64,000 nucleotides of DNA from Echinarachnius parma (taxonomy: Eukaryota > Echinodermata > Echinoidea > Clypeasteroida > Echinarachniidae), in contig JBAMJV010007414.1 in NCBI GenBank assembly GCA_037951105.1, positions 85,526 through 149,525 of the forward strand, given 5' to 3'. Shown piece after piece: positions 1 through 64,000 of the stretch (position 1 is its first letter; every line of letters begins with the position of its first letter). The translations under genes and the position numbers were made by a program. The notes beneath the pieces were generated by a model, which was not told the DNA's origin, did no database searches, and saw only the letters and a list, made by a program, of their open reading frames with translations.

Positions 1-28
1 TACAAGTGATATTATCACTTAATAATGT

Positions 29-715
29 AAACCAACCTTCATTCAGGCGAGCGTTCCATCATGGACGATAGTTTGTGTCTTTGTAAGCCTTTTGAGCCGT
101 TTTTTCTGCAATGTCTTGACAAGATCCCCATCATGTCTTAGTTTATATGCTTCATTATAAAGAGATTTTCATGCCTTCTGTATTACAAATTTTATAATGC
201 AATTATTATATCATTATTTCTTCAGAGAATATAAACCAACCTCCGTTTGGCGAGTGTTCCATCAAGGGCAATAGTTTGTGAGCCTTTTTATTACAATTGC
301 AATGCAAAGTTTTTCTCCAATGTCTTGACAAGATCCCCATCATATCTTTGATTATAAGCTTCATTATTAAGAGATTTTTATTACAAAAATGATAATGCAA
401 TTATTATATCATTATTTCTTCAGAGAATATAAACCAACCTCCGTTTGGCGAGTGTTCCATCATGGGGGATAGCTTGTAAGCCTTTTCATTATGATCGTAA
501 TGCAAAGATCTTCTCCAATGTCTTGACAAGATCCCCATCATGTCTTTTCATTACAAAAATGACAATGCAATTATTTATATCGTTATTTCCTTCAGAGAAT
601 ATAAACAAACCTTCATTTGGCGAGTGATCCATCATGGGCGATAGTTCATGGGCCTTTTCATTATGATTGCAGAGACGCTCTCCAATATCTTGACTTCCCA
701 TCGCGTCTTTGTGTA
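29..715 (+). repeat. Long-period tandem repeat (175-203 bp), about 4 copies
   Basis: AACCAACCTCCGTTTGGCGA recurs at about 32, 236, 434 and 609, followed by GTGTTCCATCA and TGTCTTGACAAGATCCCCAT. Reading frames here are artefacts of the repeat. Confidence 0.92.
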
Positions 716-959
716 GGCTTCCCGATGAGGAAGACATCTTGGAGTCCTATAATGAGAAAGAATTGAAGAAAAACTTAATATTTTGTTTCCAATTAAAGCA
801 AGTTCTGATTTGTAAATCAGATGCACGGTGCCATCTTGTGAACGCCTTGCACACAGTGGGTGATACACGCTGGCCCAGTGTTATGCAGTACGCGCAAACC
901 AGCCTAGTTCAAAATGGCGACCCGCGGTGTAGCATCCCCACACATGACAACCTTTAATT

Positions 960-1415
960 CTGTCCAAAAGTGGTATTCTAGTTAAATGTATTTTCTACAT
1001 TACTTCCGCAAACAAACATTGCTCGTTTGAATGCTTAATTGTCTAGAGTTTTAATGTAAAGTGTAACGTTGTCATGAAGAGCTCAGTTTTTATAACAAAG
1101 CCCTCAGTATAAAATAAAATTTAAAAAAGTAACTTTCATGGTCCCGTTTCCCAGGAGCAGTACCGTTGCTGTGATTATAGAAGACAAGTACAACTTTGAA
1201 AGTAATTGTTTAAAGTCTGAAACATAATTACAGCATTATGGCATTATAACGCAAACAGTTGAATCATGTTTTCTATTAATAAATGACAGATAACATTATA
1301 CAAATAAGTCATAATAGACTTATTTGTATTTATGTTATTATGTCGGCTATGATCTAAAGTACATGTGTATTTATACAATTTACAGTTTATGTTCCAAGAA
1401 AGATATATCAGGGCT
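960..1415. other. Non-coding, nothing recognised
   Basis: AT-rich sequence without a supported ORF, repeat or RNA gene. Just upstream, 880-930 matches 16608-16660 inverted. Confidence 0.6.
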
Positions 1416-1690
1416 CAAAACAAACACTGAACTGCTTGCCCAGGGCTACAAAATTTAGCAGATTGGGCTACTAAATTGTAATCATGTCAATATTTACTTG
1501 CCCAACATGGCAATAAACTTTACTTTCCTGACAGGGCAATGCAAATGTAAACAATTTGTTTTTTGTTGTTTTTTTTTTTTTTTTTGGGGGGGGGGGGGGG
1601 GGGAGGGGGGTCTCCCGAATACTGATTTTGGGGCTAGCAAAATGTTCTAAATCTCAATTTTATTTACCTGACTGGACTACTATGAAAAAA
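1416..1690. repeat. 'TTGCCC/GGGCAA' dispersed repeat with T/G run
   Basis: Cores such as CTGCTTGCCCAGGGCTAC and ACAGGGCAATG, with a T run then G run at about 1566-1612. Relatives: 11320-12440 (split by a LINE), 27795-28035, 38396-38640, 45785-45870, 49225-49310, 53938-54190. Confidence 0.6.
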
Positions 1691-2664
1691 AAACCTGATT
1701 TCTAACATTGCATAAAAAGATGAATTTCACACTATGAAAAGGTTATGATTTTCTTTCGATCAGTCATTTGCAGATAAAAACAGTCAGTAATTTTTGTGTA
1801 ATTGTTTCCTGTCTTCATTTTACCAGTCACTTAATATATTCTTCCATGCATTAAAAATACAAACAAATTGCCACTATAATTTACCAACATGCACTTTGTT
1901 TAGGCACTTTGTTAGCGATGGCAAAGTGTTTGACGAGTTTAATATATGTTCATAGAACAGTTGCAAAAATACCACGATATTGTGAAAATAATAAGTAACA
2001 TTTTTTGTGTGCATTGATATGTCCCCGATCTCTGCAAGAAACCTGACTTTAAAAGGACATCACAGAGTTTCAAAGCTTCACTGATCGATATGCAATTTGC
2101 CTATAGCCAGGGAGCAGTCAATGTTTATTGTGCATAAAGAAAGCAGCTTGCACACAAGAACTATTTTTTGTGCCTAATAAGTGCAATTATCAGTGATTTG
2201 TGTTTTATGGGCATTTGTAGGATACAAAAATGACAAAAGGACATCCCTGGGTCTACTTTTATGAGTTTGCTTATTCATTTGATTATGATAGTTTGGTTGT
2301 TTGTTTATTTGTTGTGCAAATATTTGTTTGTTTGTTTTCTTGCCGTTTGTCAGAAACAGGATAATTGGTTTTGAATATTATAAAGAAAGTTGGAACGGGT
2401 ACATTTTGATCATTCCATCCACTGCATTCTATAACTCTATAACTATAAGAAGATTACTCCTTCTTGGAGAATTGCTGTGAAAATGCAGTCTTGCTTAGAC
2501 AAAATGCATTTTCACAACAGATATCCAAGAAAGAATTAACTATAAACCAGTACATCTCATTATGGGACAAGTATTTCATTCTTGTACATGTATATCATTA
2601 TCCTGTAGGAGATTTGAATTCTCGTATATCATTATCCTTGATCTATTTATTCATTGGATTTGGC

Positions 2665-2841
2665 TAAGTGGGATAAAAAGAAGAGGAAAAAAGAAGGAAG
2701 AGTAAGTGGAGGTGTTGTGGCACCATCAGATGGGCGCTTCACCTCCAATTGTGAGGTCCCAAGTAAACATTTTTTGGAAGCTCCAGTAGTTATGTCCACA
2801 AAACTTGAAAATGATGTCCTTTTTAAATTACTAAACAAAAA
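2665..2841 (+). repeat. Dispersed repeat, partner at 4396-4567
   Basis: About 170 bp nearly identical in both places (AAGTGGGATAAAAAGAAGAG ... TGTCCTTTTTAAATTACTAA). A 64-codon frame covers one copy but is broken in the other. Confidence 0.93.
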
Positions 2842-2845
2842 TCAG

Positions 2846-3145
2846 TAAAACCCTTCAAGACCACATACATTTTAAATCTGAGATCAGAAGATTCAAAATC
2901 CTCTTTAAAACATCTATAGTTAAAGGACTACCAACCCTTTTATGGTAATCCACAGAAGCCTTTGGGGGGTAAACAAATAAAATTAAACAAAAAGTAAAAG
3001 AAACTCAGTAAAACCCTTCAAGACCACATTTTAAATCTGAGATCCGAAGATTCAAAGGTCAAAATCCTCTTTAAAACATCTATATTTAAAGGACCACCAA
3101 CCCTTTCATGGTAATCCACAGAAGCCTTTGGGTGCGAAAGGATAA
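2846..3145 (+). repeat. Tandem duplication, period about 160 bp
   Basis: CAGTAAAACCCTTCAAGACC, CTCTTTAAAACATCTATA and GGTAATCCACAGAAGCCTTT occur twice. Confidence 0.92.
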
Positions 3146-3596
3146 ATAGGGTAAATGGCATGATAATGACTTGGAAATTCCCTTTAACATTTCAAAAAGC
3201 TGCCACCTTCTATTGAGTGTGAAATTGAGTGTGAAATGGCAGTGAATTGAGAACATGACATCTTACTCTGATCTCTGATCCACAGAATTATGCCTCGTTG
3301 GTTCACAAAGTAGGCCAATGCACACTTCAAATCTGATTTAAAGGTATACTCTCCTCTTGTTGCAAGAATTAATTCCAAAAAGTTGTGCAATTATTGCCTG
3401 ATGTGTATTCAAATAAAGAAAATACAATTTAAGATCTAGACTGAGGAGATTAGGACTTGAAAATACCTTTTAATGGAATTACAAACTTTTAGATCTTGAA
3501 ATACAGTCATGTAAAAGATTGTTTTTATCATTTAATTAGTCTAGCAACTGCAGACTGCTATCACTCTCCAAGATAATTAGCCCATTGAAGACTGTA

Positions 3597-4190
3597 GATT
3601 ATAGTATAACACGCATTCTCCATAGACCCAAGCCCGAGTATTTTTGGGACCATTCTGAAAGGGGGTTAACCCATACAAGTGGGTTTGATTTTGGTATAAC
3701 AATTGCATTCTTCATAGACCCAAGCTCAGGTATTTTGGGGACCAGTCCTGAATGGGTTTAATAAAAACATGTGGGTGTTACTTGTAATTATGGAGTCTGG
3801 TGCTCTTTTTCTATACTGGCTGCTGCTGTTGTTATCATTGTTTACTTTTTTGTTGTTGTATCATCCTATCTGGTTTTCATATGTAAGAAAAGAGTTTTTA
3901 TAGAACTTTTCATAAAGTTGTACATACCTAGGTAGAATTTGTTGTTGGTGAAGTTGTTGTCGTTTTTTTTAATCATCATTTCTGGTTTTCAAACATAAGA
4001 GATTATACTTTGAATAGAACTTTTCATAAAGTAGAAAGTAAGTCCTACTCTTACTGTTTTTGTTGTTGTTGCTATTGTTGTTATCATAATTTCTGGTTTT
4101 CAAATAAGAGCTTGAATCAAACTTTTCTTTAAGTAGGACATAAGTAGCATTTGGGAGACAAATTAGGATAAAAGAAGGATATATAACAAT
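3597..4190 (+). repeat. Local short tandem duplications
   Basis: CATAGACCCAAGC....GTATTTT twice (3620, 3714), then TCTGGTTTTCA....ACTTTTCATAAAGT three to four times (3870-4140). No coding signal. Confidence 0.8.
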
Positions 4191-5059
4191 CATGTAGGTT
4201 TTCTGAAGTCAGTTTATAGTGAAATGCTGATAAATGCAGAATGAAAAGACACTTTATGTGGTGATTTGAGAGACGATAAGCCTACTTGTCTAAATATCCT
4301 CAACGATAGCCCTACATGAAGTGCTTTATTTGTTGGTCAAAAAGGCATTACAAAGTTGGGGGGAAAAGACAAACATAAAAAGCAAAATTTTGGGAAGTGG
4401 GATAAAAAGAAGAGGAAAAAAGAAGGAAGAGTAAGTGGAGGTGTTGTGGCACCATCAGATGGGCGCTTCACCTCCAATCGTGAGGTCCCAAGTTAAAAAT
4501 TGTTGGAAGCTCCAGTAGTTATGTCCACAAAACTTGAAAATGATGTCCTTTTTAAATTACTAAACATAGTTTTGTTTTTACCCTTCAACAAATAAGTCTT
4601 GAAGCACCTTATTTGCACCACATGGGCTAGAATGTTAGTTCAGGGCAAAGTGTTCTTTTGAGTTAGTTTAATCGTTAAGTTTTAGGCCCAGATTGCATAA
4701 CCGTTCTATATAATTTTTATAAACATATAATTCCTTATTTTCACTCTCTTTAACATTTCATCATGAAAATAATAATTATCAATTTCATGGATTGGAAGTT
4801 ATATATAAAGAATAACCATCTCGCTGTAAAAAAAGGGGTGGAGGTTTCCACTTGTCAAGAACATCTCATACTTTATTTCAATCATGCATATAAACCCTGT
4901 AAAAGAATAGTTGGTATGGGCCAAGGTAACTTAGATTGAAGCCTTGTATTACATGTATCATATGCACATTACTGAACAGTGTAATAGCTTCTCATGTTAT
5001 GTATTACTGTTTGTTCAAACTTAAGAGTAAATACATTCTTGAAGTTGTTATCATTTAAT

Positions 5060-5530
5060 TTTGTTCTGGAGTGAAAACAAAGTCTTTGCTAATTCAATTT
5101 AATTTGCTTATTTCAAGAAGCCATAACAACTTCCTGTGCTTATCCTATTTATCAGTTTTAAGGCAAAACAACTTCTTTGAATTTGTAGTCTAATCTTGTT
5201 TTCAGAAGGAAAAACAATTCCTAAGTTCACAATTTCAATTCTTTTAAAAGTAAGCAAGCTACTTAGCATTATCAGTCTGCTTTGTTTCAACAGCAAAATG
5301 AGCTTCCAAGCTGTGAATGTTATTTAGTTTCAAAGCAAAACAACTTCTTGGTGTATATTTTATCTTGTTTTTAGAAGTAAAACAATGTCTCAATGTAAGT
5401 GCTTCAAGATTTTGGAAGCAAGGCAAAACATTTGTATTTTGTTTTAAAGCAAAGTAACTTTTTGTTTATGTTGACCATTCTAGTCTGTTGTAGCAATCAA
5501 AACAAATTCCTGGCAAACATTTTCAAGTAA
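5060..5530 (+). repeat. Diverged short repeats, AAGCAAAACAACTTCTT motif
   Basis: The motif and TTATCTTGTTTTCAGAAG recur several times with drift. Confidence 0.6.
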
Positions 5531-5559
5531 AATTCAAGAATTTGAGATCTTTGTTCACC

Positions 5560-6850
5560 AAAGATAAGATTGTTAACATATTTTATGAATAATATTGAGT
5601 GCACATAATGGAATCAAATTATGAAATATCAATATTTGTTTTTAAATTCCTGAAATGAAGACAACTTCATTAGATTTATTTCTTAATCAATTACATCAGA
5701 AAGTATGTAAATCATGTTGAAATGTAATTAGGAACATTTATCTTATAAACAAAAACAAAAAGAAACCATTAACAAGAACAAGATAACATTATTACTTATT
5801 AGTCTAAAAAAATAAATGTATTATGAATAACTTCTAAACAAACATCTTGTGTCATATAGTCAACTGTGCCATAATATGACATAACTTAAACCATGCTAGA
5901 AGGACACAAGTTTCTAATGGATTATGTCAAATTAAAATTTGCATGACACAGTCAATTTCTTCAAAAATGAAGTAGGTAAAACATGATGCACATTTGTTAT
6001 GATGAAAACCTACAATTTATCCACCTTTTCTTTCTCTGGTAGAAACAAAGTTAAACAGCCATATAAAATGCAGAAGGAATAGCAAACAGAATGACAAATT
6101 AATGACAAATTTGACCTGAAATATCAAAGACCAACTCAAAATTACAATTAGGTGTTAGTACAAAATAAAATAATACAAAGAGGCAAATGGCATGCAGTGC
6201 TAGCACAAATGTCATAAGGAAAGAGGGAGAAGGATAAGTGGTAGGGGAGTTAAACAAAAACCATCAACACCAAAACAAATTAAACAACTATTAGAAAATT
6301 AAACCATAATAACACGAACAAGGTAGAGGATTAGTGGACAATGTTACTAAGTCCCTTTAAGTAATAAAACCAACACTTAGGATGAGAACAAAAACAAACT
6401 TTGGTGAAATTCTTTTATCTAGAAAATCAAGATTGCAGATGGACTATACAAAAAACATTGGTGAATTTCTTTTTATCTAATAAAACAACAATGGTGCAGG
6501 TAAATTTGCACAAAACTGGAGAAATTATTTGAATGTTTAACAAAAAGGGAGGATAAAAATGCAAGAACAAATATTCTGTTAGAGTAAAACCAACAGTCAA
6601 CATTTAAGACATGATTCTGGTCCAAGTTTCATGCAAGTGTGGTATTAAAGTGCAAATGCAGCAACAAAACGAACAAGAAAACAAGGGTACAACACACATA
6701 TACGGTATTCATGCAGAAAGTGCACAAATACTTGGGAGGGGGGGGGGGGGGGGGTCAAATCTAATTTAAAAACATTTAAGCATTCAAACTATGAAATCGT
6801 GAGAATAGAATTGAGAAATAAAACTATTAAAAAGGTGAAAATAACAAATA
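5560..6850. other. Non-coding AT-rich stretch
   Basis: No supported gene. There is a G run at about 6738-6754; CAATGTTACTAAGTCCCTTTAA at 6341-6361 is a family 2 MITE end. Confidence 0.6.
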
Positions 6851-6854
6851 AAAC

Positions 6855-7460
6855 ACAAAGTGAGAATCAAGACAAAATTTCATGCAATTAAGAGACCGCT
6901 TGGACAAAGACAAAAATCAAACACATCAACACCAAATGACTATTGCAGGGTACAGCAAGGTGCACAGATCTTCAAATTCATCATGCGGACTACAAACATA
7001 CAAGTGTAACTCGCTCTCTGTGGTTACTATGCCAACTGATAGAAAGTTCTAATTAAAAAGGGTAAAAATAAACAACATTGAACAAAAAGTGGGAATCAAG
7101 ACAAAATTTCATGCAAGAGACAGCTTGGCAAATAAACAAAGATCACATCAACACCAAACAACTTTTGCAGGTTATGACAAGGTGCACAGATCTTCAAATT
7201 GACCGGATAGAACTAATTAAAAGGGTGAAAATAAACAATATTCAATAAAAAGTTGGATTCAAGACAAAATTTCATGCAAGACAAACACACATCAACACCA
7301 AACGGCTTTTGCAGGGTACAAGGTGCACAGATCTTCAAATTGACCATGCGGACCAAACATATAGATTTAACTTGCCTCTCTGTGGTTACTATGGCAACTG
7401 ATATCGTTACTATGGCAACTGATATCATCATTGCTATGGCAACTGATTTCCTGGTTGCTA
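6855..7460 (+). repeat. Tandem repeat (3 units) and ATGGCAACTGATATC minisatellite
   Basis: CAAGACAAAATTTCATGCAA ... AAGGTGCACAGATCTTCAAA repeats near 6868, 7098 and 7258; CTATGGCAACTGAT units at 7388-7448. Confidence 0.88.
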
Positions 7461-7774
7461 GGTGGGTCCTGAACCAGAGTTATCTGGTTTGTTAGAATGA
7501 GGAGGAGGGGGATGGGGAAAGGAAAGAAAGTTATAAAGAATATTTTGTGGTTAGTGGTTACAAATTAATAACATTTATAATATCCATCTGTTTTCCAGAA
7601 GTGCTATATATATTGAGAATGTTAGGAAGAATCATACCAATTTTAATTCAGCTAAAATTAGAAAAAATTCACTCTTATATCAAGTGAGATTGAGAAGGGT
7701 GCAAGTTAATTTTGGACTTAAGTGAATTTTGCATACCATCTTGTAGGTAAGAATCTTCGTTATGTGGTGCCAAA

Positions 7775-8170
7775 TTTTCTGATATAACAATTATTTCTAA
7801 TTTGGGGAATATTTACTACAAATCAAAATCTTTAGATCTAAATTGGGTTTCTAAATTTTCTGATATAACAATTATTTCTAATTTGGGGAATATTTACTCC
7901 AAATAAAAATCTTTAGATCTAAATTGGGTTACTACAAATTGTCATGAATACCTATTAAATTGCATTTATTGTAATTTGAAAGATTGTTGTTGAATTGTAT
8001 AAAAGAATGTTCTGGAAACCTTTGTTAAGACATGTAATTAGTGTTATGACACTTACAGAAAACATTTCTTATTTGTTTAATTGTATAGAGGAAAAGAATG
8101 TTCTGGAAACCTTTGTTAAGACATGTAATTAGTGTTATGACACTTACAGAAAACATTTCTTATTTGATTT
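7775..8170 (+). repeat. Two successive tandem duplications
   Basis: TTCTGATATAACAATTATTT twice (about 7778, 7858) and AAGAATGTTCTGGAAACCTT twice (about 8003, 8095). AATCTTTAGATCTAAATTGG recurs at 9560. Confidence 0.9.
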
Positions 8171-8559
8171 CATTATATTTGTAAACAACACATTTAGTAA
8201 TAAAAGATTGGTCCAGGGACCCAGAGTTCAAAAGAAAGGTCACAGTTGTTTACCTTTTAATCTAGGGACTCAGATTTAAAAATTAAGGTCATGTGTTTAC
8301 ATTCAAAGTTGTTTATTTGAAAGTAATTAGGTCATGAGGTCATTGTTTTTAATGCCTTTTGTTTTTACATTGTTTGTCATGGATATAATAGAAGATTCCA
8401 GATTAGCAGTGATGTGTTTACTGTAAGAATGAATAACTTAAATGATTATTCTAGAAATGGAATATTCTAGTCTGTGATGAAACTCAACACATGTGGGGGA
8501 GAAAACTTGTGAATAGTTCAGAGTTTATTAAGATCTTGCTCCAAGAGGGTTGACCAAAA

Positions 8560-9160
8560 TCGTTGCTCCTGAGACGGTCACCTTCGTGTCATGTCCGTTG
8601 ATCGGCAACCTTCGTGTCATGTCCGTTGATCGAGACCGTACTTCAGAGGGTTATCGAGATCGTGCAGAAAGGGTCTTCGAGGTCGTCGCTCCAGAAGCTG
8701 ATCAAATTCGTACGTCGCTGGGATGATCGAGATCGTGCTTCGGAGAGAGTGATCGAACTCGCACTCCAGAGAGTTTAGCGAAATCGTGTTTGATGGGAGT
8801 TTCCGAAATGGTGCTCCGTTACTCCAGAGAGTGTATAGCGAAATCGTGTTTGATGGGAGTAAATCCGAAGTGGTGTTCCGTTGCTCCAGAGAGTTTAGCG
8901 AAATCGCGCTCCAGAGGATCTAAGCGAAATCGTGCTCCAGAGGGTCTAAGCGAAATCGCGCTCCAGGGGGTTTCCAAAATGGTGCTCCAGAGAGTTGAAG
9001 CGAAGTCGTGCTCCAGAGGGTCTAAGCGAAATCGTGTCCTCAGAGAGTTGAAGCGAAATCGTGCTCCAGAGAGATTGTTGAAGCGAAATCGTGCTCCAGA
9101 GAGATTGTCGAAGCGAAATCGTGCTCCAGAGGGTGATCAAGACCATGCTCTAGAAAAGGG
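8560..9160 (+). repeat. Minisatellite, 'AGCGAAATCGTGCTCCAGAG' units
   Basis: Some 20 diverged units of about 26-34 bp. The 124-codon frame at 8790-9164 (repeating KRNRAPE) arises from the repeat and has no recognised domain. Confidence 0.9.
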
Positions 9161-9164
9161 ATAG

Positions 9165-10452
9165 GCATTTTTACCTACTTGCTAGTGGGTTGTTAATTCA
9201 CCTGTTAATTTGGATGTTGGCAGCGTTAATGTCGTATTGCTGGAAAAACCTGCTTGATTGATAGGATTAATAATTAAAGAGTATTTTCATATACCTTAAA
9301 GTTAATATATCCGTTGTGAAAAATTATTGAGAGGATTTTCTTATAATCATTACACAATGCTAACTGGATTATTTGTAAGCTAATCTTTGTAGTTACTATC
9401 AGTAGCTGTTTGTATGATGTTTTCTTAAATAATATTATCTTGTGTATGAGATTTTGTCTGAACACAAAGGAAGAAGACATTAATAAAGTTTTTTTGTTTG
9501 AATTTTACAACTTCTTTTGTTTCGGTGCTTTTTATTCAAATCGTGTCGTAACAAAATACAAATCTTTAGATCTAAATTGGGTTTCTACGAGGCTTCCAAA
9601 CCTTAAGTATGATTATCTCCTAAGTAAAAAAGCAATGTAGCGGCCTTCTCTTTCTCAACCTACTCCTCTGCTTCCATTCCCATGATTGTTGATCACACAG
9701 TAACCATAGAAACCCCATGTAAACCACTTTACAACTGCGCACATATGAAGTTTCATCACTTTACAACTTGACAAACAGCACTTTATGAATTCAGTGAGCA
9801 CTTACAAACGTGCCTCATTTTACAACTATACACCCACAATCAGGCCTTGGGAAAATGCATTAAAAAATGGCCTATGCTCATTTTTAAGCTTTGCTAGTAA
9901 TCAATGCAAGACAAAATACATTTATCTTCCTGCTCCATTTGACCTTTCTATGAATTTCCAATATAGAAACAAGGAATAATAAAGTTATGATGAATAAATA
10001 ACGCAAGTCAATATTCGGAAGGTCGTGGTAAATAAATAACACCTTTAGGCCTTCATCTTATCATGTACACAAAAAAACATTACAAATGCCCCCCAAAAAG
10101 AAAGGCTTGTTTCATATAAATTTCAACTTTTTACAAGAGAAATTTGTACATGTGTATGCCTTATTTCCTGTGGTCAGGATAACAATTGTGTGTATGTTCT
10201 GCACTCAATACACATCCTTAAATATCAGAATGTCTGTATATGACTACTAAAAACTAAACTGTATCAATGTATTTATCAGAACTTTCTGGGGGGGGGGGGG
10301 GGGGGGGATCAACACACACCAGTACCAATTACTATAGTCATTAGGAAGCTTTCTGTTTGTGATGGTAACAGGGAATGGTCACTTGAGCGAGAAACTTGAT
10401 CTGTGGGCAGCTTAACACGAATAGCTTAATCTCCTTTCTTTTCTTTTTTTTA
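9165..10452. other. Non-coding, G run
   Basis: No supported gene; G run at about 10288-10307. Short frames here have no domain. Confidence 0.6.
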
Positions 10453-11162
10453 CAGGGAAACCCCGAGGCAAACCATTCAGTCCAGAGTATTTCAATGTGT
10501 GTTTCTATGGCACAATGCCCCTCTTATAACGAGCTCGGATATAGCGAGATTCCGGTTATAATGAGCACATTCTGCTCACGCACACTCAAAGAAAAGCATA
10601 AGATATCAACCCGCTTATAACGAGGTTTAAAAAAAATGAAAGAGACTTTGTTTTCCATGATTATTTTTTCCATATGGGAAGTGTTTTTCCGTGATTTTGT
10701 TGTGATTTTTGTTGTTGTTTGTTTAACAGTAGGGGAGCGGACTAGAAATCGAAGGCGCCCGTGAATTCACGTGTGAACATGGGGAAAAAATGCTGCCTCA
10801 CACCCTTGAATTCATGGGTGTTGTACATGTTCGCCCATAGCGCAAGAACGATTCATATTCGCAATTTCTAATTAGGACAGTTGTTTTCAGCACAACATCA
10901 AAAATCGTCAAGTGAATGAGTTTGAACAAACTTCATCGTTGCAATTTTAAACTTGGAGACTTGCAATTATGTTTGTTTATTCACAGTACACAATTACAAG
11001 CCATTGTTTATACAACACACAACACATTACTCGTAACACATGTTGCTTTATCACTGTGTGTATTTTAATGTGCTTGAGTATGAGATCGTTTATAGCGAGG
11101 TACCGCTTATAACGAGGTAAAGTTGGCAGTCCCGATGACCTCGTTATAACGGGGTTTCCCTG
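10453..11162. mobile_element. TA-target MITE (pogo/Tigger-like ends)
   Basis: The ends are CAGGGAAACCCCG and CGGGGTTTCCCTG, directly flanked by TA on both sides (10451-10452, 11163-11164). Subterminal 'TTATAACGAGGT' motifs recur at both ends. TA duplication and CAGG...ends fit the Tc1/mariner-pogo group. No transposase is present. Confidence 0.85.
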
Positions 11163-11377
11163 TACTATGTATAGATGCTTGATAAGAGGTCACTCTACTC
11201 TTGTCTAATGTGTGCATGAAATAACAAATAGGATCCCATCATATTAGTATTAGGTGTGGTAATTTCTTGGTCTTTTTTTCAGAAGGGCAGAGTCCTAATT
11301 TTGTTCTAATATAATAGGGAAAGCAGTGCTCAAAATAAGCACAGGCCTGCTGGCCCGGGGCCACTAAAATTATCTTT

Positions 11378-12302
11378 GGGTCACCGAGAGATCCAATCCG
11401 ATGCTGACAATACGGCACTACAGCAGGATATTAACCGTTTGTGCGCCTGGGAGGCAAAATGGCAGATGAAATTCAACATTGACAAGTGCCATGTGATGCA
11501 CATTACTCACAAATGGAGAGCTAAAGAAACACAATACACCATGAATGGAACACCCCTTCACTCAATAGCAAAACACTCGTACCTTGGGGTAGAGCTTAAC
11601 TCCAAACTGAACTGGGCAGACCATATAAACACAACTGCATCCAAGGCAAATAAGGTACTGGGCCTGCTTCGGAGAAACCTCTATAGTTGCTCGCGCAAAG
11701 TGAAAGAGACAGCTTACAAGACGTTGGTCCGACCAAAGCTAGAATACGCTGCATCAGTATGGGACCCATACAAAGAGGAACACAAAAGCAGACTTGAAGC
11801 TGTTTAACGAAGAGCTGCCAGATTTGTATACAAGGACTGGAGAAGAACTAGTAGCGTCTCATATATGCTATCAACACTGGGGTGGAAACCCCTGGAAGAT
11901 CGCCGGGCTACCTCCAGACTCAATCTATTATACAAATCAATACAGCACACTGCTGAAATTGACTCGGACAAATACCGGACAGACTCATCAGGGGGAATCC
12001 AAACAAGAAAGTCATCTGCTCTTTCGTTCAAACGTCTCACAACCAAGAAGGACTGCTATAAATATTCATTCATACCAAGAACTCTGGCGGAGTGGAATCT
12101 CTTACCAAATAACGCACGACAAGCCACATCGTTGCATTCATTTCAAGGACATTTGAGTAAGATGAATATGCTAGATTTCACTAGGAGGGCCCACCACGGG
12201 CTCCCCAATTAGGCGCGCACACCTAAACCCACCAAGTGCCTGCAACTGTATATCCGCATCATGCGGAGTTTGTTTGCAGTACCAAGAAGAAGAAGAAGAA
12301 TA
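11378..12302 (+). mobile_element. 5'-truncated LINE (CR1/Jockey-like RT C-terminus)
   Basis: The frame from about 11378 to 12212 encodes the end of a non-LTR reverse transcriptase: INRLCAWEAKWQMKFNIDKC, SYLGVELNSKLNW, LVRPKLEYAASVWDPY and RRAARFV. It is interrupted by a TAA at 11804-11806 where the family has Gln (V-stop-RRAARFV). After the stop at 12212 come a short 3' UTR and an AAG-rich tail ending about 12302. The element sits in, and splits, an older dispersed repeat (11320-11377 and 12303-12440). No clear target duplication is seen. It is dead. Confidence 0.88.
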
Positions 12303-12440
12303 TAATTGGTCCTAAATTCCACTTGCCCGAATGGGCAACCAAATAATAACTGAATTTGATTTTGTTTTCTTTGTTTGGAGCCAGCAGATTCAGGTTTGGG
12401 CCACTAGCATTTTAGAATTGTTTCTCCTTGCAGAGTGGGC

Positions 12441-13531
12441 CACCATGCAAAAAAGCTAATTTCTAATATACTAGGGAAAGTATCAATAATATGTAACAAA
12501 TTTAGGAATACACATTGAAATTTTAAAATTTCAAACTTTATACTGATCACTAACCTAAGATGCATGCATGATCAAATTGACAATGTGAGGCCATCGCTTT
12601 AACACCCTTATATCATAACATTGCCAATTCATAAATACTTATATCTTTGTTTTCAATTTCTTCTTCTTTCACACAAAATAAAATGCAAGATAACCCCAAC
12701 TATTTGTAAACCCACAAATGTGCCTTTATTCAAACTATAACTTGCAAAATAACAAAGTTCTGTTTTTAAATCAGACCCCTAGATATGTTAAAAGTTATCA
12801 CAAAATCAGATGTGAAGAAAATCAAACAATTAAGAGTTATCGCCATATTTACATATCACGGTGAAAGGGTCATTGGTTTGTCACAGATATTGATGTGACA
12901 AAACAGTATCCAAACAAATGAGTTGGAATTTGCTTGTAAAAACATGACACATTTTCAATTTCACTGATTTCTCCAACTATTTTTTTGAAACGGTATCCCT
13001 TTCTTATATTTCTGGAATAACTATATTCAATTCAATATGATTAAAGTATACTATAAATTATAACATTCTAGCTTTTTAAAAATCATGTCAAAGAACCTTA
13101 TAATGTGTTTTTAGCTAAATCGTGAGAATTTGACTGTTTTTTTAGGAACATGACCCCCTAAAAAAAATCAACAAGTCAACAACTGTAACAGTTTTAACTC
13201 GGGTCTGTATACCAAAACTCCACTCATGATCCCTTCAAAAAAGATTGAGAGACGCTCGATTACCAATACTACAGGGATCTAATCAAATACAAAGTATAGC
13301 TTTAAATATCACAAGGACACGGTGAAAAAATACATGGTTTGATGTGCTCTAGCCCCCCCCCCCCCCATAATTATACAAAGATTCCCTGTAATTTGTCATA
13401 GAGCACAATGCAAAACAAATTTGTAAAACACCCTTTCCTGCAAGGGAGATTGAAAAGCAGTCTTAGAAAATAAAACATTTTCCCCCTGAAGACATATTAT
13501 ATATTTTCACTTATAAGATTAACAAATATCA
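12441..13531. other. Non-coding AT-rich stretch
   Basis: No repeat or coding signal seen except a C run at about 13353-13366. Confidence 0.6.
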
Positions 13532-13689
13532 GGACCCTATTTCATAAAACTTTTCCAATTCTTGTAAGTGTCCAATATTGTCACTACCGTGGCAACAGCT
13601 ACAATGCTCTATGGTGATTGGCTGTTGGCAGAGTAGTTACAATAATTGGACATTTACAACAATTGAAACAGTTTTATGAAACAGGGCCC
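13532..13689. mobile_element. Foldback MITE, about 158 bp
   Basis: GGACCCTATTTCATAAAACT at the left is mirrored by GTTTTATGAAACAGGGCCC at the right, continuing inward through CAATT.TTGTAA.TGTCC. Confidence 0.8.
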
Positions 13690-13818
13690 AGAAGATTATG
13701 TAACATGGGCCAATTACCTGTCAACAACCTATAGATTCACAACCCTTTCATGTCCAGTCCCTTCTTTGAACTCCCAAGAAATAATACTTTTCACTTTCTC
13801 TTTCTTACTTTTCCCCCC

Positions 13819-14242
13819 GGGGGGGGTACTCAGATTATAGTAGGACGGGGGTGTGCGGCTGAGACCTCCAAACCCATACCCACATCTAAGGGTCCTTTTG
13901 CGAAAAGGGGACCCATGTCTAAGGATTTTTTTTCGCCTGCGGCGCATGTTTTGGGCGTATTTCCCGCTGCGGGGCATGTGTTTTGGCGTATTCCCGCAAA
14001 TTTTGTGGTTTTAAGTTAGCGAGCGTAGCGAGCTTGAAAATTTTTGCTATTTCACATCGGCAAACCCAAAAATCCCGTATAAAAAAGGGAAAATTTGAAA
14101 AAGGGGACCCATGTCTAAGGATTTTTTTGATGAAAAGGGGACCCATGTCTAAGGACCTTTCTTGAAAAAGTCACCCTTCCGAGCGGCACATCCCCGTATA
14201 CCCAATATACGTGAGTACCCCCCCCCCCCCCCCCCCCCCCCC
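13819..14242. mobile_element. Inverted-repeat element with G/C-run ends
   Basis: The left end (G run, then GGTACTCA, later GGGGGTGTGCGGCT) mirrors the right end (GAGCGGCACATCCCCG, TGAGTACC, then a C run). Inside, the block GGGGACCCATGTCTAAGGA occurs three times. No transposase is present; the superfamily is not assigned. Confidence 0.75.
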
Positions 14243-15521
14243 GGGCTTTTCCCCTTTCATTAGCCCTTTTACATCAGAACTAGCTTTCACAAAAGAATAC
14301 ATTTTCCCTAGGTCTATTCGCTCCAGTATAACTTTCAACAGGGAGTGTTTCACAAAGCTTTATATCTAGACGTAAATATGTAAGTCTCTTTTTTCACTAG
14401 AGACATTTGTCATAGAGCACAGTGCAAAAAAAGAATGAGTGAAATTACTTTTCCTGCGCAAGGAAGATTAAAAAGCAGTCACGGAATAGATTTCACAAAA
14501 GAATACCTTTTCCCTAGATCTATCCACTTCAGTATAACTTTGAACAAAGGGTGTTTCACAAAGTTTTATGTTAAGACATAAATCTGAAAATGCCACCCTG
14601 GGACTACATAGGTTTTTAAAATAACACAAAAGATTAAAAGAATCATGAAAACAGTTCTTGTCCCTGTACTGTCTAGTTAATTCAAATTCACTTCCGAATG
14701 TTTTTTTTTCTGGTCCAAGTTCATTCAAAGGAATAATAAATTCACTCCAAGACATCAATTGTACAACCATGTTATTCCTAGGTATAACATGCCCCCAGCT
14801 GATGTTGAAATAAGATCAGATGGAGGAAAATTTGTCTGAACTTTCTCTGAAGTAGAGACATTTATCATGACTGCTGAGAACAATGGTTAGTAAAGTAAGT
14901 GAAAAGCCAGATAAAATATTCCAATGTCAAACAAATTATGAATTACCCAGCTGGCTCAGATATACTTTAAAAGAAAAGCAGAATCAAACCTTCAAAGATA
15001 TGATCCCAATAGTATGAAAATGTTAAGGAAACAATACAGTTTGTAAGGTATTTGCAAGGAATTATACATAAATAAATACTAGAAAAGTGTAACATCAGGA
15101 AATAATTTCAAGTTGCACACATATTAGAGGTGCAAAAATGGGGAATGAAACAAATAATACATATTTTGAAAGAGTAGTTATCCACCACCCCTAAAACTCA
15201 ACACTAATATCTCAAAATGTTAAATATATTTCTATTCTCTGCCAGATGTTTGCGATTTCCATGGAGTTATTACAGGAACTACCAGGTTAACGCAGATATT
15301 GGGATAATGAAATAACTTCAATGTAATGTGCATATATATACACTTGTCGAACCAAGAATGTGTAATTTTTACCACGTTTCAGGCTTCACTTGAAAAAGAA
15401 TAGCCCAAGACACGCTTCAAAATACCAATTCTGGGCTCAATATCATACTAATATGATATAATTACCCGGATATTAAAAAGGAAAGCAAAAATTAGCTTTT
15501 CCCATCAATAAAATTAATTAA
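14243..15521. other. ZIP intron following exon 4, nothing recognised
   Basis: Two similar stretches (14275-14345 and 14490-14560, TAGATCTAT/CAGTATAACTTT) suggest a local duplication. No further ZIP exon identified. Confidence 0.5.
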
Positions 15522-15593
15522 CCTGTTCCCTGCTATATGTTGTAATCCCCAAAGAGTTAATACAGGACCCACCAGGTTCCCATAGGCAATGGG
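15522..15593. mobile_element. 72-bp TTAA mini-MITE, copy near ZIP exon 4
   Basis: Same length and plan as 17984-18055, with TTAA at 15518-15521 and 15594-15597. It lies just 3' of exon 4's donor, in the next intron. Confidence 0.75.
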
Positions 15594-15605
15594 TTAACAT
15601 CTTAC

Positions 15606-15803
15606 CAGCTTCTTTCTGGGCCTGTGCTGACACATCCGCATGAACTGCTCAAAGACGAAGAAGCTGAAGATGCCGAGGAGGACGATGCAGCCGCGCCAAA
15701 CGACGATATGTTTGCTGCTCGCCGTTGCCGGGGGCGTGGCATGCGTTGCGTGTTCACCAGACGCAGATGCAGTTTCTTCGCTGTGACCATGGATTCCAAA
15801 GGC
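15606..15803 (-). CDS. ZIP transporter coding exon 4 (loop and TM3)
   Basis: The 198-bp exon of exactly 66 codons runs from TGTAAAG|GCC to AAGCTG|gtaaga (phase 0 to 0). It begins AFGIHGHSEE, continuing the HLLPH end of TM2, and includes a small polar loop rich in Ala, Thr and His. TM3 follows as IVVWRGCIVLLGIFSFFVFE. It ends in a basic stretch, QHRPRKKL, the start of the large cytoplasmic loop expected after TM3. The next exon is not visible before the left window edge; loop exons are poorly conserved, so one could be missed. Confidence 0.87.
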
Positions 15804-16076
15804 CTTTACACAAATAACAAACACAGAATCAAAAATAATTTGAATACATTGTAATTGAAGTCATTTCAAATATAAAAGATGCAACATGTATCATGCAAAC
15901 TTTCATGCAATTCAGTTTAATTAGTACAATGACATGAATTTCTAAAATATACAAAACTTCTATATTATCTGCCTCACTTTGGTTGATCATGTGCACTTAT
16001 CCTTTAGGTTGTGTCAAGTTTATGTAGCTTCTGCATTGAAAAGGGTATTTTATGGAAGTACCGCCATCATATCAGA

Positions 16077-16152
16077 GCTTTGTAGCTCAACGGCTAGAAT
16101 ACCAGTCTAGCATCCAAAGGTCTCATGGTTTGATTTTCATTCGAAATTTTTG
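16077..16152 (+). repeat. tRNA-like relic or tRNA-derived SINE head
   Basis: TGTAGCTCAACGGCTAGA looks like an A box, and GGTTTGATTTTCATT like a decayed B box at the right spacing, with CCAAAGGTC between. The acceptor stem does not pair well, so a working tRNA is unlikely. Confidence 0.45.
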
Positions 16153-16361
16153 TTATTATAATCCAGCATTTTTGATGCCGTTATAGATGGTATTTCAACT
16201 AGAGTGGCTAAGATCTCGAGACATTCTTCATGTTTTTCAATGCTTCACGTCTGTGTGTTTATTGTTTGTACCCTGTTCCAATTTGTGATGTAATGCAAGT
16301 GAGAAAATTAAGACATTATCTTTTTAATATTAAATTAAATTTCGGAGAGACTTTTCCTTAC

Positions 16362-16537
16362 GTGTGGGAGGAGATGGAGCACCGCGTCGCCACTGAGGGT
16401 GCCCACCGCCATGGCAACGAGAAAGGAGAGCAGACGACCGTAGGCCTGAGGGAACCGCTGGATACATGGCACCATCATGATACAGGTAACGGATGCAACG
16501 CTAATCATGGTCACCGCTCCGATGGCATAGCCCCAAA
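16362..16537 (-). CDS. ZIP transporter coding exon 3 (TM1 and TM2)
   Basis: The 176-bp exon runs from TCTCCAG|TTTGGGGC to CCACAC|gtaagg, entering in phase 1 and leaving in phase 0. It encodes WGYAIGAVTMISVASV (TM1), a short loop with RFPQAYGR, and SFLVAMAVGTLSGDAVLHLL ending PH (TM2). The AVGTLSGDA.LHLLPH signature is diagnostic for ZIP transporters; its His and Asp lie near the metal path in the family. A partial copy of the acceptor and first 30-odd exon bases lies upstream at 16671-16757. Exon 4 follows after 558 bp and continues the reading frame as LLPH-AFGIHGHSEE, as in known LIV-1 ZIPs. Confidence 0.92.
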
Positions 16538-16670
16538 CTGGAGAAAGGGAAAACAAATAGCAAAAGAACATTTTACAGCCTTTTCTTTAAAATAAAGTTG
16601 TCATGCGTGCCGTTGCTAGACTGCAGGTCGCCATTTTGAACTAGGCTGGTTTATGCATACTATTCAGATT

Positions 16671-16757
16671 TATCATGGTCACCACTCCGATGGCATAGCC
16701 CCAAACTGAGGAAAGAGAAAACAAAGAGCAGTTATTATATGAGAACATTTTATGGAC
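16671..16757 (-). pseudogene. Partial duplicate of ZIP exon 3 acceptor and exon start
   Basis: This stretch matches 16499-16590 closely: the intron end, an acceptor (CCTCAG|TTTGGGGC, edge 16705) and about 34 bases of exon 3. It then diverges. If spliced in frame it would meet a TAG after roughly twenty codons, so it cannot replace exon 3. It is a decoy acceptor or a broken duplicate. A small dispersed repeat (16608-16660, also at about 880-930 inverted) separates the two copies and may have driven the duplication. Confidence 0.75.
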
Positions 16758-17136
16758 TTTTCTGAAGATTTCTCTCTTCTTAAGCGCTAATTAACAACAC
16801 TCTGGACAAACCCTGAGTTTACCCTGCCTGGAGGAGGAGAACTTTGCAATCAGTCGCAAAGTTGGGATTTAATGCAAGTCTGAATTTGAGTCTGAATCAG
16901 TGCCAATTTGTGTATTTAGGAGTATTTTGTGGGTTGTGTTGCAATTGATTATAACTCTTTATGCGACAGCCCTATGGTGGAGATCTTCATTAAAAAGAAT
17001 TAGCAGATAAATAAACAATATTTGTCTTTGTTTGTTCTGGATTTCACTTGCCCACAAGGAAAAGAAGTTAAAATCTAGCATTGGTTTAGATGGGACAAAC
17101 AATAATAAATACAAAGACTTGAAATCATTTCGGTAA

Positions 17137-17366
17137 CATCAGAAGAAATAAGTAAATTCCTTTTTTCAGGCATTGTAACCTCATTCTACTTTCTATAACC
17201 CTACATGAACTCTACAAATTGAAAGACGCAGCAAGATGTCTGAAAAAATCTATCAGAAGAAATTTAAGTCAATTCCTTTTTTCAGGCAGTGTAACCTCAT
17301 TCTACTTTCTTAACCCTACATGAACTCTACAAATTGAAAGACGCAGCAAGATGTCTGAAAAAATTA
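17137..17366 (+). repeat. Tandem duplication, period about 115 bp
   Basis: CATTCTACTTTCT, CCCTACATGAACTCTACAAA and ACGCAGCAAGATGTCTGAAA occur twice. Confidence 0.92.
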
Positions 17367-17983
17367 AAAACTTGTTTACTAGGAGAAAAATAAAATACAA
17401 TTGAGGCACCCGATACCTAGATACGTTCAGGTTATTAGAAGGAAAAACAACTGTTATACTCATAAAATACTTCTATATCCAACATATATATTTTAGAAGA
17501 AAAAAAATCATATTATTTACTTTTCACAGTGTGTGATTCCTAACCCAAACATTCTTAACCCTGCCTCGGCGGGAAGTAAAGCTCAAACAATCGATGCTAA
17601 ATGAATTCATGGGAGCATGAAAATTACACCACGAGACACTGCGCAGCATGCAGGTATATTGTCCTTGTACTATTCAAGGTTGCGCACCATCGTTTAATCA
17701 TACAGAATATTCACAGGGTCATACCTGTATAGGTAGAAAATCCATTTAGGAAGCATTTTCAAGTTCACAGTAAGAACATTTCATGAAGCACAAGGATACT
17801 GCATATATGTCTAGTTGGTGAATTAGACTTAGCAAGGAACTAAGCTAGCGGGGTTTTTAATGAATATGGGGGCCAGGTTCTCATACAAGTGATATTATAT
17901 TCATTTAAGATTTTTCCCAAAGTGATATTTGAGACTCCAATCATACCATTTTAAGATTCTTCTGAACGGTGTGCGACAGTTAA

Positions 17984-18055
17984 CCCATTCACTACAAGAT
18001 TCTGAAATCTCCATAGACTTTGTACACACCCCACCCGGTTCCCATAGTCAATGGG
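17984..18055. mobile_element. 72-bp TTAA mini-MITE
   Basis: Starts CCCATTCACTACAAGATTCT and ends with CCCATAGTCAATGGG, flanked by TTAA on both sides (17980-17983, 18056-18059). Other copies are at 15522-15593, 28845-28917 and 47860-47931; a split copy spans 27757-27790 plus 28050-28080. TTAA targets and CCC...GGG ends suggest piggyBac-type mobilisation. This copy is inserted into an older AGGG-ended repeat. Confidence 0.82.
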
Positions 18056-18214
18056 TTAACTAGAATAGAAACACTGTTTTCTAGTGGGGAAAAAAGGTGA
18101 AAATCTATGTCAGATTTTATTACCTACTGCCCATTGATACTGTACAATCAAAAATGTTTGGAGCACATTTCATTCAATCAAAAATATCTCGATGATTAGA
18201 GAGACATTAAAATA

Positions 18215-18440
18215 ATCAAAACCTGTTTCATTCTTTTGTTACGGTATGCCAAACAACAAGGTACAAGAGAAATGTGAAAGCTTAATCAAAACCTGTTTCA
18301 TTCTTTTGTTACGGTATGCCAAACAACAAGGTACAAGAGAAATGTGAAAGCTTCAAGTAACTTTGGTTGAATTTGAACAAGTTAATTGATCACTTGAACT
18401 TCAACCAAAATCATTTGGAGCTTTTACATTTCTCTTGCAA
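18215..18440. repeat. Tandem duplication plus inverted arm
   Basis: AATCAAAACCTGTTTCATTC ... GAGAAATGTGAAAGCTT occurs twice (18217, 18282); the following CTTTTACATTTCTCTTGCAA is its inverted partner. Related to the right half of MITE family 3. Confidence 0.8.
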
Positions 18441-19116
18441 CTTGCTGGGAACACAAAACTGAAACTTGACAGTTGTTGACTAGACTCTGAACTTTCTACA
18501 GCTGAGTGAACACTTCAGCGCTATTTTCACTAATCATGGGCAATTCAGTTTGAGAAAATCTACAGTAGATATGGGTTGAAAACAGACAAGGGCTTGCGGC
18601 AATGGTAGACATACAGTTTCTGCAGTCTCAGCCACTTTACAGCCCCTTTAACAGAAGACAATCCTACACCTAACTAGCAGTGAAACAAATATGCACAGGG
18701 GCTCGTACCTATTTAGCCCCTGAAATGCCCAAATGAGTCCTGATAATGATGAAGGAGTCCCTCTTTATACTTTCTCAGAGAACAATCAAACTAAATTTAA
18801 GGTGCTGTTATAGTCAGGCAAGCTTGAAAGAAGCACTCGGAAATTAAATTTGATTTTTTCCCTACCTGTCAAGTATAACCATTCCTTTTTTGTATCTATC
18901 TGACAAAGTGTATGTATTTGCCTTTCACCAGAATACCAGGATATATGCCTTCCATGATATTGAGATCAAGTAATAATAATATCATGGGTAATAATAGCGC
19001 CAGGATTGTCACATCACGAAGGACATAACTGCGCTCTATAAGTGGCCATTATTATTATTTTTTAAGAGGACATGTACATACAAAAGCAAACATATATTCT
19101 TTAATAGCAGATAGAC

Positions 19117-19593
19117 CCCGTGTTCACACACACAAATTTCATCCCTATCATGACTAAAGAATCAGCAGCTGACTATAGCTATACGATGAAATTCGTGTGT
19201 CTGAACGCTGACTAACGAAACGACGTATCGTTAGTCACGACTAACGAAACACGGGTTTTATCGTTGTTTCGTACGAGAGCTAACTATAGAATCACGCTCT
19301 TTTCGTGTGTGAACAACAGTCGCTCGCTTAATCATGATTAGCTATACGACTCGTAACTAACTGGGCGTGGCTTAACGTGAACGTTCGCGCGAACAGGACA
19401 ACACACTGCGCAGTAGCAAACTGCGCACTTATTCGATGTTCGGTGCACCTGGAAGCCAGCTGTTGTGGAATCTTGGCTTTGTGTGTGAACGTAAGAGGTA
19501 GTTTGGTTTAATCATGACAAACGATACGTCGTATCATTAGTCATGATTCTTTAGTCATGATTAAGGGATGAAAATGTTTGTGTGTGAACACGC
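19117..19593. mobile_element. MITE absent from the paired duplicate
   Basis: CGTGTTCACACACACAAATT at the left mirrors TTTGTGTGTGAACACG at the right, followed inward by CATCCCT/AGGGATG. Copy B has an uninterrupted sequence at about 23312, so the insertion came after the duplication. Target duplication is not clear; superfamily not assigned. Confidence 0.85.
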
Positions 19594-19763
19594 TGAGAGA
19601 TAGGATACACTGGCATAGATCTGAGGAAAGTTCTTTTACATGTATGTGGAGGTGGGGATGAGTGCATACTAGTAGATCATCCCACCTGAGCAAAAGGTAT
19701 CACAAATTTACAGATCTACGCCAGTCCAGTGGATCATTGACCAACAATAAAATAAAGGGTTAA

Positions 19764-20318
19764 AGGGAAAGTTGAGTTTTGGTAGAGAGGGCGCTAGACT
19801 ACTTAATTGGTTTGTGAGGTAATGAAAAACTGAGTGTAAAATTTGAAAGAGCATAATATTTAAACAATAAAATCATCTTTGTTTGATCAAAATCGGTTCA
19901 GAAACGGCTGAAATATCCATAAATATAACAATTTGTAATAAACCCGGGGCCCCGGGTTTATTAGAGAATTTTGAACCAGCCGTTAAAAATTCAAAAAAAT
20001 GCTTCCTCTTTTCAAAAAGTTACAAAATAGGTATTTCAATAGTTGTTGGTTATTTCTCTATCTAATCACTATTTCAACAAAGCATCACATGCACAATATT
20101 TTATTCAAAATGGTTAAAACCGATGAGTGTTTAGAGAGCGCCCTCTTACGTTTTAACGGCTCTTTTTGAATGATAACATGATCTTTACGACGTCATTTGT
20201 AATTTTGTGTTCCTTTCTAGTTATAACTATTAGTTTGTAATGTAATGATGCAGGTTTTGGTTACTAAAATTCAGTTTCACTAAAACTGTACTCTCCTTAC
20301 CAGAACTCAACTATCCCT
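19764..20318. mobile_element. TTAA-target MITE family 1, copy 1
   Basis: 555 bp, ends AGGGAAAGTTGAGTTTTGG and CCAGAACTCAACTATCCCT, TTAA on both sides (19760-19763, 20319-20322). Copy B shows a single TTAA at 23838-23841. Other copies are 29595-30141 and 62923-63425, with an end fragment at 62153-62177. No ORF of note. Confidence 0.93.
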
Positions 20319-20780
20319 TTAAAGGAAGTTTGGCAATATCAATAACTTCCCTTCTGGTAACAATGGGTATACTTAGCTAATTATTGCTGTGTGTGTAGTA
20401 CAAGCAGATAAAATGTTATTGCACTTATCTGCTAGTACTGGGGCATGTAATGTTGAACTTACATCTATAATTAATTTTAAGTCATAATAATTCTCAATAT
20501 ATTATTTATAATGTTTGTTTGTTCTTGTCTGTTTTATGGTGGACCGGGCAACACATGTCACTTGTGTCAATATTTCTCAAGTGATCATTTTCTGTATGGT
20601 ACGTCACTTTTTATATTAGATATCGTCTGTACAATGAGTAAACATCCCAGCTAGATGTCAAATAGTCTTTTATCAAATGCAAACAGCAAACTAGATACAT
20701 TGCTACTACCATACGTGACCGGCTATAGCAAAACCCTGCACTTGTCGGTAAAAATCAAAATGGAGATTTTCATACCATTA

Positions 20781-21217
20781 GGCCCCAAAAAAAAAATTGT
20801 TTGATTGGCGTAACGGGCAACCAAAAATTAGGGTAGGTCGGTCGGGATTTTTAAATTTATTTTTTAATATGAAGATATGCATGCTGGCCCTGGCCGGCGG
20901 CATAAACATTGTACATGCATGCGCTGCATAGGTACCGCGTATACGTACATTGCATGTACTGTATACAATATTCGCGCCTTCATCGCCTCGCGGGGAAAAA
21001 GCGATATCGCAACACTTCCGGGTTTTTAGTGCAGCAAATATATCGATCGCAAATGCAGCGCGATACTCAGGCGATAGCAATTTTTTCGCTTCGATATGCT
21101 TCGATATACACAACGATACATAACGATATTGATCGCAATCGGCAAAAACCTCTAGGGTCGGCGGTATTTTTAGGGACGGGCGGGTTACGCCAATCCAACA
21201 ATTTATTTTTTTTGGCC
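20781..21217. mobile_element. PIF/Harbinger-like MITE
   Basis: Ends GGCCCCAAAAAAAA...TTGATTGGCGTAACGGGC-type mirrored by GGTTACGCCAATCCAACAA...GGCC. Flanked by TTA (20778-20780, 21218-21220), and copy B has one uninterrupted ATTAGAAAGG. A 3-bp TTA duplication is the PIF/Harbinger habit. A 178-codon minus-strand frame across it is not a gene. Confidence 0.83.
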
Positions 21218-21428
21218 TTAGAAAGGCCTCATCAAAAACTTTCATTTGATGCTTTGTTCTAATTGGCGAAGATACAAGTCTTTTACACACATTATGTGAA
21301 CTTAAATTGCCCATTTCTTCAAAACATGACTTACCGACAAGTGCAGGGTTTTGCTATCTAGTCGGTCACATATACTGTCAACAGGATGGCTGTCCAAGGT
21401 GAACGTCCTTTACAGTCAAACCTGTCTT

Positions 21429-21740
21429 AGTGGCCACCTGATATATTTAGCAGCCAGCCTGCTTATAGTGGCCACCTGATATATTTAGCAGCCAACCTGC
21501 TTATAGTGGCCACCTGATATATTTAGCAGTCAACCTGCTTATAGTGGCCACCTGATATATTTAGCAGCCAACCTGCTTATAGTGGCCACCTGATATATTT
21601 AGCAGCCAACCTGCTTATAGTGGCCACCTGATATATTTAGCAGCCAACCTGCTTATAGTGGCCACCTGATATATTTAGCAGCCAACCTGCTTATAGTGGC
21701 CACCTGATATATTTAGCAGCTAACCTGCTTATAGAGGCCA
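21429..21740 (+). repeat. 38-bp minisatellite, about 8 copies
   Basis: The unit begins AGTGGCCACCTGATATATTT and continues AGCAGCCAACCTGCTTAT. The paired duplicate (about 24500-24555) has only one to two units. Confidence 0.93.
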
Positions 21741-21909
21741 CCAAATGTATGTGATCCCCTGCAGATAAAAGCTGTGTTATGGAACCTGTATACAGATGTC
21801 ACCTGTCTACAGTTGCCACTATTGATTCCTTCAGGCGGTCACTATGACAGGTTTGACTGTACATGTTCATATGCACAATTTTGCTGATAACACTAATAAT
21901 TAACTTTAA

Positions 21910-22550
21910 AGGGATCTGGTTTCTATGTTGACATGACAAAAGATTGGTAAATTGTGTTTTTCTGTGATCTAATATGTCCACTGAGTGATCAGTGATGTAT
22001 GAAAATTGAATGTAAAATGAGCGTTATATGGCCGAGTAATGAGCAAACTGCAAAGTGCTATTTACACACTGAATATTGTGTATTGTGTTTGTAGATATGA
22101 TTATTACTTGACACACCAATGTATATAATGTCTCCATAAACAATTGTATCCTTCATCCAAAGTCATTCACCCTAACCCTTTCCGGTAAACCCCATTGACT
22201 GATATGTTTTGTAAACAATTCCTCTCTGTGAAATCCCTTGTACAGTGTATGATATGTTATTTAGAGTTAGAGTGAGATATTACGAATGAAGCAACACTTG
22301 CTACTTCGACTCCAAGCAAAGCAGTCTTGTCCATTCCTTGCTCCTGAGTCTAGTATACTTTACATACACAAAACCAAGGATTTTTTTCTCTTCAAATTAA
22401 ATCATAAATATCTCAATAACAAATAGAGAGAAGAAGAAAAATTGATTTCATACTTCTGATAGTAAGAGGAAAACAACCAGGCATGAAAGAAGAACTAGTG
22501 ATGCAATTAGTGAGTTTTGTTGATTCAGCCATAAAAAGTTACTAGATCCC
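21910..22550. mobile_element. TTAA-target MITE family 2, copy in duplicate A
   Basis: Starts AGGGATCTGGTTTC after TTAA (21906-21909) and ends AAAAGTTACTAGATCCC before TTAA (22551-22554), which it shares with the next element. Interior matches 27274-27661 (GGCC.AGTAATGAGC.AA). Copy B retains only the right end. Confidence 0.75.
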
Positions 22551-22554
22551 TTAA

Positions 22555-22927
22555 AGGTGCACCTGTAAAGTGTCAGATATTGCCCAAAATGAAATTTGAG
22601 ACTTCAATCCTGTACCAAAATCATTGTAAGATATGTCCGAATGATGTGTGAAAGTTTCATTGAAAAAGAACACTGCTTTCCTGGTTAAAAAAGCGAAAAT
22701 ATGCATCAGCTTTTACAACGAATTACTGTATGACGTGTATGAGGTTTATGACCGTTCATTAACGCTCTTGAGCTGAATGATAGATATCGTTATACTAAAG
22801 GGGCATTTAAAAAAAATCTAACCCTATTTTATTCTTCTATTACCATTTAGCTAAAGAACACACTTAGAAGAGAAACGAGGAAGCTCCAAGTAATTTTCGT
22901 GGAGTTAGACACTTTACAGGCATCCCT
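22555..22927. mobile_element. TTAA-target MITE family 3
   Basis: Starts AGGTGCACCTGTAAAGTGTC and ends GACACTTTACAGGCATCCCT. Flanks are TTAA (22551-22554) and TTCA (22928-22931). Copy B has a single TTAA at 24636-24639, so the right flank is a mutated TTAA. A second copy is 36343-36934. Confidence 0.88.
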
Positions 22928-23362
22928 TTCAAGTGTTGATGAGATGCTTACATGTTATAATGTGTCAGTGTTTTCTGTGAAGCTTATTGTGTTGTGTTTG
23001 GTTGAATTCCATGTGAAAGTACACAAAGCTTTAATTTGGCTTTTACAATGAGCTTTTACAACGAATTACTGTATGACGTGTATGAGGTTTATGACCGTTC
23101 ATTAACGCTCTAGAGCTGAATGATAGATATCGTTATACTAAAGGGGCATTTAAAAAAATCTAACCCTATTTTATTTAAGGTGCTGTTATAGATCATGGGT
23201 AATAATAGCGCCAGGATTGTCACATCGCGAAGGACATCACTGCGTTCTATAAGTGGCCATTATTATTATTTTTAAGAGGACAGTTGTATACAAAAGCAAA
23301 CATATATTCTTTAATGGCAGATCGAGATAAGATACACTGGCATAGATCTGAGGAAAGTCTTT

Positions 23363-23497
23363 AACATAATAATAATAATATACTCGATTTATATAGCGCC
23401 TATCAAGATTGATAATCATCTCTAAGCGCTTTACAATGATATTATAACCCCAATCATCAGATGCATTCTGCAATCAATCCAGCACACAAGGTGCACG
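23363..23497. repeat. 'TATATAGCGCC' repeat inserted in duplicate B
   Basis: An AAT microsatellite, then TTTATATAGCGCCTATCAAG and CTAAGCGCTTTACAATG. Absent from copy A. This motif pair is a familiar dispersed repeat in marine invertebrate genomes. Confidence 0.7.
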
Positions 23498-23552
23498 TAT
23501 ACTATGGAGGTGGGGATGAGTGAATACTGGTAGATCATCCCACCTGAGTAAT

Positions 23553-23767
23553 GCCCGGCGCAGACAGAGCCGAATCGACCAGATCCGACTGGTTTTCAGC
23601 CTGATTAACTCAGTACGTGCTGCCTCAGGACTCCGGTTTTTCCAGTCAAGTGCCAGTCGGAATTCATTCAAGGCCGATTCAACATGTTGGATCGGTTCCG
23701 ACTGAGCGAAACTGACTCTAGCCTGACTGAAAACCAGTCGGATCGGGGCGATCTGTCTGCGCCGGGC
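23553..23767. mobile_element. 215-bp MITE specific to duplicate B
   Basis: GCCCGGCGCAGACAG / CTGTCTGCGCCGGGC with further complementarity through GATCCGACTGGTTTTCAG. Copy A has CCTGAGCAAAAGGTATCAC without it. The target duplication is not clear. Confidence 0.85.
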
Positions 23768-25414
23768 TTTAGAGGTATCACAAATTTACAGATCTACGCC
23801 ACTCCAGTGGATCATTGACCAACAATAAAATAAAGGGTTAAAGGAAGTTTGGCAATATCAGCAACTTCCCTTCTGGTAACAATGGGTATACACTTTGCTA
23901 ATTATTGCTGTGTGTGTAGTACAAACAGATAAAATGTTATTGCACTTTATCTGCTAGTACTGGGGCATGTAATGTTGAACTTACATCTATAATTAATTTT
24001 AAGTCATAATAATACTCAATATATTATAATGTTTGTTTTTTCTTGTCTGTTTTATGGTGGACCGGGGGCAACACGTGTCACTTGTGTCAATATTTCTCAA
24101 GTGATCATTATCTGTATGGTACGTCACTTTTTATATTAGATATTGTCTGTACAATGGGTAAACATCCCAGCTAGATGTCAAATAGTCTTTTATCAAATGC
24201 AAACAGCAAACTAGATACATTGCTACTACCATATGTGACCGGCTATAGAAAAAACCCTGCACTTGTCGGTAAAAATCAAAATGGAGATTTGTTTTATACC
24301 ATTAGAAAGGCCTCATCAAAAGCTTTCATTTGCTGCTTTGTTCTAACAAATTGGTCAATAATTGGCGAAGATATGATTGTATCAATTTTACAATCATAAG
24401 TCTTTTACACACATTATGTGAACTTAAATTGCCAATTTCTTCAAAATGTGAATTACCGACTGAAGTGCCTTGAAGGTCCTTTACAGTCAAACCTGTCTAA
24501 TAGTGTCGACCTGATATATATAGCAGCCAACCTGCTTATAGTGGCCACCAAATGTATGTGATCCCCGGCAGATAAAAGCTGTGTTATGTAACCTGTACAT
24601 ACATATATTTAGCCATAAAAAGTTACTAGATCCCTTTAAAGTGTTGACGAGATGCTTACATGTTATAATGTGTCAAGTGTTTTCTGCAAAGCTTATTGTG
24701 TTGTGTTTGGTTGAATTCCATGTGAAAGTACACAAAGCTTTAATTGGGCTTTTATAATGAGCATGATGTGATATGCCTTAGATATTGCACAAATATTTGT
24801 ATAATTTAATTTTTAATTAATATTGCCCCATGTATGCATATGAAAGAGATTTTATCATTTGAAGAAAGGTCCCGCTATATGCACAACATCACATTGCATG
24901 GAGGTCTCTTATCTACCGTGACCACTGTTACTATTTCCCCCTAGGTAGGTAATCACTATGTTTGACTAAATGTCTGTTATTTATCAAGTTAATTTTGACT
25001 AAAAAAACAACATTCTCACTCAGAAATGTGTATCCCTCATTTAGAAACTGGGTCAACATTTATAAACATCAATTGTCAAGTTGTTTTCAATATTTCTTTG
25101 GGTTTTCTGTACATTTCTGAGCCAGACATGGTTGGTTCGGGCTATCTATTTCCGGAGTAATCAGGATTTGTTTTGCAGGTAGCACATTTGCTTTTAATTA
25201 TCAGTGAGATAGATAATACAAAATTGATAAGATTCGCTGTTCAAATGCCATGCCAATGTTAAGGAGTATGTTTATCAGTTAATAATCAAATAAAATGGTA
25301 ACAATTACATACATTGTGAGTATCTTGTCATACAGTGCAGTAGGCAAGAACATGCCTGACATTGATTCAGATTCTATACTAAACCCCTATAAATGTTCTG
25401 CAAATCAAGCTTAA

Positions 25415-25884
25415 AGATGAATTCCAGTTTTGGGAAAGAAGCCGAATACATAATATATTGATCATTATTATTGAATAAGTATTGAAATAGGGCTTGTGTG
25501 GTAAAATCAGAACCTAAGCATCGTTAAATACAGAAATATCGGAAGAAATCCAATATCCGCCTGTGAAATTTATAAATCCACCGCCAGTTCGGACCTGTCC
25601 ACGCCGCTAGCGCTGGGGGAGATATCGACAAGCCCGTATATAGCGAACACCTCGTGTACTCGCACGTGGCCATTGTACGTAGCGTATGGGCGATTCCGAG
25701 TTGGCGATCTCTATCTGCAGCAGATCAAGTTATAATTTTGCAAATATATCAATTAGTAGGCGGTTTCTTGGCCAAATTTGGATAATCCTATATTAGTACA
25801 ATTATATTCTTTCACATTATTGGTAATAAGAGCTTCCATTTCATTTTTTTGAGAGGGGGGCGTTTCCAAAACTGGCCTTTACCT
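25415..25884. mobile_element. TTAA-target MITE family 4
   Basis: 470 bp between TTAA 25411-25414 and 25885-25888. Ends are AGATGAATTCCAGTTTTGGG and CCAAAACTGGCCTTTACCT. A diverged copy at about 54217-54708 shares GAACCTAAGCATCGTTAAAT and AATTAGTAGGCGGTTTC. Confidence 0.85.
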
Positions 25885-25924
25885 TTAAGCATTCATATCT
25901 CTCTTAACCCTATATTATCTTACA

Positions 25925-26285
25925 TGAATTTGGTATCATTGAAAAGCCTGTTTATTCCCCTTTACATTGATTCCCCATTTGAAATGGTTATAATGCAATT
26001 ATGAAATATATGCATTACACCTGAATATGGGGCCAAGTCATATTGCAAAATGTATTGTTATTGCATAACAGTCTCAATATTATTCATAACACAGCCCATT
26101 TTCAGATGAATGGAGAATTCACACTGAAAATGATGTTATATTTTGCAACATTTCACTTTTGACATGGCTCCACATTCAGGTCTACTGAGCATTCCACAAT
26201 TCTATAATCATTACAAATGAAATGTACATGTATCAATGTAAAGGGGAATACACAGGCTTGTCAATTATATCAAATTCAGGTAGGA
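25925..26285. repeat. Long foldback (inverted) repeat
   Basis: Arms of roughly 150 bp: AAGCCTGTTTATTCCCCTTT on the left mirrors AAAGGGGAATACACAGGCTT on the right, and CCTGAATATGGGGCCA mirrors TGGCTCCACATTCAGG. Confidence 0.85.
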
Positions 26286-27273
26286 TCAATTAATAACGAT
26301 AGATATTAACACTAAAACTTAAATTGCAGAACTTTTTGATAGGTTTATTTTCTAATGCAGTATATAAGGATATCGGTTTTGCATTTATAAAACATTCTTT
26401 CAAATGTAGAGTACTTTTAAAAATTAGATCACACGCCCTGTTTTTATTCAAGAACTGATATTTGTCCCCATGAAAGAAGAATTAACTGTGCCCATCTAAT
26501 TTTTATTGGGGTTTCGTTCCATATAACAGTAATAAACCATTTATAAGTCACCCAACCAACTGTATAAAACCAACTGTTAATTGACTGGCTCAATTGAACC
26601 AGCTATAAAACAAAATGGTGGCATCTGATGGCAAAAACAGAAAACATTACATCTATGGATCTGTCCTGTACAATAGAATTTCAAATCCTTACAAAAAAGA
26701 AGGTATTATTATTATCAACTTTATCTCTATAGGGTTAGAATTGTATGTTTTCAGCTATCTTTACAAGGGTGAGCGTTCGACCCACAAATTATTTACTAAC
26801 AACTTGCCCAACTAATAATCTCGTCCCACCAATAATCACAGACATTTATTAAATGCAAAAAAAATGATGTTGAAAAGATACCATATTATACGTTGGGGAA
26901 AAGCAACAATGCCAAAAAGAAACATATGTTATAAAGTATTATTAAAAATGCATGAAGTTATGAGTAAACCAGGTAACACTAAATGGGAATTAAGAATTGA
27001 AAATATCTTGTAAGAGGTAGCCTGATACAGCCATGATACAATGATACAAATATTCAGAATAGAATAGAAAAGGAAATATGCATATATGAGAATTAGACTA
27101 CAAAGCAATAGTTTTTCCTCTTTCACTGTGAACTTTCAAATTTCTCCAAAGATGTACATAGTTTTATTGATATTCATTGTATGTTTAACTGAACTTGAAG
27201 ATGCATGCAGAAGGATGACAATACTTAAAAGTAAAGTTAATACAGTCGAACATAGATAGTTCCCACCTATTAA

Positions 27274-27661
27274 AGGGATCTAGTAACTTTGTTGAGATGT
27301 GCAAAAACTGATGAATGGTTGATGCAATGTATACTGTTGTTATCTCATATGTCCTCAGGGTATTGTGTGAAAATTTCAGGTCAAATGGACAATGTATGGC
27401 CAAGTAATGAGCGAAAATGCAAAGTGATATTGGGTGATATTCACCAACTCACTGCATTCACTTTGTACAGGGATGAAAATCTCGCCCGGAGATTTTCTTA
27501 TCTAAATACTTCAATCATACATATCTTTGTAATGAAAGGGAAATTTGAAAAACCGAAAGCTGTCCCATGATTTTATTGTTAATACGAATACAACAAGGTA
27601 TAAAGGAACCGCTAGAATTACAATTTTATTTTGAGGATTTGGACAATGTTACTAAGTCCCT
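27274..27661. mobile_element. TTAA-target MITE family 2, full copy
   Basis: 388 bp, AGGGATCTAGTAACTTTG to GGACAATGTTACTAAGTCCCT, flanked by TTAA (27270-27273, 27662-27665). A 53-kb copy keeps the left end. Confidence 0.9.
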
Positions 27662-28277
27662 TTAAAGGGAATGAGAATAGTGACCATCGTAGATAGGTGA
27701 CTTATATCTAGTCAGGTTCCATAACATACAAAATGCAATGCACAGGATCTCTTTAACCTGTTGCTTACAGGAACCGGGTTAGGGTGGACCAATCGGGCAA
27801 GCAGATTTTCAAACCGACATTGACAAAATTAGAAAAATCGTGTTTTATTCCGTGTAATGCTTCATCTACAATCACAGGTTTGATCAGGAAATGGTGATAT
27901 TTTGAATAGTAAAAACTTTAGGCTACTCAGGAGATAACATTTTTCAGGCCAGTAAATCTTTCTAGTATTGGGCTACCAGAAAAGGGGAAGAAATTATTAC
28001 ACTGGCCCGACCGGGCAACCGACACAAAAAGTAAGTGTGGAGCCCTGCTATGGGGATTTCAGAATCTCGTAGTGAATGGGTTTACTGGCCAGGATGGCTG
28101 CTATAGGTGGCATCTAAACATGTTGGACAGTGTGTATTCATTTTTATTTTTTTACATCTCGTAGGCAAGCTTTTATCTCAGATTTTTCTGTGGTACCATG
28201 AATATCCTGACACCTTTATTTGCCAATTTGAGAAGATTTGTTCATTTCAATAAGGATTGGAGCCTGAACTATCTAAT

Positions 28278-28342
28278 ATTGTCCGATATATTTCTGTAGA
28301 GAAATATATCGGACAATCTCCTCCTTTTGTTCAAAGGAGGAG
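28278..28342. repeat. Two adjacent perfect hairpins
   Basis: Stem one is 18 bp with a GTAG loop (28278-28295 with 28300-28317). Stem two is 10 bp with a TGTTC loop (28318-28327 with 28333-28342). They are directly abutted. The right half (GTTCAAAGGAGGAGATTGCC) recurs at about 28795. Confidence 0.85.
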
Positions 28343-28844
28343 ATTGCCCTTCACCAGATGGTATTCACTTAAATCTAGATGCATGAAGAAATATAAAGGG
28401 GGAGTATCTACAAAACTCAGGACTGTATTCTATGAGTATTTATCAGATAATCATCAAATCCTCAGATTGTTATGAAGAAGTTGAATGGAGAAAGTACAAA
28501 CTGGCATATTGACAACAATTTGATTCAGGTCTGACAGGCCCTAGAGTTGATTAATACATTGATACTGATAGTACTTTGTAAAGCTTTAATAACTTTATGG
28601 AAAATTTATGAGCGAAAATTTATAAAAAGAATTCTTTAGTTGATGACCTTTTGTCTCATCTGAATCCCTCCTGATGAAAAGAAATTCAGACAACAACAAT
28701 GACATCAACACCCATCAAAAGTATTTTGTTAACAATGACTTTAATAATTGTATGGAAAACGAGCAGAGGCATGGATTTTTGAAAGAATTCTTTTGTTCAA
28801 AGGAGGAGATTGCCCTTCATCTCATTCTCATCCATCCTGATTAA

Positions 28845-28917
28845 CCCCTTGACTCCGGGAACAGGGTGGGCTATGTTCAAAGTCTATGGGGATTTCAGAA
28901 TCTCAAAAGGGAAGGGG
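28845..28917. mobile_element. TTAA mini-MITE, inverted copy
   Basis: Same family as 17984-18055 in the other orientation; left flank TTAA (28841-28844), right flank TTGA. Confidence 0.75.
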
Positions 28918-29594
28918 TTGAAAGAAATTCTGATAAAAACCACATCAACACTCATCAAAAGGTTCTTTTAGGTTCAACGCTTAACAATTTAAGTTTATGT
29001 GGTGTACGTGCGGTAAACTTTATTTAAAGACTGCTAGAAAAGGCTCAAGTAATCAAATGTAAGTCACATGGAGCAGAGCTTTCGGAACTAGCAAATCCGT
29101 TATCTAGGCAAAATTAACTTTAAATATGAAAGACGAAATTACCAGGAAAAGTATTATTTACACTGAATTGTATCAAAGGGAATAAAGTCCAGATACACAG
29201 CAATTGTGTTACAAATTGAAGAACATGTTCTTGAAATAGGAAAATCTTGCAGTTGACCAGAGTGACGGACACATATGTGCGGTAATATAAATCTTGACAA
29301 TGGCCATCATAAAAAACACATTATTGTCTATCTCTATTTTTTAATTAAATTATGCAAAAATGCAGATTATTTGGATAACTGGAAGCAAATAACGCTCATT
29401 TGAAAGACAAATTAAAAGTACTGTCACACAGAATTTTAATTTAAAAAACACTAATATTCATGCTACATTTAGTATTTCCGGTATTTGTCCTGATCTCATT
29501 TAGAGACTCCATCCGGATATATATCACAACATCCGTTTCAACTTGGGTATAATTAGAATTAATTAATCAGAACTTGATTTGACCTTGGTCTTAA
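28918..29594. other. Intron sequence, nothing recognised
   Basis: AT-rich, no supported gene, repeat or hairpin. Confidence 0.55.
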
Positions 29595-30141
29595 AGGGAT
29601 AGTTGAGTTCTGGTAAGGAGAGTACAGTTTTGGTGAAACTGAATTTTAGTAACCAAAACCTGCATCATTTCATTACAAACTAATATTTATAACTAGAAAG
29701 GAACACAAAATTACAAATGACGTAGTAAAGATCATGTTATCATTCAAAAAGAGCCGTCGTAAGAGGGCGCTCTCTAAACACATCGGTTTCAACCATTTTG
29801 AATAAAATATTGTGCATGTGATGTTTTGTTGAAATAGTGATTAGATAGAGAAATAACCAACAACTATTTAAATACCTATTTTGTAACTTTTTGAAAAGAG
29901 GAAGCATTTAAAAAAAAATTTAACGGCTGGTTCGAAATTCTCTAATAAACCTGGGGCCCCAGCTTTATTACAAATTGTTATATTTATGGATATTTCAGCC
30001 GTCTCTGAACCGATTTTGATCAAACAAAGATGATTTTATTATTTAAATATTATGCTCTTTCAAATTTTATACTCAGTTTTTAATTACCTCACAAAAAAAT
30101 AAGTAGTCTAGCGCCCTCTCTACCAAAACTCAACTATCCCT
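29595..30141. mobile_element. TTAA-target MITE family 1, copy 2 (inverted)
   Basis: 547 bp, AGGGATAGTTGAGTTCTGG to CCAAAACTCAACTATCCCT, flanked by TTAA at 29591-29594 and 30142-30145. Reverse orientation relative to copy 1. Confidence 0.92.
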
Positions 30142-30145
30142 TTAA

Positions 30146-33100
30146 CTATTGTATATGATGAAGGAAACATAATCTGTAATATCAGTAATTGGACAAAGAA
30201 AGCATGCAACCAACTTGAGAAAAAAATACATGGGGGCTCTGCCCCCTCGGGACAAATTTTCCCATTGAAATGCCAAAAACAGCCCCTGAAAGGACTACAT
30301 ATTTGTGAGAAGCGCTTTATTTGAGGAAGTATTCCAAGATAATTCACAAGTCACGACACAAGTAAATAGCTTGAACTGGAGAGGAATCCTTTCAATAATA
30401 ACATACATCATCACTATTGACAGTCAATACAGGAATTAATTTTTTATTTTAGGGGGCTACTTTTCCAATCTGATGGATATCCAGACATTTTTCACATAAT
30501 ACCCTATAAAAGGTAATTTTAGGGGCTACGTACCGATTTCAGGAGGCTATTTTGAAAATTAGGGGGCAAAATCACCCTCAGCCTCTGTATATTTCCTAGC
30601 CTCTTGACAGTTGACTCTGATCCTAATGATCTGACTTAGGGAAACCTAATAGCAAGTCATTAAAATCTTCTGCATCAGTTTTTGTCAAACTATATCCAAT
30701 AGAAGTGAACAAAACACTGAAGGAAGCCCCCAAGGACCAAAAGACATACCTAATTACTGATTAGGTTAGTTTTACCTTGTGGCCTAAACCTTTCGATCGA
30801 TATATGACAATTAGAAGAATCCTTAATTTCAACAATTATTCTTGGACCTGAAATTGACCTTGTTGGTCAGAAGAATTAAAATAAGTGAGCCATTTAACAG
30901 CATAATATATTGCAAGCTCTTCTTTTAAAGCAACCGATACCCGGTCTACAAAAGCACCAACAGTATGTTTAGCATGCGGATGTGGATGGCATCCCGGTTA
31001 GATTCTACCCCCTCTCTCTCTCTCTGTTTGGAGTAGCATCCAGATAACGTCTGGGTGACTTTTAACCCATTCAGGACTGGTCCCCGACAATATTCAGGCT
31101 AGGATCAATGAAGAATACATGTTATAGCAAAAACAATCAGTCCTGGGCTGGGGAGTGTTGCAAAGAGTTACGATTAATCACAATTACAATCTGATTGGCT
31201 ATAATGAACATATTTTCTGATTTGCGCTTAATCGCACCTTTGCGATTGATTGCAACTCTTTATGCAACACCCCAGGTCCAGCCAGGGTAGTTTCTATACA
31301 TCGTCCTGAGCCTGTTGAGAGGGTTTCAGGGAAATCCCACCCAGGTCATAATCCTCAGTATGACCTACTGGACTGGTCATAGATATAAAGCACTTGTTCA
31401 AAACCAAAAACCTGGAAAATCCTGAACTTATCATTCCTTGTTTTTTGAAGTGTAATCACTCGGCCATTTACATGTCTGTAGCAAGTACTAAGCTGAGTAA
31501 AATCCCTATCTCACAATAAGACTTTAAAACTAACAGACCGAAAAATTATTTGATTTTATCCTTGCACAATTCAATCTTCTTAACACTAAATTTAAAACTG
31601 ATTCCAGAATCATGATATCGGCTACCAAAATCTTAGTCTGGTCAATAACCTTCGGGTATAAAGTGTGTTGCAAGCTGGCGGAAAAATAGTGGCAAGCTTA
31701 ATAGGCAATCTTTGCTGAGACGGTGTGCGCGCAACAGTTTTTAAGCATGGCATTAGCGTGAAGTTAGTGAACAGGTATATTTCGCAAGCTTAATTTCAGC
31801 AGAGATCGCTTTAAAAGCTAGCCGCAAGCTAGCTGCTAGATTGCAACACACTTTCTGTTGGGGGACTGAACCCAATATTCATAAATTCAAAGTTTTGTTA
31901 CCTTTCATCCTTTATCCTTTAATTATGGTATTTTCTTGCAAATTACAAAGAAATGAACACGCACATATCTCCCATATATGATAATAAATTAACAATAAAT
32001 ACTGACAAGTAAATCATGACCTACATGTATGTGTTACTACTTGGCTGAGACAACTTACAGTAACATTTGTATGCATGTCTACTCGTGAAAGGAATATAGA
32101 TTTGGCAAGGGAGGAAATTAACTCAAGACAGTGCCAACAAAGTTTTATAAAATTTGCTTTCTTTCAAGTAAATTTGTTTGAAGTAATTCCAATATGGCTG
32201 CATATACATATATACAAATAAATCAGTTCAAAATATCTAAAAATAACTGTAATTTGTGGTTTAGTTTGGGTTGTAATGAAGAGTACCAATGTTCAACCCC
32301 ATTTATTTCCTGAAAATTGTTCAAGACTTCAAATACAGTCCTGAGGAAAACTAAATGATGATATTTAAGTATGAATTGATAGTATGGTGAACAAAATCAT
32401 GTGTTCATTTTACAAGATTAAGGCAAAATCCAAGATTTGGGTTTTATGCAAAGCTTGTCCGACTTGAGTTACAATTGCTAGGACGTGGGGGTATGACTTC
32501 ACATGTCTCATCAATACCAATTACTGAACCATCATATTTCTGCTGTAAAAATAATTCATAATTTTCAGAATAATTTTGTATTATTGCTAAGCTTAAAAAT
32601 TGGAATGGCCAACCAGTCAAGGAGTTATCCAAAGAAAAAATGCAACACCACTGAAAATATAATGAAGATTGATCTCATGCCTGACTGAATAAACAATTTT
32701 ATATTTCATATAGGTTGGGGTCACTCAATTTTTTAGGCATTACAAATAAAACACTAATTCTATTTTCCAGAGCAGGCAAAATATATACATTGGGCCAAGT
32801 ACATTAAATAATTAAGCTAATAGCTAGCGCTAATAGCTAGTTAATTACTAAAGTATTAAATTGCATGCAATCAATACATTTTTAATATGTGTACACTTAT
32901 AGTATATGCTCTAATGGATGTAGCTATTCAAAATACAGAATGGAATTTTAAAAAACACATTTTTTTATAACTATTATTTTAATTCTAAGTAATGAACCTC
33001 AATATATAATCTCATTCATATAGTGGACCATGAACTATAAAGGTACTGCTTAAGTTAGACTCAAGGGTTACAAAAAGTGGTCCTAGTATGTATGTACTGA

Positions 33101-33171
33101 TCTGTCTGATTTCTTATACAGTCTAGTCAAACCTGCCTAATAAACAAATACCACCAGTCTTTACAGACAAA
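30146..33171. other. Intron sequence, few repeats
   Basis: Holds the 31150-31273 MITE and a dispersed fragment (31070-31135) that matches 3700-3770 inverted. Otherwise nothing coding is seen. Confidence 0.55.
31150..31273. mobile_element. 'GTGTTGC..AAGAGTT' MITE, copy 1
   Basis: GGGGAGTGTTGCAAAGAGTT mirrored by AACTCTTTATGCAACACCCC. A longer copy is 33172-33348, and a decayed one lies at about 16840-16990. Confidence 0.85.
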
Positions 33172-33348
33172 GGGGGTGTTGCATAAAGAGTTTTGATTAA
33201 TCGCAAAGTTACGTTTGATCGCAAATATGTCGCAAGTCGGTAAATACGCGCATTGGAGCTAATCAGATTTGCGCATTTAGGTGCATTTTCTGACTTGCTA
33301 TTAAACGCAACTTTGCGATGAATCGCAACTCTTTATGCAACACCCCCC
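33172..33348. mobile_element. 'GTGTTGC..AAGAGTT' MITE, copy 2
   Basis: GGGGGTGTTGCATAAAGAGT mirrored by ACTCTTTATGCAACACCCCC, with GATTAATCGCAA / TTGCGATGAATC inside. Confidence 0.88.
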
Positions 33349-33460
33349 AATACTCAGATTCCCTTGAAACCATGCAGTTTGCATGTTAATGAACCTGTCT
33401 ATTGAGACTACCTAATCATAAAGACCACAAGTCTTTTTTGTCTTCCTTGGGTGGTCTTAA

Positions 33461-34872
33461 AGGGGACCACCAGGCAAAGAACAACACATAATTATAAGTT
33501 TTGGTACCCTTTTGTGATATCAAATATACTCCGCAAAAAAAGAAACTGGACACTTGTATAAGTTGAAATATTTTATATTAATGTACGATAAAGTGTACAT
33601 GATCATATATCAAATTAATGGGAATTTAGTCCTCTACATGCAGGGTATAAATTAAAGGTGTAATCGTTCATGCATGAAATGCCATAGTCAATTAACAATA
33701 GCAAGGTCTGTTTTCAAAAATAGCAAAACAATGGAGGACCACACCATTCGACTGAAATGATACTAAGCGTTTCATTTAAAACAAGGTGTGCTGGGCAAGT
33801 AAATTATGACATTATTCAACTTTATTGTTATGAACAAACTCTGGAAATACAAATTTGTCAATAAAACAAGGTCAGGTTATGAGAGCATTATCATACTGAT
33901 CTGTATTAGAGGCATGAAGCTTGTCTACTTCATGTGTCCCCTGCAATTTTAACCATATTTACCTAGAGAAATGTCATGTTAAAGACTGCCCAACTGTTTG
34001 ACCAAGGGTGACTTCAGGTTTTGAAGATCTTTGGACTACGGTAGAATTCTTGAGAAGAATTTATACCATTTTCATGCTGAAATAAGGGCACAAACTGTGG
34101 TTTTGACTAATAAAGCTTTGCCATGGAATTCCCCATTTTGTTACTTGTCGATGAAAATAACACCTATAACGTTCACAATTTGTCTTCACTTATACTCTTT
34201 ATTGAGATGAAGATAGAAAAGGTCACATTTGTAATGAAAAATTATGCCATCTCATGAATATAGCGTTTTGGATTATGCTTATCAACATTTATATGGTTGA
34301 GTGGATGTTCCATTTTTGCTATTTTTGAAAACAGACCTTGGTGTGGTTAATTGACCATGACTAGTCATGCATGAATGATTTCATTTGGATTTTATACGAA
34401 TATTGAAGAGGGTAGTTTTATCTTTAATTTGATATACAATATCATATATTTTATCGTTAATGAATATGAAATATTTGGTCTCATACAAGTGTCCAGTTTC
34501 TTTTTTTGCGGAGTATAGATACCCAACATTTTGCAAAGGGTTGTGTAATTCATAAACAATGCAATTCATTACCACCACTTACGGAACCACTATTATTTCC
34601 TGGTTCCGTACTCACCAAACATTTGCGAGTGCGCCAATTAGATATTCACGCATACGTTTGGAGACAATAGAATCCCGGACGATTCGTTCGCTCTGCACAA
34701 AGGTAGTCTTCGTGCATGCAGACCCATATACACATTGTGTAGTATGGTGATGCGTTCTTCCAATTATATTTTTTTCTTTTCTGGAAACATATTTTTCTGA
34801 ACTTGTTGATGGAATGGACTACTAAAGATGTTACCTTTCATTTATAAGAATGCTATTTGTGGGTGGTACCCT
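33461..34872. mobile_element. TTAA-target MITE family 5 with a nested mariner-like MITE
   Basis: AGGGGACCACCAGGCAAAG at the left, GTGGGTGGTACCCT at the right, TTAA at 33457-33460 and 34873-34876. It is interrupted by a TA-flanked element (33527-34515). A second copy near 55225-56075 has a different insertion at a different site. Confidence 0.8.
33527..34515. mobile_element. Tc1/mariner-like MITE, long inverted ends
   Basis: TACTCCGCAAAAAAAGAAAC extended to a 33-bp perfect inverted repeat, then patchy complementarity well into the interior. Flanked by TA (33525-33526, 34516-34517). No transposase. Confidence 0.92.
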
Positions 34873-34982
34873 TTAAAAGACAAGTCTGACTGATTCCTAA
34901 CAATGGAGTCAGTTCTAATTAGTAAAGTTTAATAGCATAATCTTTGACAAATTGACTCTAGATTTCTATATAACTTTGTACA

Positions 34983-35310
34983 GTAAAATAATGTAAGGAG
35001 GCTAAAGAGGCATTTGATGACACACGCAGTACCCCGGGGTACCGTTGTACCCCGGTATCCCGCGTTGTGTAGCGCCATCTTGCGTCCAACCGTACCGCAG
35101 CTATTGCGTTGTGCATGCAGTGCAGCGCGCGATTGTATGCACGCTATACCCACAGTACAGCCCTAAAAAATTAAATAAATAATTAAACAAAATGGCGGAT
35201 TTTCGTCTGGTACCCCAGGGTACCGTTTATGTCATCATTTTCTCAAGGATCTTTTGTCTCCTACAGGGCTCCAGAGAAATTGTATTATTAGCCTCCTTAT
35301 TTCACTTTAC
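34983..35310. mobile_element. Foldback MITE with GGTACC-rich core
   Basis: GTAAAATAATGTAAGGAGGC mirrored by GCCTCCTTATTTCACTTTAC; inner arms GTACCCCGGGGTACC and GGTACCCCAGGGTACC. Confidence 0.82.
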
Positions 35311-36078
35311 CATTAGAACTCCATCATGTGGACATCAAATACTTTGTGCAGATTATGTAGTCACTGTCTAGACACTTATATTATAGGTAACTCAGTTGTA
35401 TATTCATTTTAACATACAATAATAATGTTCCGTCTTTCGACGCTAATACATTATTCAAGGTTTAAATCGCATGTATAACACGTGATAGTGTATTCACGTT
35501 TGTACATTTAGTAAGGTTGCTTGATTTGCTTCTATTTGAGGTCACACATGGATGCATACTTTGTAGAAGTTTGCAGCAAGCTTTTTTATCTAAAAGTATA
35601 CAAAACATGTTGACAAAAGTTGTACATTGTATGTAGATAAAGCATGAAGGAATCCTATAGATTCATATTGTGTTCAATTCAGATTAGCTGTACAATGTTC
35701 ATGTGTGTCAGTTACAGGTAATGCATAGCTGCCAACATTTGGAATTTTAAATTAGTAACATTTTTAAGCAAAACTGAACATCATGTGCGCGAAGCGCACA
35801 TCACGAGCGCGAAGACCCTTTAGCCGGGGTCTAGGGCTAGCTTTAGGGCCCTGGAGCGTCGAGCGTGAAGCGCAGAGTCCATTGCGGCCGGCGTCCATGG
35901 CCCTATTTTTCATCATTTTTGCACAATTACTAGGTATGATTTGGTCAGATTTACGTTTAAACGTTGTCTCTATACGTTTAAGAACGTGAAAACGAAAAAA
36001 AAATCGATTGATGCCTTCACATTGTTGGCATTTTGCAAAATTTCAATTTACCAAAATGTGATTCAGGGGCAAATACTA
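35311..36078. other. Intron sequence with a GCGCGAAGCGC motif
   Basis: GTGCGCGAAGCGCACATCAC (35783) starts a GC-rich patch to about 35900 of unknown nature; the rest is unremarkable. Confidence 0.5.
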
Positions 36079-36082
36079 TTAA

Positions 36083-36338
36083 CTCTTTACCCGCCGTATT
36101 CGACTATATAGTTACACACAGCGGAGCTCTTCGTTCGACTTTAGTCACAAACATAGCGGGCATTGTGTGCATGCGCGCCACACAATATACGATGCGTGTG
36201 GCGCACGCGTGCGTGCGTGATGTTGCGTGCATGATGTGCGACCGTAATGCTAGCCGCCTAGGGTGTCGGCGCCAGAGTATGGGTACACTGTTGAAATAAT
36301 CTGGCCACGTGGGATCTACTGCACGGCGCAAAAAAGTG
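36083..36338. mobile_element. TTAA-flanked element with CTCTTT/..AAAGTG ends
   Basis: 256 bp, CTCTTTACCCGCCG... to ...CACGGCGCAAAAAAGTG, TTAA on both sides (36079-36082, 36339-36342). GC- and CpG-richer than its surroundings. Confidence 0.65.
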
Positions 36339-36342
36339 TTAA

Positions 36343-36934
36343 AGTGATGCCTGTAAAGTGTCAGATATTGCACAAAATGACATTTGAGACTTCAATCCTA
36401 TATCAATATCATTGTAAAATACAATTGAAAGATTTGTGAAAGTTTGAAAGAAAACGAACACTGTTTACCTAGTGAAAGATTTGTGAAAGTTTGAAAGAAA
36501 ACGAACACTGTTTACCTAGTGAAAAAAACGAATATTGAGTTAATATTTTATCACCGAATACTGATGGTCTGCCATACTTTTGTCGCAGTAATGAATGATC
36601 CGTTTGAGATATTCGCACCCGTGTATTTTTACACACGTAGTACATAATTCATGGAATTTGAACTCGCTCGGCTCAAAGTTCAATCTCCGGAATGTTCTCA
36701 CGGGTGCTGCATGCGGACGTTCTCAGCGAAGACAATTGTACTTTTTTTCAATTGCGTTGATTAACGCTTTAGAAATAATGATTTTCAATGATAATTATCT
36801 TCATACTAAAGGGACATTTGAAAAATCAAACCCTATTTTATTCTTCTCTTACTATAAGCTAAACAACACGGTAGAAGAGAAACGAGGAAGCTCCAAGTAA
36901 TTTTCGTGGATTTGGACACTTTACAGGTATGACT
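36343..36934. mobile_element. TTAA-target MITE family 3, second copy
   Basis: 592 bp, AGTGATGCCTGTAAAGTGTC to GACACTTTACAGGTATGACT, TTAA at 36339-36342 and 36935-36938. The left TTAA is shared with another TTAA-flanked element (36083-36338). Confidence 0.9.
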
Positions 36935-37228
36935 TTAATGTAACAATGTCCCATATCTCTGTAGTCGGCATCACACAGGGGCCAATTATCTAGATAATTT
37001 GTAGCATGTACATGCATGTACCCTGTCTGTCACATACGTAGGTGAATTATCTAGATTTACTATTATCTAGATAAATGTGTGTGACACCAGTTTATGTGTA
37101 TTGTGAACTTGCTGGTTAGTTATGAGTTCCTAGCATAAGAATGTTTTCCTGTCATAGCAACATACATGTGTAAACAATTCTAATGGTGTTTAGGCCATTA
37201 CTGTTTGAATTAAATTATTAAGGAATTT

Positions 37229-37722
37229 AGGGACACTGATTTTCCGTTTCAAAAAAAGGCCTTTTCCGTTTCAGAAAATCTGGAATTCCGTTTTTACCTG
37301 CCTGAAAAACGGAAATTCCGTTTTGCCATAGACTTTGTACATGTGAAAAACTGCAAATTCCGTTTGCATAGAACTCCATACAAAATTCAATGAGTAGGGT
37401 AAAATCATGATTTTCACCCACAAATCATCAACATTTTGGGGGAATGTGTCATGCCTGATATCAGGAAGGACTAAGGCCAGAGAGTAAATATCTTTAAAAT
37501 TTATTCAATAATGATTAAGGCTGAGTTGGTTCGGTTGGTCACACCGGTTCCCGACCGTCACCATCGGGTCCCGGTTTCGTTTTTTTCGGAACGGGCTCTG
37601 AAAAAGAAAAAGAAAAAGAAAAAAAAAAATAGATTTTTTTTTTTTTTTTTTTTTTTTTTCCGTTTTCCGTTTCAAATGGTCAATTCCGCGATTTTCCGCG
37701 ATCGCGGAAAATCAGTGTCTCT
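37229..37722. mobile_element. hAT-like MITE
   Basis: AGGGACACTGATTTTCC / GGAAAATCAGTGTCTCT with an 8-bp flanking duplication AGGAATTT/AGGAATTG (7 of 8). Interior has repeated GGAATTCCGTTT-type motifs and a long A/T run. 8-bp duplications are the hAT habit. Confidence 0.83.
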
Positions 37723-39082
37723 AGGAATTGCTCTACATTAGCTTTAATTATACTCTGTGGTCTGTGCCCAAACAGAACATAATGTACATTCATGCATGAA
37801 TCTTTAGAAATTGTGCTTTTCTACGTCTTCCTCGTCGGGTGCAATGCTAAGAAACTAACCGATCGTCCACAATAAATGCAAACCCTCATTTTTTTTCACA
37901 AATCCCATACCAAAACAGTCCCATAGAAGTACCGTATACATAGTGAAGAAATCATTTTTTCAGGTTAATTCATAGCAAAAATTAAAAAAAGTGCCAGTCT
38001 AACAAAATTCTACATGCACCATTCGATTTCAAAGTTAAGGTGTGGCATGTAGAATGTGTGTACATACGTGTAGGTGCAATTCAATCAATCAATCACCATA
38101 TATATATAGATCCTATAGATATGGAAAACTAATAATGTTCACAAACTTATTTCCATCACATTTCTCTTAAATACCAAAATAAATACTTAAACATCCCAAA
38201 GATTGTAATCAGGCCAAATTTGTTTTGACAGATATGTGAAGTGACAGGATATATATTAAATCTTTAGATTACCTATTAAAGTACAATTATAATACAGGAA
38301 ATATGCATTTCCTGCATAAATATATGTACTTGGTAAAATTGTCCGAGGACAACTTGCAAAACAGTTTATTTTGGAGGTGAAATATCAGTAGTTCATGGCT
38401 TGACACTAGCACTTGCCCACTTGCCCAGGCCAAGTAGAAATTGGTGTCAAGCAAGTACAATGTCATAATATGTATTGTTTGCTTGCCCAATTGGGCAACT
38501 TAATAATTGTTCATCTACAAGAGAAAAATGTGATTTTCAACGTGTTAATTTCATCTAGAAGTAATAGGGCAAGTACATTTTATATTGGGGCAGTTAACAT
38601 TTCAAAATGTATGATTTTTACTTACCCAAATAGGCCAGTACAGAACAAAAGATAGTTTGGAGGATTGAGTAGTTGTAAGTGTATTTCTGACTTTTGTCTT
38701 TAGAATGAACTGGTAGAAATTATCAAGAAATTAAAATAATTAAGATTTTGCATGACAGTGTTGCATGGAATGCTCCTCCGAACCATTCTTTTATTTTCAC
38801 CTCTATTTTAGCCAAAACTAATTCTTTTGCCATGACATTTTCACAGATTAGTGTTTATAGACAACAAAACTGGTTATTTGTATGTTTTCACCCACCGAAC
38901 CAGACAGGTTTGGCTCTACTTTTATATTATACCCTCACTAAAAAATCTTCCCAAATAGCACTCAGTGGGTATATTTTGTTTTGTATTTTATTTGAACGAC
39001 GACTGCCATATGAGTACTATGCAGATTCAAATAGTGAAAGTTCGTTATTACTCAGATAGGTTGCATAATTAATTACTCATGC

Positions 39083-39230
39083 AGGACAGTTTGTGAGTAT
39101 GAGAGAATTATAATTGAATATTTTGTTAAGTAAAAGTTCTAATAAGCTGTGTCAACCCGTGTGGAAGACACTCTGATCAAACATTACACCAAGGTATTAT
39201 GAAAAGTAAGGCACTTTATATATTAAAATG
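39083..39230 (+). repeat. Satellite unit flanking the DIRS element; partners 44335-44800
   Basis: GGACAGTTTGTGAGTATGAG starts units at about 39083, 44335, 44512 and 44729 on both sides of the retroelement, so the DIRS inserted into a pre-existing tandem repeat. Confidence 0.8.
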
Positions 39231-39339
39231 TTAAGTTTCTAATAACCATTATAACCTACGTGTGGTGCATAATAGAAGGATTAAACAAGAACTTACCTGT
39301 TTGCAGTTTGATCCTTATTTTATGAGTAACGGGAGGTAA

Positions 39340-39379
39340 GAGACTAAATGAGATCCCGTCCGCGCATGTGCAGTCAATT
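39340..39379. repeat. DIRS inverted terminal repeat (40 bp), partner at 44247-44286
   Basis: The segment starting GAGACTAAATGAGATCCCGT is repeated inverted and identical at 44247-44286. Confidence 0.9.
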
Positions 39380-39486
39380 TCCAAAGCCCAAACGTGACTC
39401 CTGATGAGTTTCGTGCATAGATGCACAATAAATACAACATAATGACTTTGAGATAATTTCCTGATGAGTAGGGAGGGAGAGGAGGG

Positions 39487-39601
39487 CATTTAGTCTCTTA
39501 CCTCCCGTTACTCATAAAATAAGGATCAAACTGCAAACAGGTAAGTTCTTGTTTAATCCTTCTATTTTATCTCGTAACTCTCGTTGCGAGACTAAATGAG
39601 A
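39487..39601. repeat. DIRS internal complementary region
   Basis: The first 80 bases are the perfect reverse complement of the element's outer left end (39271-39350), and the last 38 of its outer right end (44273-44310), sharing ATT at the join. In DIRS elements this region templates completion of the termini during circle formation. Confidence 0.92.
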
Positions 39602-39774
39602 TTTCAAAGCAGAGTCAGGAGTCACATTTGGTGAAACATGTTAGGAAAACAATTCCAAATAAATGAAAACACAAACCTGGTTATCTATGCAGGCATGTCT
39701 TCTTCTCATAACAACAAATGAAGTCTTACAGTTCGTAAGAAATGCAGAGTCTTCTCATCCCTGCACTCACAACT

Positions 39775-40767
39775 TTAGTGGTGGTCATTTTCCAACACTG
39801 CAACACTAAACCTGGACCCATCTTGGTCCACTGGTTTGTTGTAAAATCTATTGAATGTACTTTCATTGCTCCATCCTGCCTGCGACATGATGTCCATTAT
39901 AGGAACGTCTGCCCTCTTGGCTGCCGATGTCGCTGCGGCTCTAGTTGAATGTGACTTAAATCTACGGGTGTCGATTCCCGACACTTGCAAAATGTTTCTG
40001 ATCCAGCGAGCAATAGTGGCTTTTGATGCTCGATGGTAAGGTTTTTTGTGACACAAGAATAAGAATTTTTCTGTACCCCTAATGCTTTGGGTACGTTCAA
40101 TGTACTTTTTCAAATATCTAACAACACACAGTCTCTTATCTTTGGCATATGCTTTGAGTTGCACCGAGTGACCTACCCGTCCGGGTTTACTGTGTTTTAA
40201 TAGGTCACAAATGGAGACAGTGGCTGACTCGTGTGCAAAGGTGATGTTGTCAAGGTGAATGAGATGGAATGTTTGTATCCTCTGTGCTGATACTAGAGCT
40301 ACCAACATGGCGAGTTTCTGTGTTAGATCCTTTAACGATAGTCTTCCTGCTGGCGATAATCTTCGTAGGTAATCTAATACAGTCTTCACATCCCAAATGT
40401 GACGATACCGTGGGACTGGAGGATGTAGATTGAAAACCCCTTTCATGAATCTGGAAATAAGAGGATGTGATCCTATTGTATGCACGCTGTCTCTCAGCGT
40501 CATGAAGGAAGCTAATGCACTCCTTGCTGTATTAACAGCACTGTAACTTAAGTGTGATCCATCAAATAATTCACGCAAGAAGTCCAGGACATATTCCACC
40601 TTTGCACAATACATGTTGATTCCCTTGTCTCTGGCAAATTTTTCCCACCTGTTCAGGTAGACTCTGTATTGTCTCTTGGTAGATTCTCTCCAAGATGCAC
40701 ACATGATGTCAACAGTTCTCACATGCAGACCCCTGTTTAGAAATTGGTTGCGCCAAGCCTGCAACAA
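39775..40767 (-). CDS. DIRS tyrosine recombinase
   Basis: The 330-residue frame has an N-terminal SAM-like DNA-binding part (WRESTKRQYRVYLNRWEKFA) and a C-terminal catalytic domain. The four catalytic positions are visible: Arg in SAQRIQTFHLI, His and Arg in HSTRAAATSAAKR, and Tyr in WSNESTFNRFY. In DIRS elements this enzyme replaces the integrase and joins a circular cDNA to the target. The frame is unbroken, so this protein could still be functional. Confidence 0.93.
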   Translation of the reverse strand: MLQAWRNQFLNRGLHVRTVDIMCASWRESTKRQYRVYLNRWEKFARDKGINMYCAKVEYVLDFLRELFDGSHLSYSAVNTARSALASFMTLRDSVHTIGSHPLISRFMKGVFNLHPPVPRYRHIWDVKTVLDYLRRLSPAGRLSLKDLTQKLAMLVALVSAQRIQTFHLIHLDNITFAHESATVSICDLLKHSKPGRVGHSVQLKAYAKDKRLCVVRYLKKYIERTQSIRGTEKFLFLCHKKPYHRASKATIARWIRNILQVSGIDTRRFKSHSTRAAATSAAKRADVPIMDIMSQAGWSNESTFNRFYNKPVDQDGSRFSVAVLENDHH

Positions 40768-41537
40768 AGAAGATCAATTTTGTTACTCAGGGGGTGACAA
40801 TCCCCAGAAATTGGTTGTGTTAGCAAACTTTTACTTCTAGGTAGGATTAACGGTTCCTCTAACATCATCTTTCTTAGAAGAGGGAACCAAGCTTGGGTTG
40901 GCCAATTTGGTACAACAACAATTCCACAAGCGTTATCATTCAAAACTTTCTGTAGGCACCTTGCCACAAGGCAGAATGGAGGAAAAGCATAGAAATTGAA
41001 CTGTTTCCAGTCTACTGAGAAGGCATCAATTGACTCTGCCTTGGGATCAGGTAACCAAGAGATGTATCTTGGTAATTGTGCATTTAGTCTTGAGGCAAAT
41101 AAATCTATTTCGGGGGTGCCAAATTGATGAACTATTTTCTGAAAGCTTTTCTTGTTTATCCTCCATTCTAGCCTATCATTAAATGTTCGGGACATGCGAT
41201 CCGCTTCAACATTTAGTCTGCCTGGTATGTAGGCAGCTGAAATCCAAATGCCACGCTGTGTACACCATTCCCAGATGTGACGTGCCATATCATTACATAG
41301 GGGCGACTTCATACCCCCCATATTATTCAGATATGTGACTGCAGTTACATTGTCAATTCTGATTAGGACATGTACATTCTTCATGTTTTTGCAATAAGCC
41401 TGGAGAGCCAAGAATGCTGCACTGATTTCAAGGAAGTTAATACCAGCAAGTTTTGCCTTTGCCAATTCCTCCTTATTCCATCTACCCCCTGTGCTAGTAT
41501 GCAAATCAGTGGCCCCCCCAACCATTTCCACTGGCAT
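40737..41537 (-). CDS. DIRS RNase H remainder and downstream region
   Basis: This frame continues RNase H after the G-run break: INFLEISAAFLALQAY (catalytic Glu), VLIRIDNVTAVTYLNN (catalytic Asp) and AAYIPGRLNVEADRMSR (final His/Asp region replaced by NVEAD). After it comes the DIRS-specific stretch LFASRLNAQLPRYISW, FYAFPPFCLV and VVPNWPTQAWFPLL, seen in DIRS and Ngaro elements and, in some, linked to a Dam-like methyltransferase. I cannot assign methyltransferase activity here. The annotated ATG at 41537 is not a real start. The stop overlaps the recombinase frame by about 31 bases. Confidence 0.88.
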   Translation of the reverse strand: MPVEMVGGATDLHTSTGGRWNKEELAKAKLAGINFLEISAAFLALQAYCKNMKNVHVLIRIDNVTAVTYLNNMGGMKSPLCNDMARHIWEWCTQRGIWISAAYIPGRLNVEADRMSRTFNDRLEWRINKKSFQKIVHQFGTPEIDLFASRLNAQLPRYISWLPDPKAESIDAFSVDWKQFNFYAFPPFCLVARCLQKVLNDNACGIVVVPNWPTQAWFPLLRKMMLEEPLILPRSKSLLTQPISGDCHPLSNKIDLLCCRLGATNF

Positions 41538-42828
41538 CTGACTGGATTTCTACAGAGATTTTGTCTCTTTTAATAGGCATAAAGATTGAACGGATATTGT
41601 AAATCCACCAAGTCAAATCTTGTCTTGCGCCCCGAGATAGATTCATACTTCGATCATAATGACCCCTGTTGACCTTCAGAGCTTTAACTTTATCAGTCTC
41701 AATGCTCCTGTAATGAAGGGGCCCATATTGTGCTGCTGGGAACGTAGCTACAATTTTCCCAATGACCCTAGCTACTTCCCTTATGGATGGGGATGTTTCC
41801 TTTATGAGGGAAGTGCATGTCTCTCGTAATTCTTCTTGTTTTTCCCTTGGCAAGGTGATTCTCATGTTCACAGTATTAAGATGAAACCCTAGAAATTGTA
41901 ATTCTTTTACCGGCTTCAACTCTGACTTTTCGGGGTGAATCAAAAACCCCAATTTTATTAACAGAGAAGTAACAGCCTTCACTGAGCTCAGTGTAGACTC
42001 CTCCGAGTTCCCAATGATGAGGGTATCATCCAAATACCCTACAACTAAATGCCCCGCTTGTCTCAGTGTAGAGAAAACTGGTTTGAGCAGTTTTGTAAAC
42101 AATCGTGGAGCAGAGCTCAGCCCATTAGGTAGCACTTTGTATTGCCATAGCACACCTTGCCAAAAGAAACGCAAGTATTTGCGATGAGATTCATGCACAG
42201 GTACCGTATAGTAGGCATCTTGCAGATCGACTGAAGCTAAAAAACAATCATCATAGATAAGCGACGTTGCTGTGTGAATGCTGTCCATCTTGAAATGCTG
42301 ATATAGCATAAAGTCATTTAATTCTGAGAGATCTAATATAACTCGTATTCCACCATTCTTTTTAGGTCTAATAAATATATTAGAAATAAATTCTCCATCA
42401 GTATGTTCACACTGTTCAATAACATTTTTTGTTTCAAGTTTTGTTATCTCCTGATCAATTATTTCTTTCTCGTGGCCACTAAAGGCATATGGAAAACATG
42501 GTTTTCTTTGTTCTGGTGGAGATAAATTGGGGTCAAATTCAAGTTTGTACCCTGTTACAGCATTCAATATGTATGGGTCCTGAGTAATTTGTGACCACTG
42601 ATTGTGAAATAGCTTCAGTCGACCTCCAACGGCTTGTGAATTTGGAGTGAAAATCAAATGAGAATTGCCACCTACCTCACTTGGGTCATTGGTGGACTCG
42701 GGATGATTTGGCTGGTTGTCTACTTCCTCCCCAGCCCCTGACGATGAGGCTGTTGTGCCTGTCTGCCCCGAGACTGGCTCGTCATTGACGTTGGAGTGTA
42801 AGTGCGAGCTGGGGGGTCTCGCTTCCAT
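41506..42828 (-). CDS. DIRS reverse transcriptase and start of RNase H
   Basis: The 440-residue frame shows RT motifs in order: VILDLSELNDF, SVDLQDAYYTVPV (catalytic Asp), LPNGLSSAPRLFTK, the active-site YLDDTLII and LGFLIHPEKS. It then enters RNase H (QSDASGNGWGG). The frame stops early because of a seven-base G run (C at 41513-41519); with six G the frame would run on into the next ORF. The ATG at 42828 overlaps gag, so translation may use internal initiation or frameshifting, which cannot be told from sequence. Confidence 0.92.
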   Translation of the reverse strand: MEARPPSSHLHSNVNDEPVSGQTGTTASSSGAGEEVDNQPNHPESTNDPSEVGGNSHLIFTPNSQAVGGRLKLFHNQWSQITQDPYILNAVTGYKLEFDPNLSPPEQRKPCFPYAFSGHEKEIIDQEITKLETKNVIEQCEHTDGEFISNIFIRPKKNGGIRVILDLSELNDFMLYQHFKMDSIHTATSLIYDDCFLASVDLQDAYYTVPVHESHRKYLRFFWQGVLWQYKVLPNGLSSAPRLFTKLLKPVFSTLRQAGHLVVGYLDDTLIIGNSEESTLSSVKAVTSLLIKLGFLIHPEKSELKPVKELQFLGFHLNTVNMRITLPREKQEELRETCTSLIKETSPSIREVARVIGKIVATFPAAQYGPLHYRSIETDKVKALKVNRGHYDRSMNLSRGARQDLTWWIYNIRSIFMPIKRDKISVEIQSDASGNGWGGH

Positions 42829-44057
42829 GATGGGCGCTGTCCCAAAAAAGGGGAACGAGAAGTTCCTGCGACTGGCGGGCGATAAGACTCGCGAGGGGAC
42901 CAGCTTCCAGCACGTGGCTGACTACGGTATCTGTCACCCGGCTTTTTGTAGGGGTGAAACTGCTTACTTGGCCTCATTTTTTGGCCTTTCATCACACCCG
43001 CGACCGCTTTCTTCTGTTCCTGAAGCTCTTTCACTTGCTTCCCCAGATCATCTCCAAAGAGGTAGTTAGTCACTGGGTTGGAAGGCTTGCATAGCTGAGA
43101 ACAGTTAGCATCAAGTTCTGGTTTGATCAGATCCCTCCTGATCTGATTGAGCTCATAGTTGGCATGACACAGTAAGCCTAGGGCATCATTTTGAGCTTCT
43201 GATAAAGTGGCTGCATCCAAAGTAGATGCAAACGCAGTAATGCCAGTTGTCAGAGCCTTTTCAATCTTCTGGAGTTTCAGATCTCTTGTGCGTGTAGGGG
43301 TTGGTAGATTCTCCCAGACCGTGGGGTTAACTTTGGGTGTCTTCAGGGGGAAACAATTCCCGGGCATGGGGTACTTCTTGTAAGTTTCATCGAGAGCAGT
43401 CTCATCAAGAGCCTCCTGAAGGTAAAATCTTGCTGTGTTGGCTATCTCTTCATCCAGGTGTTCACCAACCCCAGTCGGTACAGCAAATTTCGCTGCAAAT
43501 GCAGGAATTTTATCCGATGGCTTTGCCAAGATTGCAGGATTTGTGAGAGAACAATCAGATTCCGCTTGGCCAGCTACAGGGATGGACTCATCCTCAGGGT
43601 CATAGTCATAATCACATTCAGGTTCCATATCCACATCATCAATTTCCGCTTCTGGCGGGCGACGCTGCTCTGACCCACGTGGGGAAGAATTGTGCATGCC
43701 CGGACCCTTGGCTCTGCCTGAGGCCGAGGCATCAACAAGTGTGGAAATCATTGATTCTAATCTGGCCAATCTTGTATTGTAATCGTCCCCAACGGGTGAC
43801 TTTGATGGTGCTGACATCTTAGGTATTCTAGCCTCATTGCTGGATGTCTTTGGAGGCTTGCCCGAGCTTGGCTTAGCCTTACTCGGTTGATTAGTTTTTG
43901 TTTTTCCCTTCTTCGGGTTTGGCTTTGCCTTACCCGCAGACGGTGCGGCGGGAACCCCCGGCTCCTCGCACGGGCTACAGCTGGCGGGTTTCTCCCGCGG
44001 CTTCGCGGCGGAGCTCGTTGCAGCGGTAGCGGCCGCTGCGATCGAATCCGAATCCAT
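42720..44057 (-). CDS. DIRS gag-like protein
   Basis: An open frame of about 445 codons. The frame stays open a little further upstream (to an ATG at 44132), but the ATG at 44057 (MDSDSIAAA...) looks the better start, because the preceding 25 residues lie in the terminal-repeat leader. The N-terminal third is low complexity, rich in Ala, Pro, Lys and Ser (GKAKPNPKKGKTKTNQPSK), and the end is basic (RPSKQFHPYKKPGDRYRSQ), both typical of nucleic-acid-binding gag proteins. No CCHC knuckle is visible. The 3' end overlaps the RT frame by about 109 bases. Confidence 0.75.
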   Translation of the reverse strand: MDSDSIAAAATAATSSAAKPREKPASCSPCEEPGVPAAPSAGKAKPNPKKGKTKTNQPSKAKPSSGKPPKTSSNEARIPKMSAPSKSPVGDDYNTRLARLESMISTLVDASASGRAKGPGMHNSSPRGSEQRRPPEAEIDDVDMEPECDYDYDPEDESIPVAGQAESDCSLTNPAILAKPSDKIPAFAAKFAVPTGVGEHLDEEIANTARFYLQEALDETALDETYKKYPMPGNCFPLKTPKVNPTVWENLPTPTRTRDLKLQKIEKALTTGITAFASTLDAATLSEAQNDALGLLCHANYELNQIRRDLIKPELDANCSQLCKPSNPVTNYLFGDDLGKQVKELQEQKKAVAGVMKGQKMRPSKQFHPYKKPGDRYRSQPRAGSWSPRESYRPPVAGTSRSPFLGQRPSWKRDPPARTYTPTSMTSQSRGRQAQQPHRQGLGRK

Positions 44058-44924
44058 GGTTATTTTTACGAATCGACGAATACAGCTCCGACAGACAAAT
44101 ATAAAATCCAAAACAGGTTGCAAACTATTCAAAAGTCATTCGCTAACAATTTAACGATAATATGAGTGAAAAAATAGCGAAATTTTCCGGCTGAAAATGA
44201 AGTCAAAATGGCGGACACGTCCGCCCACCGCAACATGCAAAAGACGAATTGACTGCACATGCGCGGACGGGATCTCATTTAGTCTCGCAACGAGAGTTAC
44301 GAGATAAAATGGCTTACGCATGCATTGTTCCGTAGGACAGTTTGTGAGTATGAGAGAATTATGATTGAATATTTTGTAAAGTAAACTTTCCACCATGGTA
44401 TTATGTATAGTATGGCACTTTATGTATCCATAAATAAAGTAAAGTAAAGTAAAGTAATAACCGGCAAGTTTTGCATTTAATCTGTCAATTACTCATGCAA
44501 TATTCTGCAAGGACAAATTGTGGGCATGAGAGCATTCTGATTGAACATTTAGTATTTACATTAAAAGTCCAGAATAAGCCTTAATTGTGTTGCATGAAGG
44601 ACACTTCATGCAAACTTCATGTATAAATTCGACAGTCTACACCATGGTAATGTGGATAGTAGGACACAAGTTAGTCATAAATGAACTAAAAGTTAACATT
44701 GCAAAATAGATTACATTGTGTATTTTCTGTAGGACAGTTTGTGAGCGTGGGAGAATTATTATTGAATATTTAGTATGGTATTAAAGTAAAAGTTCTAATA
44801 AGCCTCGTGCTGCATGAAGGACACATTGTAGGATCTCTACTCCATGGTCTAATTAATAGCAAGACACTTAATTAATTCATAAATGCCACACCACTCTCCG
44901 ATCGCTAATAAGCTGAATTATATA

Positions 44925-45495
44925 TCACTTTATAATTAAATGTAAGATGAGCTTTATTCTCATTTACCATGGACCAATGCAATATAGCATCCACCCACCA
45001 CAGCACTAAGCTAAATTATACAAAATGATAATGAAATGAAATATGAACTTTATATCCTCATTTATCGCTGAATTATACAATCAAACCGGTGTATAGTAAC
45101 CACCTAGGGGAAACAAGAAAAGTGGCCACTGTAGACAGGTGACCTCTATAGACAGGTTATACACCATGATTTTTCTCTGCGTGGGATCACTTTTGGTGGC
45201 CACTATAGGCAGGTCAGCTGTTATAGACAGGTTTGACTATACATGCATGACTTTATGATGAAATGAAAGATGGACTTACTTCTCATTTACCATGGCCCAA
45301 TGCAGTACTACTTGGCAAACTTAACAGCAATTAGAGCAAATTATACATAATTTGATAATGAAATTAATGATACTTAATTCTCATTTACCATGGCCCAATG
45401 CAGTACTTAGCAAACTTAACAGCACTTAGAGCTAATTATACATAATTTGATAATGAAATTAATGATCTAGACTTATTCTTATTTACCATGGATCA
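44925..45495. repeat. Diverged tandem copies of the exon 2 donor region
   Basis: Units with AATTATACATAATTTGATAATG and TTTACCATGGCCCAATGCAG (about 44930, 45020, 45280, 45375, 45470; another at 47820) align with the sequence across the exon 2/intron 2 border (47952-48015). Confidence 0.65.
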
Positions 45496-45960
45496 ATGAA
45501 AAAGCATCCTCAAACCCGTGTAAAACATTGACCAACTAGGGGAAACAAGAGAAGTGGCCACTGTAGACAGGTGACCTCTACAGACAGGTTATATGACAAG
45601 AGTGCTGTTTTTAATCTGCAGGGCTCACTTTTGGTTGCAACTATATGCAGGTTTGCTGACCACTATAGATTGACAGCCAAGACTGTACTGTACGTACATG
45701 TATCAGAGATGCCAACCTCTTGACACAAAAAAACAGACTGAATATCCTAAAAAATCTTATTTTGGAGAGAAAAATCAGATTTTCACGAAAACTCGACACT
45801 AACACTGGCCAGTTGGCCCCAGGCCTTTAAAATGTCAGGGAAATGTTTTACTGGTAAGAACGGGCAAGTAAAATGTTTGCTCTTTCATTAACATTTACAG
45901 CCAACCTCCAGGGAGAATTTTTTTTTTTTCTTTTCACAAAGCCAATTTGTGCAACAAAAA

Positions 45961-47464
45961 TAACTAGAAATTGCGCGCTCGGCGGGTCGCGCAGCCGAGC
46001 ACATGTATCCCCCGAACCAATTGCATTATTTCTTTATATCATGGTTATCATGGTTACCATGGCAACCAGGACTCCGCCCCACACCAAAATCAATAGGCTT
46101 CATCCTCTTTCCTTAATACACCTTCATACCAAATTAGAAAATGATCAGACAAGAACTCAGATCTATAGAGCGTTCACAAGGTAATCTTAACTATTTCTTT
46201 ATATCATGGTTACCATGGCAACCAGGACTCCGCCCCACACCAAAATCAAAAGGCTTCATCCTCTTTCCTTAATACACCTTCATACCAAATTAGAAAATGA
46301 TCGGACAAGAACTCGGACCTGTAGAGCGTTCACAAGGTAATCTTAACTATTTCTTTATATCATGGTTACCATGGCAACCAGGACTCCGCCCCACACCAAA
46401 ATCAATAGGCTTCATCCTCTTTCCTTAAGACACCTTCATACCAAATTAGAAAATGATCGGACAAGAACTCGGACCTGTAGAGCGTTCACAAGGTAATCTT
46501 AACTATTTCTTTATATCATGGTTACCATGGCAACCAGGACTCCGCCCCACACCAAAATCTAAAGGCTTCATCCTCTTTCCTTAAGACACCTTCATACCAA
46601 ATTAGAAAATGATCAGACAAGAACTCGGACCTGTAGAGCGTTCACAAGGTAATATTAACTATTTATTTATATCATGGTTACCATGGCAACCAGGACCGCG
46701 CCCCACACCAAAATCAATAGGCTTCATCCTCTTTCCTTAATACACCTTCATACCAAATTAGAAAATGATCGGACAAGAACTCGGACCTGTAGAGTGTTCA
46801 CAAGGTAATCTTAACTATTTCTTTATATCATGGTTACCATGGCAACCAGGGCTCCGCCCCACACCAAAATCAATAGGCTTCATCCTCTTTCCTTAATACA
46901 CCTTCATACCAAATTAGAAAATGATCGGACAAGAACTCGGACCTGTAGAGCGTTCACAAGGTAATCTTAACTATTTCTTTATATCATGGTTACCATGGCA
47001 ACCAGGACTCCGCCCCACACCAAAATCAATAGGCTTCATCCTCTTTCCTTAATACACCTTCATACCAAATTAGAAAATGATCGGACAAGAACTCGGACCT
47101 GTAGAGCGTTCACAAGGTAATCTTAACTATTTCTTTATATCATGGTTACCATGGCAACCAGGACTCCGCCCCACACCAAAATCAATAGGCTTCATCCTCT
47201 TTCCTTAATACACCTTCATACCAAATTAAAAAATGATCGGACAAGAACTCGGACCTGTAGAGCGTTCACAAGGTAATCTTAACTATTTCTTTATATCATG
47301 GTTACCATGGCAACCAGGACTCCGCCCCACACCAAAATCAATAGGCTTCATCCTCTTTCCTTAATACACCTTCATACCAAATTAGAAAATGATCGGACAA
47401 GAACTCGGACCTGTAGAGCGTTCACAAGAAAATCTCTGCGGCGGACGCGGCGGACGCGGCGGAC

Positions 47465-47498
<34 letters not shown>

Positions 47499-47555
47499 GA
47501 CGAGGCCAAATCCATAGTATCCCCCGAAGTGGTTCGGGGGATACAATTAGATGGA
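45961..47555 (+). mobile_element. Helitron/Helentron-like nonautonomous element with central satellite
   Basis: Begins near AACTAGAAATTGCGCGCTCG, contains GTATCCCCCGAA near the 5' end, about nine 156-bp units, a CGG/GAC triplet array (47432-47497) and a 3' hairpin GTATCCCCCGAA-GTGG-TTCGGGGGATAC. No target duplication or terminal inverted repeat is seen. A central satellite plus 3' hairpin resembles Helentron-associated elements; this is inference. Confidence 0.5.
46026..47429 (+). repeat. 156-bp satellite array, about 9 units
   Basis: Each unit holds TATCATGGTTACCATGGCAA, CTCCGCCCCACACC, CTTCATCCTCTTTCCTTAA and CCTGTAGAGCGTTCACAAGG. Unit spacing is 156 bp where counted (46180, 46336, 46492). 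Units differ by few bases, so the array is recent or homogenised. Confidence 0.95.
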
Positions 47556-47859
47556 TGTTTGGGTTAATAAAAAAAAAGTTGGTTCAGTCGATCACACAAC
47601 GTTTTATGAGTTTTTAAAAAGTTATTTTTGCCATTTTCTGACCGTTACTATTGAATGGGGGGGGGGGGGGGGGGAAATTTAAAAAATCATATTTTTTGGC
47701 TAAAAAATCGTACTGCCGTATTTACATCAAAAAATCGTACTAAATACGATTTAATCGTACTGGTTGGCATCTCTGCTGTATACCCTGCCGTCACGACTCA
47801 CACTGAATTTAACTAGAAATTCTTATTTACCATGGGCCAATTCAAAGAAGCATCCTTAA

Positions 47860-47931
47860 CCCGTTCACTTCGAGAATTTGACATCCCCATAGGCTTTGTA
47901 CATAGCCCATGCGGTTCCCGCAAGCAAAGGG
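47860..47931. mobile_element. TTAA mini-MITE, copy near ZIP exon 2
   Basis: Same family; left flank TTAA (47856-47859), right flank decayed to TTAC. It lies 64 bp from the exon 2 donor. Confidence 0.72.
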
Positions 47932-47995
47932 TTACATGTAACACCACTTAGATGAATTATACATGATTCTATAATGAAATGAAAGATGAACTTAC

Positions 47996-48215
47996 TGTGG
48001 CCCAATGGAATAGCCTCCTCAACAGCTGGGGTCGGCACCGGGGACTCGATCGAGTGGTTTTCCCCACCTTCTGGTGGATGGATGTCGTAGACCACGCAGA
48101 CACGGTTGTCGAGTTGCTGGAGGAGGATGGGACAGATCTGGAGGAACTGGAAGGGGGTGATGCCCTCCGAGGGGATGACTGCTAGAGTGTGCAGGATCTC
48201 ATCTGGTGGCAGGCA
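47996..48215 (-). CDS. ZIP transporter coding exon 2 (ectodomain CP...QQLD..C)
   Basis: The 220-bp exon is bounded by TCCTTCAG|TGC and CACA|gtaagt; it enters in phase 0 and leaves in phase 1. It reads CLPPDEILHTL, then GITPFQFLQICPILLQQLDN followed by RVC. This matches the LIV-1 ectodomain block with three spaced cysteines and the CPALLQQ-like core just before TM1. A loose acidic/proline stretch (IHPPEGGENH, then VPTPAVEEA) leads toward the membrane. The 3' edge of this exon and its donor resemble repeat units found further inside intron 2 (44.9-45.5 and 47.8 kb), so the boundary itself has been duplicated. The donor call is supported by phase agreement with exon 3. Confidence 0.85.
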
Positions 48216-48320
48216 CTGAAGGATAATAATGATACTTATAATGATAATGCTAAAGATAAGGATAATTTTAATAATAATAATTTTAGAAAAAACAAATAAT
48301 AATGATAATAATGATGATGA

Positions 48321-48795
48321 TTAGTGCCGAGTCAATCCGGATATATTGATACCCGGATATGAGCCGAGTAAAACCAGACGGATATCGGATTTATCCAAAA
48401 TTTCACAACAACAAACAAAAAATCGAAAAAAGAAAAAAAGAAATAAATAATAATAATAATAATAAATAAATAAATAAATGAATAAATAAAATTTTAAAAA
48501 TCGAAAAAAAACAAAATATCGGATTTGCTTCCGAAATGTAAAAAAAAACAAACAAACAAACATGGAGCTTTGATTTTTTATACTTCAACCATGGTTCAAC
48601 CATTTTTTTTCTTCTTTTTTTTTGTTTATTTCGGATAAATACGATTTTTTATTTTTTATAAATTTTTTTTTGTATACCCGTATCTGAGAATTTGAATTCG
48701 GTATCCGACCTTCATATATATTTATATTATCATTATTATTATTATTATTTTCACGGTCGGATACCGAACGGCTATCCGTTTGGGCTCAGCACTAA
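48321..48795. mobile_element. Inverted-repeat element in ZIP intron 1
   Basis: TTAGTGCCGAGTCAATCCGG mirrored by CGGATA-type arm ending TTGGGCTCAGCACTAA. The interior is A/T-rich simple sequence. It sits in an ATG/ATA microsatellite. Confidence 0.75.
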
Positions 48796-49869
48796 TGATG
48801 ATGATGATAACAATAAATAATAATATATAATAAAAAAAATAATAATAAATGTCCATTTACAGACTGGAAGGGCTGCTCTTAGTCAAAAGACAGATTTGCT
48901 AGGAAGTTCTGTAGGAACTGCACATATTCAAATTTTGCAAAATCCTTGAAATCTAGTTACACGATACATGTGTAGCCATAGAATAGCTTTAGGCAATTTC
49001 CTATCGCTTGGACTATGGTAAAAAGATGATGATAATAATAATAATACAAATAATGATATTGTATCTATTTAGTGCATAAATATTGCAAAAGAACTTCAAA
49101 TAGCCTCTAATAGATGTGAATTTGTGAAATCATGATAAAAAGTGAGCGCAATCAATAATCATAACCATTATCACCATCATTCTTTATTGTAATCATGATG
49201 ACAATCATGATTATCTGGTGATATTAAGCAATGCTCGAAATTAACCTTTCTTGCTGGTGGCCCGATCGGGCAAGTAGAATTGGTATTTTTCCAATATTGG
49301 TGGCCCGAAAAAACAAAGAAAAACAAAAGAAAAAGTGTCTGGTAATCACAGCTTTTTCGTAAGACTTTATTAATGAAAATGTCATCTAAAATCATCACCC
49401 TTCATTCAATAGAGGATATAAAACAGAACCTTGAATCAGTAATATATCACTTACAGAAGATATCACAATTTGAATATAATGGAAGTTAGCACATTCACCA
49501 TCATTATCACCACTGCACCATACCACTCTTAATGGTAATCATGGTGATGATGATGATTACCATTTTGTGGTAGATGGATATGAAATCATAATTGAAGCAC
49601 AATCACCATTGTTATCACCACCACTCTTATGTTATGATTTAATCATTACAATGACTATCATCATCATCATAGTACAATAAAAACAAATCAGAACTTTGAC
49701 TATGTTATTTATATTTCATTTAACGTTTTAATGTTAATTCAGAAAATTTTTGAGGGATAAATAAAAGCATGTATACATCCAAATTTTCTGTCGAAAATCT
49801 CTAGCTCCAAACAAACTGCCAACAAAATTTGGATAGAAACAAACTACAAAAAATGAAAGAAATACTTAC
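48796..49869. other. ZIP intron 1, simple-sequence rich
   Basis: ATA, ATC and ATG triplet repeats throughout, plus a TTGCCC-type fragment at 49225-49310. Confidence 0.7.
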
Positions 49870-50380
49870 CGTTGTTGTGTGTTGCCTGTTAGTATGATGA
49901 TCAACGTGATTGTAATGAGGATTTGAATTATTCCCAGCAGTCAAGTTGTTAGAAACTGCAATGTCTCTTTTACTTATACCAGTCTCATTTGCTTCTCCAG
50001 TGACCACAGCCTGTTCGTGTGTATGAGCGTGCTCGCTCGCGTTCAACTGCTGGGAAACACTGTGAGTGGCTCCGAGTCCAACGCTATCAAGCAGTCGCGT
50101 GAATCCATCGAAATTCAGTCGCCGTTTCGAGCCATACTTTGTGAAGAGTTCCGAAAGGCAATCGCCGGTCAACGAATGGAGGACAGTGCTATTAGGCGTG
50201 TTGCAGACAGCATTGCGGAGACTCTCGTCCGCGGCAAGGAGCGGCGATTTGGTTCCAACGGTTTCCGCTGACGAGACTAAGACAGGAAAGCACCATGATG
50301 AAAGGCAAATGTAGAAGGCAACGCGGAGCAAGAATGTCTGGATATGTTGTCGATCTTCCAGGACCTTTTTAGCAGCCATT
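49870..50380 (-). CDS. ZIP transporter coding exon 1 (signal peptide and His-rich ectodomain)
   Basis: The exon codes 170 residues from an ATG at 50379-50377. That ATG comes one base after a good acceptor (pyrimidine tract ending CTCAG), so an untranslated exon must precede it. Residues about 14-37 are hydrophobic (FLLRVAFYICLSSW...) and act as a signal peptide. The following segment contains DCLSELFTKYGS and NFDGFTRLLDSVGLG, the helical 'KYG...LL.S.GLG' pattern of LIV-1 ZIP ectodomains. His-rich clusters (HAHTHE, HYNHVDHH) probably bind metal, and several N-x-S/T sites suit an extracellular domain. The exon ends at ACG|gtaagt in phase 0. Orientation and phase match exon 2. I am confident of the family, less so of which SLC39A member it is. 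Confidence 0.85.
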
Positions 50381-50640
50381 CTGAGGAAAAAAAATGATTA
50401 AAAACACCAAGAAAATAAATCAATACATGTATGTAGCAGCTTACAGGTAGGGATTATAATTCATTCAACTATTCCAATCACAATAAAAGAACAAGTTTGG
50501 GTGCTTCGGTTCCATAAATTATCAGCATGGAATCACATTCATGATACAAAATTAATCAATTCAATTTCAGACCTATGTCTGCAAAACGTATTGCAGCTAC
50601 TTGATTTTCTTTCCATTAGCTCATTTTCATATTTTGACTA

Positions 50641-51513
50641 CCGTAAAACTCCGTGTATAAGGCGCACTTTTTTCCGTCGGAAAAAAATTCAAAGTCGGGG
50701 GTGCGCCTTATACACAGGTATAGCAAAAAAAAATAAATAAATAAAAAAATTAAAAAATAAAAAAAAAATAAATAAAAAAAAAAAAATTCAAATTTTTTTT
50801 TGGGACACCCTGTAGTCATGTTCAATGCATATTACACTGGTGTAGAGCATGACAAGAGCTTGCTGTCAGTTATAGCCGTCGGAAAAAAATTCAAAGTCGG
50901 GGGTGCGCCTTATACACAGGTATAGCAAAAAAAAAAAAATAAATAAATAAATTAAAAAAAAAAAAAATAAATAAATAAAAAAAAAAAATTCGAATTTTTT
51001 TTTTGGGACACCCTGTAGTCATGTTCAATGCATATTACACTGGTGTAGAGCATGACAAGAGCTTGCTGTCAGTTATAGCATTCAGCAACATATATCTTTT
51101 TCACACAAAACAAATATTGGTTACAAATTTAAAAATTGCAAGTTTATTGAGCAAATACTGCAGCTAATGAATATTCATACATTCGTGAACAGCAGGTACA
51201 TATGCAATTATCTAACCAGTGGTTATAAATTTTGCTCATAATTGAAAATAGTTGTTAGTTAATTAAGAAAATTGCATATATTGAATGAGTATAAGTGCTT
51301 ATGAATATTCATGAATAAGAATATGAATATTTATGAGCACCAGTGTTATTGCTCAATGTGTGCAATTTTTGTACTAACAACTATTTTGTATGTGAGAAAA
51401 TGTATATGATGATGAAAGCTACAATTGACATTAAGCCCTTGATATGCCCTAGACCAGCGATTTAAGTATTCCAACAGCACCACAGGGTGTCTTTAAAAAA
51501 AATACAGGGTGTC

Positions 51514-51551
<38 letters not shown>

Positions 51552-52519
51552 TTTTTTTTTTTTTTTTTTTTTAAATAGAAAGTTGGGGGTGCGTCTAAAA
51601 CCCCTTTTTAATTGGAGAACGTGTTTTCTACCTCGCTTTTACCCGAGTGAGATTTCGATAAAAACAGTAGGAGGTCAGGTCGTAAAACACGCAGCGAGAG
51701 GTTGTGCAGGTTTTTAATCAAAAGTTTTTCTCCGAGTCACCCGGGTAGGTTACTATAGCAACCGCACCTCTCTCATCGTGCGACCGGCTGCTAATCGGCG
51801 CGCGCTGGTATACGTTAGCGCGGGAAATTTTGACGGTCAATTCATATCGGGTATACAACAGGCAATCGGATCCGGAGCGCACGGTAGAGTAGAATTCAGG
51901 AACAAATAATTCTAGTTAAATCTCGCTGATACACGTGTTGGGATATTGCATGAGCTGAAGATAATTTTATGATCAGCGATGAATAATGCGCACACGTAGA
52001 TCTATGTACCCTGGAGTGAGCTGTTGTACTTATCAAATTTTAGATTTGTTAAACTTCCAATTGTTATATTCATAGTATTATAACTTGTATTATTTGGGCA
52101 AATTTAAGTCTAAAATTAGGAGTATGTGGAATAGTGTTTGTGTGTGAACTTACAGCAGTTTAAATTGGCAACCTTGTTTACAAGAGTACCACATGTTCCC
52201 GATCCAAAACGCGATCGCTGCAATGTTTACATTTTTTACGGCCATGACGTCATCTACCCGGGTAACGTTCTGCGCGCTTTTTAATACAATGTTTATCAGC
52301 TTAACATCCTGACAACATCCTGACGTTACATCGCTATTACCCTAGCCCGACTAGGTTGAATCCTACCGCGCTGTTGTCAGGACGTTACCGCGATTGGACC
52401 TTTTTAATACAAACGCGGTAGAATGTCTTCCTGACAACGTCCGGACGTTACCGCGACTATTTTCCTCAATTAAAAAGGGGTTTTATACACGGGTGCGCCT
52501 TATACACGGAGTTTTACGG
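50641..52519. mobile_element. TA-target element with CCGTAAAACTCCGTGTATAA ends
   Basis: Inverted ends CCGTAAAACTCCGTGTATAA / TTATACACGGAGTTTTACGG, TA on both sides (50639-50640, 52520-52521). It contains a 202-bp tandem duplication (50674 and 50876) and another nested TA element (51598-52483). A related, shorter element is 55257-56008. It lies in the 5' UTR intron of the ZIP gene. Confidence 0.92.
51598..52483. mobile_element. Nested TA-target MITE
   Basis: Perfect inverted ends AAACCCCTTTTTAATTG / CAATTAAAAAGGGGTTT with TA on both sides (51596-51597, 52484-52485), interrupting the right arm of 50641-52519. Confidence 0.87.
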
Positions 52520-52539
52520 TAATAAATGCAAATTATGTC

Positions 52540-53295
52540 AAAATGCATATTTTTATGTTTTCGGGTTGTCCGTCCGTACGTACGTACGTACGTCCGTCTG
52601 TCCGTACGTCCCATTCTCGTGATCGCGTTATCTCAAGAACGGATTGACGGATTCTGACCAAACTTGGTACATGTATGTATCTTGGGGAGCCGATGATCTG
52701 ATTAGATTTTGGGGTCATGAGGTAAAAGGTCAAAGGTCACAGAGCTCATTATATATGCAAAAATAGCTCGTGATCGCGTTTTCTCAAGACGTATTGACGG
52801 ATTCTGACCAAACTTGATACATACATGTATCTTGGGGGGCCAATGATCTGATTAGATTTTGGGGTCATGAGGTCGAAGGTCACAGAGCTCATTATATATG
52901 CAAAAATAAATTGTGATCGCGTTATCTCAAGAACGGATTGACAGATTCTGATCAAACTTGGTACGTGTATGTATCTTGGGGGGCCAATGATCTGATTAGA
53001 ATTTTGGGGTCATGAGGTCAAAGGTCACAGAGCTCAATATATATGCAAAAATAGCTCGTGATCGCGTTATCTCAAGAAGAGATTGACAGATTCTGACCAA
53101 ACTTGGTACATGTATCTTGGAGGGCCGATGATCTGATTAGATTTTGGGGTCATGAGGTCAAAGGTCAAAGGTCACAGAGCTCATTATATACGCAAAAATA
53201 GCTCGTGATTGCGTTATCTCAAGAACGGATTGACGGATTCTGACCAAACTTGGTACATGTATGTATCTTGGGGGGCCAATGATCTGATTAGATTT
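52540..53295 (+). repeat. About 148-bp tandem repeat, 5 copies, with a TACG microsatellite
   Basis: Units contain GTGATCGCGTTATCTCAAGA, ATTCTGACCAAACTTGGTAC and TTGGGGTCATGAGG. TACG repeats lie at about 52575-52605. Confidence 0.92.
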
Positions 53296-53364
53296 TGGGA
53301 AAAAATTGTGATTTAAATTTTGTCGGTAGAGTAATGTATATAGTGCATAATTAGGACTTTTTAA

Positions 53365-53710
53365 AAGGGATCTAGTAACTTTGTTGACATGTGGAAAAGT
53401 GATGAGTGGTTGATACAATGTTTATTATTGTTATCTGATATGTCCACAAGGTGTTGTGTGAAAATTTCAAGTTAAATGGATGTTATATGGCCACCGAGTA
53501 ATGAGCAAAAAAGCAAAGTGATATTCACTAACTCATTGCACTCACTTTGTACACGGTTTTCGCAGTCAGGTGGATAATTTAACATCTGAACACTTCAATC
53601 GAAAAATATATTTTTAACGAAAGGGAAATTTGAAAAACCGAAACCTGTCCCATGCTTTTATTAATATGAATACACTAAGGTATGAGGGAACTGCTAGAAT
53701 TTCAATTGGA
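53365..53710. mobile_element. TTAA-target MITE family 2, copy lacking its right end
   Basis: After TTAA (53361-53364) it runs AAGGGATCTAGTAACTTTG and follows 27274-27600, including GGGAAATTTGAAAAACCGAA; the right terminus is lost. Confidence 0.75.
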
Positions 53711-54216
53711 TTATTTATTATTATATTTTGTATTGGTCGTGTGATTTGTTTGCTGTTTTGACAAAAATGCTTTGGTAATCAAAACTATTTATAACAAGTT
53801 CAATTCAAAAAGCTCTAAGCTTTAAAGGTAAAAATCATGAATTAAAACAAGTACGACAAAATCAATTTTTTTTTTTTAAATTGTGATTTTGTTTATCCTA
53901 AACGCGATTTTTTTAAAATAATTAATTTGTTCAGCCTCCACACTAACTTGTTTTTCGCTAACTAGATGTTCTGATCGGGATAGTAAAATCATACATTTTT
54001 CAATCTTACTTGCCCAAACAGAAAATGTTCTTCCCCTATAACTTTTAGATGAGATTTAAACATTTAGGATTTACAGTTTTCACTTGTATTTCATCCATTT
54101 AGCTGTCCATTGGCAACTGGGCAACCAAACTAGATTATTTATGTAGTTTTATTTGCCCTGGGCAAGTGGGCAAGAGCTAGTGTCAATTATTTAGCTTTAC
54201 TTGAAAGATTTTGGAG

Positions 54217-54708
54217 TATTTTAAAGCCAAATAACAGTTTCGGGAAAGTTATCGAAAACATCTATATTGGCCAAACTAATTGATCAATATTGTTGAATAA
54301 GTATTTAAAAAGTGTTTTGTGTGGTAAAATCCGAACCTAAGCATCGTTAAATGCAGAAATATCGGAAGAAATACAATGGCCACCAATGAAATTTATAAAT
54401 CCAATGCCCATTTGCACCTGTCCGCGCCGCTAGCGCTGGGCTGTAGATCAATACGCCTGCATTACCGGAGACCACGAGGAGACAATTCAGAGGTCTTTTG
54501 CACGTAGCGTATGCGCGATTCCGCGTTGCCGGTACGATTTGCAGTAAATCAGTTTTATAATTTTTCAAATAAATATCAATTAGTAGGCGGTTTCCTGGCC
54601 AAATTTGTATAATCCCATATAGTAAAATTGTATTCTTTCACATGGTTGGAAATAAGAGCATACATTTCATTTTGTGTGCGTGGGGCGTTTCCCACTACCG
54701 TCATTTAC
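54217..54708. mobile_element. TTAA-target MITE family 4, diverged copy
   Basis: Matches 25415-25884 over most of its length; right flank TTTTAAG kept, left terminus eroded. Confidence 0.78.
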
Positions 54709-55256
54709 TTTTAAGCATAATTGGAGGGCATATGTATCACAATTTATCTATTTTGAAATAGTTTTAACATGGATATGTCTATGTCTAACTCTATGGAGGT
54801 GATTTAAGTTGGTGATTAAAATTGTTTTTTTAAATGAGGCGATTTCAATCATGATTTGAATCAAAGCGATTTAAATCGCGTCAACCCTGGATCTGATTAC
54901 AAACATTCTTTGGAAAATTTGATGCTCTTACAAATATTTGGTTTGCGGTTGCACCATGTAAGAAGGGAGGATTGGAGAGTTCTGGAAAGGACTGTTTGTA
55001 GTTCTTTTTAGAAAATTCTACCAAGAGGATAATAAATGTCTGGAAAACGAAGCTTATATCCAGTTATCCCATGATAAGTGACCTGGCCCTGGCTCCTTTG
55101 TTCACATGACAATCCAATGTCATGTGGTAACTGTCAACAAAGGGCACCTTCCTAATCTTCACTCGATCAGACCAAGGAGTTGATCAGACTAAGTAGCAGT
55201 TTAATGCCTGGATTAGCAAAGTAAAGGGGACCACCAGGCAAAGAACAACACAGTTA

Positions 55257-56008
55257 CCATAAAACTCTGTGTATAAGACGCACTCGTGTATAAAACGCAC
55301 CCCCAACTTTCACAGCAAAAAAAAAAAAAAAAAAAAAAATTGGGGGGGGGGGGGGGGACACCCTGTATTTTTTGTTTAAACCCTGAAGTGCTGTTGGAAT
55401 GCTTATACCACTGGTCTAGGGCATGACAAAAGCTTAATGTTGAATGCAGCATTCATCAATCATTTTCTCACATCAAAATAGTGGTTAGTACACAAATTGC
55501 ACATTTATTTAGCAGTAACACTGGTGCTCATAAATATTCATATTCATATTCATGAATATTCATGAGCACCAATACTCACTAAATATAATGCAATTTTCTA
55601 AATTTACTACTAATTTTAATTATAAGCAAAATTTATAACCACTGGTTAGAAAATTGCATCTAATTAGTACTGCTGCTCACGAATGTATGAATATTCATTA
55701 GCAGCAGTATTACTGCTCAATAAACTTGCAATTTTTACATCTGTAACGAATATTTTTTGTGTGAGAAAAAGGTATATTTAGCTGAATGCTACAACTGACT
55801 GTAAGTTCTTGTCATACCATAAACCATGTGTTATACACAATCAACATGACTACAGGGTGTCCCCCCCCCCCCCCCCAAAAAAAAAAAAAAAAAAAAAAAT
55901 TGGAATTTTTTTTTTTTTTTTTGGGCTGTACCTGTGTATAAGACGCACCCCCCACTTTGAAAATTTTCCGACGGAAAAAAAGTGTGTCTTATACACAGAG
56001 TTTTACGG
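55257..56008. mobile_element. TA-target element related to 50641-52519
   Basis: CCATAAAACTCTGTGTATAA / TTATACACAGAGTTTTACGG with TA flanks (55255-55256, 56009-56010). Interior includes the palindrome around GAATATTCATGAGCACC shared with the 50.6-kb element. It interrupts a family 5 copy. Confidence 0.9.
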
Positions 56009-56075
56009 TATATGTTTTGGTACCATTCTGTGATATTAAATAGATGCCCAACACTTTGTAAAGGGTTGTGTGGAG

Positions 56076-57091
56076 ACAATAGACGATGTATCGATCTATC
56101 TATCGATCTATGCATATTTATGGCCGCTCTTATATAATTTACTTGGGCTCTTGGTGGAATTATGGAGGCTAAATCACTCTTTAAGCCCAGGATGTGTATT
56201 TTGTTTTTGTTCGGCAGACTTTTTGAATTCATGTCAAATGTTTTGGAAAGCTAACATTGTAATATATCTGGTGATGCTCAAGGGGAGGAGAGTTTTTTCA
56301 GTGGCAGTTGCGAAAGCGTCTGATTGTACCAACAGACATGCTGGCGTCAATCCTATGCAGGAAAGGGGTCCAAGGAAATCACTCCGTCCCTCAGTTAGGA
56401 TGATAAAACTAAAGGAGGCTGCGTGTAGGTATCTGCTTCTCGAAAATAATAGGCTAATTAACCCTGATGATCAAGACACCAGACACCAGTACACCAGTCC
56501 TCAACATCACGATGAAATCAAAGGAACAGGTCAATAACGTGGTTGCTAGTAAATGGAAGATAAAACAACATACTTTTGTAAATTGCTGGGCCTCGGATCT
56601 CTCCTTTTCTCTTGCCAACATCAACAATCAACATCCATCTGTGGCTCCTCTAGCCAGCCTTTAAATCTTTTTTGTTGTTGGTATTGTCATGTTATATTTT
56701 CTATGATATGCCTATTCTATGTTTTGACACATATTGCATTATGATTGAGGCATTGAGGAAATTGCAGGGAAGTCATCGGCATGGCATCGCCGTCATTCAT
56801 AGGCCTATTTCTACTAGTACTAGACTGCAGTGTGGCGCATGGCACCTTCGCTCCGATCCCCGCCGCCACAACGTAGCCGCGACACACAATTCGTCGCACC
56901 GCTCACGCACAGCTAGCTGCCAACACAAAATCCACCGCCTTTTATCTCGCAGTCGCGATCGCATACTCGGTGCCAATGCATACAATGCCTTGATTCGATG
57001 CATTCGCGAAGCGCAACATATGCTACGACACAACTTATCTTAATTAGCGATAATTTGTTTCCAAAATAATATTTAGAATTTTCATACTCAC
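56076..57091. other. 5' UTR intron, partly CpG-containing
   Basis: A 155-codon plus-strand frame (56070-56537) and mixed frames at 56670-57045 lack any recognised domain. The 56800-57030 part is richer in CpG than its surroundings and may be the promoter's downstream shoulder. Confidence 0.4.
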
Positions 57092-57285
57092 TTTTTACAC
57101 CTGTTCGACTGCACTCCCCACCTGACAAACCCACGTGTGGTAAAGTTTACAAACTCCCAAACTTTACTACGATTTTTCGCACGGATCGTCAAATTTCCTC
57201 GTGTCGTGTGCACCATTTGCAAAGAGAAAATGGCGAGCCGTGTGGAAAGACGGGCGTGCCTTCGTGTCACGTGATTAATTTGCAT
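57092..57285 (-). promoter_or_regulatory. Probable promoter and untranslated exon of the ZIP gene
   Basis: The coding exon at 49870-50380 starts with an acceptor, so a 5' untranslated exon is required upstream. Here a strong donor (AAAAA|gtgagtatg, exon edge 57092) follows CpG-containing sequence with no repeat character. Nearby elements are an E-box palindrome TCACGTGA at 57267-57274, an octamer ATTTGCAT (plus strand) at 57278-57285, and CGCCATTTT. Two matches to the metal response core TGCRCNC lie at 57206-57212 (minus) and 57110-57116 (plus). MTF-1 control of ZIP genes is known in other animals, but the core is short and chance matches are common. No transcription start can be placed. Confidence 0.4.
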
Positions 57286-57937
57286 ATTTGTCAAGCCTCT
57301 TTCCAGTACCTTCGATTTCATCATTATTGAATGAGTTGCACTTTTAGATAATCCCCTCTTTGTTCGAAGCCAACAAACTTTCAATAGTAATGTTAACCTT
57401 TTCCCTTGAGCAATTTGGATAATAAACGATATTTTGAAAATTATTAACAATAGTAAAATCTTACAAATCCACATAGGGTCTTTAGGAAAGCTAACCCGAC
57501 ATCCGCTGCTCCCTAATAAATGGTAAACATAGCAAAAACAGCAACAACATTACGGGACCCTGGGGTGTTTTCTATACAGCTCTATGGGGTGTTCCACATA
57601 TATTTAGTAATAGTTGAACCCAACTATTATGGAAAGCCACATATTCAAAAGCAAAAAACAAAACCCCAAAAGCAAGTATTTGAAACTTCCAACAAAAATC
57701 TATATCAATAACTTATTACTCATTTCAATGAAAATATTAGATCGACAAATCTATCGTTTTCATGGCCTCTTTTACATTGAATTAGTCTTTTATATATACT
57801 GTCGGCCATTCTGCCTTTTAAAAGAACTGTTCGAACAAGTTTACACAGAAACTAACGGCTTTCTATTAATAATAGTTAGGTCCAACTTTGAATCTTTGTG
57901 AAACACCCCTATCGCTATATAAAGTAGAAAACAAACA
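57286..57937. other. Upstream of the proposed promoter, nothing recognised
   Basis: AT-rich and no supported gene or repeat. Confidence 0.5.
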
Positions 57938-59492
57938 ATTACTACTACTACTAAGCGGACGCATCCGAGATTGAGTTCACAATGCAACGCCATGAATCTT
58001 TATCCATCATCAATGTCTGCAAGTCCCCAGTTTCACACTGGATGTCTCTTGCAATGCAGTCCATATAATTCAAAGGTCTCCTTCCTCTATTAGGACATGG
58101 GAGTCTCATGCAGATCACATACAAGATTACTTGGTCTTTGGCCCTAAAACAGTGACCAGCGAATCTCGTTCTGCGATGAGCAACAGTGGTAGAGATGGGT
58201 GGTATGTTTCCATAGATCTCTGGTTTTGTTTTGTGTTCCCTCCAACTAATATTTTGTACCCTCATAAGTAACCTAGTATATGTCCCATCAAGCCGGTCCT
58301 GTAGTGCCTTCTTCATGGTCCATGTCTCTGAACCATAAAGTAGAATGCTCTCTACACAGGCCCTGAAAAATGTAACTTTTGTGGATCTTGAAATGTGAGA
58401 TTGCCAAATGTGGTGCAACTTATTACATGCACTCCATGCTTGACCTTTACGTGACATGAAATCTTTCTTAGAGTCAGCAACGTAAGATCCTAAGTATATA
58501 CTTAAAATCATTGACTTCCTTAATGTGTATGCCTTCCCTGGTGGTGATTGGAGGGTGATCAGCCTCCTCGTTCACCGTCATGTACTCGGTTTTATTTGGG
58601 TTAAGAAACAGACCAACCTTTGCAGAAGCATTCTCCAGAGAAGAAAGCAGGTCTTGGGCATTCTGAAGATATTTTGCTATTAAGGCAATGTCATCTGCAT
58701 AGTCGAGGTCTGCCAAGTACTTGTCTTTGTCACGGTTAGTTCTTTCTGGTTTGACATCTAAACCTTTCTCTTTCATGTTCTCCACAGACTGATGTAGAAT
58801 ATACGGTAGTCCACGACTATGACAAAGAGATAAGGTGCAAGCGTATCCCCTTGCAGTATCCCTGCAGTTGTGCGAAACTCCTTCGTAGGGCCGTCCATGC
58901 TTTGTACGAAGCTTTTTGGGTGTTTGTACATTATGGCAATTGCTTGTATTATTTGAGAAGTTATGCCGTAGTTACCAAGGATTTGAAACATGACCTTCCT
59001 ATTGACACTGTCAAACGCCTTGGAGAAGTCCACAAAAATTAAAGTTGCTTTCTGCTTGGAAATTTTCAGCTCTTCTATAATCCTCCTAAGAGTGAGGATC
59101 TGAGGTGTAGTGGCTCTTCCCTTCCGAAAACCATTCTGATTGCGTCGGAGAACCGGATCGACATGGGGAGTGATTCTATTGAGAAGCATTGAATTGTAGA
59201 GCTTATACGCAATGGGTGACAATGTAATGCCTCTATAATTTGATGGAAGAGAGAGGTCACCTTTCTTGGGTAAGGGGATAATGACAGAGTTGGAAAATGG
59301 CTGCGGGATGTTGCCTACATATGTTTCAGCAATTCTTGGTGGAAAAGTTGTGGATGTTGTCTGGACCAGGTGTCTTAGACAGATTTAGTCTCTTTAAGCA
59401 GTTTTGGAGCTCTTCCATAGAGAACGGACCTGTTGGTATAGGGAGGTTGTCAGCAATCCTATGCTGAAAGAAAGGATCATCATGATTGGAGA
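57938..59492 (-). mobile_element. Degenerate LINE (RTE-like APE-type RT), several frameshifts
   Basis: Reverse-strand fragments carry RT motifs: IIPLPKKGDLS, QNGFRKGRATTPQ, FVDFSKAFDSVNR, GILQGDTLAPYLFVIVVDY, YADDIALIA, LLYGSETWT and RRTRFAGHCFRAK. The frame breaks at about 59335, near 58795 (after VVDY) and near 58495, where a 4-base TATA insertion splits FKY-LGS. The 3' end is a short CTA/TAG microsatellite (57939-57953). The 5' end is lost where the 59497-61660 inverted-repeat element begins. The clade is uncertain. Confidence 0.87.
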
Positions 59493-59496
59493 TCTG

Positions 59497-61660
59497 GGGC
59501 GGTATTCTGAAAGCAAATTAGCACTCAATCAGCGTTTTCGTATTCTGAAAGCCAAATTAACTTCTCAATCATTTAACTACCATGGCAACAAGCGTTTGGC
59601 GGGAAATCATTACGCGCAGTTGTGTGATCTGCGCGCATCTTATTACGCGCAATTTAATTGCAAATTGGTATTCTGAAAGCTTAATTAGCGGTCATTTAAG
59701 TCTGAAGATAATGAAAAAGCTAAAAGAGCTATAGACCTCTCATAACTAGCTCCGGGAGGGAGTATTGAACCACCAACTCGCATCCCAGCATGGCTGGGGT
59801 TTTTTCTCGCACATAATGACGCATATCGTAATCGCTATCATAGAGAAAGGATTACATTACACAACATTGATTCACATACAGTAATACTATTAAAGAGTCT
59901 ATTAATCCATATATGAAGGTGTATTGAAACTTCGCGCACGAAAATTTCGAACTTTTTCAAAGTGTCGTAGGAGCAACAAAATTATTGTAATCTCAATGAA
60001 ACAAGCATTAAAATACTCCCTCTATTCTGAGGATTCGATGTATGTAAAGCATTTTCGATTTAAACTCACAATTCATGTGTTATTGGCCCGATTCCGTAAC
60101 CATGTCATATCAACAAGAGATTCTCCACCGAGTACGGTAGTCTTGAAACTTCGCGCTCCATACACTTTAATACACTGCCATTGACTTAACACGCAATGCT
60201 GTGTAGCAAACTTTAACACGCATGTCAATGGGTGTGTGAAGATGCAAACTTTTGCGCGTATTAGCATCTTGACACGCGCGCGTTGTCAAGCTTTCTACGG
60301 AGATTGCGCGATCCGAAAGTAAATTTGAAAGGAAGGACGAATAAAGGAGCATTTTACGCAGCATTTCGATAACAACAAGTCTGTTCTACGGGAAGGATTT
60401 CGATTTAATTTGATGATTTTCCATTGTCGATAATTTATACACGAAAAAACACACAAAAAGTAAGTTTTTTCTCAAGAAATATCGATCTTTGTTTGCTAAT
60501 TTTTTGGTTGATTAGTAAGTAATGTGTGCTCTTTCATTTGGCGTCAGAAATTTCCGTCGCCGTGTCCGTGTTCTAATGTTTGCGTACCGCTTATATGATG
60601 CGCGAAGTTTCAATACGCGCGAAGTTATAATACTTGTCCATACGTTTCCGCATAATTACAGTAACACTTTGTAATATATCATCACTACTTTTGCACAAGC
60701 ATAATGATGGTGTATAATGGTAACATTATCTTCTTTAGTTAAAATGCATTAGTATGTATGCCTATATTGCAAAATGGTTTATATTACATTTTCTTCACAT
60801 TATTTAATAATTTATAGACATAGGCTATACTTTGTGATTATGTCAAATATGTGATTACAGCAATAATACAAACAGCGTAAAGTTAGAATCTGATGATTTC
60901 ATCATCATGGCCTAGGGTATATACATGGTTTCATAAACTGAAGTTATATCCACTTATTTGGGAGGAAAACAAAATTGTTGAAGGATTTTTTTCATCCAAA
61001 TTAATTAAATTTAGTTTCAATAACAGAAAAATGCCAATGTTCATCATGAAATTTCCTATAGTTACCGATATGTCGATTGATTTCATATTGCTAAATTGAA
61101 ATGAAATGAAATTAAAAATGAAATGACTTTTTATTAATGATCTTTTCATCCTAGAGAAGGGTATTGAAGATTCTAACTTCACAGGAAATATCTCGTTGAT
61201 CAAAATAACATAGCTACAAATTACACAATATCTACAAAGTATACCATAAGTTATGTCAAAACATTATTATACAATATTAACAAAGTAATATTTTCTTCAA
61301 TCAAAGGTGTGATACAATGACTATGCAGAGGTAGAAATCAATTAAAAGGCATTAGATGAAAAGTTACAAATTATTTCAGAATTATCACAGTGAAAACAAA
61401 TTAATATGGTTGATTTTCAACGCTATAGAGAGGGCCATACAAAGAATGCGCGTTAGTGCGCTTAGAAATCATGTAACAGCCTATTTGATTAGATGGAATA
61501 TTAATGAGGTGGAGCTTAAGATAGTCGCGCAGAAGTTAATTGAACGCTGATTGAGCTTTCAGAATACCGATTTTCCACCCAATCAGCGTGCAATTAAATC
61601 ATGGACTTAAGTGCATATTTAAATGAAAAGTTAAATGAGTTTTCAGAATACCCCCCTGTA
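59497..61660. mobile_element. Candidate nonautonomous DNA transposon with TTCTGAAAGC subterminal repeats
   Basis: The ends GGCGGTATTCTGAAAGC and GTTTTCAGAATACCCCCC are inverted. The motif TATTCTGAAAGC recurs at about 59502, 59531 and 59668, and inverted at about 61553 and 61640, next to AATTA/ATCAGCG motifs. No transposase and no target duplication were found. It abuts the truncated LINE at its left. Confidence 0.6.
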
Positions 61661-62918
61661 ATTTTGATTCTACGAATGAAAAACGAATGCGCCCCGAGCT
61701 CCACCGAACTATATATCGATTTAGCATAATATTACAACAATATTGTACTTATTCTTGTAAAGGTATTGTGAAGCCGACATTTTGTAAAGGTATGTCACGG
61801 GAAAGGTTTCGAAAATGAAGAATATACAATTACATGTAGTCATTGTAGCGAGTTTTGGTTATTTTTGTTTAGTATTCGCTTACGCCGTTGTTCGATCACA
61901 ATCTGTGCGCAACATGGTACTCCGTGAAATGCGCCATGAGCGAAATTTCGCACCGGGTGAATACTTGTATAATGCACACTTAAACGCGCTGTGTCGTTTT
62001 ATTATTTTGAGGTCTATAACTCCACGAAAAAGAGATTTCAAACCCTAATTTGTTCAGGCATGCTGTTAAATGGCATTTTCTTTCATATAAGACAATAACC
62101 TCGCAACTTTTGAAATTTGACTTGCAAAAGGCGGACAGTCCCTTTAATATATACCAGAACTCAACTATCCCTTTAATGAAGAAAAGAAACCAGTGTAATG
62201 TGAATATTCTACTTGATCGTTTGTTCTAGGAGACATACTTTTTGACTTTCTTTAATTGAGATTATATAAGTGGTAACAAATTAGACACATTTCTAACATT
62301 GTGCAACAAACATACTCCGATTGTAACAGCATGGGGGGGGGGGGCGGAGGATCCACATTCACTATATATATTCCTTTATTTTTTAACGGATTCAGTCCTT
62401 AAAAATTAGGTTTCAATTTTTAAAACGCATAAAAGGCCGCCATTACATATTTCCAGACAAAACTTTTAAACGTTTTTTATAACTGACGGCTGAACTTGAC
62501 TGTGTGAGAACAAAAGAGGGTGTACACCACTTTGTCAATTCGAGTCACATCAAGTAGCCAGAAAAAACAAACAAACATTTTACGTGTTTTCGTAAATAGA
62601 AAACAAACTCTGAACTTTCGAATTTACCAAAATGATCTCTCGGATGTCCCTAAGAAAGACAGACTATAACATTTCATACAAATATGCGAGCACTCTCTGA
62701 AGTTGGTGGAATCATTCACATAGTATCTTCGTTTCACATGAATTAAAACAAACAAAAACTCTCACTTAGACAAATTTTACCAAAACTAGTGGCGTAAAGT
62801 GTTGTGCCCCAAATCATTCGAGTGCACCCCTCCCAATCAGTCCAATCACGAGACACCACTGACACGTCAAAAACAGTAATATTAATAATCTATATAAATT
62901 ATATGGATCATGTACATT
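61661..62918. other. Intergenic, fragments only
   Basis: Contains a family 1 MITE end at 62153-62177 and a G run at about 62334. The 77-codon frame at 61815-62048 has no recognised domain. Confidence 0.5.
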
Positions 62919-62922
62919 TTAA

Positions 62923-63425
62923 AGGAGTAGTACAGTTTTGGTAAGGCTGAACTTTAGTAACCAAAACCTGCACAGTAACATTACAAACTAATATTTATAA
63001 CCCCACCATGCTCGAAAGGTATACAAAAATACAAACGACTAAGTAAAAAGTCTGTTATCATTCAAAAGGCGCCATTAAAATACAAGAGGGCGCTCTCTAA
63101 TAAGAATTGGTTTCAACCATTTTTCATATAAAATTATGCATATGATGTTTTGTTGAAATAGAGAGATCATCAACAACTATTTAAAAACCGCTTTTGAACA
63201 TTTTGGAAAAAGTGTTTTTTTCAAAAAATCATCGTATTTATTTGGGGCCCAAATAAATACGATCGGATATATTTATTGATATTTCAGCCATTTCTGAACC
63301 GATTTTGACCAAATAAAGTTTATTCTGCCATTAAAATTGCACGTTCTTTCAAATTCGACACTCAGTTTTTCATTACGTCACGAAAAAATTGTGTTGTGCA
63401 GCGCCCTCTCTACCAAAACTGAACC
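62923..63425. mobile_element. TTAA-target MITE family 1, diverged copy 3
   Basis: 503 bp flanked by TTAA (62919-62922, 63426-63429). The interior shares GTAACCAAAACCTGCA and GAGGGCGCTCTCTAA with the other copies, but the ends are decayed. Confidence 0.82.
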
Positions 63426-63429
63426 TTAA

Positions 63430-64000
63430 GGTATATGACAACGGGAACATGTTAGAATCCCCTCATATACATATTATAATAGTTTGATGGATTGAACTTT
63501 ATGATATAGAACTCTGAATGCTTCATCCTAGAAAATAATTATAATCGCTCTTGAAATTAAATGAAACTACGCCCCCATTCGACTCAAGACATGTAATTCT
63601 CCCATAATTTGGACAGTTTGATTTTTGTTCCATTATTGGACTGTTAGTTGGAGCCCAACATAGATTGCTCCTGACACCTCATCTCCGAGCATAATGAGGG
63701 GTCTAGGCTCGGCTTGTACACATACCCTGGTATTATGTCACCAAGCCTGAGAAGTCCGCACGATGTACTATGCCGACTGCCGGATGATGAGTGAAGGACA
63801 GGCAGCATTCTACTGTATATCAGGAACTCCATTCAAATGATTGATTATACCAGGGTCCATGATTATACGTATTGTGGCGTAAATATTCATTAATATTCAT
63901 GAATGAACGCCAAACAAAAAACAAAAAATTGTGGGGGGGGGGGGGGGTGGGGGGGCACACGCACTGATGTCTATCTCTGGGGGCACGCGAATAATGGGGA
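63430..64000. other. Intergenic, right edge
   Basis: A G run at about 63934-63955 and a palindromic ATATTCATTAATATTCATGA. The 62-codon minus frame (63644-63832) is unassigned. Confidence 0.5.

Follow-up and report, generated by a model that had tools for sequence, protein, structure and literature searches.

TTAA-inserted MITE families with AGGG-type ends in a 64-kb stretch of DNA are very probably non-autonomous members of the Kolobok superfamily

The window analyzed here (the whole 64,000-nucleotide stretch) harbors 11 insertions that fall into five families (F1–F5), all placed in TTAA, and we assign these families with high confidence to the non-autonomous elements of the Kolobok superfamily, of the T2-MITE kind. 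Kolobok elements are described as generating TTAA duplications and as having 5'-RR/YY-3' ends, unlike piggyBac (PMC9587614). The T2-MITEs of Xenopus are defined by TTAA plus AGGRR, form 16 major subfamilies in X. tropicalis (PMC6004289) and are presumed to rely on Kolobok for their movement (PMC6004289, PMC9587614); ten full-length XKol elements are also described, all of them AG-ended (PMC6004289). The sharing of a TTAA-AGGG end among F1–F5 is thus genuine, yet most likely already explained by this known signature. The insertions, their empty sites and a contrasting family in the window are as follows.

19764..20318, + strand: F1a, 555-bp MITE, TTAA-flanked, ends AGGGAAAGTTGAG / AGGGATAGTTGAG
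29595..30141, - strand: F1b, 547-bp MITE, TTAA-flanked, AGGGATAGTTGAG at both ends
62923..63425, - strand: F1c, older F1 copy, TTAA-flanked, ends AGGAGTAG / GGTTCAG
21910..22550, + strand: F2a, 641-bp copy, with AGGGATCTGG at the left and GGGATCTAGT, short by one base, at the right
27274..27661, + strand: F2b, 388-bp MITE, TTAA-flanked, ends AGGGATCTAG / AGGGACTTAG
53365..53720, + strand: F2c, TTAA-AAGGGATCTAG at the left, right end missing and boundary approximate
22555..22927, + strand: F3a, 373-bp MITE, ends AGGTGCACCTG / AGGGATGCCTG, right TTAA decayed to TTCA
36343..36934, + strand: F3b, 592-bp MITE, TTAA-flanked, ends AGTGATGCCTG / AGTCATACCTG
25415..25884, + strand: F4a, 470-bp MITE, TTAA-flanked, ends AGATGAATTCCAGTTTTGG / AGGTAAAGGCCAGTTTTGG
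54225..54710, + strand: F4b, F4 copy at 77% identity, TTAA-flanked, ends AGCCAAATAAC / AAGTAAATGAC
33461..34872, + strand: F5, 1412-bp foldback-like element, TTAA-flanked, ends AGGGGACCACC / AGGGTACCACC
23773..23925, + strand: paralogous empty site of F1a, single TTAA at 23838-23841 with the same flanks (alignment, self-BLAST)
24595..24710, + strand: paralogous empty site of F3a, consisting of the F2 right end, a single TTAA, then the same flank
17980-18059: complete TTAA-to-TTAA copy of a CCC-ended TTAA family, 72-bp insert

An earlier note on this DNA had described these five families and 11 copies, all of which are present close to where it placed them (the F4 copy put at 54217 begins at 54225), and its proposal that they target TTAA is borne out. 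An intact TTAA adjoins 20 of the 21 ends that can be read (the lost right end of F2c is omitted), the exception being the right end of F3a, where the + strand has TTCA; the nucleotide just outside TTAA differs from end to end. The two empty sites found within the window, those of F1a and F3a, each retain a single TTAA, although the F3a alignment includes a one-base gap adjoining it; F3a itself sits in the TTAA that bounds F2a on the right. These observations amount to the 4-bp TTAA duplication of Kolobok. The 5'-RR...YY-3' termini, as PMC9587614 defines them, are found at all 21 ends.

When compared with the 1006 TTAA contexts on both strands of the window, a background that contains the element ends themselves (9 of its 16 TTAAAGGG sites), the ends start far more often with purine-purine (21/21 versus 313/1006), AG (17/21 versus 82/1006), AGG (13/21 versus 31/1006) and AGGG (10/21 versus 16/1006). 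TTAAAGGG occurs 16 times in the window, where 40 dinucleotide shuffles average 3.7 (z 8.1), and it ranks first by z among the 256 TTAA+NNNN words. AGGG is nevertheless a consensus of the ends and not invariant, with F4 reading AGAT, AGGT, AGCC and AAGT, and F3b reading AGTG and AGTC. The AGG start that the earlier note ascribed to nearly all ends is real but less general than AG, and AGGGAT, which it ascribed to most, begins just six of the 21, with GGGAT displaced by one base in two more (F2a right, F2c left).

F1–F5 resemble the Xenopus T2-MITEs in their TTAA target, the AGGRR present at part of their ends, the several families with such ends and some recently active copies, but differ in their subterminal repeats and in that strict AGGRR follows TTAA at just 10 of 21 ends, in four of the five families (F1, F2, F3 and F5) and at no F4 end (PMC6004289). 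As expected of MITEs, they are short and non-coding, with inverted ends and many similar copies. None of the window's 29 frames of at least 110 residues lies inside the 11 elements. A six-frame scan of the window shows no THAP-like C2CH motif, and no transposase came to light there: the 10 of these 29 frames that were scanned gave retroelement or recombinase domains, weak matches or nothing. In the 1.2-Gb assembly, an end pattern derived from F1 and F2, and hence a gauge of their abundance and not of convergence of all families, matches 88,273 times against 374 for the reversed control; an AGGG-ended TTAA pair is present in 17 of 20 stretches picked from this genome-wide set (all but L015, L019 and L022).

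A Kolobok transposase supplied in trans would bind the terminal and subterminal repeats, excise the element and paste it into a new TTAA; families of different interior may share their outermost bases because those bases would abut the cleavage and target sites. Kolobok-type transposases (THAP, and DDE with DxxH) are encoded in the same genome as F1–F5, with THAP scored and matched in 150 of 257 candidates and PF20700 in 32 of 44. Reading PF20700 as Kolobok is supported by one locus (L063) where a His-Me finger nuclease is joined to the PF20700 transposase, an arrangement published for KolobokP. Two candidate transposases, P0002 and P0003, are 41% identical and share GDGRCDSPG, ATDRH, DVWH (DxxH) and EVYH; the assignment of catalytic residues in the candidate transposases is putative. 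Each has a THAP frame upstream on the same strand, at about 6.1 kb (P0002) and 7.6 kb (P0003). No TTAA/RR inverted pair surrounds these genes in the 14.5 and 17.5 kb fetched at their loci (C1477 and C3050), which perhaps encode domesticated or old Kolobok-type proteins.

Three THAP-bearing families examined all start TTAA|AG. The first comprises seven loci, each with a match of the same score in a 715-residue open (catalytic) frame; in six of its contigs a THAP exon, again equal in score, lies 5.3 kb upstream, and five of the six THAP-side loci start TTAA|AGCAAACC, with differing flanks. The second, represented by L029 and L032, has a THAP exon in common and starts TTAA|AGG at both loci; in these two families the reading covered the begin-side ends, and both count as candidate elements. 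The third is a TTAA-flanked 1425-bp element with ends AGGAGACG/AGGGGACG (AGGRG) that carries a THAP exon; of 40 candidates scored, 38 have the full length, the query among them and the rest of these at 94-99%, and the THAP of another copy (L056) shares 42% identity over 86 residues with that of the frame upstream of P0002. Kolobok-1_XT and the XKol elements (PMC6004289, PMC9587614) share with F1–F5 the TTAA duplication and AG/RR ends, and THAP and DDE also occur in the candidate transposases of this genome; they differ in that F1–F5 lack a transposase, and no autonomous element with the F1–F5 terminal repeats was found.

The earlier note had proposed looking for an autonomous AGGG-ended element; a non-exhaustive search yielded these THAP-bearing TTAA|AG families, of which none clearly matches the F1–F5 ends. 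The best end match among 105 comparisons is 14 of 24 bases, for L029 to F1 and for the 1425-bp element to F5, a level also reached by 1 of 66 unrelated AG-starting contexts for each of the two ends; the seven-copy family matches the F1–F5 ends at 3-10 of 24 bases, where unrelated AG contexts average 8. The two likenesses are leads, not matches, and are within reach of 105 comparisons.

Within the Kolobok assignment, we lean toward a form in which every MITE family is served by a Kolobok lineage of its own, the shared AGGG is no more than a signature of the superfamily and no cross-mobilization occurs. The THAP-bearing families diverge from the third or fourth base on (AGCAAACC; AGGTATAG and AGGAGGGC; AGGRGACG), in-register matches between families at nt 5-24 number 0-9 of 20 except for F1/F4 (random mean 5.6), and the best likenesses, L029 with F1 and the 1425-bp element with F5, pair up as separate partners would. 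Against it, F1 and F4 have 12-13 of 20 in-register bases in common, including AGTTTTGG at nt 12-19, a likeness noticed post hoc among 10 family pairs (random P for at least 12 is 0.004 per pair), and F2 and F3 share core sequence: over 143 bp, F2b 237-379 and F3b 442-582 align with 66% identity (E 1.2e-12), so that the interiors, once described as unrelated throughout, have about 140 bp in common in this pair. More tentatively, one Kolobok lineage that recognizes AGGGAT and a subterminal box near nt 12-19 might have mobilized several unrelated MITE families, F1 and F4 at least, to tens of thousands of copies, with the L029-type family as the nearest candidate seen. Since no autonomous element clearly matching the F1–F5 ends was found, a single cross-mobilizing transposase is a candidate reading only.

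The earlier note had set these ends against the CCC-ended 72-bp family, which is indeed present, with diverged relatives at 15518, 28841 and 47856, and had attributed them to one unusual transposase lineage. We regard it as very unlikely that F1–F5 are divergent piggyBac MITEs, with AGGG in place of CCC ends and moved by a piggyBac transposase. piggyBac elements likewise duplicate TTAA, and the CCC-ended family hints at possible past activity of a piggyBac enzyme in this genome; coral CMITEs, for example, resemble F1–F5 in their TTAA duplication and short inverted ends. But piggyBac ends, CMITEs included, generally carry CC[C/T]T (PMC2872659), and neither this motif beside TTAA nor a C as first base occurs at any of the 21 F1–F5 ends. 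PMC9587614 moreover names RR ends as what separates Kolobok from piggyBac, and within the window TTAACCCT and TTAACCCA show hardly any enrichment (z 1.7 and 1.8) when compared with TTAAAGGG. We set piggyBac origin aside on these end sequences alone. TTAA targeting, mobility and a shared kind of transposase stand from that earlier interpretation, while an unusual piggyBac is unneeded because TTAA with RR ends is the published Kolobok signature; a seemingly odd piggyBac-like end thereby moves into a known superfamily, with RR versus CC beside TTAA separating the two by eye. Finally, it is scarcely credible that the duplication is TA, or that the elements are PIF/Harbinger- or mariner-like with TTAA partly element sequence, for although a TA duplication would give AAGGG ends that are still symmetric, both empty sites, which lie in differing target contexts, keep a single TTAA, the outside base varies while 20 of 21 ends preserve TTAA itself, and a three-base duplication would be expected to give asymmetric ends.

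Several other loci were considered and rejected. A 655-residue THAP frame (L053) carries HTH_Tnp_4 and DDE_Tnp_4 and has no convincing TTAA inverted pair around it (best 10/14, A/T-rich); it is therefore not counted as Kolobok and may be PHIS/IS4EU-like. L055, with two frame copies 5.36 kb apart that are L053-like by eye, was set aside, as was a further THAP frame (L058) at which matching ends are absent. Single exact 19-base matches in viral_contigs (L001 and L002), among 2.9 million contigs, are ascribed to chance.

Given its abundant end matches, homogeneous multicopy transposase family, THAP-exon deletion family and KolobokP-like array, this genome is a rich case for relating MITE families to Kolobok transposases; the KolobokP-like array, in the same assembly, is a tandem one. 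Within F5, positions 65-1057 align to the reverse complement of themselves at 62%. F1a is 99% identical to a copy elsewhere in the assembly (L021), and BLAST puts F1c at about 73% identity to F1a. Among 11 F1 copies compared, six make one group at 95-99% identity, L003, L004 and L007 are 84-89% identical to other F1 copies, and F1c stands at 76-80%; one copy (L005), at ~50% to every other, is either misoriented or divergent.

Every named insertion was read individually and its ends compared, and all five TTAA-flanked MITE families reported in the earlier note (F1 to F5, with letters denoting copies) were located in the window. The 11 copies provide 21 usable ends, rather than 22, because the right end of F2c is lost; TTAA is unbroken at 20 of these, the exception being a decayed TTCA at the right of F3a. 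All 21 ends begin with two purines (RR), 17 with AG, 13 with AGG, 10 with AGGG, and 6 with AGGGAT. Across the window, on both strands and with element ends counted in, RR follows TTAA in 313 of 1006 contexts and AG in 82. Relative to an expectation from 40 dinucleotide shuffles of the window, TTAAAGGG is the most over-represented of all 256 TTAA+NNNN words (16 observed, 3.7 expected, z of 8.1; the runner-up reaches 3.5, TTAACCCA 1.8, and TTAACCCT 1.7), and 9 of its 16 sites are termini of named F1–F5 elements. AGGG is the consensus end, with F4 and F3b the weakest. The earlier claim of a shared AGGG terminus thus holds in kind, as seen in the universal RR start and the excess of TTAAAGGG, but was too generous in degree, given the counts for AGGG and AGGGAT.

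These features strongly support assignment of F1–F5 to the Kolobok superfamily as non-autonomous MITEs, probably of the T2 type. PMC9587614 describes Kolobok elements as making TTAA duplications and carrying 5′-RR and YY-3′ termini, in contrast to piggyBac. PMC6004289 ascribes a TTAA target and terminal AGGRR to T2-MITEs, presumably non-autonomous Kolobok elements with 16 major subfamilies in Xenopus tropicalis, and AG ends to all ten full-length XKol elements. The TTAA plus AGGRR signature of the Xenopus T2-MITEs is matched strictly at 10 of 21 ends here, in four of the five families. The piggyBac end is CC[C/T]T in PMC2872659, in agreement with the CCC rule of the earlier note, whereas none of the 21 ends (11 copies, F1–F5) starts with C; F1–F5, which the earlier note ascribed to one unusual transposase lineage, are therefore better read as not piggyBac. 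The shared TTAA–AGGG end is a sound observation whose explanation was already known, and none of the matches listed in open-access literature (Repbase being outside the scope) on Kolobok in sea urchins or echinoderms, TTAA/AGGG MITEs, or cross-mobilisation concerned F1–F5. The contrasting case in the window is a family of short TTAA-flanked elements with CCC ends:

17980–18059, CCC family, complete copy
15518, 28841, and 47856, CCC family, diverged relatives

The description of the five families as having unrelated cores applies to most pairs, which lack similarity in whole-element comparisons, but not to F2 and F3 (F2b 237–379 versus F3b 442–582, 66% over 143 bp, E of 1.2e-12). F1 and F4 have AGTTTTGG in common at nucleotides 12 to 19, with 12 to 13 of 20 in-register matches over nucleotides 5 to 24 (P = 0.004 for 12 in random TTAA-flanking pairs); since this test is post hoc, the motif having been seen first, and there are ten family pairs, such subterminal sharing is only suggestive. 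At 62140–62173, consecutive AGGG ends (TTAAAGGGATAGTTGAG... followed by TTAAAGGGACTGTCC) consist of a solo F1 end and, adjoining it, a possible end of another family.

Insertion of window elements is demonstrated by paralogous empty sites. An F1a-free duplicate of the 19.7–20.4-kb stretch lies at 23.8 kb and aligns with it across a single TTAA, and an F3a-free duplicate of the 22.5–23.0-kb stretch lies at 24.6 kb, again with a single TTAA and a one-base gap adjoining it. The source of both natural empty sites is a local segmental duplication, in pieces, of 18981–23053 versus 23192–24762 (92–96% identity). The TTAA that closes F2a is the target of F3a, and elsewhere in the assembly two F2 copies in inverted order have one TTAA in common; adjacent elements therefore reflect simple insertion into a free TTAA. 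Part of the interior of F3a, 129 bp long (22705–22833), recurs ≈220 bp downstream (23048–23175, 97.7% identical), within flank that is seemingly uninterrupted in the 24.7-kb paralogue; because this second copy has no TTAA ends, it looks like templated filler, not transposition.

Across the 1.2-Gb assembly (14,790 contigs), an end pattern built from F1 and F2, TTAAAGGGATN{0,4}AGT, is matched exactly at 44,228 forward and 44,045 reverse sites, versus 193 and 181 for the reversed control. Among 20 stretches sampled from these matches, 17 contain an AGGG-ended, TTAA-flanked pair, spaced in 13 of them as in F1 (≈550 bp) or F2 (358–388 bp). Six of 11 F1 copies compared are mutually 95–99% identical, which points to recent movement; three others stand at 84–89%, F1c at 76–80%, and the copy in stretch L005 at ≈50%. 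Two sampled stretches (L019 29–184 and L020 1687–1841) hold a 155–156-bp family flanked by TTAA, whose ends, GTATTGGCTGAGATATGCC, belong to neither the CC nor the RR type.

No THAP-like C2CH motif occurs in the six frames of the window, and the 10 frames scanned against Pfam, out of 29 of at least 110 aa, matched reverse transcriptase or tyrosine recombinase, matched other families weakly, or had no match, with no Kolobok-type transposase among them. Other repeats in the window are as follows, the first called DIRS-like because it combines reverse transcriptase and tyrosine recombinase:

39775–44135, minus strand, DIRS-like retroelement (reverse transcriptase PF00078, E of 1.6e-21; tyrosine-recombinase frame PF00589, E of 8.3e-13)
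58474–59384, minus strand, LINE-like remnant (reverse transcriptase, PF00078, in frames split into two pieces, E of 1.6e-22 and 2.5e-6)
46046–47435, tandem array (period ≈156 bp, copies ≈97% identical)
39271–39566, another kind of foldback (91-bp inverted repeat, 95% complementary, 114-bp loop, non-AGGG ends)

In the assembly, THAP (PF05485) has at least 150 matches (150 of 150 scored, from 257 candidates), many of which belong to one repeated element whose THAP frame ends at a TGA within what looks like a splice donor. This TTAA-flanked 1425-bp element, with ends AGGAGACGTCC and AGGGGACGTCC, has at least 38 full-length copies including the query (38 of 40 scored, from 2477 candidates), the other 37 at 94–99%, and looks like a Kolobok deletion derivative retaining the THAP exon. 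PF20700 gives 32 matches (44 candidates). Two of these, the predicted transposases P0002 (contig C1477) and P0003 (contig C3050), are 41% identical and both contain GDGRCDSPG, ATDRH, DVWH, and EVYH, motifs that fit the DDE and DxxH reported for Kolobok. A same-strand THAP frame lies ≈6.1 kb upstream of P0002 and ≈7.6 kb upstream of P0003, and the former frame shares 42% identity across 86 aa with the THAP of a 1425-bp copy; neither locus has TTAA/RR ends within the stretches taken. With P0002 as query, at least seven loci score equally, each matching at 57% identity within an open frame of 715 aa (62 of 14,159 candidates scored), and on six of the seven contigs coordinates place a THAP exon, again of equal score, 5.3 kb upstream. 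When these six THAP loci are aligned, five start at TTAA|AGCAAACCAAAATG, with differing flanks outside; this end is absent from the sixth (L042). We infer that the seven-copy family is an autonomous-type Kolobok with TTAA/AG at its 5′ end. In another THAP pair, L029 and L032, homology begins at TTAA (TTAA|AGGTATAG and TTAA|AGGAGGGC), and a catalytic exon 38% identical to P0002 lies downstream on the L032 contig.

The ends of these THAP-bearing families were scored over 24 bases against all 21 window ends (105 comparisons). The seven-copy family, with its TTAA|AG 5′ end, matches these ends at 3 to 10 of 24 positions. L029 matches F1 ends at 14 of 24 (9 of the first 12), and L032 reaches 12. The 1425-bp element also attains 14, its right end paired with the left end of F5. 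A score of 14 is likewise attained by one of 66 unrelated AG-starting window contexts against L029, and by one against the right end of the 1425-bp element; given 105 comparisons in total, both matches are treated as leads only, and movement of F1–F5 by one transposase is unproven.

PF20700 transposases also occur in a tandem array of 4.5–4.8-kb units (L063, C9873 20500–28500, and C174 301860–331354), with frames of 693 aa in most (E of 6.6e-48 for the one scanned). Between two transposase frames of L063, on the opposite strand, lies a 156-aa His-Me finger nuclease frame (PF05551, E of 2.6e-12; HNH_3, E of 3.9e-8), an arrangement that fits the KolobokP multimers described in PMC9587614.
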